The translations under genes and the position numbers were made by a program. DNA of 58,402 nt, from NCBI GenBank assembly GCA_030533085.1, contig JAUNJZ010000014.1, positions 1 through 58,402 of the forward strand, written 5' to 3'. A model generated the notes under the pieces. It saw only the letters and a list, made by a program, of their open reading frames with translations, ran no database searches and was not told where the DNA came from. Below are positions 1-58,402 of the stretch, piece by piece. Within the stretch, counting starts at the first letter, position 1. Each line of letters starts with the position of its first letter. Source of the stretch: Synergistaceae bacterium. GTDB lineage: Bacteria > Synergistota > Synergistia > Synergistales > Synergistaceae.

Positions 1-42
1 ATAAGCTTTTCGCGGTACTGTCAAGCGGCGGATTTTGTTTTT

Positions 43-83
43 TCCGCGGGGAGCGCGAATGGCGGGAGCCGCGGATTTTTTTT
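43..83 (+). terminator. Rho-independent terminator of a gene left of the window
   Basis: TCCGCGG at 43-49 pairs with CCGCGGA at 69-75 and is followed by eight T residues (76-83). It points rightward, so it should end a plus-strand transcript that enters from outside the window. It lies before the promoter of the Fur-family gene. Confidence 0.7.
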
Positions 84-115
84 GCCGTCGGTCGCGATAT
101 TCCGCTGCAATGCAA

Positions 116-170
116 TTGCGTTTTTGCTGTAAAAAACTATATAATTAGTGAGCCGCCGATTATGGGCGGC
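116..170 (+). promoter_or_regulatory. Putative promoter of the fur-xdhC group, with inverted repeat
   Basis: TATAAT at 140-145 is preceded at 18 bp by TTGCGT (116-121). An 8-bp palindrome GCAATTGC (112-119) overlaps the -35. Just downstream, GCCGCC (152-157) and GGCGGC (165-170) form an inverted repeat with a 7-base loop. That position suits an operator or a leader hairpin for the following regulator gene. No experimentally known box was recognised. Confidence 0.45.
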
Positions 171-238
171 GGTTATTCAGTCGGCGTTTTATTGACCAAG
201 TCCCTTATTCCCTGTCGATGAGATTGGAGGAGGTTGTT

Positions 239-676
239 TTGAATACTGAAAGGATTTTAGGCAGCGCCGGGCTGCGCAATACGAGGCAGCGGCGGATGAT
301 TCTGGAGCTGCTTTTCGCGCAGGGCTCGCCGCTTTCTCACGGGGAGATTCTTTCCAGAATCGACGAGCATCTTGACCGCGTGACGCTTTACCGCACGCTG
401 GAAACTTTGAAGAAGGCGGGCATCGTACATCAGGTGCAGGGTATCGACGGAGTATGGCGCTTTTGCGCTCACGACGAGGATTCGTCCGGCTGTCCGGGCG
501 ATCATCCGCATTTTCTCTGTCTGGATTGCGGCCGCATGTTCTGTATCACGGATCAGCGTATGCCGCGCGTAACTGTTCCGGAGGGGATAGAGGTCGAGGG
601 GAAGCAGTTTGTGGTTTACGGAAGGTGCGCGGAGTGCGCGACGCAAATTTCAGAGAAGAGGGATGTATCGGAATGA
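239..676 (+). CDS. Fur-family transcriptional regulator
   Basis: Metal- or peroxide-sensing DNA-binding repressor of the Fur/PerR/Zur family; the metal cannot be told from sequence. The N-terminal winged helix carries the typical RVTLYRTLETLKKAGIVH recognition-helix segment. The C-terminal part has an HPHFLCLDCG stretch with a CxxC pair and a second CAEC pair, the usual structural Zn-binding cysteines. The start is placed at TTG 239, because GGAGGAGG (226-233) sits 5 bases before it. An upstream in-frame ATG at 218 lies before that ribosome site and is less likely. The product is 145 aa, normal for the family. Its stop overlaps the ATG of the next gene (ATGA), so it is translationally coupled to molybdopterin-related genes and may control them. 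That link is inference. Confidence 0.9.
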   Translation: MNTERILGSAGLRNTRQRRMILELLFAQGSPLSHGEILSRIDEHLDRVTLYRTLETLKKAGIVHQVQGIDGVWRFCAHDEDSSGCPGDHPHFLCLDCGRMFCITDQRMPRVTVPEGIEVEGKQFVVYGRCAECATQISEKRDVSE

Positions 677-1719
677 AGATAACGCAAATACCGCTGGAGG
701 AGGCCGTCGGCCTGCCGCTGGCTCACGACCTTACGCAGATCGACGCGAAGAATCACAAGAAGTCGGCCCGTTTCAAGAAGGGGCAAGTGATAACGGAGGC
801 AGACCTTGAGACGCTGCGCGATATGGGGCGCGAGCATCTTTCCGTGATGGAGCTTTCTCCCGGCGACGTTCACGAGGACGACGCGGCGATTCAGCTCGGG
901 GAGGCGCTTTGCGGCGAGAATCTTCGGCTGACGGCTCCCTCTGAGGGGCGCTGTAATCTTGTGGCGGAGCGCTCCGGCATTCTCTGGTATCTGGCGGAGA
1001 CGGTGAACCGCGTCAATCAGGACCCCGACTGGGTGCTTTCGGCGCTCGCGCCGCACCGTCCGGTGCTTGAGGGGCAGGTGGTGGCCGGTTTCCGTATTCG
1101 TCCGCTCGTGCTGGAGGATTACCGCGTGGAGCGCGCGGTGGCGGCGGTGCGCGGCAGTAAGCCCTTTGCCGTGCTGCCCTTCCGTCCGCTGAAGGTCGCT
1201 CTGGTGACTACAGGCAAGGAGATTGTGGACAACCGCGTGGAGGACGCTTTCCGCCCGAAGCTGCTGGAGAAGCTGGCGCGGCTGAACGGCACGCTTATGG
1301 GACAGCGTTTCTGTACCGATTCTCTTGAGCAGATAAGCGAGGCTGTAGGCAGGTTCCTCGACGAGGGGGCCGACGTGATTATCTGCACCGGAGGTATGAG
1401 CGTCGACGCCGATGATAAGACTCCCGGCGCTATACGCTCGCGCTGCCGCAGGATTTCTTTTCAGGGAACTCCCGCCCTTCCCGGCGCGATGCTGATGCTC
1501 GGCTGGGCCGTTTCGCCGGAGGATGGCCGCGACGTCGCCGTTATAGGCGCTCCCGCCTGCGTCGCCTTTGACGACAGGACGGCGCTGGATAAGCTGCTGC
1601 CTTTTATATTCGCCGGAATAGAGCCGGGGGATCTGGTGCGGCGCTGGGGGGTCGGCGGGCTGTGCGAGCGCTGCCCCGTCTGTCATTATCCGGCCTGTTC
1701 TTTCGCGGCCGGTTCTTAG
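673..1719 (+). CDS. Molybdopterin-binding protein (MoaB/Mog domain)
   Basis: 348-aa cytosolic protein with a central MoCF/MoaB-type domain. The TTGKEIV segment and the TGGMSVDADDKTP loop match the molybdopterin-binding TGG-S-D motif of MogA/MoeA proteins. The protein ends in a cysteine-rich tail, CERCPVCHYPAC, with CxxCxxC spacing, which I recall from molybdenum hydroxylase accessory proteins of anaerobes. ATG 673 overlaps the stop of the Fur-family gene. An open frame continues upstream to 454 but only overlaps that gene. Together with the adjacent XdhC, the likely role is molybdenum cofactor handling for a hydroxylase of the xanthine dehydrogenase type. No such hydroxylase is encoded in this window. 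Confidence 0.8.
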   Translation: MKITQIPLEEAVGLPLAHDLTQIDAKNHKKSARFKKGQVITEADLETLRDMGREHLSVMELSPGDVHEDDAAIQLGEALCGENLRLTAPSEGRCNLVAERSGILWYLAETVNRVNQDPDWVLSALAPHRPVLEGQVVAGFRIRPLVLEDYRVERAVAAVRGSKPFAVLPFRPLKVALVTTGKEIVDNRVEDAFRPKLLEKLARLNGTLMGQRFCTDSLEQISEAVGRFLDEGADVIICTGGMSVDADDKTPGAIRSRCRRISFQGTPALPGAMLMLGWAVSPEDGRDVAVIGAPACVAFDDRTALDKLLPFIFAGIEPGDLVRRWGVGGLCERCPVCHYPACSFAAGS

Positions 1720-1779
1720 CGGCGGCGCTTTTATCGGCTTTTACTTAATTAAAAATATTAAACAGAGGAGACGACGAAG

Positions 1780-2568
1780 ATGGATGTCGGACTTTTGAGC
1801 AGGATAAATGACGAGGTGCAGGCCGGAAAGTACGGCGTGCTATGCACGGTAACAAGCGAGGACGGCTCTACGCCGCGCAGCCGCGGGGCTTCCATGTGGG
1901 TGCGCCCTGACGGCACTATCGCGGGAACTATAGGCGGCGGCCTTATCGAGTATGAGGCGATACAGGAGGCGCTGCTGCTTATGAAGAGCGGCGAGGGGAC
2001 GCGGATATGGCGCAAGGGTCTCACTGAAAAGGACGGTATGGCCTGCGGCGGCAGCGCTGAGATTTATATGGAGACTATAGGGCGCTGCGACGAGCTTGTC
2101 ATTTTCGGCGGAGGGCATGTGGGGCGCGCGGTGGCCGAGCTTGGCGCGTTTGTCGGTTTTCGCGTAACTGTCTGGGACGAGCGTCCGGAGTTCGCCAATG
2201 ACGAGCATATTCCCTGGGCGCGCAATATCGCCTGCCCTATTGATAAGATATATGAAAAGGGGATCACGCTGCACGAACGCAGCTATGTCGTGATTATGAC
2301 GCGCGGGCACGCGCTGGACGCGGAGGCCGTGACGGTAACGGACGGTATGCCGGGGGCTTATTACGGCATGATAGGCTCGCGCAGCAAGATAGCGACGCTG
2401 CGGAAGAAGCTTCTTGAGCAGGGGGTAAGCGTGGCGCATTTGGACCGCATATATCAGCCTATCGGCCTGCCGATCAGGGCGGAGACGCCGAATGAGATCG
2501 CCGTTTCCGTGATGGCGGAGATTATAGCGGTAAAGTACGGCGCTGATATCAAAAGGCTGCGCGGTTAG
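1780..2568 (+). CDS. xdhC: XdhC/CoxI-family molybdoenzyme maturation protein
   Basis: 262-aa protein of the XdhC family, which binds molybdenum cofactor, promotes its sulfuration and inserts it into xanthine-dehydrogenase-type hydroxylases. The N-terminal XdhC_CoxI domain includes the TPRSRGASMWV and IGGGLIEYEA segments and MACGGS near residue 87. The C-terminal half is a Rossmann fold with VIFGGGHVG at residues 107-115. It ends with the family's GLPIRAETPNEIAVSVMAEI stretch. The ribosome site AGAGGAG lies 11 bases before ATG 1780. It follows the molybdopterin-binding gene in the same direction and is closed by a strong terminator at 2617. Confidence 0.88.
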   Translation: MDVGLLSRINDEVQAGKYGVLCTVTSEDGSTPRSRGASMWVRPDGTIAGTIGGGLIEYEAIQEALLLMKSGEGTRIWRKGLTEKDGMACGGSAEIYMETIGRCDELVIFGGGHVGRAVAELGAFVGFRVTVWDERPEFANDEHIPWARNIACPIDKIYEKGITLHERSYVVIMTRGHALDAEAVTVTDGMPGAYYGMIGSRSKIATLRKKLLEQGVSVAHLDRIYQPIGLPIRAETPNEIAVSVMAEIIAVKYGADIKRLRG

Positions 2569-2616
2569 GCAATAAGACCGAGCGCGGGCTTCGCTCTTTA
2601 CACTTTGAAGTATTGT

Positions 2617-2655
2617 CCCGCTCCCTTATAAATTCAGGGAGCGGGTTGTATTTTA
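2617..2655 (+). terminator. Rho-independent terminator after xdhC
   Basis: Perfect 10-bp stem CCCGCTCCCT (2617-2626) / AGGGAGCGGG (2636-2645) with a 9-base loop and a T-rich tail. It separates the fur-xdhC group from the acid phosphatase gene. Confidence 0.85.
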
Positions 2656-2679
2656 TATTTCAAAGGAGAGTGTTCGCCG

Positions 2680-3987
2680 ATGCCGGCAAGCTTGTTCAAA
2701 TCTGTAAGATTCCGTTGGTTGGGGCTTTTGTCCCTTTCGTTGTGCATATTCATGGCGCTGACGCCGCCGCCGTCCGCGCGGGCGGAGGAGCGGGGGCGGC
2801 TGTTGAAGGAGGTCGTGCTTTCCCGTCACGGCGTGCGCAGTCCCATACAGAGCGCGGAGAGGCTTGCGGGGTGGAGCGAACGCGGCTGGCCGGAGTGGCC
2901 GGTCAAGCCGGGTATGCAGACGGAGCGCGGCTCGTCGCTGATTTTCAGGCAGTGGAGAGAGGAGGCGGCGCGGCTTGCCTCTCTCGGCGTGAAGTCTGAG
3001 GAGGTTTTTATCTGCGCCGATTCGGAGCAGCGCACGCGCGCCGCGGCGGAGGCGATAGCGCGGGCTTTTTCGCCGTCAGGCGATATCGTTCCGCCGCTTT
3101 CGTACAAGGCGGAGGTCTATCCGATTTTTCATCCGGTCAGAGCCGGACTTTCCTCTATTGACAAGGGAAGGGCGGAGAGCGAGATTCTAAAGGGGGCGGG
3201 CGGCTCTCTGGAGGCTCTGCGCCTCACGCTTTCCGGCGAGCTGGGACAGCTCGCGGCTATCATGGGGCCGCTTCCCTCCCGCACGCTTGAAAGGTATAAG
3301 CTGCGCGCGGGCTCGACTATAATAACAGTGCCCTCATCAGTGGTGTTCCCCGACGGCGGCCGTTCGGCGGCTATCGCCGGCGGGCTTGGGGCGGCGTCGT
3401 CGGCGGCTGAAATATTCATGCTTGAGTATTGTCAGTGGCCAGAGGGCAGAGCCGGCTGGGGTGAGGTGAACGGCGAGGTGCTTGAAAACATTATGCCCGT
3501 TCACAGCGTGATATTCAACATCGTGCAGCGCGCCCCCTCCGTGGCTCTCGCGCAGGCGGCGAATCTCACGGAGCTGCTTGCCGCCGCGCTGCTCTCCGAC
3601 GGCAGCGGGCTGACGAATATACCGACGACTGTCAAGACTCCCGCTCTGGCTGCGAAGCTTTCCATCTTTGTCGGACACGATACGAATATCGCGGGGACGG
3701 CGCAGCTGCTGGGGCTTAACTGGGAGCTTCCCGGCTTCGCGCCGAATGACGTTCCGCCCGGAAGCTGTCTCGTCCTGTCGCTCTGGCAGAGAGGGGGCGA
3801 AAGGTATGTGACGGCGGAGTTTACCGGGCTGTCGCTCGCCACGCTGCATGGAGATGCTTCCGCCCCGACGCGCGTGAACAGGCAGAGGCTCAGTCTCGCG
3901 CATATGAGCGGCAGGGACGGCGCTGAGGAATGTTCGCCGGAGGAGTTCGCGGATTGGGTCAGGAGGGCGACGGCAAAGGGGCGCTGA
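2680..3987 (+). CDS. Exported histidine acid phosphatase (phytase/glucose-1-phosphatase type)
   Basis: 435-aa periplasmic phosphomonoesterase of histidine phosphatase clade 2, like AppA and Agp. A signal peptide with a hydrophobic core at about residues 13-28 ends near ARAEE. The catalytic RHGVRSP motif is at residues 49-55 with nucleophile His50. The C-terminal HD pair is His333-Asp334 in FVGHDTN. The length fits the family (410-440 aa). AAAGGAGAG precedes ATG 2680. It is probably a single-gene unit between two terminators, releasing phosphate from organic esters. That fits the phosphate-transport and polyphosphate genes elsewhere in the window. Substrate preference cannot be assigned. Confidence 0.88.
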   Translation: MPASLFKSVRFRWLGLLSLSLCIFMALTPPPSARAEERGRLLKEVVLSRHGVRSPIQSAERLAGWSERGWPEWPVKPGMQTERGSSLIFRQWREEAARLASLGVKSEEVFICADSEQRTRAAAEAIARAFSPSGDIVPPLSYKAEVYPIFHPVRAGLSSIDKGRAESEILKGAGGSLEALRLTLSGELGQLAAIMGPLPSRTLERYKLRAGSTIITVPSSVVFPDGGRSAAIAGGLGAASSAAEIFMLEYCQWPEGRAGWGEVNGEVLENIMPVHSVIFNIVQRAPSVALAQAANLTELLAAALLSDGSGLTNIPTTVKTPALAAKLSIFVGHDTNIAGTAQLLGLNWELPGFAPNDVPPGSCLVLSLWQRGGERYVTAEFTGLSLATLHGDASAPTRVNRQRLSLAHMSGRDGAEECSPEEFADWVRRATAKGR

Positions 3988-4011
3988 CGGGGAGCCTTTT
4001 CAAAAAAACGT

Positions 4012-4050
4012 GGCGGCGCGGGCTATCGTAAGCCGCGCGCCGCCTTTTTT
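4012..4050. terminator. Bidirectional terminator between convergent genes
   Basis: GGCGGCGCG GGCT / AGCC G CGCGCCGCC hairpin (4012-4043, one bulged G) followed by TTTTTT on the plus strand. A run of seven A (T on the minus strand) lies just left of it. It serves the phosphatase gene from the left and the tusA/yedE pair from the right. Confidence 0.75.
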
Positions 4051-4061
4051 ATTTTCGGCTG

Positions 4062-4277
4062 TTATTTCTTCGCCGTTACCGCGTAGCCGCCGTCTTTTTC
4101 AGCCCAGGAGCTTTTCCATCCCGCGTGCTGCGCGAAGCGAATGACGTTTTCGCGCGAGGTGACGGTATCCACCAGAATCTCTATTTCGCCCGCGCTCATC
4201 TTATCCAGCACCCTTTTTGTCTCTATCACAGGCTGCGGGCAGGACAGTCCGCGCGCGTCCACAGTTTTCTTTTCCAT
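4062..4277 (-). CDS. TusA/SirA-family sulfur carrier protein
   Basis: 71-aa protein with the TusA fold. The N-terminal DARGLSCPQPVIETK segment contains the CPxP motif whose cysteine carries persulfide (or selenide). These small proteins relay sulfur or selenium between donor enzymes and acceptors. Here it lies 12 bases downstream of a YedE-like membrane protein in one transcription unit. That is the standard pairing in which the membrane protein imports a sulfur or selenium species and the carrier receives it. It lacks the second (DsrE-like) domain of the longer selenium-associated YedF proteins. An AGGAGGT-type site precedes the ATG. Confidence 0.85.
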   Translation of the reverse strand: MEKKTVDARGLSCPQPVIETKRVLDKMSAGEIEILVDTVTSRENVIRFAQHAGWKSSWAEKDGGYAVTAKK

Positions 4278-4289
4278 TTCAAAGACCTC

Positions 4290-5372
4290 CTATGCCATTC
4301 TGTTTCTGAATACGAAGCCGACGAGCAGGCAGAATACAAGCCCGATTATCGTGGCGGGAGCGCCGAAGGCGCCGATCCCCGCGCCGGAGCTGGCGAGCGA
4401 GAAGTTGTGCGCGAAGGCCGCGCCGACCAGCATTCCGAGTATGAAGGAGCCGGCGTCGGAATCTCCCTCGCCGGACATGATGAGCATTCTGCCCGGGCAG
4501 CCGCCGGCCAGTGTGAAGGCAAGTCCTGACAGCGCCATGCCGAGGAAGTTCCAGAGATGCATGGTATGCGCCACTGGCTGCCCCTCAAAGCCGGCCTTGA
4601 ACTGGCCGAGGGCGAGGTTGGTCACTAAGGCGGCGGCGATGAAGGCGGCTATCCCCTTGAAGAGATGCGAGTCGCGCAGCATTATGAGGTCGCGCACAGC
4701 GCCGATGGTGCAGAAGCGCGTCCGCTGCGCGAGCCAGCCGACGACGAGGCCGGCCCCAAGCGAAATCAGTATCGGGGCGTGAGCCGCGCCGGGGCCTTTC
4801 GCGGAGAAGAATATCGGGGCGCTTCCCTCAGGGCCGAAGAGGGGCTTCAGGAAGAGCAGCGCGAGAAAGGAGAGAGCCAGCAGCGGCATGACGAGCCCCG
4901 CCGCCTTTGGCGTGGGGCGCGAGGCTCCGAGACTGAAGCCGTTGTAGAGGAAGCAGACGCCGATCCCTATTCCCGCCACAAGTCCGGCAATGCCGGGCAG
5001 CGCGTTCCAGTCGCCGCCGGCAAGACGCAGATACGCGCGCCACGGACAGCCGAGGAATACGAGAGCGCCGATCATGGCGAAGAAGCCGAGGGCAAAGCGC
5101 ACCATCGGCGAGGAACCGCCGCGCGGCCTGTATTCCGCAAAGGCGAGAGCCGATACGAAGGCTCCGAGTATGAAGCCCGCTATCTCAGGGCGCAGATATT
5201 GCACGACGGCGGCGCGGTGCAGGCCGAGCGCCCCCGCGATGTCGCGGGTGAAGCAGGCGACGCAGAAGCCCATATTTCCGGGGTTGCCGAATTTGACAAG
5301 CAGCGCCGCGATGACGCCGAGAACGAGCCCCGCTATTGCCGGGCCTTTTTTTGACATAAGAAAACGATCCAA
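4290..5372 (-). CDS. YeeE/YedE-family membrane transporter (thiosulfate or selenium)
   Basis: Polytopic inner-membrane protein of about 360 aa with roughly ten hydrophobic segments. It has the family's cysteine motifs: GFCVACFTRD near residue 30, GCPWR, RFCTIGAVRD and GGCPGR. E. coli YeeE uses such cysteines to pass thiosulfate. The YedE branch is often linked to selenium metabolism. The start is set at TTG 5372, because AAGGAGGT (about 5387-5380) lies just before it. A longer reading frame from 5417 would place the start upstream of that site. It is followed directly by the TusA-like gene. The upstream molybdenum-maturation genes make a supply route for sulfurated or selenated molybdenum hydroxylases attractive, but this is inference. 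Confidence 0.82.
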   Translation of the reverse strand: MDRFLMSKKGPAIAGLVLGVIAALLVKFGNPGNMGFCVACFTRDIAGALGLHRAAVVQYLRPEIAGFILGAFVSALAFAEYRPRGGSSPMVRFALGFFAMIGALVFLGCPWRAYLRLAGGDWNALPGIAGLVAGIGIGVCFLYNGFSLGASRPTPKAAGLVMPLLALSFLALLFLKPLFGPEGSAPIFFSAKGPGAAHAPILISLGAGLVVGWLAQRTRFCTIGAVRDLIMLRDSHLFKGIAAFIAAALVTNLALGQFKAGFEGQPVAHTMHLWNFLGMALSGLAFTLAGGCPGRMLIMSGEGDSDAGSFILGMLVGAAFAHNFSLASSGAGIGAFGAPATIIGLVFCLLVGFVFRNRMA

Positions 5373-5417
5373 GGTTATTACCTCCTTCATTATATTGTGG
5401 CCGATATGAAAATACAA

Positions 5418-5888
5418 AGCGACAGTTCGCCGGCGGACGCGGCTCTCGCCCCTTCACATATCGGTACGTCGGGAGGCGTGGAAGGATAATCCCTTAGCGC
5501 GGGTATGTGAGAGGGCGGCGGCAGACGGCGGACTCGGTACACGAGCCTGGATTTGCAAATCACGTCATGGCGGCTGTCCTCCCCTTTTGAAAAATTTCAA
5601 ATGTACTTTCGGCAATTATTACATCAAAAGGGGGCTTTTGCAATTACGGCGGCGATATTCTTGTGCAGAAGCCCAAATGAAGCCTTTGCGCGGCGGCGCG
5701 GCGCGTACTTTATGATAAAACGCCGGCCTTTAACGCAAAAGTATCAATCAATACGCTTACGCAGAGCGCTTTAGGCATAAAACACAATGCGCGGATGAGG
5801 CGGCGGCGTTATACTTCCTGATGTAAGACGAAGAGAGATGAGCGGCTTTGAAAATGGATAGGCCGCCGCGCGAAGGGGATGAATAATC
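5418..5888. other. Intergenic region between divergent yedE-like and small-protein genes
   Basis: About 470 bases with no convincing gene. It holds an inverted repeat: TCACATA in 5450-5465 against TATGTGA in 5503-5515, extended by C-rich and G-rich bases. This could fold as a stem enclosing about 40 bases, a possible leader RNA for the minus-strand yedE-like transcript. The short plus-strand reading frame at 5553-5774 lacks a ribosome site and looks spurious. A TATACT (5810-5815) could be a -10 for the small gene at 5889, without a good -35. Confidence 0.3.
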
Positions 5889-6179
5889 ATGTCTACAGGC
5901 AGGGAGATAAAGGGGCCGCCGGCAAAGAGGATAAGGAGAAGCCCCGAGCTGCTTATAAAAGAGCTTGACTCAAAGATGAAGAAGCTGGAAGAGAGAATCT
6001 ATAAAAAAAACCGCGACGCGGTACACTGCATAGGCACGGCTATATTGAAAAGGGCGAATTTCGACTTTTCATCATTCTCGAAAGAGGATCTGGCCGATAT
6101 ACAGGAAATGACTCCGCGCGGAGAGGAAATAATCAGCGGCATCATCGAAAAAGCCAACCAGAGCCAAATACCCCTATAA
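5889..6179 (+). CDS. Small basic protein of unknown function
   Basis: 96-aa protein; no family recognised. The N-terminus is strongly basic (KGPPAKRIRRS), followed by a charged helical, coiled-coil-like stretch at about residues 20-45 (Lys/Glu-rich, ELDSKMKKLEERIYKKN). It then has a single cysteine (VHCIG) and a short acidic C-terminal part. The pattern loosely resembles small accessory proteins of plasmid mobilisation systems, but no such genes are nearby. AAGGGGATG lies before the ATG. It is isolated, with a long intergenic region upstream and a very stable terminator directly downstream, which supports it being expressed. Confidence 0.6.
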   Translation: MSTGREIKGPPAKRIRRSPELLIKELDSKMKKLEERIYKKNRDAVHCIGTAILKRANFDFSSFSKEDLADIQEMTPRGEEIISGIIEKANQSQIPL

Positions 6180-6186
6180 AGCCCCA

Positions 6187-6223
6187 GAACAGAGAGACGG
6201 AAATTTCTTCCGTCTCTCTGTTC
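6187..6223. terminator. Bidirectional terminator, 16-bp perfect stem
   Basis: GAACAGAGAGACGGAA (6187-6202) is exactly complementary to 6208-6223, with a 5-base loop. It lies between the convergent 5889 gene and ilvA, so it can stop transcription from both sides. Confidence 0.8.
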
Positions 6224-6253
6224 GTAAATATAAAATTCAAGGCGCTCCGCCGG

Positions 6254-7507
6254 CTAGATAAGGAACTGGAAAAGGTCGGGCTTATCGTTCAGATATTCGT
6301 AGACTATATTATGCTCTTCCATACGTTTTATCAGCGGCGCGTAGTCACCGGCGCGCTGAAGCTCTATTCCGACGACCGCGGGGCCGCGCTCTCGCGAGTT
6401 TTTCTTTGAATATTCAAAATAGGTGATGTCGTCGTCCGGGCCGAGGACATGCTCAAGAAATTCGCGCAGCGCCCCCGCCCTCTGCGGAAAGCGGACGATG
6501 AAGTAATGCTGCAAGCCCTGGTGAAGCTGCGAGCGCTCTTTTATCTCCTCCATGCGCGTGATGTCGTTGTTGCTGCCGCTGATGACGCAGACGACATTCT
6601 TGCCGCGTATTTCATCTTTGATGTTTTCCAGCGCCGCCACGGAGACGGCTCCGGCCGGTTCGACGACAACCGCGCTTTCGTTGTAGAGCTTGAGTATCGT
6701 CGTGCATATCTGCCCCTCCGGCACCTGCACGAGCTTATCCACGACTTCACGGCAGATGTCGAAGGTCAGCTCCCCGACCTTGCGTACCGCAATGCCGTCG
6801 GCAAAGGTGTCTATCGCGGAAAGCTCCACCGGCTTGCCGCTGTCGAAGGCGGCCTTCATAGAGGCCGCGCCGGAGGATTCTACGCCGATGACGCGCGTCT
6901 CCGGGCTGAGGCTCTTAAAGACGCTGCCGACGCCCGCCATCAGTCCGCCGCCGCCTATCGGAAGCAGAATGTAATGAAAATCGCCGAAGGCTTCGTTGAG
7001 TATATCCAGCCCCAGCGTCGCCTGCCCCTCGATGATGAGAGGGTCGTCAAAGGGGTGTATGAAGCTTCCGTTTCGCTCCGCGCACCACGCCATCGCCTCG
7101 CGGCAGCAATCGTCGTAGGTATCTCCGGTGAGGACGATATTGATGTTGTCTTTGCCGAACATCTTAACCTGATTGATTTTCTGGTTCGGCGTCGGCTTAG
7201 GCATGAAGATCGAGCCGGATATGCCGAGCTTGTTGCAGGCAAGAGCCACCCCCTGCGCGTGGTTGCCGGCCGACGCGCAGACGACGCCGCGCTCCAGCTC
7301 CTCCGGCGAGAGGCTGGCTATTTTGTTGTACGCGCCGCGTATCTTATACGAGCGCACTATCTGCATATCCTCGCGCTTGAGCCATACGTTGGCCCCGTAA
7401 CGCTCGGAGAGCGGGATATTGAGCATAAGCGGCGTATTCACAACGACGCCGCTTATGCGCTGTTTCGCCTTTTGAACATCGTGAAGCTGCGGACGGTAAT
7501 CAGACAT
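6254..7507 (-). CDS. ilvA: Threonine ammonia-lyase
   Basis: 417-aa PLP enzyme that deaminates L-threonine to 2-oxobutanoate and ammonia. The PLP lysine is Lys55 in the SYKIRGAYN motif. The glycine-rich phosphate-binding loop is LPIGGGGLMAGV. The catalytic domain covers about residues 1-320. It is followed by one ACT-like domain with the usual LREFLEHVLGPDDDITYFEY segment, which makes this the short regulated IlvA form and not the two-ACT E. coli form. In an amino acid fermenter it can serve both isoleucine synthesis and threonine catabolism. The gene starts 7 bases after the stop of the exported small protein, so the two are cotranscribed. Confidence 0.93.
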   Translation of the reverse strand: MSDYRPQLHDVQKAKQRISGVVVNTPLMLNIPLSERYGANVWLKREDMQIVRSYKIRGAYNKIASLSPEELERGVVCASAGNHAQGVALACNKLGISGSIFMPKPTPNQKINQVKMFGKDNINIVLTGDTYDDCCREAMAWCAERNGSFIHPFDDPLIIEGQATLGLDILNEAFGDFHYILLPIGGGGLMAGVGSVFKSLSPETRVIGVESSGAASMKAAFDSGKPVELSAIDTFADGIAVRKVGELTFDICREVVDKLVQVPEGQICTTILKLYNESAVVVEPAGAVSVAALENIKDEIRGKNVVCVISGSNNDITRMEEIKERSQLHQGLQHYFIVRFPQRAGALREFLEHVLGPDDDITYFEYSKKNSRERGPAVVGIELQRAGDYAPLIKRMEEHNIVYEYLNDKPDLFQFLI

Positions 7508-7514
7508 GGCGCGC

Positions 7515-7964
7515 CTACAGCCTCACGTTGATGATAGCGGTCACGCCGACGCCCTTGACGCGGCGGAAGCGCTGCAGCGGATTCAGCGAGTCTATCGGAA
7601 TGAGCGCCGTCGCGCGGAGGCTGCTGAACTCTCCCTCAAGCTGAGCCACAGCCTTGGTGCGGTCTATCGCGTCCTGCGTCGTCGCGCCGACCTGCGCTGC
7701 GCCTATGCGCGCTCCGTCGCCGATGGATACTATGGGAACGACCTTGGTGTAGCCCTCGTATTTGACGCCTTTGTTGAAGGTTATCGTATTGATGAAATCA
7801 TTCATCTGCGGCGAGATCGCCGTGACCAGCCAGCCGCCGGCAATGCCGATAGCCCCCTTCTTCAGTATATCGCCGAGATCCAGCGCCCGCGCGGAGGGGA
7901 CGGAGATCATCACTGTCGCGCATATCACGAGCGCCGCCGCGGCGTTTTTAAGATTGCGTTTCAT
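7515..7964 (-). CDS. Exported small protein of unknown function
   Basis: 149-aa protein; no family recognised. It has a clear signal peptide (MKRNLKN, then a hydrophobic stretch at residues 8-23, cleavage after SARA). A mature domain of about 120 residues ends in IINVRL and is rich in small hydrophobics. A glycine-rich GGWLVTA segment could be a short membrane-associated helix. GGAAAG lies 8 bases before the ATG. It directly precedes ilvA in the same unit. A periplasmic location is inferred from the signal. There is no enzymatic motif. Confidence 0.7.
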   Translation of the reverse strand: MKRNLKNAAAALVICATVMISVPSARALDLGDILKKGAIGIAGGWLVTAISPQMNDFINTITFNKGVKYEGYTKVVPIVSIGDGARIGAAQVGATTQDAIDRTKAVAQLEGEFSSLRATALIPIDSLNPLQRFRRVKGVGVTAIINVRL

Positions 7965-8046
7965 TTGGCAACACTTTCCTTTCGGCTGTATTTTTCAAGC
8001 GGCGGCGACAGCTCAGCCGCCGCCGCGCACCGTCAAAGATTATACA

Positions 8047-8451
8047 CTAAATATCGCCGCGTGAATCAGTCTTTGACGCGATAGAAGCTTCCGCACCCTC
8101 CGCCCCCGCGCGCAGTCTGGCTTTAACGAAGGCTACAAAGCCGCGCGCTTCGGCGGCGGCGGTATAGATAAGGATGAGATAGGGCGGCAGGAATACGAAG
8201 AACATCACGATAAAGAATACGGTGGTATTCTCCGGCAGCAGCTGCAGCGGGGTGAGCAGCAGAAAAAAGGCCAGCGCCGCGTATATCTTTTTTGATGGTG
8301 GACGGCCCTTAATAATGTCCATCACCCGCACAAAAAGAGCCGTGGCGGCGATATCGGCGACGCCGCAGAGGATGCCCCCGGCGCGCAGCCCGTTCAGGTA
8401 CGTCTCTCCGCGAAAGGAGGAGGCTATCCAGAGAAATAGTTCGTCAATCAT
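8047..8451 (-). CDS. Small membrane protein of unknown function (downstream member of a pair)
   Basis: 134 aa with about three hydrophobic segments: VADIAATALFVRV, IYAALAFFLLL, and a long one around TVFFIVMFFVFLPPYLILIYTA. The C-terminus is Ala/Arg-rich and charged. No family recognised. Its ATG overlaps the stop of the neighbouring membrane protein (8448-8451), so the two are made together and may form one complex. Confidence 0.62.
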   Translation of the reverse strand: MIDELFLWIASSFRGETYLNGLRAGGILCGVADIAATALFVRVMDIIKGRPPSKKIYAALAFFLLLTPLQLLPENTTVFFIVMFFVFLPPYLILIYTAAAEARGFVAFVKARLRAGAEGAEASIASKTDSRGDI

Positions 8452-9038
8452 GGCGCGTCACTCCGAAGCCGGCGCAGAAAGAGCAAAAAGAGCAGCGCCC
8501 CCAGAGCCTCAAGGGCAATATAAGAAAAATTGCAGAGCTGGACGAAAAAGCGCCCTATCCACATATATTCCTCCATCGACAGCCCGAAGCGGGAGGCGGC
8601 GGAGAGGCTGAGCCAGATATAGCCGGCGGCCGTCACGGCGACCAGCGAACAGAGCAGGGCGTCGCCGGGGAGCGTAGGGCGCGCGGCTGAAAGCCCCTTG
8701 CGGTAAAGACGCACGATACGCGAAAAGTACAGCACCAGCAGAGAATCAAAGAGCACCATCGCCGCGCAGAGCGAAATGCGCACGCCCCAAGGGAAATAGT
8801 CCCTGCCCCCCACTACAAGCAGCCGCTCCGTCCACATGGGAAAAATATCCCGAATAAAGGCTAGCAGAGCCGCCGCAAGCAGCAAAGCCGCCTGACGAAC
8901 AAGCTCCCAGCGCATATTCCCGCCTCTTCCGGCGATATCCTCATAGGCATATTTGATACAGCCAAAGCAGAGCTGCTGCACAAAAAGCCAGAAAAGGCAA
9001 AGCAGCCGCTCTATGAGAAATATATTTATCTCCCGCAC
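8448..9038 (-). CDS. Small membrane protein of unknown function (upstream member of a pair)
   Basis: 196 aa from a GTG at 9038. A possible alternative is ATG 8915, which has a better spaced GGAAGAGG site and gives 155 aa. There are four to five hydrophobic segments, including LFWLFVQQLCFGC (only in the long form), AALLLAAALLAFI, ISLCAAMVLFDSLLVLYF and ALEALGALLFLLFL. No family recognised. It follows the cysteine desulfidase-type gene by 34 bases and overlaps the next membrane gene by 4 bases. An operon is likely, but there is no functional hint. Confidence 0.58.
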   Translation of the reverse strand: MREINIFLIERLLCLFWLFVQQLCFGCIKYAYEDIAGRGGNMRWELVRQAALLLAAALLAFIRDIFPMWTERLLVVGGRDYFPWGVRISLCAAMVLFDSLLVLYFSRIVRLYRKGLSAARPTLPGDALLCSLVAVTAAGYIWLSLSAASRFGLSMEEYMWIGRFFVQLCNFSYIALEALGALLFLLFLRRLRSDAP

Positions 9039-9072
9039 CCTCTCTCAAAGCCGGAGGCGGCAGTCCGCCTCT

Positions 9073-10395
9073 CTAAAAGATATCCGCCGCGGGTCTGTGG
9101 CGTTTATCAAGAATATCTATCATCACGCGGTCTACCGTCTTCATCCCCTCGCGCGACACGCGCCCGACGTTGGCGACAGTCTCTTCTATCGTTTCGCCGA
9201 ATACCCCCTGCGGCACGCCGAGCCTTTGATTCCGCAGCGCCCACTCCGCCGCGTAATATGCCTCCGACGCGGCTGAGCCGACCTTCAGCGCGCAGCTCTC
9301 CTTCGCGCCGTCGCAGAGCATTCCCGCGATATTCGCAAGCAGCAGGCTGACCGCCGTGCATATCTGCTCATAGCTGCCGCCCTCCATAAAGGCCATACCG
9401 GCCGCAGCTCCGGCTCCCGCCGCGACGGAACAGCCGCAGACCGGCGAGAGGCGTCCCAGATTATGCTTGACGAAGCTCGTAGCCAGATGGCTCACCGCCA
9501 CAGCCTTCGCTATCTCCGTCTCACTCTTGCCGCGGCGCTTTCCAAGCACGGCTACCGGCAATATCGCCGTAATCCCGTGGTTGCCGCTGCCCGCGCTGCT
9601 CATGACCGGCAGCAGGATTCCGGACATCCTCGCCTCCGCCGCCGCCGCTGTCGTAGCGCGTATCTCCAGCGCCTCCGAGAGCGCGCCGCCCTCCATTTCC
9701 AGCATTGTGAGGCTGAACTTGCCGCTTTGCAGACAGTCTCCGCAGCTCCGGCATTCATCGGCTGTTTTCAGACCGCCGTCCGCGACCCTGTAATTCATCC
9801 GAATACCCTCCCAGATGAATTTTATATCATCGTCGTCCAGCTCATCCGCCATCGCCAGCACATCCTTGAAAAGCGCCGGAAAACCGTCGTCGGCGAAGCC
9901 GCCGGATGAAGCGGCTCTCTTTGTCTCAAAGCGCGTTTCATTATCGACCGCGACCTTTATTACATTGGAGTGACTGCCCTCTATAAGACAGACGGCCTTA
10001 TGCGCGGGGGTAAAGACAGACGCCAGAACATAAACGCCGCTTCTGTCCGGGTCGCAGTAGATAGAGACGCGCTCGTCGCGCACCCACTCTTCCGCCTTCG
10101 CCACATCGCCGGAGCTGCTTCCGCGCAGCACCTCCAGCCCCAGCGACGCATCCCCGCATATAGCGCCCATAGCCGCCGCGATGGCATTGCCGCGCGCCCC
10201 CTTAGTGCCTGGAATGCCGACAGCCATGCCGTTCTTATAAATTCCGGAGCTTACCGTCACGCGGACGGAGGCCACATCCTCCCTGTCCGGCAGCTCCGAA
10301 CAGGCGCGGGCCACAGCAAGCGCCACAGCCCCCGGCTCCGTACAGCCCAACGCCGGCTTGACCTCGCCGCGAAGAAATTCTTTCAGTGTAAGCAC
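9073..10395 (-). CDS. L-cysteine desulfidase / UPF0597 family (CyuA/YhaM-like)
   Basis: 440-aa iron-sulfur enzyme of the family that includes archaeal cysteine desulfidase and E. coli CyuA (YhaM). Members break L-cysteine into pyruvate, ammonia and sulfide and share a fold with the alpha domain of iron-sulfur serine dehydratases. Cysteine positions fit a labile cluster: ALGCTEPGA near the N-terminus, ECRSCGDCLQ mid-protein, and PVCGCSVAAGAG toward the C-terminus. The start is GTG 10395, seven bases after AAAAGGAGG. A longer frame from 10434 begins upstream of that site. It heads a probable unit with the two small membrane proteins. It complements the serine and threonine ammonia-lyases in a pyruvate-generating amino acid economy. 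Confidence 0.85.
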   Translation of the reverse strand: MLTLKEFLRGEVKPALGCTEPGAVALAVARACSELPDREDVASVRVTVSSGIYKNGMAVGIPGTKGARGNAIAAAMGAICGDASLGLEVLRGSSSGDVAKAEEWVRDERVSIYCDPDRSGVYVLASVFTPAHKAVCLIEGSHSNVIKVAVDNETRFETKRAASSGGFADDGFPALFKDVLAMADELDDDDIKFIWEGIRMNYRVADGGLKTADECRSCGDCLQSGKFSLTMLEMEGGALSEALEIRATTAAAAEARMSGILLPVMSSAGSGNHGITAILPVAVLGKRRGKSETEIAKAVAVSHLATSFVKHNLGRLSPVCGCSVAAGAGAAAGMAFMEGGSYEQICTAVSLLLANIAGMLCDGAKESCALKVGSAASEAYYAAEWALRNQRLGVPQGVFGETIEETVANVGRVSREGMKTVDRVMIDILDKRHRPAADIF

Positions 10396-10595
10396 AATCA
10401 CGCCTCCTTTTTTATACCGTAACCTTCTTATCATATTTATGTCAGTAAGATTATATCATTCCACAGGCTTTTATACGGCTTATGCCCGCTCAGAGGGCAG
10501 CCGCGCCGGAGCTGGCAGGAAGCGGAGCGGGGGAAAGGAAGGAGAAGGAGGCGTAAGACCGAGTGCGGCGCACGCCCGACTCTTTCGGCGACGAT

Positions 10596-11705
10596 TTATA
10601 TTATTTCCGCCGTCTTCGCGATTATTTCATCCGCCGCCTCCGGCCTTGCAAGTTCCTTTGCCGCTTCGCTCATTTCCTGCGCGGCGCCGCCGGAAAAGAG
10701 CGCGGCGGCCGCCTCCGCCGCTTTTGAGGGGCGTGGGATATGCCAGGCTGCGCCTTTTGACGTGAGGTAGGCCATGTTCAGCTCTTCCTGTCCTGGTATC
10801 GGGTCGATGAGCAGCATGGGCAGTCCGGCGCACAGCGCCTCGGAGACGGAGAGGCCGCCTGGCTTCATCACCGCCGCGTCGGCGGCGGCGTAGTAGTTTT
10901 CCATGTCAGGGACGAAGCCTTTTACTCTCACGTTTTCTTTGAAGCGGAAGTATCCCTCCATCTGCCAAAGCAGTCTGTGATTGCCGCCGCATACTACTAC
11001 GACGCGCAGCCCGCGAATGGCCGCGAGAGATTTTGCCGCCGCGAAGAGCGCGCCGGCCCCAAGGCCGCCGCCGCTGACCAGTATCACGCGTTCGTCCCGC
11101 GGGAGGCCGAGCCTTGCGCGCGCCTCTTCTTTTGCGGGGAGTTTTTTGTATTTCCGCGCTATAGGCACGCCGCTGTCGCTGACGTTGTATATGCCGCGGG
11201 AGGCGCGGCGGCTGACGGCGCGTTCGCTGCCGGCGAAGGACCAGGCGAAATCTGCGCTGAGCTGGAAGCTGTGACATTCAAAATCGGTATCGACGCAGCA
11301 GACGGGCATAAGCCCACTCTGCGCGCGGGCCAGCTCCGCCGCGCCGAAGTAGTGGGTGAAGAGCGCCGCTTCCGTGCCGTTTGCCGCGAAGAGTCTGTCT
11401 AGCCGCGGCAGGTAGAGGCGGCAGAGCTTTTCATGAGTCCATTCAAAGGCCCGCGACTGCGCCCCAGGACGGTCGGAGCCCCAGTAGAAAGCCCCCCAGA
11501 GCCACGGCGCGCGGCGCGCCATAGCGGCGTAGCCCTCCGATACGGCATATTTCAACCATGGGGGAATTATGTCGAGAATGTCAAGGCAGAGCAGGCGCCC
11601 CTGCGGGTTGTAGGCGAGAAAGGCTTCGCAGAGGGCGAAGGCCGCCGTTTTATGTCCCGTTCCCTCCGAGGCGTATATCACAGCGAGGGAGTTCAGCTTT
11701 TTCAT
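10596..11705 (-). CDS. MGDG-synthase/UgtP-like glycosyltransferase (GT28 type)
   Basis: 369-aa GT-B glycosyltransferase of the MurG/UgtP/monogalactosyl-diacylglycerol synthase group. It begins with a YASEGTGHKTAA loop, matching the family's glycine-rich acceptor loop. It has the C-terminal nucleotide-sugar site VKPGGLSVSEAL followed by PMLLIDPIPGQEE. These enzymes add sugar to diacylglycerol at the cytoplasmic face of the membrane. The exact sugar and lipid are not predictable. The ATG overlaps the stop of the DHH phosphoesterase gene (11702-11705), so the two are coupled. Confidence 0.85.
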   Translation of the reverse strand: MKKLNSLAVIYASEGTGHKTAAFALCEAFLAYNPQGRLLCLDILDIIPPWLKYAVSEGYAAMARRAPWLWGAFYWGSDRPGAQSRAFEWTHEKLCRLYLPRLDRLFAANGTEAALFTHYFGAAELARAQSGLMPVCCVDTDFECHSFQLSADFAWSFAGSERAVSRRASRGIYNVSDSGVPIARKYKKLPAKEEARARLGLPRDERVILVSGGGLGAGALFAAAKSLAAIRGLRVVVVCGGNHRLLWQMEGYFRFKENVRVKGFVPDMENYYAAADAAVMKPGGLSVSEALCAGLPMLLIDPIPGQEELNMAYLTSKGAAWHIPRPSKAAEAAAALFSGGAAQEMSEAAKELARPEAADEIIAKTAEII

Positions 11706-12700
11706 GCAAGTCCTTTGAAGAGATCTCCCAGCGTCACCTTAGGAGCGGAATTGCGCTCCTTCTCGACGCGGATCGCCGCCAGTATCGAGTCGCGCATCTG
11801 CTCCTGCGTGTAGTTGCGCGGGAAGTAGAGGGCGGAGGCGTCTCCGTGGCCGCCGCCGCGGATTTTCCTGCCGTCTTTCAGCAGAGCCAGCACGCGCCCG
11901 GCAAGGCCGTCGCGGCTGCGCATGGATATGGCCCAGTCTCCTCCCAGCCTGCGCGCCGCTACAGCCGCCACCTGCGGCGGGTTTTCGTCGCGGTCCAGCA
12001 GCAGTCCGCAGAAGTCGGAGACGTCGCCGTATTCAAGAATGCCGTCGCAGACAAATGACAGCTCGCCGCCGGAGCGCCAGATATGTTCCTTCGCCTGAGC
12101 GAAGCGCGCCTCCTGCCGTTCGGTAAATTCCGACGCGCCGCGCCGCTCCGCCGGCGAAAGCTCCGCGCTTGGGTCGCTCATAAGGCGCGCGAGCATCCCC
12201 CACTGGCCGCACATCGTCACCAGCGCCTGCCACAGCCTGCTTTCAGGTATCTGCCCAAGCCACAGGTCGCGGTCGTTGGCGATTCTCATCACAGGCTCCA
12301 GCTCGGCAAGCGTCTTTTGAGTGCGTTCATCCTTCGCGTTATCGCGCAGCCAGCTCCAATAAACCAGCGCCCCGCAGTAATTCGTATCGATGACCGCCCA
12401 TTTCCGGTTGCCGTAGCGCTCAGAGGTGCTTTTGTGGTGGTCGAAGAGAAAAGGGGGCTTCGAGCCGTCGCAGAGCCTGTCTATTTCGTCTATCGTCTGC
12501 TCGCGCTGGCAGAAGAGGTCTAGCACCAGAGGCTCCTGTCCGGCGGCGAGCGTTTCCAGTATCAGCGCGTCAACGTCGCCGTAGCCGGTGAGCGATATCC
12601 GTATCAGGCGCTCGTGATGATGGACATGCCAGGCAAGCGCCGCCGCCGCGACGCCGTCGAGATCTGTATGACTGATTATATGAAGTAGAGGTTTATCCAT
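11702..12700 (-). CDS. DHH-superfamily phosphoesterase (NrnB-like)
   Basis: 332-aa phosphoesterase of the DHH family. It has the metal-binding motifs SHTDLDG (motif I), LVLDLFC (motif II) and FDHHKST (the DHH motif). It also has a C-terminal DHHA1-like part with AISMRSRDG and the glycine/histidine-rich KIRGGGHGDASAL. Relatives hydrolyse short oligonucleotides or cyclic-dinucleotide breakdown products, or act as cAMP/cGMP phosphodiesterases. The substrate here is open. The start is ATG 12700 with GGAGG 7 bases upstream. It is translationally coupled to the glycosyltransferase and divergent from the Ppx/GppA gene 51 bases away. Confidence 0.85.
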   Translation of the reverse strand: MDKPLLHIISHTDLDGVAAAALAWHVHHHERLIRISLTGYGDVDALILETLAAGQEPLVLDLFCQREQTIDEIDRLCDGSKPPFLFDHHKSTSERYGNRKWAVIDTNYCGALVYWSWLRDNAKDERTQKTLAELEPVMRIANDRDLWLGQIPESRLWQALVTMCGQWGMLARLMSDPSAELSPAERRGASEFTERQEARFAQAKEHIWRSGGELSFVCDGILEYGDVSDFCGLLLDRDENPPQVAAVAARRLGGDWAISMRSRDGLAGRVLALLKDGRKIRGGGHGDASALYFPRNYTQEQMRDSILAAIRVEKERNSAPKVTLGDLFKGLA

Positions 12701-12751
12701 TGTAATTCCTCCGATTTTTGTCAATAATATATCACAAAGAGGTGTATGTAA

Positions 12752-13660
12752 ATGAAAAAAGCTGTAATAGAAATAGGAACAAATTCAGTTAAGCTGCTGC
12801 TCGGGGAATGCGCCTCCGGCGGCGCGAAGATACTCTACGACGTGAACGTGATAACGAAGCTGGGCGAAGGGCTGAGGGGCGGCGGCGAGCTGTCGGCGGC
12901 GGCTATAGAGCGCACGGTTCAGGCGGCTGGGAAGTTCGCCGCTTTCGCGCGCTTCGAGGGGGCGGAGGAGATAATATGCGTCGGAACCATGGCGCTCCGC
13001 ACGGCGAAGAACGCCGGCGACTTTATCCGCCGTCTCTACGCGCAGAGCGCTCTGGAGCTGCGCGTGCTGAGCGGCGGGGAGGAGGCGGAGCTGTCAGGGC
13101 GCGCGGTGTTGAACGGAATAGCGGGGGCGGACAGCGGCGAGCTTTTGATTTTCGACACAGGCGGCGGCAGCACGGAGTTCATATATTTTAAAGACGGCGA
13201 GGCGAAGCGCTCTTTCAGCGTTGCGATTGGAGCGGTGACGCTGACCGACGAATATTTCCGCGAAGCTCCCGCCGACGCGCGAACAGTCTGCCGCGTTACG
13301 GCCGACCTTACGGAGGGTTTCAGATCGGACGGGGTGAGCGCCGCGCCGCGCGTCATCGGGACTGGGGGCAATGTTACCGCTATAGCCTCGGTGGCGGCGC
13401 GGCTGGCTGAGTACGACCCGGAGAAGGTACACGGAAGTCCGCTCTCGGCGGAAGAGCTTATGCGCCAGATAGCGCTGTACACAAAATGCACGGCTGAGGA
13501 GCGCCGCCGTATCGTCGGGCTGTCGCCCCAGCGCGCCGATATCATACTTGGGGGAGCCTGTATCATACTCGCGGCAATGGAGGCGGCGCGGGTGAAGGAG
13601 ATAACGGTCAGCGACAGAGGGCTGCGCCATGAGCTGCTGAGAGGCGCGCTGGACTGCTGA
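12752..13660 (+). CDS. Ppx/GppA phosphatase family protein (copy 1)
   Basis: 302-aa member of the exopolyphosphatase/guanosine pentaphosphatase family of the ASKHA ATPase fold. It has the N-terminal phosphate-1 loop EIGTNSVKLLLGE, the phosphate-2 motif FDTGGGSTEF and the GTGGNVTAIASV adenosine-side motif. It is the short form, without the extra C-terminal HD domain of E. coli Ppx. It removes terminal phosphate from polyphosphate or pppGpp; which one is not clear. AGAGGTG precedes the ATG. A second, divergent copy is in the ppk operon at 35676, so this one may have taken the other role. Confidence 0.87.
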   Translation: MKKAVIEIGTNSVKLLLGECASGGAKILYDVNVITKLGEGLRGGGELSAAAIERTVQAAGKFAAFARFEGAEEIICVGTMALRTAKNAGDFIRRLYAQSALELRVLSGGEEAELSGRAVLNGIAGADSGELLIFDTGGGSTEFIYFKDGEAKRSFSVAIGAVTLTDEYFREAPADARTVCRVTADLTEGFRSDGVSAAPRVIGTGGNVTAIASVAARLAEYDPEKVHGSPLSAEELMRQIALYTKCTAEERRRIVGLSPQRADIILGGACIILAAMEAARVKEITVSDRGLRHELLRGALDC

Positions 13661-13662
13661 TT

Positions 13663-13696
13663 GGGGGCCGCCTGGCTTCGCGCCTTGACCGCCCCC
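13663..13696. terminator. Weak convergent terminator hairpin
   Basis: GGGGGC (13663-13668) and GCCCCC (13691-13696) flank a GC-rich 22-base interval between two convergent stop codons. The T-tract on either side is poor, so the assignment is tentative. Confidence 0.35.
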
Positions 13697-14182
13697 TTAC
13701 TCCCCTTTCAGGAAGCCCGCCTCATGACGCAGCAAAAAGCTCTTCACGTCAAGGCCGCCGCCGAAGCCGACAAGCTTTCCGTCGGAGCCTATGATGCGGT
13801 GGCAGGGGATGATTATCGCGATAGGATTTCTGTTGTTCGCCATCCCCACAGCGCGGAAGCCCTTTGGCGAGCCTGCCGCGCGCGCGATATCGCCGTAGCT
13901 TGCCGTCGTCCCGTAGGGTATTTTCCTCAGCGCCTCCCAGCAACGCAGCTGAAAGGGCGTTCCCTGCGGCGCGAGCGGCAGCTCGAAGCTACGGCGCGCG
14001 CCGCTGAAATATTCGTCAAGCTGGCGGCGCGCCTCGGCCAGCAGAGGCGTCTCCTCACGGCGCAGATCCCCGCTTATAATGTCGCGGCTGCGCTCAAAAT
14101 GCAGATCGGTCAGTTTGCCGCCCTCTTCCGCCAGAGTCAGCTTCCCAACTCCCTCATAGGAAACCTCTATAAGATATTTCAC
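13697..14182 (-). CDS. ogt: Methylated-DNA--protein-cysteine methyltransferase
   Basis: 161-aa suicide DNA repair protein that removes alkyl groups from O6-alkylguanine onto its own cysteine. The active-site motif IIPCHRII places the acceptor at Cys127. The DNA-binding helix segment IPYGTTASYGDIARAAGSPKGFRAVG precedes it. The length matches the single-domain Ogt form, with no AraC-type Ada domain. It stands alone, convergent with the Ppx/GppA gene. Confidence 0.92.
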   Translation of the reverse strand: MKYLIEVSYEGVGKLTLAEEGGKLTDLHFERSRDIISGDLRREETPLLAEARRQLDEYFSGARRSFELPLAPQGTPFQLRCWEALRKIPYGTTASYGDIARAAGSPKGFRAVGMANNRNPIAIIIPCHRIIGSDGKLVGFGGGLDVKSFLLRHEAGFLKGE

Positions 14183-14528
14183 CCCATCGCACCTCGCATT
14201 TCTATATCATTTCATCAGACAGGCAAATCGTTCAGCCCCGCAAAAGAACTTCTCACATTATCTCTTTTATCCAACGATATGTAAACCGGACAGGATTTTT
14301 AATTCAGTTTTGATTGACTTATTAAAAAGTTTTGCTAAACTAGTATTGTATTCTCTGGGTGAAGAAATTTCACGACTGCCTTTCAAAACAGGAAAGTAAT
14401 CTTTGTCAGGCATTTCGCCGTACTTTTACCGAAGGGATTTTTTGGTAAAATCATATCATTACAGCTATCTGATATTTTTGTATTCATTGTAGTCAGCCAA
14501 GCGGATGAAAAACAAAAGAGGGAAAAAA
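14183..14528 (+). promoter_or_regulatory. Promoter and leader region of the M14-family gene
   Basis: AT-rich intergenic stretch of about 345 bases. TTGACT (14314-14319) and TAAACT (14336-14341), 16 bp apart, form a candidate promoter, giving a leader of about 180 bases. In the leader, TTTTACC (14424-14430) pairs with GGTAAAA (14444-14450). Weaker TGCCT/AGGCA complementarity lies at about 14376-14413. The leader could be structured, but I do not recognise a riboswitch class. No gene is seen. Confidence 0.4.
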
Positions 14529-15470
14529 ATGGGCGGTAAAAAAACTGAAATAATAAATTTTGAAACGGCGGATAAGAAAAAAATCTCGATTCCCGTAGCG
14601 ACTATTGTCGGCGACAGCCCCGGGCCGGACGCGGTGATAACAGCCGGCATCCACGGCCGCGAGTACGGCGGAATACTCTCCGCGATTCAGCTCCTCCAGC
14701 AGCTGACCCCGTCAGATATCAACGGCAGCGTAAAAATCATCACGGTCTGCGACACCGCCGCAAGCGAATGGCACAGCGGCAAGGAGTCTCCGATAGACGG
14801 GCTGAATCTGAACCGCTGCTTTCCGGGAAGGCAGGGCGGAAGCTACAGCGTCGAGCTGGCGGCCCGCATATTCGACGAAATCAAGGGCGCGGATTACCAC
14901 ATGGACATACACAGCGGGCTGTATCTTGAAAGCTGCATACCATTTTCCACCTACCACCGCGGACGCAGCGGCGCGCTTAACGACCGTTCGCACGAAATAG
15001 CCTACTACTACGGCCTGCCGAACATAGTCATCACAGAGAGCGAGGGGCGCTGGCCCGACAAAGGGACATGCTACGCGGCCGCCTACGAAAATATAGGCAT
15101 TCCCTCCGCGCTGATGCTGACAGGCTCCTTCGGAGTATCGGGGAAAGAGGATATACAGCGTCACATCAAGGGAATAAAAAACGTCCTGCGGCACTTCGGT
15201 TCCCTAAAGGGCGACGCCGCGCCTGTCGGCCGCCCGCTGATACATGAGAATATGGAATGGCTTTATACAAAGAACGGCGGCATATACCATAGAATGGTCA
15301 ACGTCGGAGAGCGCGTGCGGCGCGGGCAGCTCATCGCCCTGATAACGGACTATTTCGGCGCTCCCGTGGAGAAGATAGTCTCCCCCATCAACGGACAGAT
15401 CCTGATTTTGACGGAAAGTTCCGTAGCCTCTCCAAAAGACTTCGCGGCAGCCATAGGCGTTACGAAATAA
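14529..15470 (+). CDS. Succinylglutamate desuccinylase/aspartoacylase-family amidohydrolase (M14)
   Basis: 313-aa zinc hydrolase of the AstE/AspA branch of the carboxypeptidase M14 fold, which removes acyl groups from N-acyl amino acids. Zinc ligands are in AGIHGREYGG (His and Glu) and in MDIHSG (second His). NLNRCFPG is the conserved substrate-binding arginine segment. The C-terminal beta domain ends with VEKIVSPINGQILIL, similar to a biotinyl/lipoyl-like barrel in this family. The start is ATG 14529 with AGAGGG seven bases before it. An in-frame ATG at 14505 has no ribosome site. A monocistronic gene; a catabolic role in amino acid scavenging is likely, but the exact substrate is unknown. 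Confidence 0.82.
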   Translation: MGGKKTEIINFETADKKKISIPVATIVGDSPGPDAVITAGIHGREYGGILSAIQLLQQLTPSDINGSVKIITVCDTAASEWHSGKESPIDGLNLNRCFPGRQGGSYSVELAARIFDEIKGADYHMDIHSGLYLESCIPFSTYHRGRSGALNDRSHEIAYYYGLPNIVITESEGRWPDKGTCYAAAYENIGIPSALMLTGSFGVSGKEDIQRHIKGIKNVLRHFGSLKGDAAPVGRPLIHENMEWLYTKNGGIYHRMVNVGERVRRGQLIALITDYFGAPVEKIVSPINGQILILTESSVASPKDFAAAIGVTK

Positions 15471-15678
15471 GAGGGCGCAATGAAGCCGCGCGCCGACAAA
15501 GAAAACAGGACAGAGACAGCTTTCTGATAGCGCCGCATCCCGCTGGCCGCGTCGTTTCGCGCGGAAAAAACGGCGGAATTTATAACTTCTTCAAATCGAC
15601 AAACTGTTAAAATAAAAGAAAAAACAAAGCGCTGCGGCATGGGCTGACCGCGGCACTAAGCTGAATCCGCTTATCGTG

Positions 15679-15708
15679 AAATGAGCGCCGGCAGCGCGGC
15701 GCTCATTT
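15679..15708. terminator. Hairpin terminator downstream of glnA
   Basis: AAATGAGCGCCG (15679-15690) pairs perfectly with CGGCGCTCATTT (15697-15708), loop 6. It lies in the 307-base convergent gap between the M14 gene and glnA. The rest of the gap (15471-15777) has no gene. A second weaker GGCC-based hairpin lies near 15740-15770. Confidence 0.6.
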
Positions 15709-15777
15709 CGTGAAGCTATTTTCATATCCTTAAAGCGGAGGCCTTCTCAGCCAGATGGGCGAGGGCCTTTCGCTTAT

Positions 15778-17130
15778 TTAAAAGTACAGCTCATACTCCT
15801 GCGGCGTCGGCGCGTTGTAGACATATTCCGCCTCGGCGCGTTTCGCCCTCGTCCACAGCTCAAGCAGCTTATCCGGGAAGGCGGGAGCAAGATATTCCTT
15901 ATCCTTTTCAATCCCGTCAAGCACATCGTTCAGATTAAGCGGGAATGTCAGCTCCTCTTTGGCGTCCTGACTCTGATAGCCGAGCGCCACGGGGTCCATT
16001 CCCTTAACTATCCCGTCTGCGCCGGCCAGCACCATCGCCGCGAGGAAGAAGTAGAGATTGCAGGAGGCGTCTCCGGTGCGGTATTCTACGCGCGTCTCCT
16101 CCTTTTTGACATAGCCGGGGATACGCACCGCCGCCGCGCGCGAACCTTTAGCGAAGGTCGCGGAGACGGGGGCCTCGTAGCCGTGGACAAGACGGCGGTA
16201 GCTGTTCGTGCTCGGACAGGCGAAGGCGAGCAGGCTGCCTGTGAGGCTGTGCGAGAGCATACCCGCGATATAGGACAGCCCCTCGCGGGAGAGATGGAAA
16301 AGCTCCTCGCCGGGGAATATGGATTTTCCATCCTTCTCAAGGAACTGATGCACGTGCATACCGTTGCCGGGCATCTTGTAAAGGGGCTTTGGCATAAAGG
16401 TGACGCAAAGTCCCCATTCGGAGGCCACCTGACGAATGATCCATTTCGCCAGCGACACCTTGTCCGCCGCCGCGGCCATATCCATAAAATCAAGCTCTAT
16501 CTCAAGCTGCGATACGGCGACCTCGTGATGGTGATATTTCACCGGAATGCCCAGCACCTCCATCAGATGCACCGTCTCGTTGCGGAAATCCATGTAACTG
16601 TCATCAGGCGGCATACGGTGATAGGCTCTGTGCAGCCCGACGCGCGGCTTGTCGTCATAGCCCTCGCCAAGCCCCTCGGAAGATTTCACGCGGTAAAAGG
16701 CGCCTTCGACGCCGCTCGCGTACTCCGCCTCCTCAAAGACGTAATACTCAAGCTCTACCAGCACCTTCGCAGTGTCGGCGATATTGTTGTCGCGCAGGAA
16801 CTTCTGCGCGTTGCGTATCACATTGCGCGGATACTGGTCAAAGGTCTCGCGCTCCGTCGATACCACGTCGCATAGAACGTGAAGCGTGCGGTAGCCGTCG
16901 CGCGTCTCAAAAAAGGCGGTGGACATATCGGGAATCGCCACCATGTCAGAATTGTTCACCTTGGCATAGCCATAGTTTGAAGCGTCAAAGCCAATGCCCT
17001 CTTTCAGCACCTTTTCGGATACATAGCCTCGCGGCAGAGAGACGCTGCGGATATTTCCGGCAATGTCCACCATCAGCAGATTAAGAAAATCCGCCTCTTC
17101 GATATGGCCGTTGAAACGTTCAAGCTGCAT
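15778..17130 (-). CDS. glnA: Glutamine synthetase, type I
   Basis: 450-aa ammonia-assimilating enzyme that makes glutamine from glutamate, ammonia and ATP. Recognisable blocks include FDASNYGY near the N-terminus, the ATP-binding GNGMHVHQFL, and YRRLVHGYEAPV with AVRIPGY around the glutamate site. The tyrosine adenylylation motif of the GSI-beta enzymes (NLYDLP) is not visible, so control by adenylylation is unlikely. The start is ATG 17130, since GGAGGGG lies immediately before it and overlaps an earlier in-frame ATG at 17145. It is transcribed alone from a promoter at 17202-17229 whose -10 is covered by a short palindrome. Confidence 0.93.
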   Translation of the reverse strand: MQLERFNGHIEEADFLNLLMVDIAGNIRSVSLPRGYVSEKVLKEGIGFDASNYGYAKVNNSDMVAIPDMSTAFFETRDGYRTLHVLCDVVSTERETFDQYPRNVIRNAQKFLRDNNIADTAKVLVELEYYVFEEAEYASGVEGAFYRVKSSEGLGEGYDDKPRVGLHRAYHRMPPDDSYMDFRNETVHLMEVLGIPVKYHHHEVAVSQLEIELDFMDMAAAADKVSLAKWIIRQVASEWGLCVTFMPKPLYKMPGNGMHVHQFLEKDGKSIFPGEELFHLSREGLSYIAGMLSHSLTGSLLAFACPSTNSYRRLVHGYEAPVSATFAKGSRAAAVRIPGYVKKEETRVEYRTGDASCNLYFFLAAMVLAGADGIVKGMDPVALGYQSQDAKEELTFPLNLNDVLDGIEKDKEYLAPAFPDKLLELWTRAKRAEAEYVYNAPTPQEYELYF

Positions 17131-17191
17131 TACTAACCCCTCCATAATTTTTTCTGACTATCGGAGCTTGCTCTGTAACCGTGAAACTGGG

Positions 17192-17229
17192 AACTAAGGT
17201 TAGTTTACCATGAATGACAGATAAGTCAA
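17192..17229 (-). promoter_or_regulatory. glnA promoter with overlapping palindrome
   Basis: On the minus strand TTGACT (17229-17224) is followed after 16 bp by TAAACT (17207-17202). The 14-bp inverted repeat AACTAA-GG-TTAGTT (17192-17205 on the plus strand) covers the -10 and the probable start point. A repressor bound there would block initiation. It does not match the TGTNA-N7-TNACA box of GlnR/TnrA. Confidence 0.55.
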
Positions 17230-17323
17230 AGCTCAACAGGCGGAGGCCGTTTGTTCCGGCAGCGGGGCGTTTATATCCTTACGGAAGGGCGCGCGCAGAT
17301 GCGTCAGATAAAATTTCAGCGCT

Positions 17324-17947
17324 TCAGGAATTTTTCATCACGACGCCCTCGATCGTATCCGCTACATGCTCGCAGGCGTCAACGCATTTTTCAAGGTAGA
17401 TATATATCTCCCTCCAGGTGATGATAGTCACAGGATCGTCGGAGGTAGTGTGCAGCGAGCGCATACCGGATATAAAGAGCCGGTCCGCCTCTTCCTCCAT
17501 TGTGTTGATATGAACGATATGGTCGTGCAGCTTTTTTGAATACCTGAAATTCGCGAACTCCTCGACGAGCCGCCGCGTCTCGCCGCAGCAGCGGATAAGC
17601 AGAGCCACGAGCGGAAGGGCGTCCGGACGGACGGAGCGGATATTGTTGCAGTAGATACGCAGCAGCACATCCTCTATCTTATCCGTCATTTCGTCGATAT
17701 TCTGGCTCAGCTGTATGATATCCTCGCGTTCGATCGGAGTGATAAAGGCCTTTGCAAGCACATTTAGCAGCTCGTGCTTCTTCTCGTCCGCGGCATGTTC
17801 GACATTGTGCATCTCGCGCAGCCGCTCCTCCATACGCTCCGGGTCGAAATCGGTCAGCGCATTTTCCAGAAGCTGCGCCGCCTCACATGCCAGAGCTGTA
17901 CAACAGATAAAATTTTCAAAATAGAAAGCGTCCCTTTTTCCCGACAT
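17324..17947 (-). CDS. DUF47/PhoU-like phosphate transport regulator
   Basis: 207-aa all-helical protein of the PhoU-related DUF47 family (TIGR00153 type). Helical repeats with acidic ExxxD/DExxH-like metal-binding positions include HNVEHAADEKKHE and HINTMEEEADRLF. It lies 47 bases downstream of the PiT transporter on the same strand. This is the standard arrangement in which the cytosolic protein modulates phosphate uptake by PiT. GGAG lies before ATG 17947. Cytoplasmic. Confidence 0.88.
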   Translation of the reverse strand: MSGKRDAFYFENFICCTALACEAAQLLENALTDFDPERMEERLREMHNVEHAADEKKHELLNVLAKAFITPIEREDIIQLSQNIDEMTDKIEDVLLRIYCNNIRSVRPDALPLVALLIRCCGETRRLVEEFANFRYSKKLHDHIVHINTMEEEADRLFISGMRSLHTTSDDPVTIITWREIYIYLEKCVDACEHVADTIEGVVMKNS

Positions 17948-17994
17948 CTCGCCAGTCTCCTTATCCGTGATATTATACGCGGAAGCCCCGCATA

Positions 17995-19047
17995 TCAGAG
18001 GACGGCCATAAAGAGCTTCGCCATGACAAAGCTGATTAGGCCGCAGCCTGGGAAGGTGAATATCCAGGTCAACATCATATCCGAAACCACGCCGAAATTG
18101 ATGGCCGAAAGGCGCTTCACCGCGCCGACGCCCATAATGGCGCTGGTCTTTGTGTGCGTCGTCGAAACGGGGATGCCGAAAAGACTTGAAAGCAAAAGAC
18201 AGGCCGCGGCGGCAAGATCCGCTGAAAAGCCCTGATACTTCTCAAGGCGCACCATATCCATGCCGACGGAGCGGATGATCTTTTCGCCGCCCACACTCGT
18301 ACCAATCCCCATCACGGTGCTGCACAGAAGCATCAGCCAGAGAGGTATCGTCATTCCGGTCACGCTGCTCTGACCGTCGCAGAAAGCCATCCCCAAAAAC
18401 AGGACTCCGATAAATTTCTGCCCGTCCTGCGCTCCGTGCATAAAACTCATGGCCGCCGCGCCGAAAATCTGCGCGTGCCTGAAAAAAATATTCGTCCTTC
18501 TCCTGTCCATATCGGCGCAGACGACAGTCAGCCCCTTACAGATAAACCAGCCGCTCGCAAAGCCCAGGACGAGGCTCAGCCCAAGGCCGTAGATAACCTT
18601 CACCCACTCGCTCATATTGACGCCTCCGACGCCGTCCTGAATGGCAATGGCCGCGCCGGTAAGGCCGGCGATCAGGCTGTGGCTCTCGCTGGTCGGTATC
18701 CCGAAATAGGAGGCACCGACGCTGTAGACGACGATTGAAAACAGCGCCGCGCATAGAGCGGCCAGAGCCTGATTCGTATTCCCGCCGAAATCCACCATAT
18801 TGCTTATAGTAGAGGCGACGGAGCTGTTTATCTGAGTCATGACAAGAACGCCGAGAAAGTTGAAAATCGCGCTGGTTATAATGGCGGAGCGGACAGGCAT
18901 ACAGCGTGTCGTTATACAGGTCGCTATCGCGTTCGGCGCGTCCGTCCATCCGTTTACGAAAATCACCCCCAGCGTCAGCGCGACGGTGGTTGCCAGAACA
19001 GCGCTCGAAGTCATCTCCTGTAGGAAAAATGACAGAGACAGATCCAT
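17995..19047 (-). CDS. pit: PiT-family inorganic phosphate transporter
   Basis: 350-aa inner-membrane permease with about ten hydrophobic segments. Both copies of the PiT signature are visible: FVNGWTDAPNAIATCI near the N-terminus and FMHGAQDGQKFIG in the second half. SESHSLIAGLTGAA and STTHTKTSAIMGVG are the paired central motifs. It takes up phosphate by cation symport. It is followed by the DUF47 regulator. It sits between glnA and the AT-rich island. With ppk, two ppx-type genes and an exported phosphatase, it makes phosphate economy a theme of the window. Confidence 0.9.
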   Translation of the reverse strand: MDLSLSFFLQEMTSSAVLATTVALTLGVIFVNGWTDAPNAIATCITTRCMPVRSAIITSAIFNFLGVLVMTQINSSVASTISNMVDFGGNTNQALAALCAALFSIVVYSVGASYFGIPTSESHSLIAGLTGAAIAIQDGVGGVNMSEWVKVIYGLGLSLVLGFASGWFICKGLTVVCADMDRRRTNIFFRHAQIFGAAAMSFMHGAQDGQKFIGVLFLGMAFCDGQSSVTGMTIPLWLMLLCSTVMGIGTSVGGEKIIRSVGMDMVRLEKYQGFSADLAAAACLLLSSLFGIPVSTTHTKTSAIMGVGAVKRLSAINFGVVSDMMLTWIFTFPGCGLISFVMAKLFMAVL

Positions 19048-19287
19048 AACAGGCGCACGCTCCCCTCATTTTTTGCCGCCGGAACAAAAAAGCGGAACTC
19101 CAACAATCTGAAGTCCCGCCCGCAATTAAAGCCAGAGTACAAAATACCACTGCTGACAATTATTAGCCGCGAATAAATAGAGACGCGCCCCGCGCCCTAT
19201 GACAGACTCCACCTCTTATTCCAGCGGTTACATACATTAACATCAAAGGATATCTCCGTCAACAGTATTTACTAAAGCTACAAAAGC

Positions 19288-20187
19288 TCAGGCGTTTAGA
19301 ACTTTTCGTAGGTCATCAATGGTATCGCGTATCTTTTTTTGTACTTGTAAGTTAGGCAGTTGGACAGGCAATATAGGGCTGCCGTTTTTAATACCTAAAT
19401 ATTCTAACGCATAACGGATTGGCCCGGGGTTAGGAGTCAGATAGGCGATTTCGTTCAGAGGACAAATTTGTTCCTGGTATATTTTCATTACTTTTTCTGC
19501 ATCTTTTTCTTTAAATGCTTTCAACAACGCGACGTAAATTTGTGGGAAAATATTTGCCGTAGCTATGACTCCGCCTGCAGCACCAGATAATACTCCCCAT
19601 GCAAACATTGCTTCGAAACCGCATAACACGGAAACGCTGTCCCCGATTCTATGAATCACCTCCGCAAATTGCATAGGGTCATTCACGCATTCTTTTACGG
19701 AACAGAAATACGGGTTATTATCGGATAACCTTTGCATAGTACAAGGCATCATGTTTACGGCGGTTCTGGACGGAAGATTTTCTATCATAAACGGTATCTC
19801 TGTAAGCTCAGCAAAGCGATTGAAATAATCCAAAAGCGTTTCCTGTCCGCCAAAGGAGGTAAAATATGGCGTTAAAAGCATGACCGCATCGGCTCCGATT
19901 TTCTTATATCTTAGCGTGATATCGACACAATCACCAAATCCTGGAACAATTACACCAGGTATGACTGGGTATTTACCGTTTGCTTCTTCAACGCAAAATT
20001 CCACCGCCTCAAGACGTTGTCTCATTGAAAGCCCTACGCCCTCACCCGTGCCTGCCGTTGGCATTAGCCCGGAGGCTCCATTTGAAACGACATAGTTTAT
20101 AAGCTTCTTAAAATTCACTTTGTCGATATCGCCTGAAGCGCTTATTGGAGTAACCAGCGGTACGATGACGCCTTCAAGTTTTTTCAT
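19288..20187 (-). CDS. DapA-family lyase with altered active site (copy 1)
   Basis: 299-aa TIM-barrel protein of the dihydrodipicolinate synthase / N-acetylneuraminate lyase family. The Schiff-base lysine is present (Lys165 in SVKEC). The family motif GTTGE reads AGTGE at 45-49, so the first threonine is glycine. The position of the catalytic tyrosine (YNVPSRT motif) is Glu136 in MIENLPSRT. It can therefore form a Schiff base but lacks the usual proton-relay tyrosine, and is unlikely to be a lysine-pathway DapA. It closes the minus-strand island containing the LIV transporter and aminotransferases, which suggests a keto acid lyase or dehydratase on the same substrate. The neighbour copy at 27744 keeps the tyrosine. 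GGAG precedes the ATG. Confidence 0.8.
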   Translation of the reverse strand: MKKLEGVIVPLVTPISASGDIDKVNFKKLINYVVSNGASGLMPTAGTGEGVGLSMRQRLEAVEFCVEEANGKYPVIPGVIVPGFGDCVDITLRYKKIGADAVMLLTPYFTSFGGQETLLDYFNRFAELTEIPFMIENLPSRTAVNMMPCTMQRLSDNNPYFCSVKECVNDPMQFAEVIHRIGDSVSVLCGFEAMFAWGVLSGAAGGVIATANIFPQIYVALLKAFKEKDAEKVMKIYQEQICPLNEIAYLTPNPGPIRYALEYLGIKNGSPILPVQLPNLQVQKKIRDTIDDLRKVLNA

Positions 20188-20334
20188 TTCAGACCACTCC
20201 TTCTAAACTAATTAATTTTTAGAGCATTTTATACAAAAGATAGTTTTATGCAATTTATTACAATAAGTTTAAAGAAATATTATTACTGTGAAATAACGAC
20301 TCAATACCGGACAATAAAAAGTGGGAAAATGCAT

Positions 20335-21678
20335 TTACCACCCTTTAGCAAAAGAAAGAACCGAGTCGGGAATAGTTCCATTCTTATAGTCTTCCAGAGC
20401 GTCCTCGATTATTTCCAGCCCTTTGTCAATTTCTTTCCTCCCTATCACTAGAGGCGGCTGTATTCGCAGAACATTGCCGTGAAGAAATGTTAAGATAAGG
20501 CCCTTTTCCCAACACCTATAACATATTTTTGCACATGCGTTTATATCTGGCTTTCCATCTGCTTTCACCATATCCTGCCCTATTGTCAACCCAAGCCCTC
20601 GCGTTTCTCCCAGCATTGGGTTTACATTTCGTATTGCAGACAGTCCATCTTTTATCTTTTCCCCAAGGATCACACTTTGTTCGATGAGCCTTTCATCTTC
20701 TATTACCGCGATTGTCGTAAGTGCGGCCTGACAGCAGATAGGATTTGCCGCCAACGTGAAACAATGCCCTGGCGCTTTTAATGAGTCGGCTATTTCTCCT
20801 TTCATGACAAGCGCGCTCAGCGGCATCCCTGAGGCAAGCGCTTTTGATATGGCAAGAATATCTGGTTCGATATCAAAGTGTTCTATAGCGAACCATTTTC
20901 CAGTGCGCCCCATACCCTGCTGCACTTCATCTGAGATAAAGAGTATTCCATGTTCTTTGCACAGGGAGTGAAGTGCCTGAACATATCGTTTAGGTGGAAC
21001 AGCCACACCAATATCTCCGCCGATCGGTTCAAAAATCACGGCGGCTGTTTCTTCTGGAGGCAAATATAATGAGAAGGCTGTTTTGATTTCCTCCAGACAT
21101 GAGAGGGAACATGACGAAGGAATCTGTTTCCAGGCACAGCTGCTACATTGAGGATATGAAAAATGGTAGAAGCCCGGCAACATTGGGCCGATCCCCTTTC
21201 TCATATTTAAACTGATAGCCGATGCAGAAAGAGCGCCGTATGTTGAACCGTGATATGCGGTTTGAAAGGTTATTATTTTACTGCGGCCTGTATATTTGCG
21301 CGCAAATTTTATCGCTCCATCAATGGAATCTGAACCTGACAGCCCATACGCTACCTTTTTCTTAAAAGCCCCCGGAGATATCTCAATTAATTTCTCTGCT
21401 AGCTCAACAGATGACTCTTCATACATACATGCCGTTGTATAGCTAATCAAGCTCTCTGCCTGTTTTTTTATTGCTTCGACTACGCGCGGATGGCATGTCC
21501 CAGTATTTAGAGACGCCGAGCCAGCAGAAAAATCAATATAGCTGTTTCCATCCGCGTCATTAAGCACAGCCCCTATTCCAGAATGGACGGCAAAGGGATA
21601 ATATTGCGGACGTGAGGCCGCCGCGACGGAATTGGCGTCACGATATACTATATCAAGCGATTTCTTTATACTTTTCAT
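20335..21678 (-). CDS. Class III PLP aminotransferase or amino acid racemase
   Basis: 447-aa fold-type I PLP enzyme. SGSDSIDGAIKFAR is the phosphate-side loop. ISDEVQQGMGRTG carries the PLP aspartate Asp250, and the Schiff-base lysine is Lys279 in ISKALASGMP. Residues 177-194 hold four cysteines (CSSC ... CSLSC). I associate such an insert with the archaeal 4-aminobutyrate aminotransferase / broad-specificity amino acid racemase group. Lactobacillus isoleucine 2-epimerase also belongs to this fold class. Next to a LIV importer, a branched-chain racemase or omega-transaminase is plausible but unproven. GGAG lies four bases before the ATG. Confidence 0.82.
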   Translation of the reverse strand: MKSIKKSLDIVYRDANSVAAASRPQYYPFAVHSGIGAVLNDADGNSYIDFSAGSASLNTGTCHPRVVEAIKKQAESLISYTTACMYEESSVELAEKLIEISPGAFKKKVAYGLSGSDSIDGAIKFARKYTGRSKIITFQTAYHGSTYGALSASAISLNMRKGIGPMLPGFYHFSYPQCSSCAWKQIPSSCSLSCLEEIKTAFSLYLPPEETAAVIFEPIGGDIGVAVPPKRYVQALHSLCKEHGILFISDEVQQGMGRTGKWFAIEHFDIEPDILAISKALASGMPLSALVMKGEIADSLKAPGHCFTLAANPICCQAALTTIAVIEDERLIEQSVILGEKIKDGLSAIRNVNPMLGETRGLGLTIGQDMVKADGKPDINACAKICYRCWEKGLILTFLHGNVLRIQPPLVIGRKEIDKGLEIIEDALEDYKNGTIPDSVLSFAKGW

Positions 21679-21734
21679 TGAGTCTCCTTATAAATTCTTT
21701 GAAGCCGGAATATATGTTTCAGTGAACTTTTGCT

Positions 21735-22925
21735 TTATCCAAAAAGTTCATAGGATAACGCGCCTAAAATCTTCACGCCAGCTTCAATTTCTTTCTGGGT
21801 TGCCGTTGAGTAGCAGAGCCGAACCATGTTTGACGATTTATCTGGATCTATCATGAATCCAGAATCAGGAACACAAGCCACACCTCTATCAAGCGCCTTC
21901 ATAGCGAATTCAACAGAGTCATAACCTGAGGGCAACAACATCATTATGAAGAGCCCCCCATCCGGCGAGCTCAGCTCTACCGAAGGATGAAGATGCTTTC
22001 TTAGCAGCTCAGACATAAAGGAACACCTTTGCCTATATACCTGACGGCAAAAAGAAATGTGCTTCTCAAAGTTATAGTGCGCAATGTAGTTGTAGGCGAT
22101 ATGCTGGGCAAGCAAATTGCTGTGAACATCAGTTGTCTGTTTAGCAATGTTAAATAACGGCATGTAAGATTTGTCATATACAACAAAACCAATCCTCATC
22201 GAAGGAGCTATGACCTTTGACAGGCTCCCTACATAAAACACTCTCCCATCAATGTCCAGTGATTTTATAGGAAATACAGGGTCGCCATGATAGCGCAACT
22301 CAGAATATGGATCATCTTCAAATATAAAAAAGTCATGCTTTTGAGCGAGGGCGTACAGCTCTTTGCGTTTTTCCATACTCGCTGTGGCTCCAGTCGGATT
22401 AGCAAAGGAAGGGATAGTATATAGCATTTTGACGCCTTTTTCCTGAGCAAGTAGAATACTTAATTCGTTGATATCTATCCCGTCCTCGTTAATTTTTACT
22501 CCCTTCAAACCAGCTCCGTAAATACGGAAGATATTAAAGCAACTTGCGTAAGAGGGTTCTTCCGTTATCACTAAATCATTTTCGTCAAGGAAAATTTTTG
22601 AGATCAGGTCGCAGGCCTGTGTGGCTCCGCTGACTATAGTGAGCGCATTGTTTTTGAAATCAAGATTAAACTTAACAGAAAGGCGTTCTTTTAGGATTTC
22701 TATTAAAGGAGCATAACCGTGAGCTGTACCATATTGCAATACTTTAACGCAATCATCTGCGAGGCACTGTGATGATATCGCAGCCAACTCTTTTATGGGG
22801 AAAGTTTCTGAAGAAGGATTGCCATTGGCGAATGAAATTATACCCGGCTTATTGGCAGCATCCACAATCGCTCTGATAACAGAACCTTTTAGGCCTTCCA
22901 TACGCTTTGCAATTTTATTTTTCAT
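21735..22925 (-). CDS. Class I/II PLP aminotransferase (2-aminoadipate transaminase-like)
   Basis: 396-aa aminotransferase of the subgroup related to LysN and to MocR C-terminal domains. ISFANGNPSSETFP is the typical N-terminal motif. SGATQACDL is the phosphate loop, SFANPTGATAS holds the PLP-contacting Asn, FEDDPYSELRY the Asp-Tyr pair, and SLSKVIAPSMRIG the Schiff-base Lys237. Its carboxylate-binding arginine lies in MVRLCYS near the C-terminus. The start is ATG 22925 after AGGAG; a frame extending to 23000 has no ribosome site. These enzymes often transaminate branched-chain, aromatic or 2-aminoadipate substrates with 2-oxoglutarate. It lies directly upstream of the class III enzyme, so both are cotranscribed. 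Confidence 0.85.
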   Translation of the reverse strand: MKNKIAKRMEGLKGSVIRAIVDAANKPGIISFANGNPSSETFPIKELAAISSQCLADDCVKVLQYGTAHGYAPLIEILKERLSVKFNLDFKNNALTIVSGATQACDLISKIFLDENDLVITEEPSYASCFNIFRIYGAGLKGVKINEDGIDINELSILLAQEKGVKMLYTIPSFANPTGATASMEKRKELYALAQKHDFFIFEDDPYSELRYHGDPVFPIKSLDIDGRVFYVGSLSKVIAPSMRIGFVVYDKSYMPLFNIAKQTTDVHSNLLAQHIAYNYIAHYNFEKHISFCRQVYRQRCSFMSELLRKHLHPSVELSSPDGGLFIMMLLPSGYDSVEFAMKALDRGVACVPDSGFMIDPDKSSNMVRLCYSTATQKEIEAGVKILGALSYELFG

Positions 22926-23054
22926 AATAAAAAACTCCTTTACAACAACTATTTTGTTAAACCTTTTTCTATAAAAGGCAATAAAACATATGTGCGGCAA
23001 TTTAGAGAAATTGCGGCTTCGTTATTAAACTTATATGTAACTGGCAAATACCTC

Positions 23055-23109
23055 CATAAGAATGACGAATAATATAATTGACAAGGACTCATTCTTATGA
23101 CGCGCAAGA
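23055..23109. repeat. 11-bp perfect inverted repeat in the aminotransferase upstream region
   Basis: CATAAGAATGA (23055-23065) and TCATTCTTATG (23099-23109) are exact reverse complements separated by 33 bp of AT-rich sequence with a TATATTA-like stretch. The element lies in the 247-base gap between livF and the aminotransferase gene. It is probably an operator pair or a large hairpin controlling the downstream half of the island. Confidence 0.6.
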
Positions 23110-23172
23110 ATATCTTTCCTGCGTTTAATTTACTGTCATCAACAAGGTCTGTAGTTATACACTGGAAGAATT

Positions 23173-23913
23173 TTATGAATTATTTTGTTTATCCCTACCT
23201 CCAAGATATGCGGCCTCTACCTCCGGTGTGTGCAGAAGTTCGTTAGACATCCCCTCCATAAGAATCGTCCCGGTCTGCATAACATAAGCTCTATGAGAGA
23301 GTAAAAGAGCTTTTTTAGCGTTTTGTTCTACTATTAAAATGGTCATTCCCAGATTTTGGTTGATTTCCTTCAACTCATTAAAAATTTCATTTATAATAAT
23401 TGGCGCCAGCCCAAGAGAAGGTTCATCCAAGAGAAGTACTTTCGGCATGGACATCAATGCGCGACCTATAGCCAACATCTGTTGTTCTCCGCCGGAAAGA
23501 GTTCCAGCATACTGCGCGCGGCGCTCTTGAAGGCGTGGAAACAGTTGAAATATCTTCTCTCGCTGATGTTCAATCTGCCCCCTATCCTTTAATGGAAAAG
23601 CCCCCATATCCAAATTTTCATCTACAGTCAGCGGGGCAAAAACTTTACGCCCCTCAGGCGATAAGCTTATACCGGCCGTAACTATCTGGAAACTCCGTTT
23701 TGGAAGAGTTTTTCCTTCCAGAAAAATTTCTCCTCCTGCTTTGGGAACATCTCCCATGACAGCCTTCATCATAGTTGATTTTCCAGCACCGTTTGCCCCG
23801 ATAACAGCTACAATTTCTCCAGGATATACGCTGATATTGACGCCTTTTAGGGCTTGTATTGCCCCATAGCTGACCCTTAAGTCTCTTATCGATAGAACTG
23901 GTGTGTTGTCCAC
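23173..23913 (-). CDS. livF: Branched-chain amino acid ABC transporter ATP-binding protein LivF
   Basis: 246-aa ATPase. Walker A is GANGAGKST, the signature is LSGGEQQ, and Walker B is VLLLDEPSLGL followed by the LivF-typical APIIINEIF. The switch His has become Gln in LIVEQNA, also usual for LivF. It works as a heterodimer with LivG under the LivHM permease. The start is GTG 23913 with GGAGG 8 bases upstream. It begins 3 bases after the livG stop. It is the last transporter gene of the operon. Confidence 0.95.
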   Translation of the reverse strand: MDNTPVLSIRDLRVSYGAIQALKGVNISVYPGEIVAVIGANGAGKSTMMKAVMGDVPKAGGEIFLEGKTLPKRSFQIVTAGISLSPEGRKVFAPLTVDENLDMGAFPLKDRGQIEHQREKIFQLFPRLQERRAQYAGTLSGGEQQMLAIGRALMSMPKVLLLDEPSLGLAPIIINEIFNELKEINQNLGMTILIVEQNAKKALLLSHRAYVMQTGTILMEGMSNELLHTPEVEAAYLGGRDKQNNS

Positions 23914-23916
23914 CTG

Positions 23917-24687
23917 TTAATCCTCCTCTCCTAAATATGCTGCAAGAACATCAGGGTGGTTTTGGATCTCGAGCGGGGATCCCTCCGCTATTTTTGACCC
24001 AAAATTCATGCAGATGATGTGAGGACATATGGACATCACAACATCCATATGATGTTCTATCAAAAGAATTGTCAGATTAAAGTCTTTATGTATCTGTTTT
24101 ATTAAACCATTCAGTTGCAGAACTTCATCCGCGTTCATGCCTGCCGCCGGCTCGTCCAGCAATAAAAGTTCCGGTTTTAACGCTAGAGCCCGCGCGATTT
24201 CAAGTCGGCGCTGAAGGCCGTAAGGAAGCGTTCCAGCCAGCTGTTCCGCCCTGGCTTCGAGCCCAACCCGTTTAAGAAGGCTAAGACTTATCTCCCGTGT
24301 CTGCTCTTCCATATTCTTCCAGCGTCCCAGATGCGAAATAGCTTCCCAAAAACTATATGGAAGGTGCTGCTGCGCCGCTGTCATAACGTTATCCAGTACT
24401 GTTGACGCTGGGAAAAGACGCAAATTCTGAAATGTGCGCGCAACTCCAAGCGAAGTAATCTTATATGTCTTTAATTTATTAACGGCAGTATCCTTAAATT
24501 TTATATCGCCTTCTGTAACATTATATACGCCTGTAATCAGATTGAATATTGTCGTCTTGCCAGCGCCATTGGGACCAATCAGCGCGGCAAGCTCTCCCCG
24601 CTCTATTTTAAAAGACATATCTTTCACCGCATTTACTCCGCCAAACGCCTTACAGACACTATTAAGTTCGAGCATCGTCTTGGACAT
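23917..24687 (-). CDS. livG: Branched-chain amino acid ABC transporter ATP-binding protein LivG
   Basis: 256-aa ATPase. It has Walker [10 protein letters not shown], the LivG-specific long insert before the signature ([20 protein letters not shown]), a signature region read as [15 protein letters not shown], Walker [13 protein letters not shown] and switch [11 protein letters not shown] 24687 overlaps the livM stop (TAATG), with an AAGGGGG site. An earlier in-frame GTG at 24696 lies inside that site. Partner of LivF. Confidence 0.95.
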
Positions 24688-25562
24688 TAATGACACCCCC
24701 TTTTAAGGTGAAACCTTTTATAATACAAAGATTTAATATATTTGGGAGTAAGCTCATTGGTTCCCATTATTCCTTCCGGTCTTAGTACCATTATAAGAAC
24801 AAGGACTAAACCGTATATCAGCATGCGGTATTGAGCTATTGGACGGAAGATTTCAGTTACAAGTGTTAAAATCGTAGTGCCGAGAAGACAGCCGCTCATC
24901 GACCCTAGGCCGCCAAACACAACAACGGAAACCAACTCATTCGACTTAGTTGTATCGAACATGACTGGTTGAATGAAAGTCATATAACCAGCCGCAAGAG
25001 CCCCGGCAACACCGCAATAAAACGCCGAAATTACAAGACTGAAAATCCTGCATCTGAAAGTATCGAACCCTAATAAAGATGCTGCAATATCATCATCCCT
25101 GCACGCTTTAAAGGCTCGCCCATAACGACCGTTAATCAGGAAAAACATGGCAACCGTCATTATAACAAGAAACGTTATGGCAACTGGCATGGATGTATAC
25201 GGTTCTATTCCTGGATATCCTCTGGCTCCGCGCGTAAGACTATTCCAGTTTTCAATTATCAGCCTGATCGCTTCTCCTAGCCCCAATGACGCAATTGTGT
25301 AATAGTCGCCAACCAGTTTTAATGTTGGAATTCCTATTAAATATGCGCATATCATGGCCAGAATCCCGCCAACAATAATGGCCGGTATAAAGTGAATACT
25401 GTATTCAATGGTCAAAATTGCGGCGGCGTATGCGCCAATGGCCATATAACCAGCGTGCCCGAGTGTAAAAATTCCTGTGAAACCGGTAAGCAACGACACT
25501 CCAAGGGCGGCTATACAGTTTATAGACAATAGTGTTATTACACCGCTAAAATATCCATCCAT
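24687..25562 (-). CDS. livM: Branched-chain amino acid ABC transporter permease LivM
   Basis: 291-aa permease with about eight to nine hydrophobic segments. It has the family landmarks [16 protein letters not shown] near the N-terminus, [15 protein letters not shown] (coupling region) and [16 protein letters not shown] before the last helices. It pairs with LivH to form the membrane channel. It begins 8 bases after livH and overlaps livG by its stop codon. Confidence 0.95.
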
Positions 25563-25570
25563 GTTATCGC

Positions 25571-26452
25571 CTACACTTTCTCTCTGATAGAGATACCGAA
25601 CAGCCCGGACGGGCGCACAATGAGCGTCGCTATCAAGATAGCGAATACAACCAAATCACGGAACTGACTCGAAATAAAACCTGCCGTAAGCATTTCGGCA
25701 AGCCCAAGAATAATACTGCCTATCACCGCACCTGGAAGAGAGCCTAGGCCTCCGATTACAGCGGCAACGAACGCTTTTGTCGTAATCATCCCTAATTGCG
25801 GATACAGCGTGTAACGTACAGACAGGAAGATGCCACCTACGCCAGCCAGGAGCCCCGCCGTAAAAAAGACAATGGCAATCAACCTGTTTACGTTCACTCC
25901 CATCAGTCCAGCTGTGGAAAGGTTGTATGATGCAGCACGAATCGCCAGCCCCCATTTTGTTTTTAATAGGAAAATCTGTAAACAGACAAGGAAAACAACG
26001 GCCGTAATTAATGATAAAACGTCAAATGCACTTGTCGTTGCAATGCCAAAAAAATTTATTGGCTGTGTAGGTATTACGGGCGGCAACGCTCTAAAACGTC
26101 CGCCTACCGTAACGACAAAAATATTCTCTATGATTATGCTCATGCCCATAGAAGCAATCATCATATAAAGAGTTATCGGGGTACGTTCCCGTATGGGCTT
26201 ATAAGCAAGCCGCTCAACAATAACAGCTGAAATCCCTGTGCCTGTTAATGCGGCACACGAAGCAATCCAGATATTAGCGCCGCAATAAAGGAGTATAAAG
26301 TAGCAGATATAGCCGCTGATTACAAGAAAACCTCCATGTGCAAAATTAGAAAACAGCAAGATAGAATATACAAGCGAATATCCTACCGCAATAAGCGCAT
26401 AAACAGACCCTAACGATAACCCATTAATAATCTGCTGCATTAAATTTTCCAA
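25571..26452 (-). CDS. livH: Branched-chain amino acid ABC transporter permease LivH
   Basis: 293-aa permease beginning QQIINGLSLGSVYALIAVGY, the standard LivH opening. It also has FAHGGFLVISGY, LAYKPIRERTPI and the late GGLGSLPGAVIGSIILGLAE motif. The start is TTG 26452, with GGAGG seven bases upstream. It is separated from the binding-protein gene by a 95-base gap that contains a stable hairpin. Confidence 0.95.
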   Translation of the reverse strand: MENLMQQIINGLSLGSVYALIAVGYSLVYSILLFSNFAHGGFLVISGYICYFILLYCGANIWIASCAALTGTGISAVIVERLAYKPIRERTPITLYMMIASMGMSIIIENIFVVTVGGRFRALPPVIPTQPINFFGIATTSAFDVLSLITAVVFLVCLQIFLLKTKWGLAIRAASYNLSTAGLMGVNVNRLIAIVFFTAGLLAGVGGIFLSVRYTLYPQLGMITTKAFVAAVIGGLGSLPGAVIGSIILGLAEMLTAGFISSQFRDLVVFAILIATLIVRPSGLFGISIREKV

Positions 26453-26470
26453 GTAAAATCCTCCTTTATT

Positions 26471-26506
26471 GAGAGAAGGTTTAAGAAAGCGCCTAAACCT
26501 TCTCTC
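26471..26506 (-). ncRNA. Intergenic mRNA hairpin between livK-type gene and livH
   Basis: GAGAGAAGGTTTA (26471-26483) pairs perfectly over 13 bp with TAAACCTTCTCTC (26494-26506), loop 10. On the transcribed minus strand it lies about 40 bases after the binding-protein stop and just before the livH ribosome site, without a T-run. It is therefore probably not a full terminator. It is better read as a stabilising or partial-termination stem that gives more binding protein than permease. Confidence 0.6.
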
Positions 26507-26547
26507 CTCATGTTACAAATTGTTATATTTTTGAGTGGTATTGGATA

Positions 26548-27687
26548 TTATTTGGGTTCGATTTTCTTGTAGAACTTTGCTTTGAGGTCATTGTCAACTT
26601 TTAGTATGACCCCCGACTTTTTATAAGGGTTATGATCTTCGGGATTTATCGTCAGCACACAATGCTTCAGTTGAAGGTTCTTCGTATTTTCAAGGGCGTC
26701 CCTTATTGCTTCACGATCAACTTTTCCTGCCCGTGTAATCGCGTCTGCAAGCCAATATGTCGCATCGTAACCCATCGTAGCAAAGACAAATTCTTTACAT
26801 TCGTCATTATAGACTTCTTTGTACTTTTTGAAGACCGGCGCCATATTGGGATCTTCAAGGTATGTATGGTTTATCCAATACGTACCAACCATCGCATTTC
26901 CGGCGATTTCGTTCATAAACTCGCCATATGAGTCGCTGCCTATTACGGTTATGTCATCAAGCCCAAGCTCCTCCATCTGCTTTAAGGTAAGAGCCATGTC
27001 TTTTCCGTTTCCAGGCAGCCAGAGCACATCCGCACCGGATGTCTTAATCTTTGTCAACTGCGCGCGGTAATCGACATCGGCATCCATAAAACCTTCATCG
27101 GCAACGATCTGTCCACCCAATGCCTTAAAATCTTTCGTGAAATATTCACGAAGTCCATGAGCATAATCGGAACCCACGTTGTAAAGAATAGCCGCTTTGG
27201 TTTTGTGCAGTTCATTTGCAAGTTCTGCGGCAAGCGCTCCCTGATAAGGGTCAGTAAAACAGATACGGAAAGAATATGGACGAACCTTCCCTTTTGTATC
27301 AACTGTAACAAATGGATTTGTTGCGCCGGTTGATATTCTCGGAACTTTCGCGTTGTTTGTTATGGATGCTGTCGCTATTTCAATGCCGCTTTGGATTGAT
27401 CCCAAAATAGCTACAACTTTGTCATTGTCTACCATACGGCGAACCGCGTTAATGGCGTCTTCATTACGGCATTTTGTATCGTATATGATAAGCTCGATGG
27501 GGCGGCCTAAAACTCCGCCGGCAGAGTTGATTTCATCTACCGCGATTTTTACCATATTGATTTCCGCAATGCCAAAAGCAGCAGAGACACCGGTCAAAGG
27601 CGTGAGGTAGCCAACCTTTATAGGCTCCGCGGCAATTGCGGTCGATGCCCATAATACTAATACCAACGTTAAAAACAGCTTTTTCAT
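26548..27687 (-). CDS. livK: Branched-chain amino acid ABC transporter substrate-binding protein
   Basis: 379-aa periplasmic binding protein of the LivJ/LivK family (peripla_BP_6). The signal peptide is at residues 1-19, cleaved after STAIAA. The mature N-terminus PIKVGYLTPLTGVSAAFG is typical, as are VVAILGSIQSG, PRISTGATNPFVT and the lobe-2 LYNVGSDYAHGLREYF. Ligands of such proteins range from leucine to aromatic acids and amides, so the name does not fix the substrate. GGAGG precedes the ATG. It stands second in the operon, behind the DapA-family gene. Confidence 0.92.
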   Translation of the reverse strand: MKKLFLTLVLVLWASTAIAAEPIKVGYLTPLTGVSAAFGIAEINMVKIAVDEINSAGGVLGRPIELIIYDTKCRNEDAINAVRRMVDNDKVVAILGSIQSGIEIATASITNNAKVPRISTGATNPFVTVDTKGKVRPYSFRICFTDPYQGALAAELANELHKTKAAILYNVGSDYAHGLREYFTKDFKALGGQIVADEGFMDADVDYRAQLTKIKTSGADVLWLPGNGKDMALTLKQMEELGLDDITVIGSDSYGEFMNEIAGNAMVGTYWINHTYLEDPNMAPVFKKYKEVYNDECKEFVFATMGYDATYWLADAITRAGKVDREAIRDALENTKNLQLKHCVLTINPEDHNPYKKSGVILKVDNDLKAKFYKKIEPK

Positions 27688-27743
27688 AAGTACTACCTCC
27701 TCAATACATTTTAATTTAAATTGAAAGTACCTTATAGTGTTAA

Positions 27744-28655
27744 TCAGATTCTCGCCTTACTATCAGAATACCATGTTAACAACGAATTTAGCTCTACCGG
27801 CAACCGTTCAATAACTTCATCAGAAATAGTTGTCAGAGGCGAAAGAGCATCGCCACAATCTATTCCTATCAGTTTCATTGCCTGTTTTAACGGTCCTGGA
27901 TTTGTTTCCGCAAATACCTGCCGCAATAAAGGTACCGTATGCAGGACTATCTCATGCGCGCGCTTTAGATTTCCTCTTTTTATCGTTTCAAATAAGTCAA
28001 CCCAGATCTCCGGAATCAAATTAGAACTGGCCAGTATGGCACCGCTACCGCCGCAGGAAATTTCCGTAAGAAACAGATATTCCTCTCCGCATAGAAACGA
28101 AATACGATCCTTCACTCTATTCAGAAGATCTAACGCTTGCCCCAGATTGGGTGTACATTCTTTTATTCCGATAATCTGTCCTGCCTTATCGTTATCGAGT
28201 AAGCGCTCGACGGTTTCCGGTAACATGTTAACCCCGGTGCGATAGGGAATGTTATATAAAACAAGAGGAAGCGAAACAGCCTTCATCAACGATTGGTAAT
28301 AGTCGATAATTCCATCTTGATTGGCGACAACGTAATATGGAGTAACTGCCATTATCGCGTCAATCCCCGACTCTTTACATAGCCCGCCAATCTCGATAGC
28401 CTCAGGCAAACCTGGTCCTATTACTCCTGCTATCACAGGAACTTTGCCATTTGCTATTTCTACTGCCGCCTTAACAGCTTCAAGTCGTTGTTTTTGTGAA
28501 AGCGCGCAATATTCCCCGGTTCCTCCAAGAACAACTATACCTTTGCACCCATTATCCGTTACATAACATATTAGCTTTTCTAAAGCGGATTTATCTACCG
28601 TGCCGTTTTTAACCGGCGTGCAAAGCGCAGTATAAATCCCAGAAAGCTTTTCCAC
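27744..28655 (-). CDS. DapA-family lyase (copy 2)
   Basis: 303-aa TIM-barrel protein of the dihydrodipicolinate synthase / N-acetylneuraminate lyase family. Lys165 (GIKEC) is the Schiff-base residue and Tyr134 (LYNIPYRTG) the catalytic tyrosine. The GTTGE motif reads GGTGE. The start is taken as GTG 28655, since GGGAGGGG ends 6 bases before it; ATG 28661 directly abuts that site. It is the first gene of the LIV operon, transcribed from the promoter at 28726-28754, and is divergent from the GntR gene. Genes of this family under a GntR/FCD regulator usually act in sugar-acid or amino acid catabolism. The substrate is unknown. Confidence 0.86.
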   Translation of the reverse strand: MEKLSGIYTALCTPVKNGTVDKSALEKLICYVTDNGCKGIVVLGGTGEYCALSQKQRLEAVKAAVEIANGKVPVIAGVIGPGLPEAIEIGGLCKESGIDAIMAVTPYYVVANQDGIIDYYQSLMKAVSLPLVLYNIPYRTGVNMLPETVERLLDNDKAGQIIGIKECTPNLGQALDLLNRVKDRISFLCGEEYLFLTEISCGGSGAILASSNLIPEIWVDLFETIKRGNLKRAHEIVLHTVPLLRQVFAETNPGPLKQAMKLIGIDCGDALSPLTTISDEVIERLPVELNSLLTWYSDSKARI

Positions 28656-28694
28656 TAGCATCCCCTCCCTTGCTACCTTGTGAGACAGAACCGC

Positions 28695-28754
28695 TTGACA
28701 AACATTTGTAAAGAGCAATAAACGTTTATTACGTACACATAAAATGTTTGTCAA
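28695..28754 (-). promoter_or_regulatory. Island promoter with nested palindromes
   Basis: On the minus strand TTGACA (28754-28749) and TAATAA (28731-28726), 17 bp apart, make a near-consensus promoter for the DapA-LIV operon. A perfect 14-bp palindrome AATAAACGTTTATT (28717-28730) covers the -10. It is flanked by a perfect 13-bp inverted repeat: TTGACAAACATTT at 28695-28707 and AAATGTTTGTCAA at 28742-28754. One arm is the -35 itself. This is the likely operator of the adjacent GntR/FCD regulator. Confidence 0.7.
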
Positions 28755-28883
28755 CCCCTTTCTTTTAAGATAAAAATTTTTAGTTTTATAATAGATATAA
28801 GACTTTAGTATATTATGCAATTTTGTTGTTTTTATTGATTATAATTTTTTAAGATAAAGGTTCGCGAATACAAATCAATCGTG

Positions 28884-28916
28884 TATAATTTATAGCGTAT
28901 TTTAAGTTTGCTTAAA
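28884..28916 (+). promoter_or_regulatory. Putative promoter and operator of the gntR gene
   Basis: TATAAT at 28884-28889 with a poor -35 (TTCGCG, 28861-28866, 17 bp upstream). Downstream, TTTAAG (28901-28906) and CTTAAA (28911-28916) form an inverted repeat with a 4-base centre, placed where an autoregulatory operator would sit. Confidence 0.45.
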
Positions 28917-28953
28917 CACAATATAACTATATTTATCTTAAGGGACGTAATTT

Positions 28954-29637
28954 ATGAAGGAACAAGTTGAAATAGCAAAAGAATACATATTAAAGAGCAT
29001 TATTACGCACAGGATTCCACCAAGCAGCGTATTGTATGAGACTGTCGTTGCAAATACATTGTCTATGAGCAGAACACCTGTCAGGCAAGCCTTAAACGAC
29101 CTCGTCTCTATTGGGTTATTGGAGCATACCAAGGGTAAAAGAGGTTATGTTCTGCCAGAACTTTCTTGTGAGGATATGCTGCATGTTTTCGACACAAGAA
29201 AGTGTATTGAAATGCTGGCGGTCCAGGAAGCCGCTGGACTAAATTATTCTTATGAAAATACTGAAATTCAGATTATATTATCCTTAGTTGAAGAAGAGAA
29301 AAAAATGCGGGAGGCTGGCAACCGTTTTGAATATAGCCTAATAAATAGAGATATTCATTTTAATTTTGTAAAATTAAGCAGAAACGCTTATCTAACACGC
29401 ATTTTTTTGCCAGTATTCTGGCGCACCTCGCTGTATGACTTTTCTTTTTCAACTTTTTACAGAGAGCCTTTTAGCTCTCAAACCTTTTTTGGCGGATTTG
29501 ATGAACATCTCAATATCGTCGATGCTATTTGCAAAGGAGATTCTCTAAAAGCTAAAGAATGTATTGACATACATATTACACCCAATGTAGAGCGCTTTTT
29601 GAGGATATATTCCGATTTGCAGGATTCAATAATTTAA
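28954..29637 (+). CDS. GntR-family regulator with FCD domain
   Basis: 227-aa transcription factor. The N-terminal winged helix is at about residues 5-70, with the GntR signature SMSRTPVRQALNDLVSIGLLEH. The C-terminal all-helical FCD ligand domain has the expected metal-binding positions: DTRKCIEM, RDIHFNF and a late DEHLNIVDAI histidine. FCD members usually sense a carboxylate and repress the adjacent catabolic operon. It is divergent from the DapA-LIV operon with about 300 bases between them. It shares the AT-rich composition of the island, so it probably moved with it. Confidence 0.9.
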   Translation: MKEQVEIAKEYILKSIITHRIPPSSVLYETVVANTLSMSRTPVRQALNDLVSIGLLEHTKGKRGYVLPELSCEDMLHVFDTRKCIEMLAVQEAAGLNYSYENTEIQIILSLVEEEKKMREAGNRFEYSLINRDIHFNFVKLSRNAYLTRIFLPVFWRTSLYDFSFSTFYREPFSSQTFFGGFDEHLNIVDAICKGDSLKAKECIDIHITPNVERFLRIYSDLQDSII

Positions 29638-29768
29638 GGCCCGCAACACGTTGCAGTGTCTCATGTCCGCTCGAAGCGTTTTTTCGGCGTTGTCCGGGCG
29701 GCTGTTGCTTCCGCGGGTTGGGAAGGCAGTGATATTGCGACAGCTTCGCGGAATGCCGAAAGAGAGAA

Positions 29769-29797
29769 ATCCCCGCCCTTTTGCGCGCGGCGGGGAT
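29769..29797. terminator. Convergent terminator between gntR and ATP-grasp genes
   Basis: ATCCCCGCC (29769-29777) pairs with GGCGGGGAT (29789-29797), followed on the plus strand by CTCTTTGTTTTT. On the minus strand a T-rich TTTCTCTCTTT follows. It can stop both the gntR and the ATP-grasp transcripts. Confidence 0.6.
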
Positions 29798-29826
29798 CTC
29801 TTTGTTTTTGGGCCGTGGACTTTTTA

Positions 29827-31566
29827 TCAGATATCCTTGTCCACGATCACGCCTCTGTTTGTTTCGCCGTCCATGTAGGCGGCGAAGCTGCCGCGGTAGA
29901 TGCGGATGGCGCTGTCCTTTCCCCAGGGCTGCCAGCTTTTCTGTTCAAACCAGTCGTTGTTGACGATGTTTCTGTCTTCGCCCGCGAATACCGGCATGTA
30001 GAGAACGCCGTCAACTTCAAGGTCGGAGAAGAAGTGCGTGCCGTAGGATAGCTCGGGCATGAAACCCAGCCTTGGGATGCCCAGCTCCACCATGGCGCGG
30101 CAGTTTGTAAGCTCGCTGTAGAGCACCGGAACTCCCAGCTCCGGGTTGCTGGAGCCTATGCGCCCGGGGGCGACAAGGATATACGGTTCGTCGCCGGAGG
30201 CTTTGTTAAGCTCCCCTATGAGCCGCGCGGTTCCGTGGAAGTCATGCCGCGCGTAGTAGATGTTGTAGTCCACGTAGACGATTTTGTTTATCCCGGCTAT
30301 TGAGCCGTGCGTCACCATGCGGTCGGCCTGCAGGATGATCTGTTCTTCTTTCAGCTCCGGTATGCCGCCGGGCAGCATTGTGTTGGACCAGAAGGGGCGC
30401 GACTGAATGAGGCAGAAGGAGTCTTCCGTCGGCTCGAAGGCAAATTCCATGTCGGCGGGCAGCCCCATCTTTTCTTCCAGCAGCTTGAGCGTCTTTTTTA
30501 TGCGCCTGTAGAAGTCGGGGTACATGCGCGGGAAGTTTTCAAAGGTGAAGCAGAGCTTTGTCCCCGGCGACTGAGAGGCCATGTTTTTCATTATGGGAGA
30601 GAAGCTGCCTTCGCCCTCTTCATAGCGGTATATCTGCGCGTAGGCCGCGAAGTCGGGGTGGTAGGATAGCAGCTGTTTCCATTCTTTTTTGATGTCAAGG
30701 GTCGTCAGCTCGTTTGGGCGCTCCGCGTCGATGACGTGGAAGGTCTCCTGCGCTATGGCCGCTATTTTCTCCGGCGCGAAGCCCTCGGGGCGCAGTATCG
30801 GGTTTGTGAGCGATACCGTGCGGGCATAGCCGCGTTTTGTGCTCATTGTGCCCATGCCGAATACCATGCGCACAAGTCCGTCGTTCTGCTTCACTCTCGT
30901 GGTCCAGCGGCGGAAGTTCTGCGAGTAGCCTACGCCGGCCATTGTGGGATAGTAGTATCTGCCTCGCCACCGCCCCGCCATGCGTATGATGATGATGCCC
31001 ATGTCGTCGTCGCCAAGGGCGTGGCGCTTGCGGTAATCCACGGCGGCGGGGAAGAAGGTGCGTGAGTAGATGCGCCGCACCTCGTCCTCCACGGCGCAGG
31101 CGCGCTGCTCCAGCGTGCCGCGGTTGTTGCCGAGAAAGTTTGTCAGGTATTTTCCGGCGAAGGAGTGCTTCACATCGTCTTCAAGACGGCTGGAGCTTCT
31201 GATGACTACCGGGTCGTTCATTTCGGCAAGGAAGCGCCGGATATATTCCGACGCGGCCGCGGGCAGCGGCGCGGCCATAAAGCTCCGCTCTATTTCCAGC
31301 GGCTCCCCGTTGGCGAGCAGCCTGTCCAGCGCCGGTATTTTCTCAAGGAACTGATGAAATATCTCAATGCTGAGATATATTGATTTTGGCACCTTCGTGC
31401 GGCTCATCTGTTCGTCGCCGCTGTCGCGAAGCTGACGCAGCGCGAAGAGCAGCGAGCGTCCCTTGCCGCCGACGGAGCCTTTTCCGCAGATCAGCGGTGC
31501 GAACTCAGGATCGTCGTGCGGCTGCCACTGAAAGTAAAGTTCTCTTGTCTGGTCTGCAGAGGCCAT
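29827..31566 (-). CDS. PPDK-type ATP-grasp protein, downstream tandem copy
   Basis: About 579 aa. Residues ~30-400 match the nucleotide-binding (PEP/pyruvate-binding) half of pyruvate phosphate dikinase and PEP synthase: GSVGGKGRSL, VIRSSSRLEDDVKHSFAGKY, and FCLIQSRPF closing the ATP-grasp domain. The swivelling phosphohistidine domain (GGxT(C/S)HA) and the PEP barrel are absent. Instead there is a C-terminal domain of about 180 residues with LVAPGRIGSSNPELGVPV and PELSYGTHFFSDL, also present in the upstream paralogue. The start is set at ATG 31566; GTG 31575 would overlap the upstream gene by four bases either side of its stop. Paralogue and operon partner of the next gene. Function unknown; a nucleotide-dependent phosphotransfer is likely. 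Confidence 0.78.
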   Translation of the reverse strand: MASADQTRELYFQWQPHDDPEFAPLICGKGSVGGKGRSLLFALRQLRDSGDEQMSRTKVPKSIYLSIEIFHQFLEKIPALDRLLANGEPLEIERSFMAAPLPAAASEYIRRFLAEMNDPVVIRSSSRLEDDVKHSFAGKYLTNFLGNNRGTLEQRACAVEDEVRRIYSRTFFPAAVDYRKRHALGDDDMGIIIIRMAGRWRGRYYYPTMAGVGYSQNFRRWTTRVKQNDGLVRMVFGMGTMSTKRGYARTVSLTNPILRPEGFAPEKIAAIAQETFHVIDAERPNELTTLDIKKEWKQLLSYHPDFAAYAQIYRYEEGEGSFSPIMKNMASQSPGTKLCFTFENFPRMYPDFYRRIKKTLKLLEEKMGLPADMEFAFEPTEDSFCLIQSRPFWSNTMLPGGIPELKEEQIILQADRMVTHGSIAGINKIVYVDYNIYYARHDFHGTARLIGELNKASGDEPYILVAPGRIGSSNPELGVPVLYSELTNCRAMVELGIPRLGFMPELSYGTHFFSDLEVDGVLYMPVFAGEDRNIVNNDWFEQKSWQPWGKDSAIRIYRGSFAAYMDGETNRGVIVDKDI

Positions 31567-31567
31567 G

Positions 31568-33298
31568 CTATTCACCGTCCTCTGGCGTTTTGTCTATCAC
31601 TATCCCCGTCTCCGTGTCGCCGTCCAGCAGCACGTCGAAGAGCCCTTCGTAGTGCCGCACGGCGGGGTGCGTGGTGTCGTTCCATTTATGGCTGTCAAAC
31701 CATTCTCTGTTGTAGACGTTCCCCTTCGCCCCGTCAAATACCGGCAGGTAGAGGATATTGTCTCCGTCGAGGTCGAGGAAGAAGTGCGTTCCGTATGACA
31801 GCTCCGGAGCCATTCCCTTTTGCGGAATGCCCAGCTCGACGAGGCAGCCAGCGTTTGACAGCTCGTTGTAGCGCACAGGAACTCCGAGCAGCGGGTTGGA
31901 GCTGCCCCAGCGTCCGGGGCCGACGAGTATGTAGCGCTCGCCGTCAAGCTTGTCGTTGATGTCGCCAACGGCGTATGCGATTTCTGAGAAGTCGGCCTTT
32001 TTGCCGTATATTTCAGGGTCGACGAATACGATATGTTTCGTGCCTTCAAGCCTTCCGTTGGCCACCATGCGGTCTCCCCGCAGGATCGTCTTTTCCGGCG
32101 GCGTATCCGGTATCAGCACGCGCCCTTTGTCGTCGTAGACAGAGAGTGGGCGGAGCTGCACCAGCGTGAAGAGGTCGTCTCCCGCCTCGTACGCGAATTC
32201 CATATCTACCGGCAGCTGAAGCTCCTTTTCAAAGAGAGCGAGCAGCTTTTTGAGGCGGGTAAAGAATTTCGGGCAGCGCCCGGGCAGCTCGGCAAAGGAG
32301 AATATAGGGCGCGGGGCGCTCATGTTCTGCGTGTCGCTGTGTATCCAGTGGAAGGAGTTGTCGGCAAACCACTGCATGTAGCTCTGCGCCATCTTGTGCC
32401 TTTTCAGGATATCCTTCACGGAGCAGGCGATATGCTGCGAGGCGAAGCTCTGCTCGTCAAGATCCACGTAGTCATAATTTTCCTGCGAGTGCGTCACTAT
32501 CTCATGGGGCTTCGTCCCCTCCGGGCGCAGGTTGGGGTTGGTGAGATAGAAGGTCCTGGCGTATGAACGATCCACAGTGCGCGTGCCGAGGCCGAAGCAG
32601 ACGCGCGCGACGCCGTCCTCTTTTCTGATGCGCGGCGACGGGCGGCGGAATACCTGCGAGAAGGCCGCGCCTGCCAGCTCGGGGTAGTACATCCGGCCAT
32701 AGCGGCGTCCGGCTATCGGCTGAAGAAGCACCGCCATGCGCTCCCCGCCCCATTTGATGCCGTGCTTGCGCTTGTATTCGCGCGCGGCCGGATTGTAGGT
32801 CGAGGCGTAAACTATCTTGATCGCCGCCTCCAGCTCCGCGCGGCGCTCCTCTCTGCTGCCGGAGTTCGCGACGAAGCGTGTGGCGTATTTGCCCGCGAAG
32901 GAGAGATTTACGTCGTCTTCGAGCGTCGATGAGGAGCGCACGGATATCGGAACCTCTATCTCGTCGAGTATCTTTTCCAGCGGCTCGCTGAGCGACGGCG
33001 GCAGCGCCGCTTCGCCGCAGATGCGGTAAAGCTCCGGCGCGTCCGAATGTTCGCGCAGATCCATCAGCCGCTCCCAGAGATTGTTCTGCTCCATAAACTC
33101 GTTGAATACGGAGGTGGTGATGACGAAGGAGCAGTCCGGAAGGTGCACGTCGTCAAGCAGCCCGTTCCTTTCCAGCACGAAATGCGCAAAGGATAGTCCT
33201 TTCGCCTTTCCGCCGATGCGCCCGTCTCCGATAAGCCAGCCGCGTTCCTGATAAAATGGCACGGGGTCATATTGTCTGTAGTAATCGCCGTAGTTCAT
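31568..33298 (-). CDS. PPDK-type ATP-grasp protein, upstream tandem copy
   Basis: 576-aa paralogue of the following gene with the same order of parts: GRIGGKAKGLSFAHF, VRSSSTLEDDVNLSFAGKY, LFTLVQLRPLS, then the C-terminal domain with LVGPGRWGSSNPLLGVPV and PELSYGTHFFLDL. It too lacks a phosphohistidine domain, so it cannot carry out the full dikinase cycle alone. AGGAGG lies 6 bases before ATG 33298. It is divergent from ppk with 344 bases between the start codons. The position next to polyphosphate genes suggests a part in phosphate or nucleotide metabolism, but that is inference only. Confidence 0.78.
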   Translation of the reverse strand: MNYGDYYRQYDPVPFYQERGWLIGDGRIGGKAKGLSFAHFVLERNGLLDDVHLPDCSFVITTSVFNEFMEQNNLWERLMDLREHSDAPELYRICGEAALPPSLSEPLEKILDEIEVPISVRSSSTLEDDVNLSFAGKYATRFVANSGSREERRAELEAAIKIVYASTYNPAAREYKRKHGIKWGGERMAVLLQPIAGRRYGRMYYPELAGAAFSQVFRRPSPRIRKEDGVARVCFGLGTRTVDRSYARTFYLTNPNLRPEGTKPHEIVTHSQENYDYVDLDEQSFASQHIACSVKDILKRHKMAQSYMQWFADNSFHWIHSDTQNMSAPRPIFSFAELPGRCPKFFTRLKKLLALFEKELQLPVDMEFAYEAGDDLFTLVQLRPLSVYDDKGRVLIPDTPPEKTILRGDRMVANGRLEGTKHIVFVDPEIYGKKADFSEIAYAVGDINDKLDGERYILVGPGRWGSSNPLLGVPVRYNELSNAGCLVELGIPQKGMAPELSYGTHFFLDLDGDNILYLPVFDGAKGNVYNREWFDSHKWNDTTHPAVRHYEGLFDVLLDGDTETGIVIDKTPEDGE

Positions 33299-33533
33299 AG
33301 CATACCTCCTAATGGTCCGGGCGTTTTTCCGAACCGAATCTTACATTGCCTGAGGAGTAACCGCTTATCGCGTCGTTCGCATCTAACCGGCGGAAGCTGC
33401 AATTTGAAATATTATATGCAAACGTTACTTAATCAACGCTTCCTTAACTCATTATTATTATATAACGCTTCGCCCTTTCTTCAAAGCGCCAATTTAACTT
33501 GTTAAAATATATTTTTTTGTTCTGTCGCGGAGG

Positions 33534-33597
33534 TTACGTAAACGTAGCATTCTTTTAACGTTATTTTTACACATGCGTTTACCTTGAATAGTATAAT
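33534..33597 (+). promoter_or_regulatory. ppk promoter with PhoP/PhoB-like direct repeats
   Basis: TATAAT at 33592-33597 has no good -35. In its place are hexamers TTAACG (33555-33560), TTTACA (33566-33571) and TTTACC (33578-33583), spaced 11-12 bp. A further TTACGT (33534-33539) lies two turns upstream. This matches the layout of a Pho box (TTNACA-like repeats, one per helical turn) feeding an activator-dependent promoter. The rest of 33299-33533 has no gene. It presumably contains the minus-strand promoter of the ATP-grasp pair. Confidence 0.5.
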
Positions 33598-33642
33598 AGG
33601 ATGAAATTATGTAATGACGGCGAAATTGAGAGAGGTCTTGCA

Positions 33643-35679
33643 ATGATATTGAATAACAGGGAGCTTAGCTGGCTGGTCTTTAACGAGCGCGTGCTTCAGG
33701 AGGCGCAGGACAGGACTGCGCCGCTGATGCAGAGGCTCCGCTTTCTTGGTATCTTCTCCAACAATCAGGATGAATTCGTCAAGGTCCGCGTCGCAAAGCA
33801 GATTCGGCTGAGCCGCGGGACGGGAGCGGGGGCGCGCGCCGCGGCCGCGCTGCTGCCGCAGATATACTCACGTATGGCGGACTCGCGGCAAAAATTTGAC
33901 TCCGCCTACGACGGGATACTTTCCGAGATGGCTGCTATCGGCATAAATGTCGTGAACGAGAAGCAGCTGAGCGAGGAGCAGGAGAAGTTCTGTCTCGATT
34001 ATTATTCCTCCGTGGTTGGAGAGCGCATTGTGCCGCTGCTGATCCGCAAGAGGACGAAAATGCCATTTCTAGGCGACGGCAGCATATATCTTGCCGTCAA
34101 AATGACGGCGCGAGCTTCAAAAAGCGCGCGCTATGCCGTGATACAGATTCCCGTCAGCAGCGCCTGTCCGCGCTTCGTCGAGCTGCCGTCGCCTCCGGGG
34201 AGCAGGGATATCATCTATCTTGACGACATCATCCGCCTTTGCCTTAAGGAGATATTTTTTATGTTCAGCTGCGAAAGCGTCAGCGCGCACAGCTTCCGGA
34301 TCGTGCGCGACGCGCAGTTTGAGGTGGACGGGGATATATCAAAAAGCCTGATGGAAAAGGCGGAGGAGGGCATTGAAAACCGCTACCGCGGAAAGCCGGT
34401 GCGCTTCATCTATGACCGCGATATGCCTGAGGATCTGCTTTCGCTTATCGTCTCCAAGCTCTCGCTGAAGGACGGCCCTTCGCTTGACCCCGGCGGGCGC
34501 TATCATCTCAAGCGCGACCTGATGAAGTTCCCGCATGTCTGCCCGCGGTTGGAGGAGAAGCTGCCTGCGCCGCTGCGCCATCCCGCGATAGAGCCGTTTT
34601 CCAGCCTCTTTAAGGTGATCGCGGCGCAGGATGTGATGCTGCATTTTCCGTATCACACCTTCAACCATGTGATAGATTTTCTGCGCGAGGCGGCTATCGA
34701 CCCCAGGGTGGAGAGCATATTCATAACGCTTTACCGCACGGCGGAGCACTCAAAGGTGATAAACGCGCTCATCGGCGCTGCGAAGAACGGCAAGCGCGTT
34801 ACCGCGGTCATCGAGCTGCTGGCGCGCTTCGACGAGGGGCGCAATATAGAATACGCGGATATTCTCCAGCGCTCCGGCGTCCGCGTTATAGACGGAGTGC
34901 CGGGGCTGAAGGTCCATGGCAAGCTGATCCTGGCGGAACGCAGAGAGCGCGGGGAGTGCCGCGGCTACGCCTATATCGGGACAGGGAACTTCAACGAGGC
35001 CACGGCCAGAATATATTCTGACTTCGGCCTGCTCACCAGACGGCGCGAAATAGCTGCCGAGACGCGCGCCGTTTTCGACTCTATCATCTCCCACAGGCCG
35101 CTTGCCTGCCGCGAGCTTCTCGTCGCCCCCTATAACATGCGTTCGGAATTCGAATCGCTGATAGATGAAGAGATAAAAAACGCGAAGAAAGGAAAAGAGG
35201 CCTATATCAAGGCGAAATTCAACAGTCTTACCGACCCGGAGATGATACGGCTGCTCTACAGAGCCAGCCGCGCAGGCGTTAAAATCAGCCTCATCGTAAG
35301 GGGCGTCTGCTGCCTTCAGCCAGGGATCGTGGGGTTGAGCGAAAATATCAGAGTGATAAGCGTCGTCGACATCTATCTTGAACATGCCCGCATGGTCATA
35401 TTCTGCGGCGGCGGGGAGGAAAAGGTATTCATCCTCAGCGCTGACTGGATGACGCGCAATCTTAACCGCCGCGTCGAGGTCGGAGCGCGCATACTGGAGC
35501 CGTCCATCAGGCGGCAGCTTAGAGAGGTCTTTGAAATACAGTGGCACGACAATGTAAAGGCCAGGGATATTTCCCAATTCGGAGTCAACGAATACGTTAA
35601 GAGCGAGGGAGATGAAAGCTGCCGCTCGCAGCTGGCTCTTCATGAATATTACCGGCGGGGCGCCGAAAGGAGAATATGA
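33643..35679 (+). CDS. ppk: Polyphosphate kinase 1
   Basis: 678-aa membrane-associated enzyme that polymerises the gamma-phosphate of ATP into polyphosphate, reversibly. The N domain opens with NNRELSWLVFNERVL. The catalytic core has YHTFNHVIDFLREAA and VESIFITLYRTAE. The autophosphorylated histidine is in GLKVHGKLIL, with YIGTGNFNEATARIYSDFGLLT after it. The second essential histidine is in YLEHARM. The length is typical of PPK1 (680-720 aa). The start is ATG 33643, 7 bases after AGAGAGG. The earlier in-frame ATG at 33601 is only 4 bases past the -10 element, so it cannot be in the leader. Its stop overlaps the ppx-type gene. Confidence 0.95.
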   Translation: MILNNRELSWLVFNERVLQEAQDRTAPLMQRLRFLGIFSNNQDEFVKVRVAKQIRLSRGTGAGARAAAALLPQIYSRMADSRQKFDSAYDGILSEMAAIGINVVNEKQLSEEQEKFCLDYYSSVVGERIVPLLIRKRTKMPFLGDGSIYLAVKMTARASKSARYAVIQIPVSSACPRFVELPSPPGSRDIIYLDDIIRLCLKEIFFMFSCESVSAHSFRIVRDAQFEVDGDISKSLMEKAEEGIENRYRGKPVRFIYDRDMPEDLLSLIVSKLSLKDGPSLDPGGRYHLKRDLMKFPHVCPRLEEKLPAPLRHPAIEPFSSLFKVIAAQDVMLHFPYHTFNHVIDFLREAAIDPRVESIFITLYRTAEHSKVINALIGAAKNGKRVTAVIELLARFDEGRNIEYADILQRSGVRVIDGVPGLKVHGKLILAERRERGECRGYAYIGTGNFNEATARIYSDFGLLTRRREIAAETRAVFDSIISHRPLACRELLVAPYNMRSEFESLIDEEIKNAKKGKEAYIKAKFNSLTDPEMIRLLYRASRAGVKISLIVRGVCCLQPGIVGLSENIRVISVVDIYLEHARMVIFCGGGEEKVFILSADWMTRNLNRRVEVGARILEPSIRRQLREVFEIQWHDNVKARDISQFGVNEYVKSEGDESCRSQLALHEYYRRGAERRI

Positions 35680-36581
35680 AAATGAAAGAAATGAAGACGA
35701 TAGCGTCGATAGATATAGGCAGCAACGCGGTGCGTTTTCTTGTAGGCAGTATGGAGAATGGGGCGGCCGACGGGAAGAAATACCGCAAGGTCGCCTTTGT
35801 CAGAGTTCCAATACGCCTCGGCGAGGATTCCTTTACCGCGGGCAAAATCGGCGCGGAGCGCAGGGGGAAGCTCTGCGAGGCCATGAACGGCTTTTCTCAT
35901 CTTATGAAGAGCTACGGCGTGCTGGAATATCGCGCATATGCCACCAGCGCGCTGCGGGATGCGAAAAACGGCGCCGAAGTGATAGCGGAAATCAGAGAAA
36001 AGAGCGGCCTCAGCGTTGAAATAATCTCCGGGGAGCGCGAGGCCGAGATCATATACGCCGCCGCGCGCCCATCCTCCGGCGACGGCGGCTGGGATAAAAA
36101 CTCGCTGCATGTGGACGTAGGCGGCGGCAGCACGGAGGTCGTCGTCTACGCAGACGGCCGCGTCGCCGAAGCGCGCTCCTTCCACCTGGGCACGGTACGT
36201 ATGCTGAAAGGCGCCGTGACAAACAAAGAAAAGGAACGCTTCAAAGGCGAGCTTAGGGTCATCGCGGAAAAATACAGGACGCCGCAGATCATCGGCTCCG
36301 GCGGCAACATCAATAAAGCGCAGAAGCTGCTCAATAAACGCGAGGACGAGCCGCTCTACTTTGTCGAGCTGAAAATGCTCTACGACTCACTGAAAAGGAT
36401 GTCCTTCAAGGAGAGGATGAAAAGCTTTAAGCTGAATCCATACCGCGCGGACGTGATTATACCGGCGCTGAAAATATTTCTCACGATCAGCAGAATATGC
36501 CGCGCGCCGGAGATCTTAGTGCCGCGCGTAGGACTGGTGGACGGAATACTTGAAATGATATGCGACGAAAGGCGAGAATAA
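35676..36581 (+). CDS. ppx: Ppx/GppA phosphatase family protein (copy 2, with ppk)
   Basis: 301-aa exopolyphosphatase-type protein: ASIDIGSNAVRFLVG (phosphate-1), DVGGGSTEVVV (phosphate-2) and GSGGNINKAQKL (adenosine side). The ppk stop and this ATG overlap (ATGA). In-frame ATGs at 35682 and 35691 are alternatives, the first having a better spaced AAGGAG. Coupling to ppk makes polyphosphate the probable substrate and lets one transcript control both making and breaking of the polymer. It is only distantly similar to copy 1 at 12752. Confidence 0.9.
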   Translation: MKMKEMKTIASIDIGSNAVRFLVGSMENGAADGKKYRKVAFVRVPIRLGEDSFTAGKIGAERRGKLCEAMNGFSHLMKSYGVLEYRAYATSALRDAKNGAEVIAEIREKSGLSVEIISGEREAEIIYAAARPSSGDGGWDKNSLHVDVGGGSTEVVVYADGRVAEARSFHLGTVRMLKGAVTNKEKERFKGELRVIAEKYRTPQIIGSGGNINKAQKLLNKREDEPLYFVELKMLYDSLKRMSFKERMKSFKLNPYRADVIIPALKIFLTISRICRAPEILVPRVGLVDGILEMICDERRE

Positions 36582-36605
36582 GCCGCGCCCCGCAAAACGT
36601 GTCAA

Positions 36606-36650
36606 AGCGAAAAAGCTCCGGCTCCAGGCTATGGCCGGAGCTTTTTCGCT
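36606..36650 (+). terminator. Terminator of the ppk-ppx operon
   Basis: 17-bp perfect stem, 36606-36622 with 36634-36650, containing GCTCCGGC/GCCGGAGC and ending in TTTTT. It lies 25 bases after the ppx stop. Confidence 0.85.
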
Positions 36651-36757
36651 TCCGGAAAACGTATGATAAAATCATAAAAAAAACATAAGCAGATGATAAA
36701 ATAGGAAGGGCAAAGAGAATTACAGCGGCTCATTCGAGCCGGAAGGGACGGCGCGGA

Positions 36758-37372
36758 TTGGAAAATAAAAAACGCATATACCTGATGAGGCACGCCAAAC
36801 CGGAGCTTCCAATGGGCGGAAGGATCTACTACGGGCAGACGGACTACCCGCTTTCCGCAGCCGGCGAAGCGGCGGCGCGCGAACTGGGAGAATTTTTTCT
36901 GAAAAATAAAATAAGCTTTGACAGCCTGTACTCCAGCGACATGACGCGCGCAAGGCGGACGGCGGAGCTTGTCGCTCCGGGAATGGATATCGCCATAGTG
37001 CCGGAGCTGCGCGAAATATGCCTCGGAGAATGGGAAGGGCGCTCCTACGACGAGGTACGGGAAGAATTTGCCGAAATATATGAAAAACGCGGAATGCAGT
37101 TTGACAGCGTGGCCCCGCCGGGCGGCGAGACCTTCCGCGAGCTTCAGAGCCGCACGGCTCCGGCGCTGGAAAAGATACTCGCGGCGCACGAAAGCGGAAA
37201 TATCCTCGTAGTCGCGCACGGCGCGGCGATATGGAGCCTGATGGCGCATCACTTCGGGCTGAATCTGAACGACATGTTCTTTTTCGCCCTTGATTACTGC
37301 AATATAAATGTGATAGAGCCAACAAACGGCAGAATGAGACTGCTGCGCTACAACTGGTCGCCGCTGCCGTAA
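36758..37372 (+). CDS. Histidine phosphatase family protein (phosphoglycerate mutase-like)
   Basis: 204-aa clade-1 histidine phosphatase. The RHAKPE motif at residues 11-16 carries the catalytic His. The YSSDMTRARRTAE block, the acid/base Glu in LREICLGEWEGRS, and the second His in VVAHGAAI complete the active site. The start is TTG 36758 after GGAAGGGA; the next ATG (36785) would cut off the first strand. Relatives include CobC (alpha-ribazole phosphatase) and broad small-molecule phosphatases. Without cobalamin genes nearby the substrate stays open. It probably starts the plus-strand group running to 39825. Confidence 0.85.
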   Translation: MENKKRIYLMRHAKPELPMGGRIYYGQTDYPLSAAGEAAARELGEFFLKNKISFDSLYSSDMTRARRTAELVAPGMDIAIVPELREICLGEWEGRSYDEVREEFAEIYEKRGMQFDSVAPPGGETFRELQSRTAPALEKILAAHESGNILVVAHGAAIWSLMAHHFGLNLNDMFFFALDYCNINVIEPTNGRMRLLRYNWSPLP

Positions 37373-37438
37373 AGCGGCTGATCGAGAGCACGGAAGCCGT
37401 GAGGCAAAAATCTGAAAGGGCGGGAGGACAAAGATGAA

Positions 37439-37981
37439 ATGAAAAAAAGAGCTGGCGGAATATATACCATATTTGTCATAATAATCTCGCTGATATTGAT
37501 TTCAGCCACAGCCTGGCTGGCCGTTGAGACGATGAAAAGTCATAACTACCGCAAAGGGCTGGCGCTGATGGAAAAAGGCGATTACAGGGAGGCCGTGCTG
37601 CGCTTTGAAAATGCGGCCCGCTATTCGCTCCGCCCCGACACGGCCGTGCTTATGGCTCTGGCCGATTCGCGCCTTGCCATCGGCGACATTGCCGGAGCGA
37701 AGGAGAGCTTCGAAAAAGTCCTTTCCGCAGAGCCGGGCAGCGCCCGCGCCAGATATAATCTGGGAAAAATATATCTTGGAGAGAAAGACTTTGACGCGGT
37801 AAGAAACGAAATATCGAAGCTTGAAGAGCTGAATACGGAAGAGGCGCGCGGCTACGCCGAAGAGCTGAAAACAGAGCTGCGCGGCGGCGTCGTCAAGGGC
37901 TTCTTCGACGACATCCTCAAAAAAATAATGCCCGAACTGCCGGACGCGCTGAAAGAGGCCGTCCCCGGCTGGGAAGAATAA
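37439..37981 (+). CDS. Membrane-anchored TPR protein
   Basis: 180 aa. One N-terminal transmembrane helix (about residues 8-28, IYTIFVIIISLILISATAWL) is followed by two to three tetratricopeptide units: KGLALMEKGDYREAVLRFENA, LADSRLAIGDIAGAKESFEKVL and ARYNLGKIYLGEKDFDAV. A C-terminal helical tail follows. It is a protein-interaction scaffold facing the periplasm or cytosol; orientation is uncertain. GGGAGG lies about 12 bases before the ATG. Followed after 14 bases by an exported protein, so an operon is likely. Confidence 0.75.
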   Translation: MKKRAGGIYTIFVIIISLILISATAWLAVETMKSHNYRKGLALMEKGDYREAVLRFENAARYSLRPDTAVLMALADSRLAIGDIAGAKESFEKVLSAEPGSARARYNLGKIYLGEKDFDAVRNEISKLEELNTEEARGYAEELKTELRGGVVKGFFDDILKKIMPELPDALKEAVPGWEE

Positions 37982-37995
37982 AAGGGGCAAAAAAG

Positions 37996-38973
37996 ATGCG
38001 TATAAGATACAAAGCTCTCCTTGCGACGCTGACACTGTCGGGATATCTCGCGTTCCCAGCCATGCCGGCGCGCTGCGACGAAGCCCCGCGGACGATAGAG
38101 GTCGTCAGAGAGACGCGGCACAGAAATATCTTCGAAATACCGGTATATATAATACCCAAGCTCGGATACAGCTTTGTCAGCGTCCAGAACGGCGTCGCGG
38201 ACAGGAATAAAAAGGTGTCCATCGAAGGGACGCTCCTGCACATGTCCTTCTCGCGGCTGCTGGAAGAGATATCCAACGACTGCCTGAAAAAGGGCAACAT
38301 GGAAGTCAAGTCGCGCTCATCATTTATATGGAACGGCAGCCGCGCGGAGCTGATGAAAATATTCCAGCAGAACGGAAATACCACGGTAGGCAAATGGGTG
38401 CTGATAGTAGACCGCGGGGCCGACAAATGCTGGATGATAAGCGGCTCCTACCGCGCGAAAGACATGAACGCCGCGCAAAACGTGCTTGATATGATAAAAA
38501 GCGCCTGGTGGGAAGAAGAAGAGAAAAACGCCTCCGCCCCATGGCCGCTCGGCGGACACATCGAAACGGCGGGGACCCCTTTTCGCATAGCCGGCTTCCG
38601 TCAGAACGCGCTGATATATACGAAAGACGGAAAGATCCCGACTCAGCACGCTGATCATGCGCTCTTCGTCATATCCACGCAAACGCGCGTCGTTCCGCAG
38701 GAAAAGCATGAGACATACGCAAACGATCTGATCTCCGGCGTAGAGGCCGGGGCAAAGCTTGATATAATCTCACAAAACAACGAAACAGTAGACGGTCTGC
38801 CCGCCGTCGTCACCGTGGCCTACACCGCCGACGAGCCGCGAAGCCTCATCTATCAGGCCGCCGTCTTCCGTTCCTCCAAGGTGACGACCCTTGTTGGCAT
38901 AGCGCGCGGCGACGCGGCGAAAAATCTGGAATACTTCCACAAAATGACCGCCTCCTACAAAGACAGTCTGTAG
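37996..38973 (+). CDS. Exported protein of unknown function
   Basis: 325 aa; no family recognised. The signal peptide spans residues 1-27 (LATLTLSGYLAFPAMPARC), with Cys27 at the possible cleavage region but no clear lipobox. The mature part alternates short beta-rich and helical segments. GKWVLIVDRGADKCWMISGSY and VDGLPAVVTVAYTADEPRSLIY suggest two related halves of the kind seen in periplasmic stress-linked domains. It lies between the TPR protein and the PDZ protein on the same strand, and the three may act together at the cell envelope. Confidence 0.68.
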   Translation: MRIRYKALLATLTLSGYLAFPAMPARCDEAPRTIEVVRETRHRNIFEIPVYIIPKLGYSFVSVQNGVADRNKKVSIEGTLLHMSFSRLLEEISNDCLKKGNMEVKSRSSFIWNGSRAELMKIFQQNGNTTVGKWVLIVDRGADKCWMISGSYRAKDMNAAQNVLDMIKSAWWEEEEKNASAPWPLGGHIETAGTPFRIAGFRQNALIYTKDGKIPTQHADHALFVISTQTRVVPQEKHETYANDLISGVEAGAKLDIISQNNETVDGLPAVVTVAYTADEPRSLIYQAAVFRSSKVTTLVGIARGDAAKNLEYFHKMTASYKDSL

Positions 38974-39018
38974 CGCGCGGCACAGAAGACACAACAGAAT
39001 GAAAAGGAGAAAAAATTT

Positions 39019-39825
39019 ATGAAAAAGCTGATATCGGCAATGCTCATGATATTGATAGTAACGTCCGCGGCGGCGGCCGCCCCGGGAGGCCCTCCGCGCC
39101 ACCACCATCATCATTGGGACGACGGATGGTTCGGAGTCGGACTGCTTCTCGGCACGATGATGAACAGCCAGGCCCAGGCGCAGGCCGAAGCGGACGCGAT
39201 AGCGCAGCGGCAGGCCTACGAACGAAAGGTCTCAGAAGTTCGCGGAGCCGCGCGGGAAATCGCATCAGCGCAGAGCGGCCATCTGATGCAGTTGATCTCG
39301 CAGGTCGGCCCTGAACATGCGCTGCAAGATATCAACGCTTACTGGCAGGGGCAGGGACAGGCAACATTCCTTGACGGCCGCCTTCCTGTCAGCGTGCTGC
39401 GCGTCGCGGGCTTCCAGCAGGAGCTGACCCTGCTCTACACAGTGGATCAATCGCTGCTGAATGTCACAGTGACGGTAAGCGCCCCGCAGTACGGCATATC
39501 TGAGAGCAGCAGCGCCCAATACACGCCGCCCCCTCCGCCGGCGCCGGTAAAAAGCGCCTCCAGAGTGCTGGGCTTCACCGTATCGGACGAATTCCGCACC
39601 CCTGACGGCTTCCTGATCGCGGGCAGCGTGACCCCGGCGACAGCGGCGGCCTACGCGGGGCTGAAAAACGGAGCCGTCGTCTATAAAGTGGACGGGCACA
39701 GCACTGCGCAGGTCAGCGTCGAACAGATGAACGCCTACATAAACAGCCGCGCCGCCGCCGACGCGACGGTGGAGATCACCTTTTCAGACGGCGGTCAGCA
39801 AAAAACGGCGCGCATAAAGCTATAA
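39019..39825 (+). CDS. Exported PDZ-domain protein with N-terminal histidine run
   Basis: 268 aa. The signal peptide is at residues 1-20. The mature end begins with a HHHHHWDD run, a plausible metal-binding site. It is followed by a Gln/Ala-rich helical segment (about residues 50-80), a middle domain, a Pro-rich linker (TPPPPPAP) and a C-terminal PDZ domain. The PDZ domain has FLIAGSVTPATAAAYAGLKNGAVVYKVDG, the usual carboxylate-binding and hydrophobic pattern. There is no protease domain, so it is probably a periplasmic adaptor. GGAG lies upstream of the ATG. Last gene of the group before tRNA-Arg. Confidence 0.75.
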   Translation: MKKLISAMLMILIVTSAAAAAPGGPPRHHHHHWDDGWFGVGLLLGTMMNSQAQAQAEADAIAQRQAYERKVSEVRGAAREIASAQSGHLMQLISQVGPEHALQDINAYWQGQGQATFLDGRLPVSVLRVAGFQQELTLLYTVDQSLLNVTVTVSAPQYGISESSSAQYTPPPPPAPVKSASRVLGFTVSDEFRTPDGFLIAGSVTPATAAAYAGLKNGAVVYKVDGHSTAQVSVEQMNAYINSRAAADATVEITFSDGGQQKTARIKL

Positions 39826-39901
39826 ACTGCGCTCCACAAAATTTTGCAAAAAAGTATTGCGCCAACCGCGGAAGTCGTGATAGACTTACAGACGTGCGAG
39901 C

Positions 39902-39978
<77 letters not shown>

Positions 39979-39991
39979 TTAAAAAATTAAC

Positions 39992-40034
39992 AAAAAAGAG
40001 TGCCTGGACAATTTTATCCGGGCACTCTTTTTTT
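39992..40034. terminator. Bidirectional terminator between tRNA-Arg and serine ammonia-lyase
   Basis: AAAAAAGAGTGCC (39992-40004) pairs with GGCACTCTTTTTT (40021-40033), with inner GGA/TCC pairing. A- and T-runs on both sides let it work for both convergent units. Confidence 0.85.
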
Positions 40035-40055
40035 AATCGCCGCCGCCGCGCGCAG

Positions 40056-41579
40056 CTATCTCAGACGTTTCATCGCCAGCGCCTCCGGCGCTGTTGCCAT
40101 ACCTCCGAGCGAGGTGCAGCGCAGCTCGTGCGCCATCATTTTTCCCGTCGCGTAAACGGCGTCAACAGTTCCGTCGATCCCGACGGGATTCTCGTAGCCG
40201 CCAAGTATCATGTCGGCGCATATAAAAGCCTGCGAGGCGAAGGAGCCGTTGCGTGTGTGGCAGGGTATTTCGACTGTGGACTGTACAAGGTCGCAGACAA
40301 GCCCCATCGCGTTCTGAAACATTATCGCCGCCGCGTCGGCGCTCTGGCGCGCAGTTCCTCCGGCGGCGTCGGCGACTGCCGCCGCCATAGCCCCCGCCGC
40401 TCCTATCTCTACCTGACAGCCGCAGACCTCCGCCGCGAAGGTGCCGCGTTCGGCGAGCACCCAGCCGGCCGCCCCGGCCGCCCAGAGGGCGCGGAGCGCT
40501 CTTTCGCGCGGCAGCTTCATATCCTCGAGCATCGTTACGAGCACTCCCGGCAGAACGCCGGCCGAGCCTCCGGTGGGGGCGGCGCAGACGATGCCCTGTC
40601 CGCTGTTGACCTGCATCGCCGCCATAGCGCGCGCCGCGGCGCGGGTGTGTATGCCGCCAAGGGCGAGCCGCCCCGCCGCCTCCGCGTCCATTATCTTTTT
40701 GGCCGTTGGGCGGAGCAGGAACATCTGCGGACTTTGGTCGGATAGGCCGAGAGCTACGCTGGATTCCATCACGCGCAGCCGCTCCTCCATCTCGCGGTTC
40801 AGCTCTTCTTTTGATATTCCAAGCAGCGCCGATTCATATTCAAGCGCGGCCTCGCCAAGAGACAGCCCCTCCTTTTCCGCGAAGGCGATCATCTCGCCGC
40901 CGCTGCGGAAGAGCGGTTCGCCGCGGAGCGGATGGAATACGGCCTCGCCGCGCCTGATATCTCTCACAGAGTCAAGTTTGCGCAGCTTTTCAATGATTTC
41001 GGCGGAAGCCGGACGCGAGGAGGTCAGCAGAGTAAAGCAGCGTCCGCCGGCGCGGCTTTGCGATATCTCTCCGCCGCGGCGCATTATTTCCGCCGGCGAA
41101 TCGTCCTCCGATTCCACAAATAGGCAGTATGAATCGCCTCTGATATCGACAGCCGCGCCGTTCAGCATACGGAGTACGAAAGCGCCGCCGCCGGTGGAGT
41201 CCGCGACAGCCTCTACCCTGCCGCCGAAGCCCAGCTCCAGCGATATCTTGATGCTGTTTGGGTGAGCGGCCTCCGCGAATGGGGCGAGCTCGAAAGTTGT
41301 CTCGATCCCCTCTTCGCTACAGAGCTGCGCGGCCTCCTTGAAGCGGGGATCTGTGAGAGGCAGTCCAAGTATGCCCATCATCAGCGCCAGGTCGCTTCCC
41401 TGTTCGCGGTAGCACTCTGCTATCGAAGAGCCGGGGGCGAATGTGAAGACCGCCCGCTCCGGCGGCAGTCCGGCGAAGCCGCGCAGCAGCTTCGCTATAT
41501 GGTACGGCCCCGCCGTGTGCGAGCTTGAGGAGCCGGGCATTATAGGGCCTATGACGTGATTCAGTATACTTGCGGTCAT
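40056..41579 (-). CDS. L-serine ammonia-lyase, iron-sulfur-dependent, single-chain
   Basis: 507-aa oxygen-sensitive [4Fe-4S] enzyme that turns L-serine into pyruvate and ammonia. The N-terminal beta domain (about 1-220) has IMPGSSSSHTAGP. The C-terminal alpha domain has CAAPTGGSAGVLPG, EVCGCQVEIGAAGAMAAA and GLVCDLVQSTVEIPCHTRNG, which supply the cluster cysteines. Fusion order beta-alpha is the E. coli SdaA-like form; many Gram-positives split it in two genes. A regulatory ACT-like part is expected between the domains. It adds to the serine/threonine/cysteine-to-keto-acid capacity of the window. Confidence 0.93.
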   Translation of the reverse strand: MTASILNHVIGPIMPGSSSSHTAGPYHIAKLLRGFAGLPPERAVFTFAPGSSIAECYREQGSDLALMMGILGLPLTDPRFKEAAQLCSEEGIETTFELAPFAEAAHPNSIKISLELGFGGRVEAVADSTGGGAFVLRMLNGAAVDIRGDSYCLFVESEDDSPAEIMRRGGEISQSRAGGRCFTLLTSSRPASAEIIEKLRKLDSVRDIRRGEAVFHPLRGEPLFRSGGEMIAFAEKEGLSLGEAALEYESALLGISKEELNREMEERLRVMESSVALGLSDQSPQMFLLRPTAKKIMDAEAAGRLALGGIHTRAAARAMAAMQVNSGQGIVCAAPTGGSAGVLPGVLVTMLEDMKLPRERALRALWAAGAAGWVLAERGTFAAEVCGCQVEIGAAGAMAAAVADAAGGTARQSADAAAIMFQNAMGLVCDLVQSTVEIPCHTRNGSFASQAFICADMILGGYENPVGIDGTVDAVYATGKMMAHELRCTSLGGMATAPEALAMKRLR

Positions 41580-41652
41580 TTATTCATTCCCCTTTTTAAG
41601 AGACTGCCGCGAGCACCTGAGCTTGCGCGCACGCGGAGCGCTTTTATTTTGC

Positions 41653-42369
41653 CTATTTTCTGCCGATCACGGCGGAGATGAAATTCATATATTTTCCCGC
41701 CCCAGCGTTCATCGCCCTGCGGTCGCCGACGGCATATTCGTTGTCGCAGGCAAGCCAGTCGTTCCAGCATTCTTCAAAACTCTCCATTTCACGCAGAGAA
41801 ATTATCTCCGCCCCCTCCGCCGCTGAAAGTATCCGCCGCCAGCAGGCCGCGTCATGCAGCGTGTCCAGATCCTCCGGCCGCCATGAAAGCAGCAGCTCCG
41901 GCGGGATATCGTCGTGAATGTCCTTTTTCATCCCCGGCACGGCAAAGAGCAGACGGCCCCCCTTTTTTATCAGCGGCAGCAGATGTTTGCCCAGATATTC
42001 CGGGTCGAGGCCGAAGTAATGATAAGAATCGACGGAGACGACAAAGTCGAAGAAGCCGTCAGCGAATGGCAGCTCGTGAGCTTCGGCCTTTATCGGTATG
42101 ATCTGCTCCGAAGAAAGCCCCATCGAGTCAAAGAATTTCTTGTTTTCGCTCGGCGATATCCAGAGATCCGCCGCGAAGACGCGCACGCCGCATTCCTTTG
42201 CGAGAAAGAGCGAGGTGACGCCGCGGCCGCAGCCGAGGTCGAGCACGGTGGAGCCTGGGGGCAACGGATTTTCCGAAAGCAGCTCTTCGAGCAGCTTCAT
42301 CGGATTTGGCCCCATTATGTAGTCTTTCAGCGCTTCCTGGTCGTATTTTTCTGATTTTATATATCGCAT
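41653..42369 (-). CDS. SAM-dependent methyltransferase, class I
   Basis: 238-aa Rossmann-fold methyltransferase. Motif I is VLDLGCGRGVTSLFLA (binds S-adenosylmethionine), the motif II region is FDFVVSVDSYHYFG, and motif III is LKKGG-like (IKKGGRLLFAVPG). The start is placed at ATG 42369 (MRYIKSEKYDQEA) after an AAAGG site. The frame runs open to 42480, but with a poor sequence for a coding start. The substrate is not predictable. It lies downstream of nothing obvious and may be cotranscribed with the serine ammonia-lyase that follows it. Confidence 0.8.
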   Translation of the reverse strand: MRYIKSEKYDQEALKDYIMGPNPMKLLEELLSENPLPPGSTVLDLGCGRGVTSLFLAKECGVRVFAADLWISPSENKKFFDSMGLSSEQIIPIKAEAHELPFADGFFDFVVSVDSYHYFGLDPEYLGKHLLPLIKKGGRLLFAVPGMKKDIHDDIPPELLLSWRPEDLDTLHDAACWRRILSAAEGAEIISLREMESFEECWNDWLACDNEYAVGDRRAMNAGAGKYMNFISAVIGRK

Positions 42370-42637
42370 TGTCTGCCGTCGCCTTTCTATGTGTTTATTG
42401 TCCGCGGCATGACCGCCGGGAGGATATATCCGTAGGGGACACCCCTCCGCCAAAAGCGGCTCATAACGGGAAAATATCACTTGCGCGCGCCGCTGTCAAC
42501 TTCGCGCGCCTTTTTTGACGAAGCGCTCCGCGCCGGTGACGCGGGCAAAGAATTTTTTGCGGCGGCGGCTCTTTTCGCCGTCAGGCAATAGCGTATAAGT
42601 TTACAAAGGCCGGAAAGATTTGAACAAAGAGCCGCGC

Positions 42638-43561
42638 TTACCTTTTATTCACAAGCCAAATCCCGCTCATTATCATTACTGCGCCCAGGGCGAGCCAGAG
42701 CGTGTAACGCTCTCCGATGAGAAAATAGGAGATGACCATTCCGGCGACGGGCTGCAAAAACTGAAAGACGATAAGCTTCGCTACGGGCATGACTGAGAGC
42801 GCCTTATACCAGAGCAGATAGGCGAAGGCTGAGGAGAGCGAACCGAGAAATATGACTGAGAGCCATGTCTGCGTCGTGAAGGCGGACATCTGCGAGTAAT
42901 CCGTGCCGACGATGAGTGTCGTGACGAAGGCGTACAGCGTGGCGAATACCATTTCCCAGAATATCAGAAAGGCCGGCGGCATGTCCTCCCGCAGGTAATT
43001 GCGCGATATGACCAGAAATACGGCCCAGTTGAGCACGGAGAGCAGAATGATATAGTCCCCGATAGAGCCGAAGGAGCCAGTTTCCGCCGTCCCCTTGACC
43101 GTGCCGAGGGCCAGCACCAGCGTCACGCCGGCCGCGGAGAGAAGAAGCCCCGCGGCGCCGGAGCGGGAGATTTTTTCCCCGAGGAATATCCAGCCCAGCA
43201 GCGCGACTATGGCAGGGGAGGCGACCATCATCCAGTTCGCGTTGCCCGCCCCTGCCGTCTTCATCGCGACGGCCTGTATTCCCTGATGAAAATATATTCC
43301 CTGAAAGCCTATCAGCGCGAGGATTATAAATTCTCTCTTCGTCGGCAGCCTCAGACTGCCCTCAAAGAGGCAGCCGGCGGCAAGCACCGGAAGGCCGAAG
43401 AGAAAGCGCAGCAGCAGGATAAGCGACGGCTCTGCCTGCGCGAGGGCGTATTTGGTGGCGGCGAAGCTGCCTCCCCAGATTATGACGGTGGTCAGTATGA
43501 TGAAATAATCCGAGGGGCGCGGCCCGGCCGCTCTAATCCCGGAAGCTTGCTCTTTGGACAT
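42638..43561 (-). CDS. EamA/DMT-family transporter
   Basis: 307-aa inner-membrane protein with ten hydrophobic helices in two homologous EamA halves. The first half has IWGGSFAATKYAL and FQGIYFHQGIQAVAMKTAGAG. The second half has LSSAFAYLLWYKALSVMPVA and FLQPVAGMVISYFLIGE, the usual repeat ends. Such proteins mostly export amino acids or other small metabolites. AAGG lies before the ATG. A single-gene unit; substrate unknown. Confidence 0.88.
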   Translation of the reverse strand: MSKEQASGIRAAGPRPSDYFIILTTVIIWGGSFAATKYALAQAEPSLILLLRFLFGLPVLAAGCLFEGSLRLPTKREFIILALIGFQGIYFHQGIQAVAMKTAGAGNANWMMVASPAIVALLGWIFLGEKISRSGAAGLLLSAAGVTLVLALGTVKGTAETGSFGSIGDYIILLSVLNWAVFLVISRNYLREDMPPAFLIFWEMVFATLYAFVTTLIVGTDYSQMSAFTTQTWLSVIFLGSLSSAFAYLLWYKALSVMPVAKLIVFQFLQPVAGMVISYFLIGERYTLWLALGAVMIMSGIWLVNKR

Positions 43562-43852
43562 CAGGGCACCTTCTAAAACGATATTTTAACGACACGAGGG
43601 AATTATAGCGCGATATCATCAAGCTGTCACAGCCGCCGCCGCGCGCGGCGCTTTTATTTTGACGAAGCTTCCGCGGCGGCCTCCGCAAGAGAGGGCAAAG
43701 TCCCTGAAAAGCCGCCCGCCGCGCGGACGGAGGGTGCATGGAAACAATAAATCTCGGCGAAACTCGACAAAATTCTGTGCGAAAATCTAAAATTGTATAG
43801 AAAAAGCAGCACACGAATATAAAAATTATATCGTAAAAATATGAAAAGTCTG

Positions 43853-44036
43853 TTGCAGTTACTACCGATAAGGGGATATAATAATGGTGCTTTGTGTACT
43901 TTTTCGCAAGTGCTGCATATCGCAGCGCGTCTGTCTCACAAGAAGCTCGCTGTAAGGGGCCAGAGACATGCGATACAGTTGTAACTTTCTATCGGAGTTA
44001 CATCTTTATCTTCCGGAACGGGAGGGTTTCGGAAGA
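43853..44036 (+). promoter_or_regulatory. Promoter and structured leader of the hydrogenase operon
   Basis: TATAAT (43877-43882) with TTGCAG (43853-43858) 18 bp upstream would start a leader of about 170 bases. In it, TGTAACT (43980-43986) and AGTTACA (43996-44002) form a 7-bp inverted repeat. TCTTCCG...CGGAAGA (44009-44036) forms a hairpin ending 7 bases before the AAGGAGG ribosome site. No Rex-type TTGTGAA...TTCACAA site was found. The rest of 43562-43852 has no gene. Confidence 0.5.
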
Positions 44037-44059
44037 AGACATTAAGGAGGGTGCGTTTT

Positions 44060-44536
44060 ATGGTGGAGAAAGCGTCGGAAAAGCAGTGGGAGCAGCTTGC
44101 TGAGCTCCTGGGCAAATACCGCGGCACTAAGGGAAGCGTTATTCCCGTGCTTCAGCAGGCACAGGAAATCTTCGGCTATCTGCCCAAAGATGTCCTGATC
44201 GAAATCAGCAACAAGCTCGAAGTCCCCATCAGCCAGATATTCGGCGTGGTGACATTCTATGCCCAGTTCCATCTCGAGCCGCGCGGCAAGAACATCGTCA
44301 GGTCATGCCAGGGAACGGCATGTCACGTCCGCGGGGCGAAGGGCGTACTTAACGCCATTCGTCAGAAGCTCGGCCTTGAAGAGGGCCAGGTAACGACCCC
44401 CGACCTCAAGTTCACCCTTGAGACGGTGGCCTGCATCGGAGCCTGCGGTCTTGCTCCCGTATTCATGGTCAACGACGACACGCACGGCAGGCTTACGCCT
44501 GAGTCTGTTGGTCCGATACTGGACAAGTACGCTTAG
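44060..44536 (+). CDS. hydC: Hydrogenase subunit, NuoE-like (HydC)
   Basis: 158-aa thioredoxin-fold protein like NuoE and HydC of trimeric bifurcating hydrogenases. It carries one [2Fe-2S] cluster: SCQGTACHVRGA and CIGACGLAPV give the four cysteines. Helical N-terminus typical of NuoE (VLQQAQEIFGYLP). The start is ATG 44060, nine bases after AAGGAGG; a GTG at 44051 abuts that site. It passes electrons between the flavin subunit and the hydrogenase. First gene of a tight four-gene operon. Confidence 0.92.
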   Translation: MVEKASEKQWEQLAELLGKYRGTKGSVIPVLQQAQEIFGYLPKDVLIEISNKLEVPISQIFGVVTFYAQFHLEPRGKNIVRSCQGTACHVRGAKGVLNAIRQKLGLEEGQVTTPDLKFTLETVACIGACGLAPVFMVNDDTHGRLTPESVGPILDKYA

Positions 44537-44555
44537 GGAAAGGGAGGAAGGCTAA

Positions 44556-44936
44556 ATGGCAATCAAAAGTCTTGAAGATCTTCGTAAGATAAAGGCAGAA
44601 TCAAAGAAACAGACAGAAGCGAGAAAGCTCAACGACAGACAGATCATCATCGGCATGGGCACCTGCGGCATAGCCGCCGGCGCGCGCGCGGTAATGACGG
44701 CAGTCCTTGAAGAGCTCGCGAAGCGCAACATTCACGACGTGGCCGTTCTTCAGACAGGCTGCATCGGCATGTGCCAGAAAGAACCCCTTCTTGACATAGT
44801 ACGCCCCGGCGAAGACAGAGTCACCTACGGCCCGGTCAGCCCGACCGATGTTCCGCGCATCATTGCGGATCATCTCATCAACGGCGTAGTCGTTGAGGAT
44901 CTCGTGGTAGCGAAGATCCCCAGCAAAGAAGCATAG
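44556..44936 (+). CDS. [2Fe-2S] thioredoxin-like ferredoxin subunit
   Basis: 126-aa protein with a C-terminal thioredoxin-like [2Fe-2S] ferredoxin domain. Cysteines are in GMGTCGIAAGARAVM and TGCIGMCQKEP, and the basic helical N-terminus binds partners. It is related to the N-terminal domain of the next gene. It has GGGAGG before its ATG and a 20-base gap from the first gene. It is an additional electron carrier of the complex, making this a four-component system rather than the minimal HydABC trimer. Confidence 0.87.
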   Translation: MAIKSLEDLRKIKAESKKQTEARKLNDRQIIIGMGTCGIAAGARAVMTAVLEELAKRNIHDVAVLQTGCIGMCQKEPLLDIVRPGEDRVTYGPVSPTDVPRIIADHLINGVVVEDLVVAKIPSKEA

Positions 44937-44956
44937 GTCGAAGGGAGGAATTTCAA

Positions 44957-46747
44957 ATGGCTCTCGTAAGAGCTCACGTGCTGGTCTGCACCGGAACGGG
45001 CTGCGTCTCCTCCGGTTCAAGAAAGGTAATTGCGAAATTTGAAGAAGAACTCCGCGCCAACGCTCTCGACAAGGAAGTAAAGGTCGTCGAGACAGGCTGT
45101 CAGGGATTCTGCGAACAGGGGCCTCTCGTCATCATCTATCCCGAAGGCACCTTCTACACACATGTACAGGAAGCCGACGTTACTGAGATAGTCTCCGAGC
45201 ATCTCATCAAGGGACGCATCGTGAACCGCCTCCTCTTCAAGGAGCCGCTCACGGCGCAGAGCGTTCCCGACTATGCGGAGATCGACTTCTACAAGAAGCA
45301 GCACCGCCTCGTCCTCAAAAACTGCGGCCATATCAATCCCGACTCGCTTGAGGAATACATCGCGGCCGACGGCTACGAGGGACTTGCGAAGGTTCTCCTC
45401 ACAATGACGCCGGAGCAGGTCGTCGAAGAGATGAAGAAGACCGGACTCCGCGGCCGCGGCGGCGGCGGATTCCCCACCGGCATGAAGTGGGGCTTCTGCC
45501 AGAAGTCGCCAGGCCCGAAGAAATACATTATCTGCAACGCTGACGAGGGCGACCCCGGCGCATTCATGGATCGTTCGCTGCTTGAAGGCGACCCGCACGC
45601 GATACTCGAAGGGATGATCATCGGAGCGTACGCCATCGGAGCCGACGAAGGCTATATCTACTGCCGCGCCGAATACCCGCTCGCGATAAAGCGCCTGAAA
45701 CAGGCCATCGCGCAGGCGGAAGAGGCCGGACTTCTCGGAAACAACATCCTCGGAACGGACTTCAGCTGCACCCTCCACATCAAAGAGGGAGCCGGAGCCT
45801 TCGTCTGCGGAGAAGAGACGGCGCTGATGGCCTCCATCGAAGGCAAACGCGGAATGCCGCGTCCACGCCCGCCGTTCCCTGCCGTTAAGGGACTCTGGGG
45901 CAAGCCTTCCAACATAAACAACGTCGAAACCTTCGCCAACGTCCCCTACATCTTCCGCGTCGGCGCTGAGGAATACGCGAAGCTGGGAACCGAGAAGTCA
46001 AAGGGAACGAAGGTCTTCGCCCTTACCGGCAAGATCAACAACACAGGACTTGCCGAAGTCCCGATGGGCATCACGATGCGCGAGATCATCTTCGACATCG
46101 GCGGCGGCATAATCGGCGGCAAGAAATTCAAGGCAGTCCAGATCGGTGGCCCCTCCGGCGGATGTATCCCCGAGCAGCTGCTTGACACCGCTATAGACTA
46201 CGACTCGCTCATCGCCGCCGGAGCGATGATGGGCTCAGGCGGACTCGTCGTAATGGACGAAGACACCTGCATGGTCGACGTGGCGAAGTTCTTCCTCAAC
46301 TTCACGCAGGCCGAATCCTGCGGCAAATGCACCCCCTGCCGCGAGGGTACGAAGCGTATGCTTGAGATGCTCGAGAAGATCACGGACGGCAGAGGTGAAG
46401 ACGGCGACATCGAGAAGCTCGAAAAGCTCGCCTCCTCCATCAAGGCCGGCGCCCTCTGCGCCCTCGGCCAGACGGCTCCGAACCCGATCCTCTCCACGCT
46501 GCGCTACTTCAGAGACGAATATGAGGCGCACATCAAAGAGAAGAGATGCCCGGCCGGAGCCTGCCAGCACCTGCTGAGCTACAAGATAACCGAAGCCTGC
46601 AAAGGCTGCGGCCTCTGCGCGAAGAACTGCCCGGTCGATGCGATCAGCGGCGAACCGAAAAAGCAGTACGTCATTGACCCGGCGAAGTGCATCAAGTGCG
46701 GCGCGTGCTTGACGAAGTGCCCGTTCAAAGCGATCGTGCGCGGCTAA
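44957..46747 (+). CDS. hydB: Hydrogenase NADH-binding flavoprotein (HydB, NuoF-like)
   Basis: 596-aa soluble flavoprotein. Domains in order are: a thioredoxin-like [2Fe-2S] domain (CTGTGCVSSGS, CQGFCEQGP; residues 1-110); a NuoF core with GLRGRGGGGFPTG (FMN/NADH), NADEGDPGAFMDRSLLEGDPHA and the [4Fe-4S] motif ESCGKCTPCREG; and a C-terminal two-[4Fe-4S] ferredoxin (CKGCGLCAKNCPVDA, CIKCGACLTKCPFKA). It is the proposed site of bifurcation between NADH and reduced ferredoxin in homologous enzymes. Strongly expressed-looking codon choice and GGGAGG site. Confidence 0.95.
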   Translation: MALVRAHVLVCTGTGCVSSGSRKVIAKFEEELRANALDKEVKVVETGCQGFCEQGPLVIIYPEGTFYTHVQEADVTEIVSEHLIKGRIVNRLLFKEPLTAQSVPDYAEIDFYKKQHRLVLKNCGHINPDSLEEYIAADGYEGLAKVLLTMTPEQVVEEMKKTGLRGRGGGGFPTGMKWGFCQKSPGPKKYIICNADEGDPGAFMDRSLLEGDPHAILEGMIIGAYAIGADEGYIYCRAEYPLAIKRLKQAIAQAEEAGLLGNNILGTDFSCTLHIKEGAGAFVCGEETALMASIEGKRGMPRPRPPFPAVKGLWGKPSNINNVETFANVPYIFRVGAEEYAKLGTEKSKGTKVFALTGKINNTGLAEVPMGITMREIIFDIGGGIIGGKKFKAVQIGGPSGGCIPEQLLDTAIDYDSLIAAGAMMGSGGLVVMDEDTCMVDVAKFFLNFTQAESCGKCTPCREGTKRMLEMLEKITDGRGEDGDIEKLEKLASSIKAGALCALGQTAPNPILSTLRYFRDEYEAHIKEKRCPAGACQHLLSYKITEACKGCGLCAKNCPVDAISGEPKKQYVIDPAKCIKCGACLTKCPFKAIVRG

Positions 46748-46778
46748 TTTCGGCTAATGGAAGGGGAGTAAAAAGAAT

Positions 46779-48524
46779 ATGGAACTTGTTAAGGTTACAA
46801 TAGACGGCATAACTGTAGAGGTGCCATCCGATTTTACCGTGATCGAAGCCGCTGCCAAAGCCGGAATCCGCATTCCTCAGCTCTGCTATCACCCGGAGCT
46901 TGCCAAGGAGGGCGCCTGCCGCGTCTGCGTAGTGGAGATAGTCGGCGGCCGCGGACTGGGCGCAGCCTGCGTCTATCCCGTAGCGGACGGAATGGTAGTA
47001 CATACGAACACACAGAAGGTACGCGAGACCCGCAAAGCGGTCGTTGAGCTTCTTCTTGCGAACCACCCGCAGGACTGCCTCTTCTGCCAGAAGAATCAGG
47101 ACTGCGAGCTTCAGCAGACGGCTGCCGACCTCGGCATCCGCGAAGTGCCCTACACCGGCGAGAAACGCTCCGCGAAAAAGGACGAGAGCAATCCGAGCCT
47201 CGTGCGCGACCCCAATAAGTGCATCCTCTGCGGCCGCTGCATCAGAGCCTGCCACGAGCGTCAGGGACTTGACGTTTACGCGTTTGTAAACCGCGGCTTC
47301 AAGACCATCGTTGAGCCGGCCTTCGGCCTCGGCCTCAACGAAGTCGCCTGCACATACTGCGGACAGTGCGCCGCCGTCTGCCCGACAGCGGCCATCTGCG
47401 AGCGCGACGACACTGAGAAAGTATTCGCCGCCATCGCCGACCCGAAGAAATACACCATCGTCCAGACGGCTCCCGCGACCCGCGTCGCCCTCGGCGAAGC
47501 TCTCGGCCTGCCCGCCGGCGAAATCGTCACCGGCAAAATGGTCGCCGCTCTGCGCCGCCTCGGCTTCGACAAGGTATTTGACACGGACTTCTCCGCCGAC
47601 CTCACAATCATGGAAGAGGGACACGAGTTCCTCCACCGCGTTGTAAACGGCGGCGTTCTGCCGATGATAACCTCCTGCTCACCGGGCTGGATCAACTTCA
47701 TCGAAATCAAATATCCCGACCTCCTGCCGCACCTCTCGACGGCGAAATCGCCCCAGGGAATGTTCGGCGCCCTCGCCAAGACCTACTGGCCAGAAACGCA
47801 GGGGATACCTGTGGAGGATATCTACAGCGTCTCCATCATGCCCTGCACCGCGAAGAAAGCCGAGTGCGTGCGTCCGCAGCTCCAGAGCAACCCCGGCATT
47901 CCTGATGTTGACACAGTTCTCACCACTCGCGAGCTGGCGAGAATGATCAAAAACGCCGGAATCGACTTCAAGAACCTTCCTGAAGAAGAGTACGACAGCC
48001 CGCTCGGCTCATCGACAGGCGCGGCGGTCATCTTCGGAGTCACAGGCGGAGTCATGGAAGCGGCCCTCCGCACCGTCTACGCCGTCCTCAACGAAGGCAA
48101 AGACATCCCCGGCATCATCTTCGAGCCGGTACGCGGAATGGAAGGCATCAAAGAAGCCACGGTCGACGTCCCCGTCAATGGACAGAACGTCACCGTCAAG
48201 CTGGCTGTAGCCCACACGCTGAAAAACGCGAAGATCCTCATGGACAAGGTTCGCGCCGGCGAAGCCGACTATCACTTCATCGAAGTCATGGCCTGCCCCG
48301 GCGGCTGCATCGGCGGCGGCGGACAGCCCCAGCCGGTCAACGCGGAGATTCGCGCGGCGCGCACGGCGGCCGTCTATCGTGACGACGAGGCGAGCACGCT
48401 CCGCCAGTCGCACAAGAACCCCGATATCCAGGCTCTTTACGACAACTGGCTTGGCAAACCGCTCGGAGAGAAATCACACCACCTTCTCCACACCCACTAC
48501 AAAGCCCAGCCGAGAGAGCTGTAA
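46779..48524 (+). CDS. hydA: [FeFe] hydrogenase catalytic subunit (HydA, NADH/ferredoxin-dependent type)
   Basis: 581-aa hydrogen-evolving subunit. It opens with a plant-type [2Fe-2S] domain (CYHPELAKEGACRVC). Next are the His-ligated [4Fe-4S] motif HPQDCLFCQKNQDC and two [4Fe-4S] clusters (CILCGRCIRACHE, CTYCGQCAAVCP). H-cluster motifs follow: TSCSPGW, MPCTAKKAEC and MACPGGCIGGGGQP. The small-subunit-like C-terminal region ends LLHTHY. With the three upstream genes it forms a cytosolic electron-bifurcating type complex that reoxidises NADH and ferredoxin to hydrogen during amino acid fermentation. The maturation genes hydEFG are not in the window. Confidence 0.96.
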   Translation: MELVKVTIDGITVEVPSDFTVIEAAAKAGIRIPQLCYHPELAKEGACRVCVVEIVGGRGLGAACVYPVADGMVVHTNTQKVRETRKAVVELLLANHPQDCLFCQKNQDCELQQTAADLGIREVPYTGEKRSAKKDESNPSLVRDPNKCILCGRCIRACHERQGLDVYAFVNRGFKTIVEPAFGLGLNEVACTYCGQCAAVCPTAAICERDDTEKVFAAIADPKKYTIVQTAPATRVALGEALGLPAGEIVTGKMVAALRRLGFDKVFDTDFSADLTIMEEGHEFLHRVVNGGVLPMITSCSPGWINFIEIKYPDLLPHLSTAKSPQGMFGALAKTYWPETQGIPVEDIYSVSIMPCTAKKAECVRPQLQSNPGIPDVDTVLTTRELARMIKNAGIDFKNLPEEEYDSPLGSSTGAAVIFGVTGGVMEAALRTVYAVLNEGKDIPGIIFEPVRGMEGIKEATVDVPVNGQNVTVKLAVAHTLKNAKILMDKVRAGEADYHFIEVMACPGGCIGGGGQPQPVNAEIRAARTAAVYRDDEASTLRQSHKNPDIQALYDNWLGKPLGEKSHHLLHTHYKAQPREL

Positions 48525-48540
48525 GAACGACAAAAGCGAC

Positions 48541-48574
48541 AAAAAAAGGAGAGGCCCCGCGCCTCTCTTTTTTT
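48541..48574 (+). terminator. Terminator of the hydrogenase operon
   Basis: AGAGGC (48550-48555) / GCCTCT (48561-48566), extended by an A-run before and TTTTTTT after, 17 bases past the hydA stop. Bases 48575-48841 hold no gene and are AT-rich. Confidence 0.85.
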
Positions 48575-48841
48575 GTCAATTTTTAAGCGTAATCGCTAAA
48601 GCACTCACAAAACATTTGCATCCCTTACGCTGTAATTAATAATACAAGAATCCATGACCTTCCCCGGCGCGTTTGCTTTAATCTCGAAATGTGTGAATTG
48701 GCAAAGCATCTTTGAAAGAGGTATAATCCATAATGGATATTATAATAATGAGCAAGCTCCACAGATGTACGTTTGTTAACAGGGAGATACTTATAGTTTT
48801 GTAATATCTGTAAAGCCAAATATATAAGGAGCAGAATTAAA

Positions 48842-49387
48842 TTGGAGACAATTGAATGCATCAAAACGCGCCGTTCTGTGCGAAAGTATACCGACCAGCC
48901 AATTGAGCGTGAAATCCTTCAAAAAATAATGGACGCGACAGTTTATGCCCCGTCATGGAAGAATACGCAGATTGTGAGGTATACATTTGTAGCGGACAGA
49001 GAAAAAATCAATTCTATTGCAACGGAAGCGGTACTTGGATTCGCTTTTAACACCAAGACAATGCAAAGAAGCGCCATGCTGGCGGTGCAGTCTGTCGTTA
49101 CAGGCATCAGCGGCTATGAGCCGGATGGGTCTTTTTCGACTGACAAAGGGAATGGCTGGGAAATGTACGACGCCGGAATTTCCGTTCAGACATTTTGTCT
49201 TGCGGCGCATGAATATGGAATAGGAACCGTCATTATGGGTGTTGTGGATGACCTGAAAATTCGGAGTATCCTTGGAATCCCAGACACAGAAACAGTAACA
49301 GCCGTTATAGGTATGGGCTATCCCCTGGAAAATCATTCCGCTCCGCAGCGCAAAGATGTAAGTGAGCTGGTACGTTTCATCGGATAA
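48842..49387 (+). CDS. Nitroreductase-family protein
   Basis: 181-aa FMN-dependent reductase of the NADH oxidase/nitroreductase fold. It begins ECIKTRRSVRKYTDQPIE, the conserved FMN-phosphate arginine region. APSWKNTQ carries further flavin contacts, and GIGTVIMG is the late glycine motif. The start is TTG 48842, ten bases after AAGGAG. It is smaller than many members but complete. Composition is more AT-rich than the hydrogenase and GRE neighbours, so recent acquisition is possible. Isolated; electron acceptor unknown. Confidence 0.82.
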   Translation: METIECIKTRRSVRKYTDQPIEREILQKIMDATVYAPSWKNTQIVRYTFVADREKINSIATEAVLGFAFNTKTMQRSAMLAVQSVVTGISGYEPDGSFSTDKGNGWEMYDAGISVQTFCLAAHEYGIGTVIMGVVDDLKIRSILGIPDTETVTAVIGMGYPLENHSAPQRKDVSELVRFIG

Positions 49388-49446
49388 AAAAGACAGGTCG
49401 TTCTGCAAAGACATTCACGTCAATGCAATTCCATTTAGATACATTA

Positions 49447-49485
49447 GCGGAGGATCGGCGATTGCGTATCCTCCGCGTTTTGTTT
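49447..49485 (+). terminator. Terminator downstream of the nitroreductase gene
   Basis: GCGGAGGAT (49447-49455) pairs with ATCCTCCGC (49468-49476), then TTTTGTTTTT. Confidence 0.8.
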
Positions 49486-49569
49486 TTGCCTGGATGCAGG
49501 TCATTCAGACAGCTTTCCAAAAGCACAAAAAAACAAATTTTTTGCTCCGGTGAAATCACCACAAACCGG

Positions 49570-50355
49570 CTACAGACCGTAATACTTGCCGATCTTCTCC
49601 AGCGACTCGCTCCACGGCTGGTAAGCGCCTCTTTCCCTCATTATCTTCCATGCAAGCTCGTTCATGCCTCCCGGCGTGGCGTTATCCGTCATGAAAGCCT
49701 CGGCGCGCCCCTCGCCGCATTCCTGACGCATCAGCGTTGACAGCGCCTCATTCATATAACAGGTATAGTCAACGGCGCTCCGGTAGTCCAGCCCCTTGCT
49801 CATGCACCATTCCGTGATCTCGTTGACGAGACCGTAATACGGCACCATCAGCCCCGTGACCGCGGCCAGCACCTCAAGATCCTTTTCAGCCGCGACCTTT
49901 ATCACGCTCCCGAGCAGCGACAGCAGCTCCTCACAAAGCCGGTCGCAGCCGAAAAGCACCACCGGCCCTATCCTCTTGGCGGCGAAGGGCAGCGGAACGG
50001 CCCTTACGACGCTGCAAGCCGGGGCGAACCATGGCGCGGCCTTTGACAGCTTTGTGCCTGCCGCGATATGGATAATATGATTCTCTTTTCTGAAACGCAG
50101 CGTAGGAGCCACCTTTTCAAGCACCTGCGGCACAAGCGTCGGAAAAACGACATCGGCGCTTTCAATAAGCTCCTGATTTGAAGCCGCGACGACAACCTTT
50201 TCAGGATATGCCTCCGACAGCGCCTCCGTCCTCCGCCTGTCGATATCAAATACAAATATCCGCCCCTCAAACTCAGGCGACGCGCAAAATCCCTTTGCCA
50301 AAGCGGTGGCAATGCCTCCGGTTCCCGTAAATCCGACATCGGCCTTCACAGCCAT
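49570..50355 (-). CDS. ProC-like NAD(P)-dependent reductase, atypical
   Basis: 261-aa oxidoreductase of the pyrroline-5-carboxylate reductase fold. The N-terminal Rossmann domain starts VGFTGTGGIATALAKGF. The C-terminal helical dimer domain keeps TPGGMNELAWKIM, close to the ProC signature SPGGTT. The other ProC signature region, normally SGSGPAY, reads TGLMVPYYG. The substrate pocket is therefore probably changed, and proline synthesis is not assured. It is the last gene of the minus-strand unit with the RpiR regulator, GRE activase and glycyl radical enzyme. It would reduce an imine or keto product of that pathway. GGGGGAGG precedes the ATG. Confidence 0.78.
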   Translation of the reverse strand: MAVKADVGFTGTGGIATALAKGFCASPEFEGRIFVFDIDRRRTEALSEAYPEKVVVAASNQELIESADVVFPTLVPQVLEKVAPTLRFRKENHIIHIAAGTKLSKAAPWFAPACSVVRAVPLPFAAKRIGPVVLFGCDRLCEELLSLLGSVIKVAAEKDLEVLAAVTGLMVPYYGLVNEITEWCMSKGLDYRSAVDYTCYMNEALSTLMRQECGEGRAEAFMTDNATPGGMNELAWKIMRERGAYQPWSESLEKIGKYYGL

Positions 50356-50395
50356 TGCAAATCCTCCCCCTTCTGTAGAGTGAAATCCCCTTTTG

Positions 50396-51262
50396 CTACA
50401 GCTTCTTCACGAAATCATAATCCTTATAGACGAACATATCCGCCGCCAGCACATTCTTCTCGTAATTTTCAAGCTTCTTCTTTATCTTATCGGAATGCCT
50501 GCTGTACATGGCGACCATAAACGAATGGACGAGCGCCAGCACGCAGGCGTTGGCGTCGGCCAGCACCACGTAACGCTGAGGAGTGATGAAGTAGAGCTGC
50601 GACATCGGCACGATAGGCGACAGCTTGCTGTCCGTCACGCTGATGATGCGCACCCCCTTTTCCGCCAGCACCTCCGCTATCTTCTGCACCTCGCTCGAAT
50701 AACGCGGATAGCTGAATACGAGAGCCGTGGACTTCGGCCCTATCATTCCCAGCAGCGATATCAGCATCATGTCAACCTGACTGACGACGTGAACATTTTC
50801 CCTGTAAGCGCAGATAAAATTCGCCGCGTATAGCGCGATGAAATTATGTATGGGGCCGCCGACGAGGAGCAGGTGATCGCAGTCCAAAAGCATCTCGGAG
50901 GCCTTGTCGAAGGAGTCGGGGTCAATGCCGTTCAGCGTCTCCCTCATCAGATCCATCTCCAGGTCGAAAACCCTCCGATAGACCTTGCCGTCCGAATCGG
51001 TATGAGGCTCCTGCCTGAACTGTATATTATTGCTGTTTATCGTCTCCTTGCGGAGGTCGAGCAAAAGCTCCGAAAAGCTGTTATAGCCCAGAGTATAGAC
51101 AAAGCGGGTCAGCGTCGCCTCGCTGACGCCGGCCGCGCGGGCTATCTGCGGCGCGTTCATCAGCGCCACATCAAAGATATTATCGAGAATATACTTTCCC
51201 AATAAATTATGCTTCTTGCTCAATGTGGCAGACATGGACATAATTTTTTCACTGACGCTCAT
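50396..51262 (-). CDS. MurR/RpiR-family transcriptional regulator
   Basis: 288 aa. The N-terminal HTH_6 domain (about residues 5-80) has the ARAAGVSEATLTRFVYTLGY recognition segment. The C-terminal SIS sugar-phosphate-isomerase-like sensor domain (about 115-260) has LLLVGGPIHNFIALYAANF and ALVFSYPRYSSEVQKIAE. The usual GxGxS phosphate loop is altered to GGPIHN, so the ligand may not be a sugar phosphate. It lies between the activase and the reductase gene in the same direction. It is the obvious candidate to bind the AT-rich block shared by the GRE and TRAP promoters. GAGGA lies before the ATG. Confidence 0.87.
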   Translation of the reverse strand: MSVSEKIMSMSATLSKKHNLLGKYILDNIFDVALMNAPQIARAAGVSEATLTRFVYTLGYNSFSELLLDLRKETINSNNIQFRQEPHTDSDGKVYRRVFDLEMDLMRETLNGIDPDSFDKASEMLLDCDHLLLVGGPIHNFIALYAANFICAYRENVHVVSQVDMMLISLLGMIGPKSTALVFSYPRYSSEVQKIAEVLAEKGVRIISVTDSKLSPIVPMSQLYFITPQRYVVLADANACVLALVHSFMVAMYSRHSDKIKKKLENYEKNVLAADMFVYKDYDFVKKL

Positions 51263-51388
51263 CTGATATCCTCACCCTTGATCTTCACGGATTATTTTAT
51301 CTGTAAATGATAAATTCCAGCCGCGGCTAAGTCAATACGAAAGGGCGCTTTCTAAAAAGAAAGAAAAGAAATCAGTCTTTTTATCCCC

Positions 51389-52297
51389 TTATCCAATGCG
51401 GAGAGCGACATTCTTTAATCTTTCGAGCGGGAAGACGGCAGCCTCTATCTCCTCCCGCGACGGCGGCAGCAGATCAGGGAATGGCGCTTCCCGCCCGAGA
51501 TTTCTGTACGTCTCGATTCCAAGTCTGTGATAAGGAAGAATCTCAACGGCGGAGAGATTATGGAGCCGCTCGCAGAAAGAGGCCATACTCTCATAATTCT
51601 CAACGTCATCATTCACCGTCGGTATAAATGGCGTGCGTATCGTTATCTTCGTCTTGCCTGAGGCGTCGATTCTCAATATATTGTCGAGTATCGCCGCGTT
51701 ATCCGCCCCAGTGTAACGCCGGTGCTTCGCGCCGTCCATGATTTTTACGTCAATGAAAATTCCGTTCAGATAATCGAGCAGAGGGGCGACGGCCTCCCAA
51801 CCGGCGAAGCCGCAGCTCTCTATCGCCGCGTCTATCCCGCTCTCGCGGCAGAGCGTCAGAATCTCCAGCGCAAACTCCGGCTGCATAAGCACCTCTCCGC
51901 CGCTAAGCGTGACGCCGCCGCCATGATGAAAAAATATACTGTCCTTCTGTATCTCCTCCATAACCTCGCCGGCCGTCATCTCCCGCCCGTAAAGCCTTAC
52001 CGCGTCGTGCGGACAGGCATCCACGCAGGCAGAGCAGCCGCTGCAGCCGGACTTTGCCCGCATCGTCCCGCCCTCGCTCTTATAGATAATCCCCTCAGGG
52101 CAGGCGCTTTCGCATCTTCCGCAGCGGAGGCAGGCGGAGCGCAGAAAAGCGGCCTCATACGCTATGCTCTGGGATTCCGGCGTGGAACACCACGCGCATT
52201 TGAGAGGACAACCCTTAAAAAACACCACAGTCCTCAGGCCGAAACCGTCTTTATTTGAAGATCTCTCAAAGCGCAGAACCCTGCCCCTCCGTACCAT
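51389..52297 (-). CDS. Glycyl-radical enzyme activating protein (radical SAM)
   Basis: 302-aa radical SAM activase that puts the glycyl radical on the neighbouring enzyme. The radical SAM cluster motif is KGCPLKCAWC (CxxxCxxC). Two inserted [4Fe-4S] ferredoxin motifs, CLRCGRCESACPEG and CSGCSACVDACPHD, mark the long GRE-activase form and not the PFL activase. GGGVTLSGGEVLMQ is the SAM-binding GGE region. The start is ATG 52297 with GGAGGAGG seven bases upstream; a frame to 52327 runs into the GRE stop. Lies 23 bases after the GRE gene. Confidence 0.93.
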   Translation of the reverse strand: MVRRGRVLRFERSSNKDGFGLRTVVFFKGCPLKCAWCSTPESQSIAYEAAFLRSACLRCGRCESACPEGIIYKSEGGTMRAKSGCSGCSACVDACPHDAVRLYGREMTAGEVMEEIQKDSIFFHHGGGVTLSGGEVLMQPEFALEILTLCRESGIDAAIESCGFAGWEAVAPLLDYLNGIFIDVKIMDGAKHRRYTGADNAAILDNILRIDASGKTKITIRTPFIPTVNDDVENYESMASFCERLHNLSAVEILPYHRLGIETYRNLGREAPFPDLLPPSREEIEAAVFPLERLKNVALRIG

Positions 52298-52320
52298 AAC
52301 GTATCCTCCTCCGCTGGCGG

Positions 52321-54708
52321 CTAACAAGCCTTTTGCATGTGCGATATGCTTGTTCTGGCTATAATATCGTCCTGAACGTCCTTATCAAGCTCGACAAAGA
52401 AGGCAGTGTAACCCGCCACCCTCACAAGCAGCCCCTTGTACTGCTCCGGATGCTTCTGGGCGTCCAGCAGCTTCTCCTGATCCACGACGTTGAACTGAAC
52501 GTGGAAAACGCCGAGCGAGCAGAGTCCTTTCAGCAGCGTCATCATGGCCGCCGTCCCCTCGTCGTTGGCGAAGAACTCCGGCATCATCTTCATATTGAGC
52601 AGAGTCCCCTGAATATAGCGGTTGTGCGGAATGTGCGAGATAGACTTCAGCACCGCGGTCGGCCCTTCAACATCGGTGCCGCACATAGGGCTCACGCCGT
52701 CGCCGAGAGGCTTCCAGGCGGAGCGTCCGGAGGGAAGCGCGCCGACCTCCATTCCAAAGGCCGTGTTGCCCGTCACAGGCAGGATACCGGGACTCATCGT
52801 GCCGAAATGGCTGCTGTAATTCTCTATCTCATCCGCGATAAAGGTGAAAAGATCGCCGGCCATTTTATCGACCCACTTGATGTCGTTGCCGTATTTCGGC
52901 GCGTTAAGGCATAGACGGCGGATATCAGGCTCGTTAGCAAAGTCGTCGGCCAGAGCGTCGAGCAGCTGCTGCATCGTTATCTTTTTTTCGTCGAATACAA
53001 GCAGCTTTACGGCCGCGAGGCTGTCCACAAGATCCGCCACGCCGATCATATCTATACCGTTGCCCACATGGTACTTTGTGCCGCCGTCAGTGTAATCCAC
53101 GGCGTTTTCAACGCACTCGCGGTGCGTGAGCGAAAGCGTTGGGACCGGCCTGCACTCCCTGCTTATGTAGTCCATAATGTGGCTGCCCTTGACGATGCAC
53201 TTTATGCCGTAGCTGATGTGCTTCTTCACAGCCGCCTCAAACTCTTCGTAGCTTTTGAAATTCCTTGGGTCCTCCGTCTCGACCGTCATAAATCTGTTGT
53301 ACTTGCGCGATACGCCTTTCAGCAGCGCGGCCTCCACCATTCCGCCGAGATTCAGGTCGGCGAACGACGTAAAGCCGCACATCTTGCCCTCAAGATTCGT
53401 CTCGACGCAGCCGCATGGGTTCCAGTTGTAAGCCTCGCGCAGCGGAACGCCCTTGTTCATCATCATGGAGGTTCCGACCTCGTCGCAGTGGAAGGCGGGG
53501 AAGCCGGTTCCCAGCTTGATCAGATCGACAACCTTTTTCAGGAAGGAATCAGGGTTTCTGGACATGCTGTATCTGACGGAGAGCGATGGCTGGTAAAGCT
53601 GCACATCCATCGTCGCCTGAAGTATCATATAGGAAACGTCGTTGACCGCGTCCGCTCCGGTACGGTCGACTCCGCCGGCGCAGAGATTCTGATACATCGG
53701 ATAGCCGGCTGAATATTTCGCGGATATTTCATCCTGGAAGATGCACGGCTCGGAGAACTTGACCCAGAGACAGTCAAGCAGCTCCTGCGCCTCGTCGGGA
53801 GTAATCTTGCCGGCCTCCACGTCCGCCTTGTAGAAGGGATAAAGATACTGATCCATCCTGCCGGGGTTGTAGCTCGCCGCGTTCTGCTCCATGAAGATAA
53901 CTATGTGATAGAGATAGAAAGACTGCACCGCCTCGCGGAAGCTTTCCGCCGGATACTCCGGCACCTTCGCGCATATTCTGGAAATTTCCAGCAGCTCGGC
54001 CTTCCTCGCTTCGTCCTCTTCGAGAGCCGCGAGCCGCGCCGCCTCCTCTGAATATCTTCTTGCCAGCGCGACAACTCCGTCGGCGCTCGCAAGGAGCGCT
54101 TTGTAGTATATTTCCTTTTCGTAATCGCCGGGCTTTGCCGTATCGAGCTGCGCCATCTTCTCTACGATACGGCTGCGGATGGCGATAATGCCTTCATTGA
54201 GAACGTCCGTGTATCCGGCCGTCACCTCGCCCCAGCCGCGGACAAACTTTCTGTCGATAAAGACGGCCCCGCACTCCTTCATCGTCTTAACGTCCTCCGG
54301 TATCTGCGCCAGCCACTTTTCGTAAAGAGAGCGCCCCTCCCAGAAGGGCTTTATCTCCTTGCGGAAAAGCTCCTTTTCCTCCTCGGAGATGTAGAAAGGG
54401 TCGTAGCGTCTGCTGCTGATCGTCTCCAGCTCCTTGTCAAGCACCGACCAGCAGCTGTCCGGAGAAACGATGCCGCCGCGTATCTTGCTGCCGGAGCAGC
54501 CGACGATAAGCTCCTGCGGCCAGATAGTCACGCTCTTGTTCTCGCACTGATATTTTACGCCAAGCGCCTTGCGAAGCACCCAAGGCAGACCGCCCGTCGC
54601 TTTGAAACTTCTGGTGAGGAGCAGCGCCGGTTCAAGGTCAACCTCCGGGCGCGTACCGACGACCCGTGATTTAAGACATTCTATTCTTTTCATGTATTCC
54701 TTCGTCAT
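52321..54708 (-). CDS. Glycyl radical enzyme of the GCVE type (substrate unassigned)
   Basis: 795-aa oxygen-sensitive radical enzyme. The thiyl-radical Cys434 and general-base Glu436 lie in NPCGCVETN. The radical glycine is Gly766 in LLVRVAGYTAFF. The GCVE motif excludes pyruvate formate-lyase and groups it with dehydratases, C-N or C-S lyases (glycerol dehydratase, choline lyase, hydroxyproline dehydratase HypD, isethionate lyase). Length and Cys/Gly spacing are close to HypD. However, the segment before NPGRMDQ reads EQNAAS, without the aspartate I recall in HypD. AGGAGGGGG lies 8 bases before the ATG. Upstream is a TTGAAA-N17-TATCAT promoter shared with the TRAP operon. Substrate and reaction are open. 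Confidence 0.9.
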   Translation of the reverse strand: MTKEYMKRIECLKSRVVGTRPEVDLEPALLLTRSFKATGGLPWVLRKALGVKYQCENKSVTIWPQELIVGCSGSKIRGGIVSPDSCWSVLDKELETISSRRYDPFYISEEEKELFRKEIKPFWEGRSLYEKWLAQIPEDVKTMKECGAVFIDRKFVRGWGEVTAGYTDVLNEGIIAIRSRIVEKMAQLDTAKPGDYEKEIYYKALLASADGVVALARRYSEEAARLAALEEDEARKAELLEISRICAKVPEYPAESFREAVQSFYLYHIVIFMEQNAASYNPGRMDQYLYPFYKADVEAGKITPDEAQELLDCLWVKFSEPCIFQDEISAKYSAGYPMYQNLCAGGVDRTGADAVNDVSYMILQATMDVQLYQPSLSVRYSMSRNPDSFLKKVVDLIKLGTGFPAFHCDEVGTSMMMNKGVPLREAYNWNPCGCVETNLEGKMCGFTSFADLNLGGMVEAALLKGVSRKYNRFMTVETEDPRNFKSYEEFEAAVKKHISYGIKCIVKGSHIMDYISRECRPVPTLSLTHRECVENAVDYTDGGTKYHVGNGIDMIGVADLVDSLAAVKLLVFDEKKITMQQLLDALADDFANEPDIRRLCLNAPKYGNDIKWVDKMAGDLFTFIADEIENYSSHFGTMSPGILPVTGNTAFGMEVGALPSGRSAWKPLGDGVSPMCGTDVEGPTAVLKSISHIPHNRYIQGTLLNMKMMPEFFANDEGTAAMMTLLKGLCSLGVFHVQFNVVDQEKLLDAQKHPEQYKGLLVRVAGYTAFFVELDKDVQDDIIARTSISHMQKAC

Positions 54709-54771
54709 GACAGATTCCCCCTCCTGATATGTTGTGCCGTATATTGATTGAAGCCTCTTGTTTATGGCTGA

Positions 54772-54827
54772 ATGATATCATATAGAAATTATTTTTTCAA
54801 GATATAATTTAATAAAATTATTTTGTT
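54772..54827 (-). promoter_or_regulatory. GRE operon promoter with shared 42-bp block
   Basis: On the minus strand TTGAAA (54800-54795) and TATCAT (54777-54772) are 17 bp apart, giving a leader of about 60 bases before the GRE ATG. The region 54786-54827 matches 58096-58137 at 36 of 42 positions. Both copies contain two AAATTATTT elements with starts 29 bp apart. This is a likely binding site for the cluster's RpiR regulator. Confidence 0.7.
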
Positions 54828-54910
54828 ATTTTCTGATAACATTAAGCTTCTTTTCACCCAGAAAATATATCCGAAACTCCATCGTTCCTTTGACCGGCAA
54901 TATAAATGAT

Positions 54911-54950
54911 AATGGCCACGTATTCTGTAATATCGGAATACCTGGCCATT
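54911..54950 (-). terminator. Hairpin between TRAP genes and GRE gene
   Basis: AATGGCCA-C-GTATTC (54911-54925) against GAATAC-C-TGGCCATT (54936-54950): 14 pairs with a single C-C mismatch. On the minus strand it follows the dctM stop by about 17 bases and is followed by AT-rich sequence. It is a probable, perhaps partial, terminator that separates the TRAP transcript from the GRE transcript. Confidence 0.65.
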
Positions 54951-54967
54951 GCTTTTGAGAAACTTTA

Positions 54968-56263
54968 TCAGCGCCCCAGCACCAGCCGCGGCAGCCACAG
55001 CGCCAGGTCGGGGAAATATGTAACCGCTATCAGCGTCGGCAGCCAGCATGTTACCAGCAAAATCATATTCGGCTTCAACATGGCGGAGAGCGGTGTCTTT
55101 GTCACCTGAATGCCAAAGTAAAGGGCGGGCGCTGTCGGAGGCGTCAGCAGGCCGATAGCGACGTTCACTCCCATTATCGCGGCAAAATGGATTGGGTCAA
55201 TGCCAAAGCTCTGCACCACAGGCAGCAGAATCGGCGTTCCCAAGAGAAGACAGCTTGTGTCGTCCATTATCATTCCCATGACAAGAACCACAATGTTCAC
55301 GCCCAGCAGGATAACCGTTTTGTCGTCGGAAAAGCTTCTCAGGAAGTCCGCTATCATCCCCGGCATATCTTCCATAATATATATGCGGCTCAGCATCATG
55401 ACGCAGAATATCATTACCATGATTACACCGGTAGTTGAGGCCGTTTCCACAAATGTCTGATAGAGCTTTTTCACCGTAAGCTGCCTGTAGATAAAAAAGC
55501 CTACCGGAATGGAATATATGATTGCGACGGCCGCGGCTTCCGTAGGCGTGAATGTTCCGCTGTATATGCCGCCGAGTACGATCACCGGCATCAGCAGCGC
55601 TGGAATGGCGGCCGCCGTATCGTCGCGAGCCATTTTAATAAAGTCGCGCGTCGGCATTTTTGCGCGCACCTTTATATTGGGGTCGTTTCTCAGGATGATC
55701 AGACTCACTATTGAAAGCAGGGCGACCAGCATCAGTCCCGGGCCGACCGTGGCGAGGAAACAGGCAAGAAGCGGCTGACGCCCGGCCCACGAATAAAGAA
55801 TCATGTGAGCGCTCGGCGGTATCAGCAGTCCCAGAGGACAGGCGCTCGTGAGCAGCGTCGCGACATACGCCTTTGGATAGCCCTGCTCTTCAAAGCGCGG
55901 AAGCATGATGCTGCTTATGCACGAAAGGGTCGCAAGGCTGCTTCCAGCAATGGAGCCAAATGCCGCGCTGGCGACGACGGCGACTATTGCCAGACCTCCC
56001 TTTATACGCCCGACAAATATTCCGACAAAGTTGACAAGGCACTTGCCAATGCCGCTGCGTTCCATGACGAGCCCGACCGCTATGAACAGCGGCACGCAGA
56101 GCAGCACAAGGGAATTGCAGACACTATATCCATATTTCATGAGGAAGCTGTCCTCATACCCGATCGTATGTATCAAAAACAGAGCCGCCAGCACAAAGAC
56201 ATAGGGAAGATACATTCCGATGAGCAGACCGAAAATTATAACCAATATCGCAAACGGAAGCAT
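54968..56263 (-). CDS. dctM: TRAP transporter large permease (DctM)
   Basis: 431-aa membrane protein with about twelve hydrophobic segments, the ion-translocating subunit of a tripartite ATP-independent periplasmic transporter. Family landmarks are FIAVGLVMERSGIGKCLVNF, ASAAFGSIAGSSLATLSCI, GLLIPPSAHMILYSW, the TPTEAAAVAIIYS motif and GLLTPPTAPALYFG. GGAGA lies before ATG 56263. The gene begins 2 bases after dctQ ends. Last of the three TRAP genes. Confidence 0.95.
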   Translation of the reverse strand: MLPFAILVIIFGLLIGMYLPYVFVLAALFLIHTIGYEDSFLMKYGYSVCNSLVLLCVPLFIAVGLVMERSGIGKCLVNFVGIFVGRIKGGLAIVAVVASAAFGSIAGSSLATLSCISSIMLPRFEEQGYPKAYVATLLTSACPLGLLIPPSAHMILYSWAGRQPLLACFLATVGPGLMLVALLSIVSLIILRNDPNIKVRAKMPTRDFIKMARDDTAAAIPALLMPVIVLGGIYSGTFTPTEAAAVAIIYSIPVGFFIYRQLTVKKLYQTFVETASTTGVIMVMIFCVMMLSRIYIMEDMPGMIADFLRSFSDDKTVILLGVNIVVLVMGMIMDDTSCLLLGTPILLPVVQSFGIDPIHFAAIMGVNVAIGLLTPPTAPALYFGIQVTKTPLSAMLKPNMILLVTCWLPTLIAVTYFPDLALWLPRLVLGR

Positions 56264-56265
56264 TG

Positions 56266-56808
56266 CTAAAGCTCTCCTTTCTCAGCCGCGGCATCGGGCA
56301 GGGGCGTCGTTATCTCTTCCAAAAACTGCACTACCACGTAGAACGCCATCACCACAAAACCGACAGTTACAGCGCTCATAGAGGTCATCAGGGGAAGTCC
56401 CCACGCGGAGGTCGTCGGCCATATTTTGACGCCGTTGACGATATAGGCGACAGAGAGGTTAAGCGTCTCTATAGCGACGAGAGACTGGAGCAGGCTGGCG
56501 AATATGCGAAGCGCTTTCTTCCCTTTCGGCGGAAGTATCCTCTCCAGAATATCGGCTCTGACATGTTCATGTTTTTCCATTGCGTAGGAGCTTCCGATAA
56601 AGTACATCCAGAATGCTGATATCATTACAATTTCGTCATAACCGAAAAGATCGACCCTGAGCACGTAGCGGCAGATAACGACCGCGCCGAGTATTCCTAT
56701 CATCACGCAGCTTGTAATAAAGAGAATGAGCTCCTGTATTTTCAGAAGCCACCCCCAGAATAAAGAGGCTTTTAATCTATCCAGACAATCTCTTATAGTC
56801 TTTAGCAT
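56266..56808 (-). CDS. dctQ: TRAP transporter small permease (DctQ)
   Basis: 180-aa four-helix membrane protein that joins the binding protein to DctM. Segments are around IQELILFITSCVMIGILGAVVICRYVL, DEIVMISAFWMYFIGSSYAM with the typical charged KHEHVRADIL loop, LLQSLVAIETLNL and VTVGFVVMAFYVVVQFL. GAGGG precedes the ATG. Between dctP (87-base gap) and dctM. Confidence 0.9.
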   Translation of the reverse strand: MLKTIRDCLDRLKASLFWGWLLKIQELILFITSCVMIGILGAVVICRYVLRVDLFGYDEIVMISAFWMYFIGSSYAMEKHEHVRADILERILPPKGKKALRIFASLLQSLVAIETLNLSVAYIVNGVKIWPTTSAWGLPLMTSMSAVTVGFVVMAFYVVVQFLEEITTPLPDAAAEKGEL

Positions 56809-56894
56809 TGTGAGCGATCACCCTCTCTTTCCCGTCAGCCTCCGCCCGCGCGGCTTTGAGCGAACGGAGGCCTGACGTTTTATTGTTTTTCTGT

Positions 56895-57938
56895 CTATTT
56901 GCCTGAAAGCTTTTTCTGGTTTGCGACGACTGCCGCTTCAAGAATCTTGAGCGTATCGCTGCCGTAAACGTCGGCATACTTCGGCCAGACCTTCGCTCTG
57001 ACCTCCGCGCTGCGCTTCATGCATTCCTCTGGGGAATATTTGATAACCGTCACGCCATGCTCCGCAAGCAGCTTCTCATACTTTTCCTCTACTGTTCTGG
57101 CGACCGGCACCCATTTTTCAAGCTGAAAGGCGATGCATTCCTGAACGATCGCGCGGTTTTTCTCTCCGAAGGACTCCCAAAGATCCTTATTGATAATCAG
57201 CCATCCCGGCGTTGAACCCATGTTGTTGGCGTCAAAGCATTTGATCATGTCGCGCGCCTGAAGATAGGCGTCCTCCGCAGGAATATTGGAGGCGCCGTCT
57301 ATCTGTCCGGTCTGAATGGCGCTGAATACTTCCGCATAGTCCATTGTCACCGTATTGTATCCCATTTCGCTCGCCATATCCCTGACAGAGGGCATCGCCG
57401 GCACTCTCAGCGAGACGTTTTTCTTCGTGTTGTCCTTTACATTTTGCGGAACTTTGCTGAGGATGAATCCAATCCTCGGATCGACCCATCCGCCAAGGCT
57501 CACAAATCCGGCCTCTTTTGAGTACTGTTCAATAAGCTTGCAGAAGGGCGATTCCGGATCCAGAAACATAAGCTCATATTCTGGGAATCCGTTGGTGCAG
57601 AGTCCGGGAAGATTTCCAATATCAAGCTTCGGATGATATCTTTTTGTCAGCCAGGTAAACGAAGCGTCGATTGTTCCAGCCCTGACTTCTTCGATTGAAT
57701 CTTCGTATGTACAAAGCTGTCCGGAGGGGAACACCTTAAAATCTATCTCTCCGTTCGTCTTTTCTTTTATCATCTTCGTCAGCTCTTCAAGCGCCTGGCT
57801 TGTGTAGCTGTCAGCCGGATATGGCGCGTAGAATTTCAGACGCCTTTTCGCATAGGCAGAATCACAATTCAAGGTCAGTACTACAAAAGCAACTACGATT
57901 ACGCTGATAATTCCTACAATTCTTCTCGTGTTACGCAT
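56895..57938 (-). CDS. dctP: TRAP transporter substrate-binding protein (DctP)
   Basis: 347-aa periplasmic binding protein. The signal peptide spans about residues 1-30 (IVGIISVIVVAFVVLTLNCDSAYA). Conserved DctP features are KIDFKVFPSGQL-like residues (EIDFKVFPSGQLCTYEDSIEEVRAG) and NVSLRVPAMPSVRDMASEMGYNTVTMDYAEVFSAIQTGQIDGASN. The latter includes the arginine (SLRVPA) that usually clamps a ligand carboxylate. The ligand is therefore probably an organic acid. The start is ATG 57938, with GTG 57941 as alternative; AGGAGGT lies upstream. First gene of the TRAP operon. Confidence 0.92.
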   Translation of the reverse strand: MRNTRRIVGIISVIVVAFVVLTLNCDSAYAKRRLKFYAPYPADSYTSQALEELTKMIKEKTNGEIDFKVFPSGQLCTYEDSIEEVRAGTIDASFTWLTKRYHPKLDIGNLPGLCTNGFPEYELMFLDPESPFCKLIEQYSKEAGFVSLGGWVDPRIGFILSKVPQNVKDNTKKNVSLRVPAMPSVRDMASEMGYNTVTMDYAEVFSAIQTGQIDGASNIPAEDAYLQARDMIKCFDANNMGSTPGWLIINKDLWESFGEKNRAIVQECIAFQLEKWVPVARTVEEKYEKLLAEHGVTVIKYSPEECMKRSAEVRAKVWPKYADVYGSDTLKILEAAVVANQKKLSGK

Positions 57939-58081
57939 CACAAAAAGCACCTCCTGTTTTTTTCCGTCAGCCCACGGGCTGAGCCACCGCATACAGAACA
58001 CAGACACCTGAACCCATACTTACGCTGCCAGGCACCACTCCTTGATTTATATATAATTTCTTCGTACTGTTACTATCAAAA

Positions 58082-58137
58082 ATAATAACACAATAAAATT
58101 ATTTTTTCAATATATATTTTTACGAAATTATTTAGTT
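58082..58137 (-). promoter_or_regulatory. TRAP operon promoter with shared 42-bp block
   Basis: On the minus strand TTGAAA (58110-58105) and TATTAT (58087-58082) are 17 bp apart. The block 58096-58137 is nearly identical to 54786-54827 upstream of the GRE gene, with the same 29-bp spacing of two AAATTATTT elements. Both transcripts should respond to the same regulator. Confidence 0.7.
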
Positions 58138-58350
58138 GTAATTTCAAGAAAAATGTCTTTTTAGGGAGATTTAACGCTTTTTGTGGTAAGTTACTGCCGT
58201 TTTGGCTTTTGTGGTATCGAAATATATGTCTGAAGGGCAAAAATTCTTTAAATAAAAATTTTTTATTCGGCGGCGTGAATTTCATTTTTATATATTTCGC
58301 CCGGGCGTCGCAGCGCTGACGCCTGCCTCCGACGGTAAGCGCCTGTTAAA
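58138..58350. other. Gene-free segment between TRAP promoter and intron end
   Basis: About 210 bases, AT-rich at the left. A 6-bp hairpin GGCGTC (58304-58309) / GACGCC (58318-58323) lies in a GC-rich patch. No ribosome site fits the short minus-strand frame found here. On the minus strand this is the 3' exon of the group II intron. Confidence 0.4.
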
Positions 58351-58402
58351 ATCGAGTAGGAGGCTACCCATTAGTTGAGCAGCCGACCTCTCACACCACC
58401 GT
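58351..58402 (-). mobile_element. Group II intron, 3' end (domain VI and part of domain V)
   Basis: Read on the minus strand from the right edge, the sequence gives the closing strand of domain V (ACGGTGGTGTGAGAGG). A domain VI hairpin follows: GGCTGCTCA pairs with TGGGTAGCC, counting G-U pairs. The segment then ends CCTACTCGAT, in which the A seven bases from the end is the expected branch-point adenosine and the final AT fits the AY rule. The 3' splice site is therefore between 58351 and 58350. The intron body and any reverse transcriptase lie beyond the window. Confidence 0.75.

Follow-up and report, generated by a model that had tools for sequence, protein, structure and literature searches.

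Gene content and organization of the operon

The window analyzed here is a stretch of 58,402 nucleotides of contig JAUNJZ010000014.1 from the Synergistaceae assembly GCA_030533085.1. Seven genes on its minus strand encode a DctP-DctQ-DctM TRAP transporter, a glycyl radical enzyme (GRE), its activase, an RpiR-type regulator, and a ProC-like reductase. The compact, co-oriented set described in the initial annotation was thus recovered in full, and the gene types of all seven are backed by Pfam and NCBIfam profiles. The features are as follows.

56895 to 57938, minus strand: dctP, TRAP substrate-binding protein (PF03480, NF037995), with a signal peptide and the conserved Arg of the LRVPAMP motif
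56266 to 56808, minus strand: dctQ, TRAP small permease (PF04290)
54968 to 56263, minus strand: dctM, TRAP large permease (PF06808; TIGR00786 over cut-off)
52321 to 54708, minus strand: GRE of the N-methyl-4-hydroxyproline dehydratase clade (PF02901, PF01228; tree; residues read on DNA)
53401 to 53409, minus strand: Cys434-Val-Glu436 active-site motif of the GRE (checked on DNA)
52411 to 52413, minus strand: Gly766, radical glycine of the GRE (checked on DNA)
51389 to 52297, minus strand: GRE-activating radical SAM enzyme (TIGR02494), with GCPLKCAWC and two 4Fe-4S motifs
50396 to 51262, minus strand: RpiR-type regulator with HTH_6 and SIS domains (PF01418, PF01380)
49570 to 50355, minus strand: atypical ProC-like (pyrroline-5-carboxylate reductase-type) reductase (PRK06476 and TIGR00112, both below cut-off), adjoining the GRE in five loci

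The start codon of dctP is an ATG at 57938, preceded by a good ribosome-binding site. The activase frame, listed as 51389 to 52327, begins with TTG at 52327, and translation more likely starts from the ATG at 52297; the protein scores 299 bits against TIGR02494 (cut-off, 174). The same seven-gene block is also found at loci L032 (complete genome G015) and L033 (G026), and the gene order is therefore not due to chance. The RpiR orthologues of these two loci have 74% and 61% identity to that of the window. Phosphosugars are the usual ligands sensed by RpiR/SIS regulators. Promoter and terminator scans around the operon returned consensus matches only.

Identity and pocket of the glycyl radical enzyme

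The GRE has the GCVE Cys loop, the RVAGY Gly loop, and the dedicated radical SAM activase of the GRE eliminase superfamily. Cys434, Glu436, and Gly766, the last within the invariant RVAGY motif, were read on the DNA where the initial annotation had placed them. The top structural match is PDB 8ID1, the N-methyl-cis-4-hydroxy-L-proline dehydratase of Intestinibacter bartlettii, with 62% identity over 784 columns and full length, followed by PDB 8IOF, the N-methyl-cis-4-hydroxy-D-proline dehydratase of Clostridium sp. FS41, at 49%. The identity was settled by the PDB entry titles from the fold search; the labels "formate C-acetyltransferase" and "benzylsuccinate synthase" from the PDB sequence search are misleading depositor names and were set aside.

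None of the NCBIfam equivalog models is over its cut-off for this dehydratase clade, and its members consequently carry nothing more specific than a generic formate acetyltransferase/glycerol dehydratase family annotation. The PFL and indoleacetate decarboxylase assignments fell below curated cut-offs. Alternatively, the TRAP importer might serve a choline-type C-N lyase or a sulfonate lyase: CutC (TIGR04394) is the best-scoring NCBIfam model, and a study of a C2-sulfonate lyase GRE (PMC6453916) reportedly mentions TRAP transporters as well, which we counted for the latter. However, the CutC score of 706 bits is far under the cut-off of 1050, as are those of 608 and 452 bits for the sulfonate-cleaving HpsG/HpfG under theirs of 1000, and the GRE is much closer to the N-methyl-4-hydroxyproline dehydratase than to CutC (about 40% identity) or to the isethionate lyase IslA (7KQ3; 32%), which is not close kin. 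Both assignments were rejected, and a lyase of either kind is extremely improbable.

Assignment to the trans-4-hydroxy-L-proline dehydratase HypD (NF043068) was likewise rejected, with 602 bits against a cut-off of 1100. With the pocket positions of HypD taken from PMC7077986, the residues of the window GRE are Asp152, Arg157, Glu161, Ala278, Gln325, Ser333, Met338, Tyr339, Cys434, Glu436, Asp451, Val645, and Gly766. HypD, at 34 to 35% identity, shares the Cys434/Glu436 numbering and would share the reaction type and the logic of a dehydratase paired with a pyrroline-5-carboxylate (P5C)-type reductase, whereas its His160, Trp277, Asp278, Asp339, Tyr450, and Thr645 are all replaced, with Glu161, Ala278, and Met338 standing for His160, Asp278, and Asp339. 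The acidic pocket residue that the initial annotation had noted as absent is thus indeed lacking (Asp278 to Ala278), and Trp277 of HypD aligns to a gap.

In a comparison limited to the HypD-mapped positions, the window GRE equals 8ID1 at 10 positions (156, 160, 278, 326, 334, 339, 434, 436, 450, and 645), shares its GCVETN motif, and differs at two, having Asp152 where 8ID1 and its branch have Asn and Tyr339 where 8ID1 has Phe. Tyr339 was found in the window protein alone. 8IOF belongs to the same larger clade but has Ser, Thr, and Glu in place of Ala278, Tyr339, and Asp451.

A separate branch within a known clade

The GRE forms a monophyletic group with 8ID1 and 8IOF that excludes HypD, glycerol dehydratase, and the GD-like tandem GRE (support, 100/100). 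The clade was described in 2024, probably by Jiang et al. (ACS Catal 14:4407, 2024), so the pathway cannot be called undescribed at this level, as the initial annotation had thought possible. Within the clade, the window GRE groups with four Synergistaceae loci (L032 to L035; support, 98/99), which together make up the window branch, and 8ID1 groups with L091 (100/100). The window GRE is accordingly not on the branch of the N-methyl-cis-4-hydroxy-L-proline dehydratase proper; an AU test of the window GRE and the 8ID1 subgroup as a joint clade gave a marginal P value of 0.036. A scan of genome contigs found only two relatives. The initial annotation had named firm clustering inside a characterized group, with the pocket kept, as the outcome that would count against it. 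This is nearly what was found for the broad clade, with two checked substitutions, but not for the characterized subgroups, outside which the GRE falls because it lies on a branch of its own.

What is new is this separate, well-supported branch, all five members of which lie beside an atypical ProC-like reductase. An unannotated operon is thereby placed in the recently described radical chemistry of hydroxyproline derivatives. These compounds originate in plant and animal tissue, and their anaerobic fate therefore matters for gut, rumen, and digester communities.

The ProC-like reductase

The reductase shares its sequence family and the N-terminal dinucleotide-binding motif GFxGxGG with ProC and PRK06476 but scores below both curated cut-offs, with 175 bits against PRK06476 (cut-off, 254) and 64 bits against TIGR00112 (cut-off, 197). 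As the initial annotation observed, SGSGPAY is missing; TGLMVPYYGL stands in its place, and the motif is absent across the whole subfamily. Although outside the curated P5C reductase models, the enzyme may, judging from its sequence, act like one and is a clear candidate for a non-canonical P5C-type reductase. Homologues at 47 to 50% identity adjoin ornithine aminotransferase-type genes, which points to P5C-type imines. A ProB/ProA-based biosynthetic role is unlikely, as a search of four genomes gave no proA match over cut-off.

The ProC-like gene adjoins the GRE in five of five loci of the window branch and in none of 24 loci from elsewhere in the clade, and the reductase tree agrees with the GRE tree. 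Together with the ornithine aminotransferase neighbors of the homologues, this argues for a joint GRE-reductase pathway. The enzyme might instead be a general P5C reductase, acting on P5C derived from HypD or ornithine, its place beside the GRE having no pathway meaning. In the 95% complete window genome, no other clear ProC homologue was found, and the true HypD encoded elsewhere in that genome has no adjoining reductase. Yet the gene stays beside the GRE in both sub-branches despite otherwise different neighborhoods, and G015 and G020 keep it there even though other ProC homologues in these genomes score better, so that this reading is unlikely.

The TRAP importer

All three components of a TRAP transporter are present. 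DctP has orthologues at 90% (L032) and 78% (L033) identity and is 38 to 41% identical to the DctP of the GRE-B loci L009 and L043; sequence and fold searches with it returned only distant TRAP binding proteins (fold search, at most about 24% identity), none with a named ligand. DctM is 62% identical to that of the 8ID1-group locus L091, 67 to 69% to those of L043 and L009, and 55% to that of L080, versus about 25% for TRAP transporters beside other GRE loci. The initial annotation took the importer type to be at odds with a proline pathway. This objection falls away, since TRAP transporters of this subfamily also occur with four other branches of the GRE clade, including the 8ID1-group locus with an MttB-like protein, and the subfamily is usable as a marker for hydroxyproline-derivative pathways.

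Proposed pathway and substrate

We propose, with a probability of roughly two in three, that the operon serves the catabolism of a 4-hydroxyproline-type zwitterion, most likely an N-methyl-4-hydroxyproline isomer, with an unmethylated isomer as the main alternative. The TRAP system would import the compound, and the activase would generate a radical on Gly766, from which it would pass to Cys434. Cys434 would then abstract hydrogen at ring C5, adjacent to the nitrogen, and the C4 hydroxyl would depart with the assistance of Glu436 to give a P5C-type imine or iminium, which the ProC-like enzyme would reduce with NAD(P)H to a proline or N-methylproline skeleton. The operon would be under RpiR control. 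The initial annotation's pairing of a non-HypD GRE eliminase with an imine reductase, converting a carboxylate to an imine, was judged correct, its chemistry being predicted.

An N-methyl-4-hydroxyproline-type substrate is suggested by the top match to 8ID1 at 62% identity, the nearly equal checked pocket, and the replaced HypD pocket residues. Independent neighbors across the clade handle proline-type or methylated-amine compounds and thereby point to such a substrate: an MttB-like methyltransferase and a corrinoid protein in L009, an MttB-like protein in L091 (where the window branch has the ProC-like reductase instead), a member of the proline racemase family in L013, a P5C dehydrogenase (match over cut-off) adjoining the 8IOF-like GRE of L047, and a Xaa-Pro dipeptidase-like enzyme with a YbaK-type (prolyl-tRNA deacylase-like) protein in L034/L035. 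Relatives of 8IOF adjoin P5C dehydrogenase and BCCT transporters rather than a ProC-like gene. In contrast to L009 and L091, neither the window nor the other four loci of its branch yielded an MttB-type demethylase, and an N-methyl substrate would thus have to arrive ready-made. The missing demethylase, Asp152, Tyr339, and the RpiR/SIS regulator were all counted against the N-methyl model.

The main alternative, which we consider rather unlikely, is an unmethylated isomer that HypD refuses, such as cis-4-hydroxy-L- or D-proline, dehydrated to P5C and reduced to proline by the ProC-like enzyme. It would agree with the absence of MttB from all five loci, the separation of the branch from the N-methyl enzymes, the tie of the reductase family elsewhere to ornithine aminotransferase and hence to plain P5C, and the HypD that genomes of the branch already possess for trans-4-hydroxy-L-proline. 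The dipeptidase-like and deacylase-like proteins of the sister loci L034/L035 would suit proline analogues derived from peptides; such enzymes are expected with tRNA-mischarged proline analogues. Against it stand the pocket, almost identical at the checked positions to that of the N-methyl enzyme 8ID1, and an importer whose type also occurs in loci with MttB.

As a possible pathway end, proline reductase was looked for in the window genome, where the four GrdB-family proteins match sarcosine, betaine, or generic models best rather than a proline-specific one.

A six-membered ring, with hydroxypipecolate converted to piperideine carboxylate and then pipecolate, would account for the atypical reductase, and both it and the GRE diverge from proline-type enzymes; the chemistry would presumably be the same. 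Both characterized relatives use five-membered rings, however, and the P5C dehydrogenase and proline racemase-family neighbors in the clade favor a pyrroline, making this substrate very unlikely. More tentatively than the N-methyl reading, and at somewhat short of even odds, the branch may act on a substrate new for any GRE, for instance an unmethylated cis-4-hydroxyproline isomer or a hydroxypipecolate, with a non-canonical imine reductase family restoring the saturated ring.

Seven-gene glycyl radical enzyme block

49570-57938, minus strand: genes for the TRAP importer proteins DctP, DctQ, and DctM, a glycyl radical enzyme (GRE), its activase, an RpiR regulator, and a ProC-like reductase

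The positions of these genes, all seven on the minus strand, and the types named in the initial annotation were borne out, with each type matched in Pfam and NCBIfam, and Cys434, Glu436, and Gly766 of the GRE were verified on the DNA. The window is one complete contig (C17) of a 2.63-Mb genome (95% complete), and the visible upstream region stops at the contig end, 395 bases past the longest DctP frame and 464 past the likely DctP ATG. The block is a conserved unit, because it recurs in full and in the same order at locus L032 of the complete genome G015 (GRE, 81%; DctM, 94%; ProC-like, 71%) and at L033 of G026 (GRE, 81%; ProC-like, 61%). It is real and coherent, and an enzyme group that was described recently accounts for most of it.

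Identity of the GRE

The generic PFL2-3 subfamily model was the only NCBIfam model passed by the GRE. It scored below the equivalog cutoffs for CutC (706 versus 1050 bits), the 4-hydroxyproline dehydratase HypD (602 versus 1100 bits), HpsG (608 versus 1000 bits), and further NCBIfam equivalogs. A true HypD, over the cutoff, is found on a different contig of the genome. The nearest solved proteins carry uninformative deposited names; their entry titles were obtained by a fold search with the AlphaFold model of the GRE (mean pLDDT, 78.6). They are N-methyl-cis-4-hydroxy-L-proline dehydratase of Intestinibacter bartlettii (8ID1; 62%) and N-methyl-cis-4-hydroxy-D-proline dehydratase of Clostridium sp. 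FS41 (8IOF; 49%), followed by CutC (about 40%) and HypD (34%). Title and date point to Jiang et al. 2024 as the probable source of both entries.

Trees that took in 8IOF-type, 8ID1-type, and many Synergistota sequences united the window GRE with L032, L033, L034, and L035 in one branch (support, 97/99 and 98/99 in two trees), paired L091 with 8ID1 (100/100), and set the 8IOF group apart (100/100). The window branch therefore lies within the N-methyl-4-hydroxyproline dehydratase clade, though in neither of the two characterized subgroups, and the label "undescribed" first proposed is not correct. The order among the other branches is not firmly resolved, and an AU test was marginally against a joint clade of the window branch and 8ID1 (P = 0.036).

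HypD residues with a substrate-contacting or substrate-supporting role, as given in PMC7077986, were mapped onto the window GRE and 8ID1 by alignment.

Table. Mapped pocket positions (HypD; window GRE; 8ID1)
F152; D152; N
R156; R157; R
H160; E161; E
W277; gap; gap
D278; A278; A
K326; Q325; Q
S334; S333; S
D339; M338; M
F340; Y339; F
Y450; D451; D
T645; V645; V

These positions make the window GRE not HypD-like but 8ID1-like, with two substitutions. Within the clade, Tyr339 occurs in the window GRE only, and Asn152 is restricted to the 8ID1 branch. The acidic HypD residue reported missing is indeed replaced (D278 to A278).

Proposed reaction

The activase and the GRE are both there, and their motifs are intact. 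On the model of HypD (PMC7077986), the activase would install the radical at Gly766, Cys434 would abstract the C5 hydrogen, and the C4 hydroxyl would depart with Glu436, giving a product of the pyrroline-5-carboxylate (P5C) type that the ProC-like enzyme would then presumably reduce. We assign a probability of roughly two in three to hydroxyproline-type dehydration plus reduction as a class, whatever the methylation state. An N-methyl-4-hydroxyproline isomer is a tentative choice of substrate, at slightly under even odds; an unmethylated isomer is a less likely alternative, and some other ring or compound takes the remaining share.

ProC-like reductase

When 28 loci were surveyed by tblastn, the ProC-like gene adjoined the GRE at all four other loci of the window branch (five of five counting the window itself) but at none of the 24 loci outside this branch, several of which are short contigs. 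Fisher's test gave P of about 1e-5 on 5/5 versus 0/22, kinship disregarded; counted by kinship, the linkage may represent one event. The gene is retained beside the GRE in two otherwise unrelated settings, one (the window type) with TRAP and RpiR and the other (L034 and L035) with an SDR, an Xaa-Pro dipeptidase-like protein, a YfcC transporter, a small PRK09732-like protein, and a YbaK deacylase-like protein. The five reductases form one group (90/86). Their lack of SGSGPAY, noted initially for the window protein, extends to all five and to remoter relatives. Ornithine aminotransferase produces P5C. The remoter relatives (47 to 50%; L068, L069, and L070) adjoin an ornithine aminotransferase-type gene, confirmed in L069 (TIGR01885; 507 bits; cutoff, 378). 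The block gene is the only clear ProC-family match in the genome (63 bits); a second covers the N-terminal third only (23 bits), and no proA match exceeded the cutoff.

Importer and related loci

The importer type had been raised as an objection to a proline-type pathway. That objection falls, as DctM proteins with 46 to 69% identity to the one in the window accompany other branches of the clade (L009, L043, L091, L080, and L013); for the TRAPs found next to other GREs, the figure is near 25%. Neighbors include an MttB-like methyltransferase, a corrinoid protein, an MtaA-like methyltransferase, a corrinoid-activation protein, and TRAP with the clade member GRE-B (L009); an MttB-like protein, TRAP, and an ornithine cyclodeaminase-family protein (L091, 8ID1 branch); a proline racemase-family protein and TRAP (L013); and P5C dehydrogenase (683 bits; cutoff, 614) with a BCCT-type transporter (L047, 8IOF-like). 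Importer kinship and neighbors together support the view that the substrates are a set of related compounds of the hydroxyproline type.

L047:8012-15262 and L096:3878-15328: conserved set of an NAD-binding dehydrogenase-like protein (81% between loci), 8IOF-like GRE, activase, and a protein of unknown family (80%), accompanied by a BCCT transporter and by the P5C dehydrogenase in L047 or a molybdopterin aldehyde oxidoreductase in L096
L099:11998-15155 (Enterococcus raffinosus megaplasmid NZ_CP081847, 985 kb) and L014:10001-13158 (E. florum): same-clade GRE and activase, with no ProC-like reductase, MttB, or related TRAP in either neighborhood

Other loci in the genome

L010:7628-14132 (contig C20): tandem of two GREs and two activases, conserved across Synergistota (also L036 to L040, L042, L044, L045, and L092 to L095)
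L009:9297-11756 (contig C23) and L010:10798-13194 (contig C20): two copies of GRE-B
L009:5506-18356 and L079:3133-8188 (contig C23): large quaternary-amine island
29827-33298: two neighboring proteins, each with a pyruvate phosphate dikinase N-terminal (ATP-binding) domain, whose genes overlap by 8 bases
44051-48524: co-oriented genes for a 2Fe-2S thioredoxin-like protein, a Nuo51-type flavoprotein, and an iron-hydrogenase-like protein

The tandem pairs GRE-B, of the N-methyl-hydroxyproline clade, with a second GRE carrying an unusual NCVE rather than GCVE Cys motif; the latter is below all NCBIfam equivalog cutoffs, has glycerol dehydratase as its nearest PDB protein (639 bits), and may be more novel than the window operon. 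The GRE-B copies are 99.9% identical across 2425 bases, the remainder of L009 and L010 being without match, which could reflect recent duplication, gene conversion, or an assembly effect. The island holds two of the genome's five MttB-family proteins, corrinoid proteins, a corrinoid-activation protein, a BCCT-like transporter, TRAP, and a GRE, and suggests that hydroxyproline betaine is demethylated and then dehydrated. The gene set at 44051-48524 resembles an electron-bifurcating hydrogenase.
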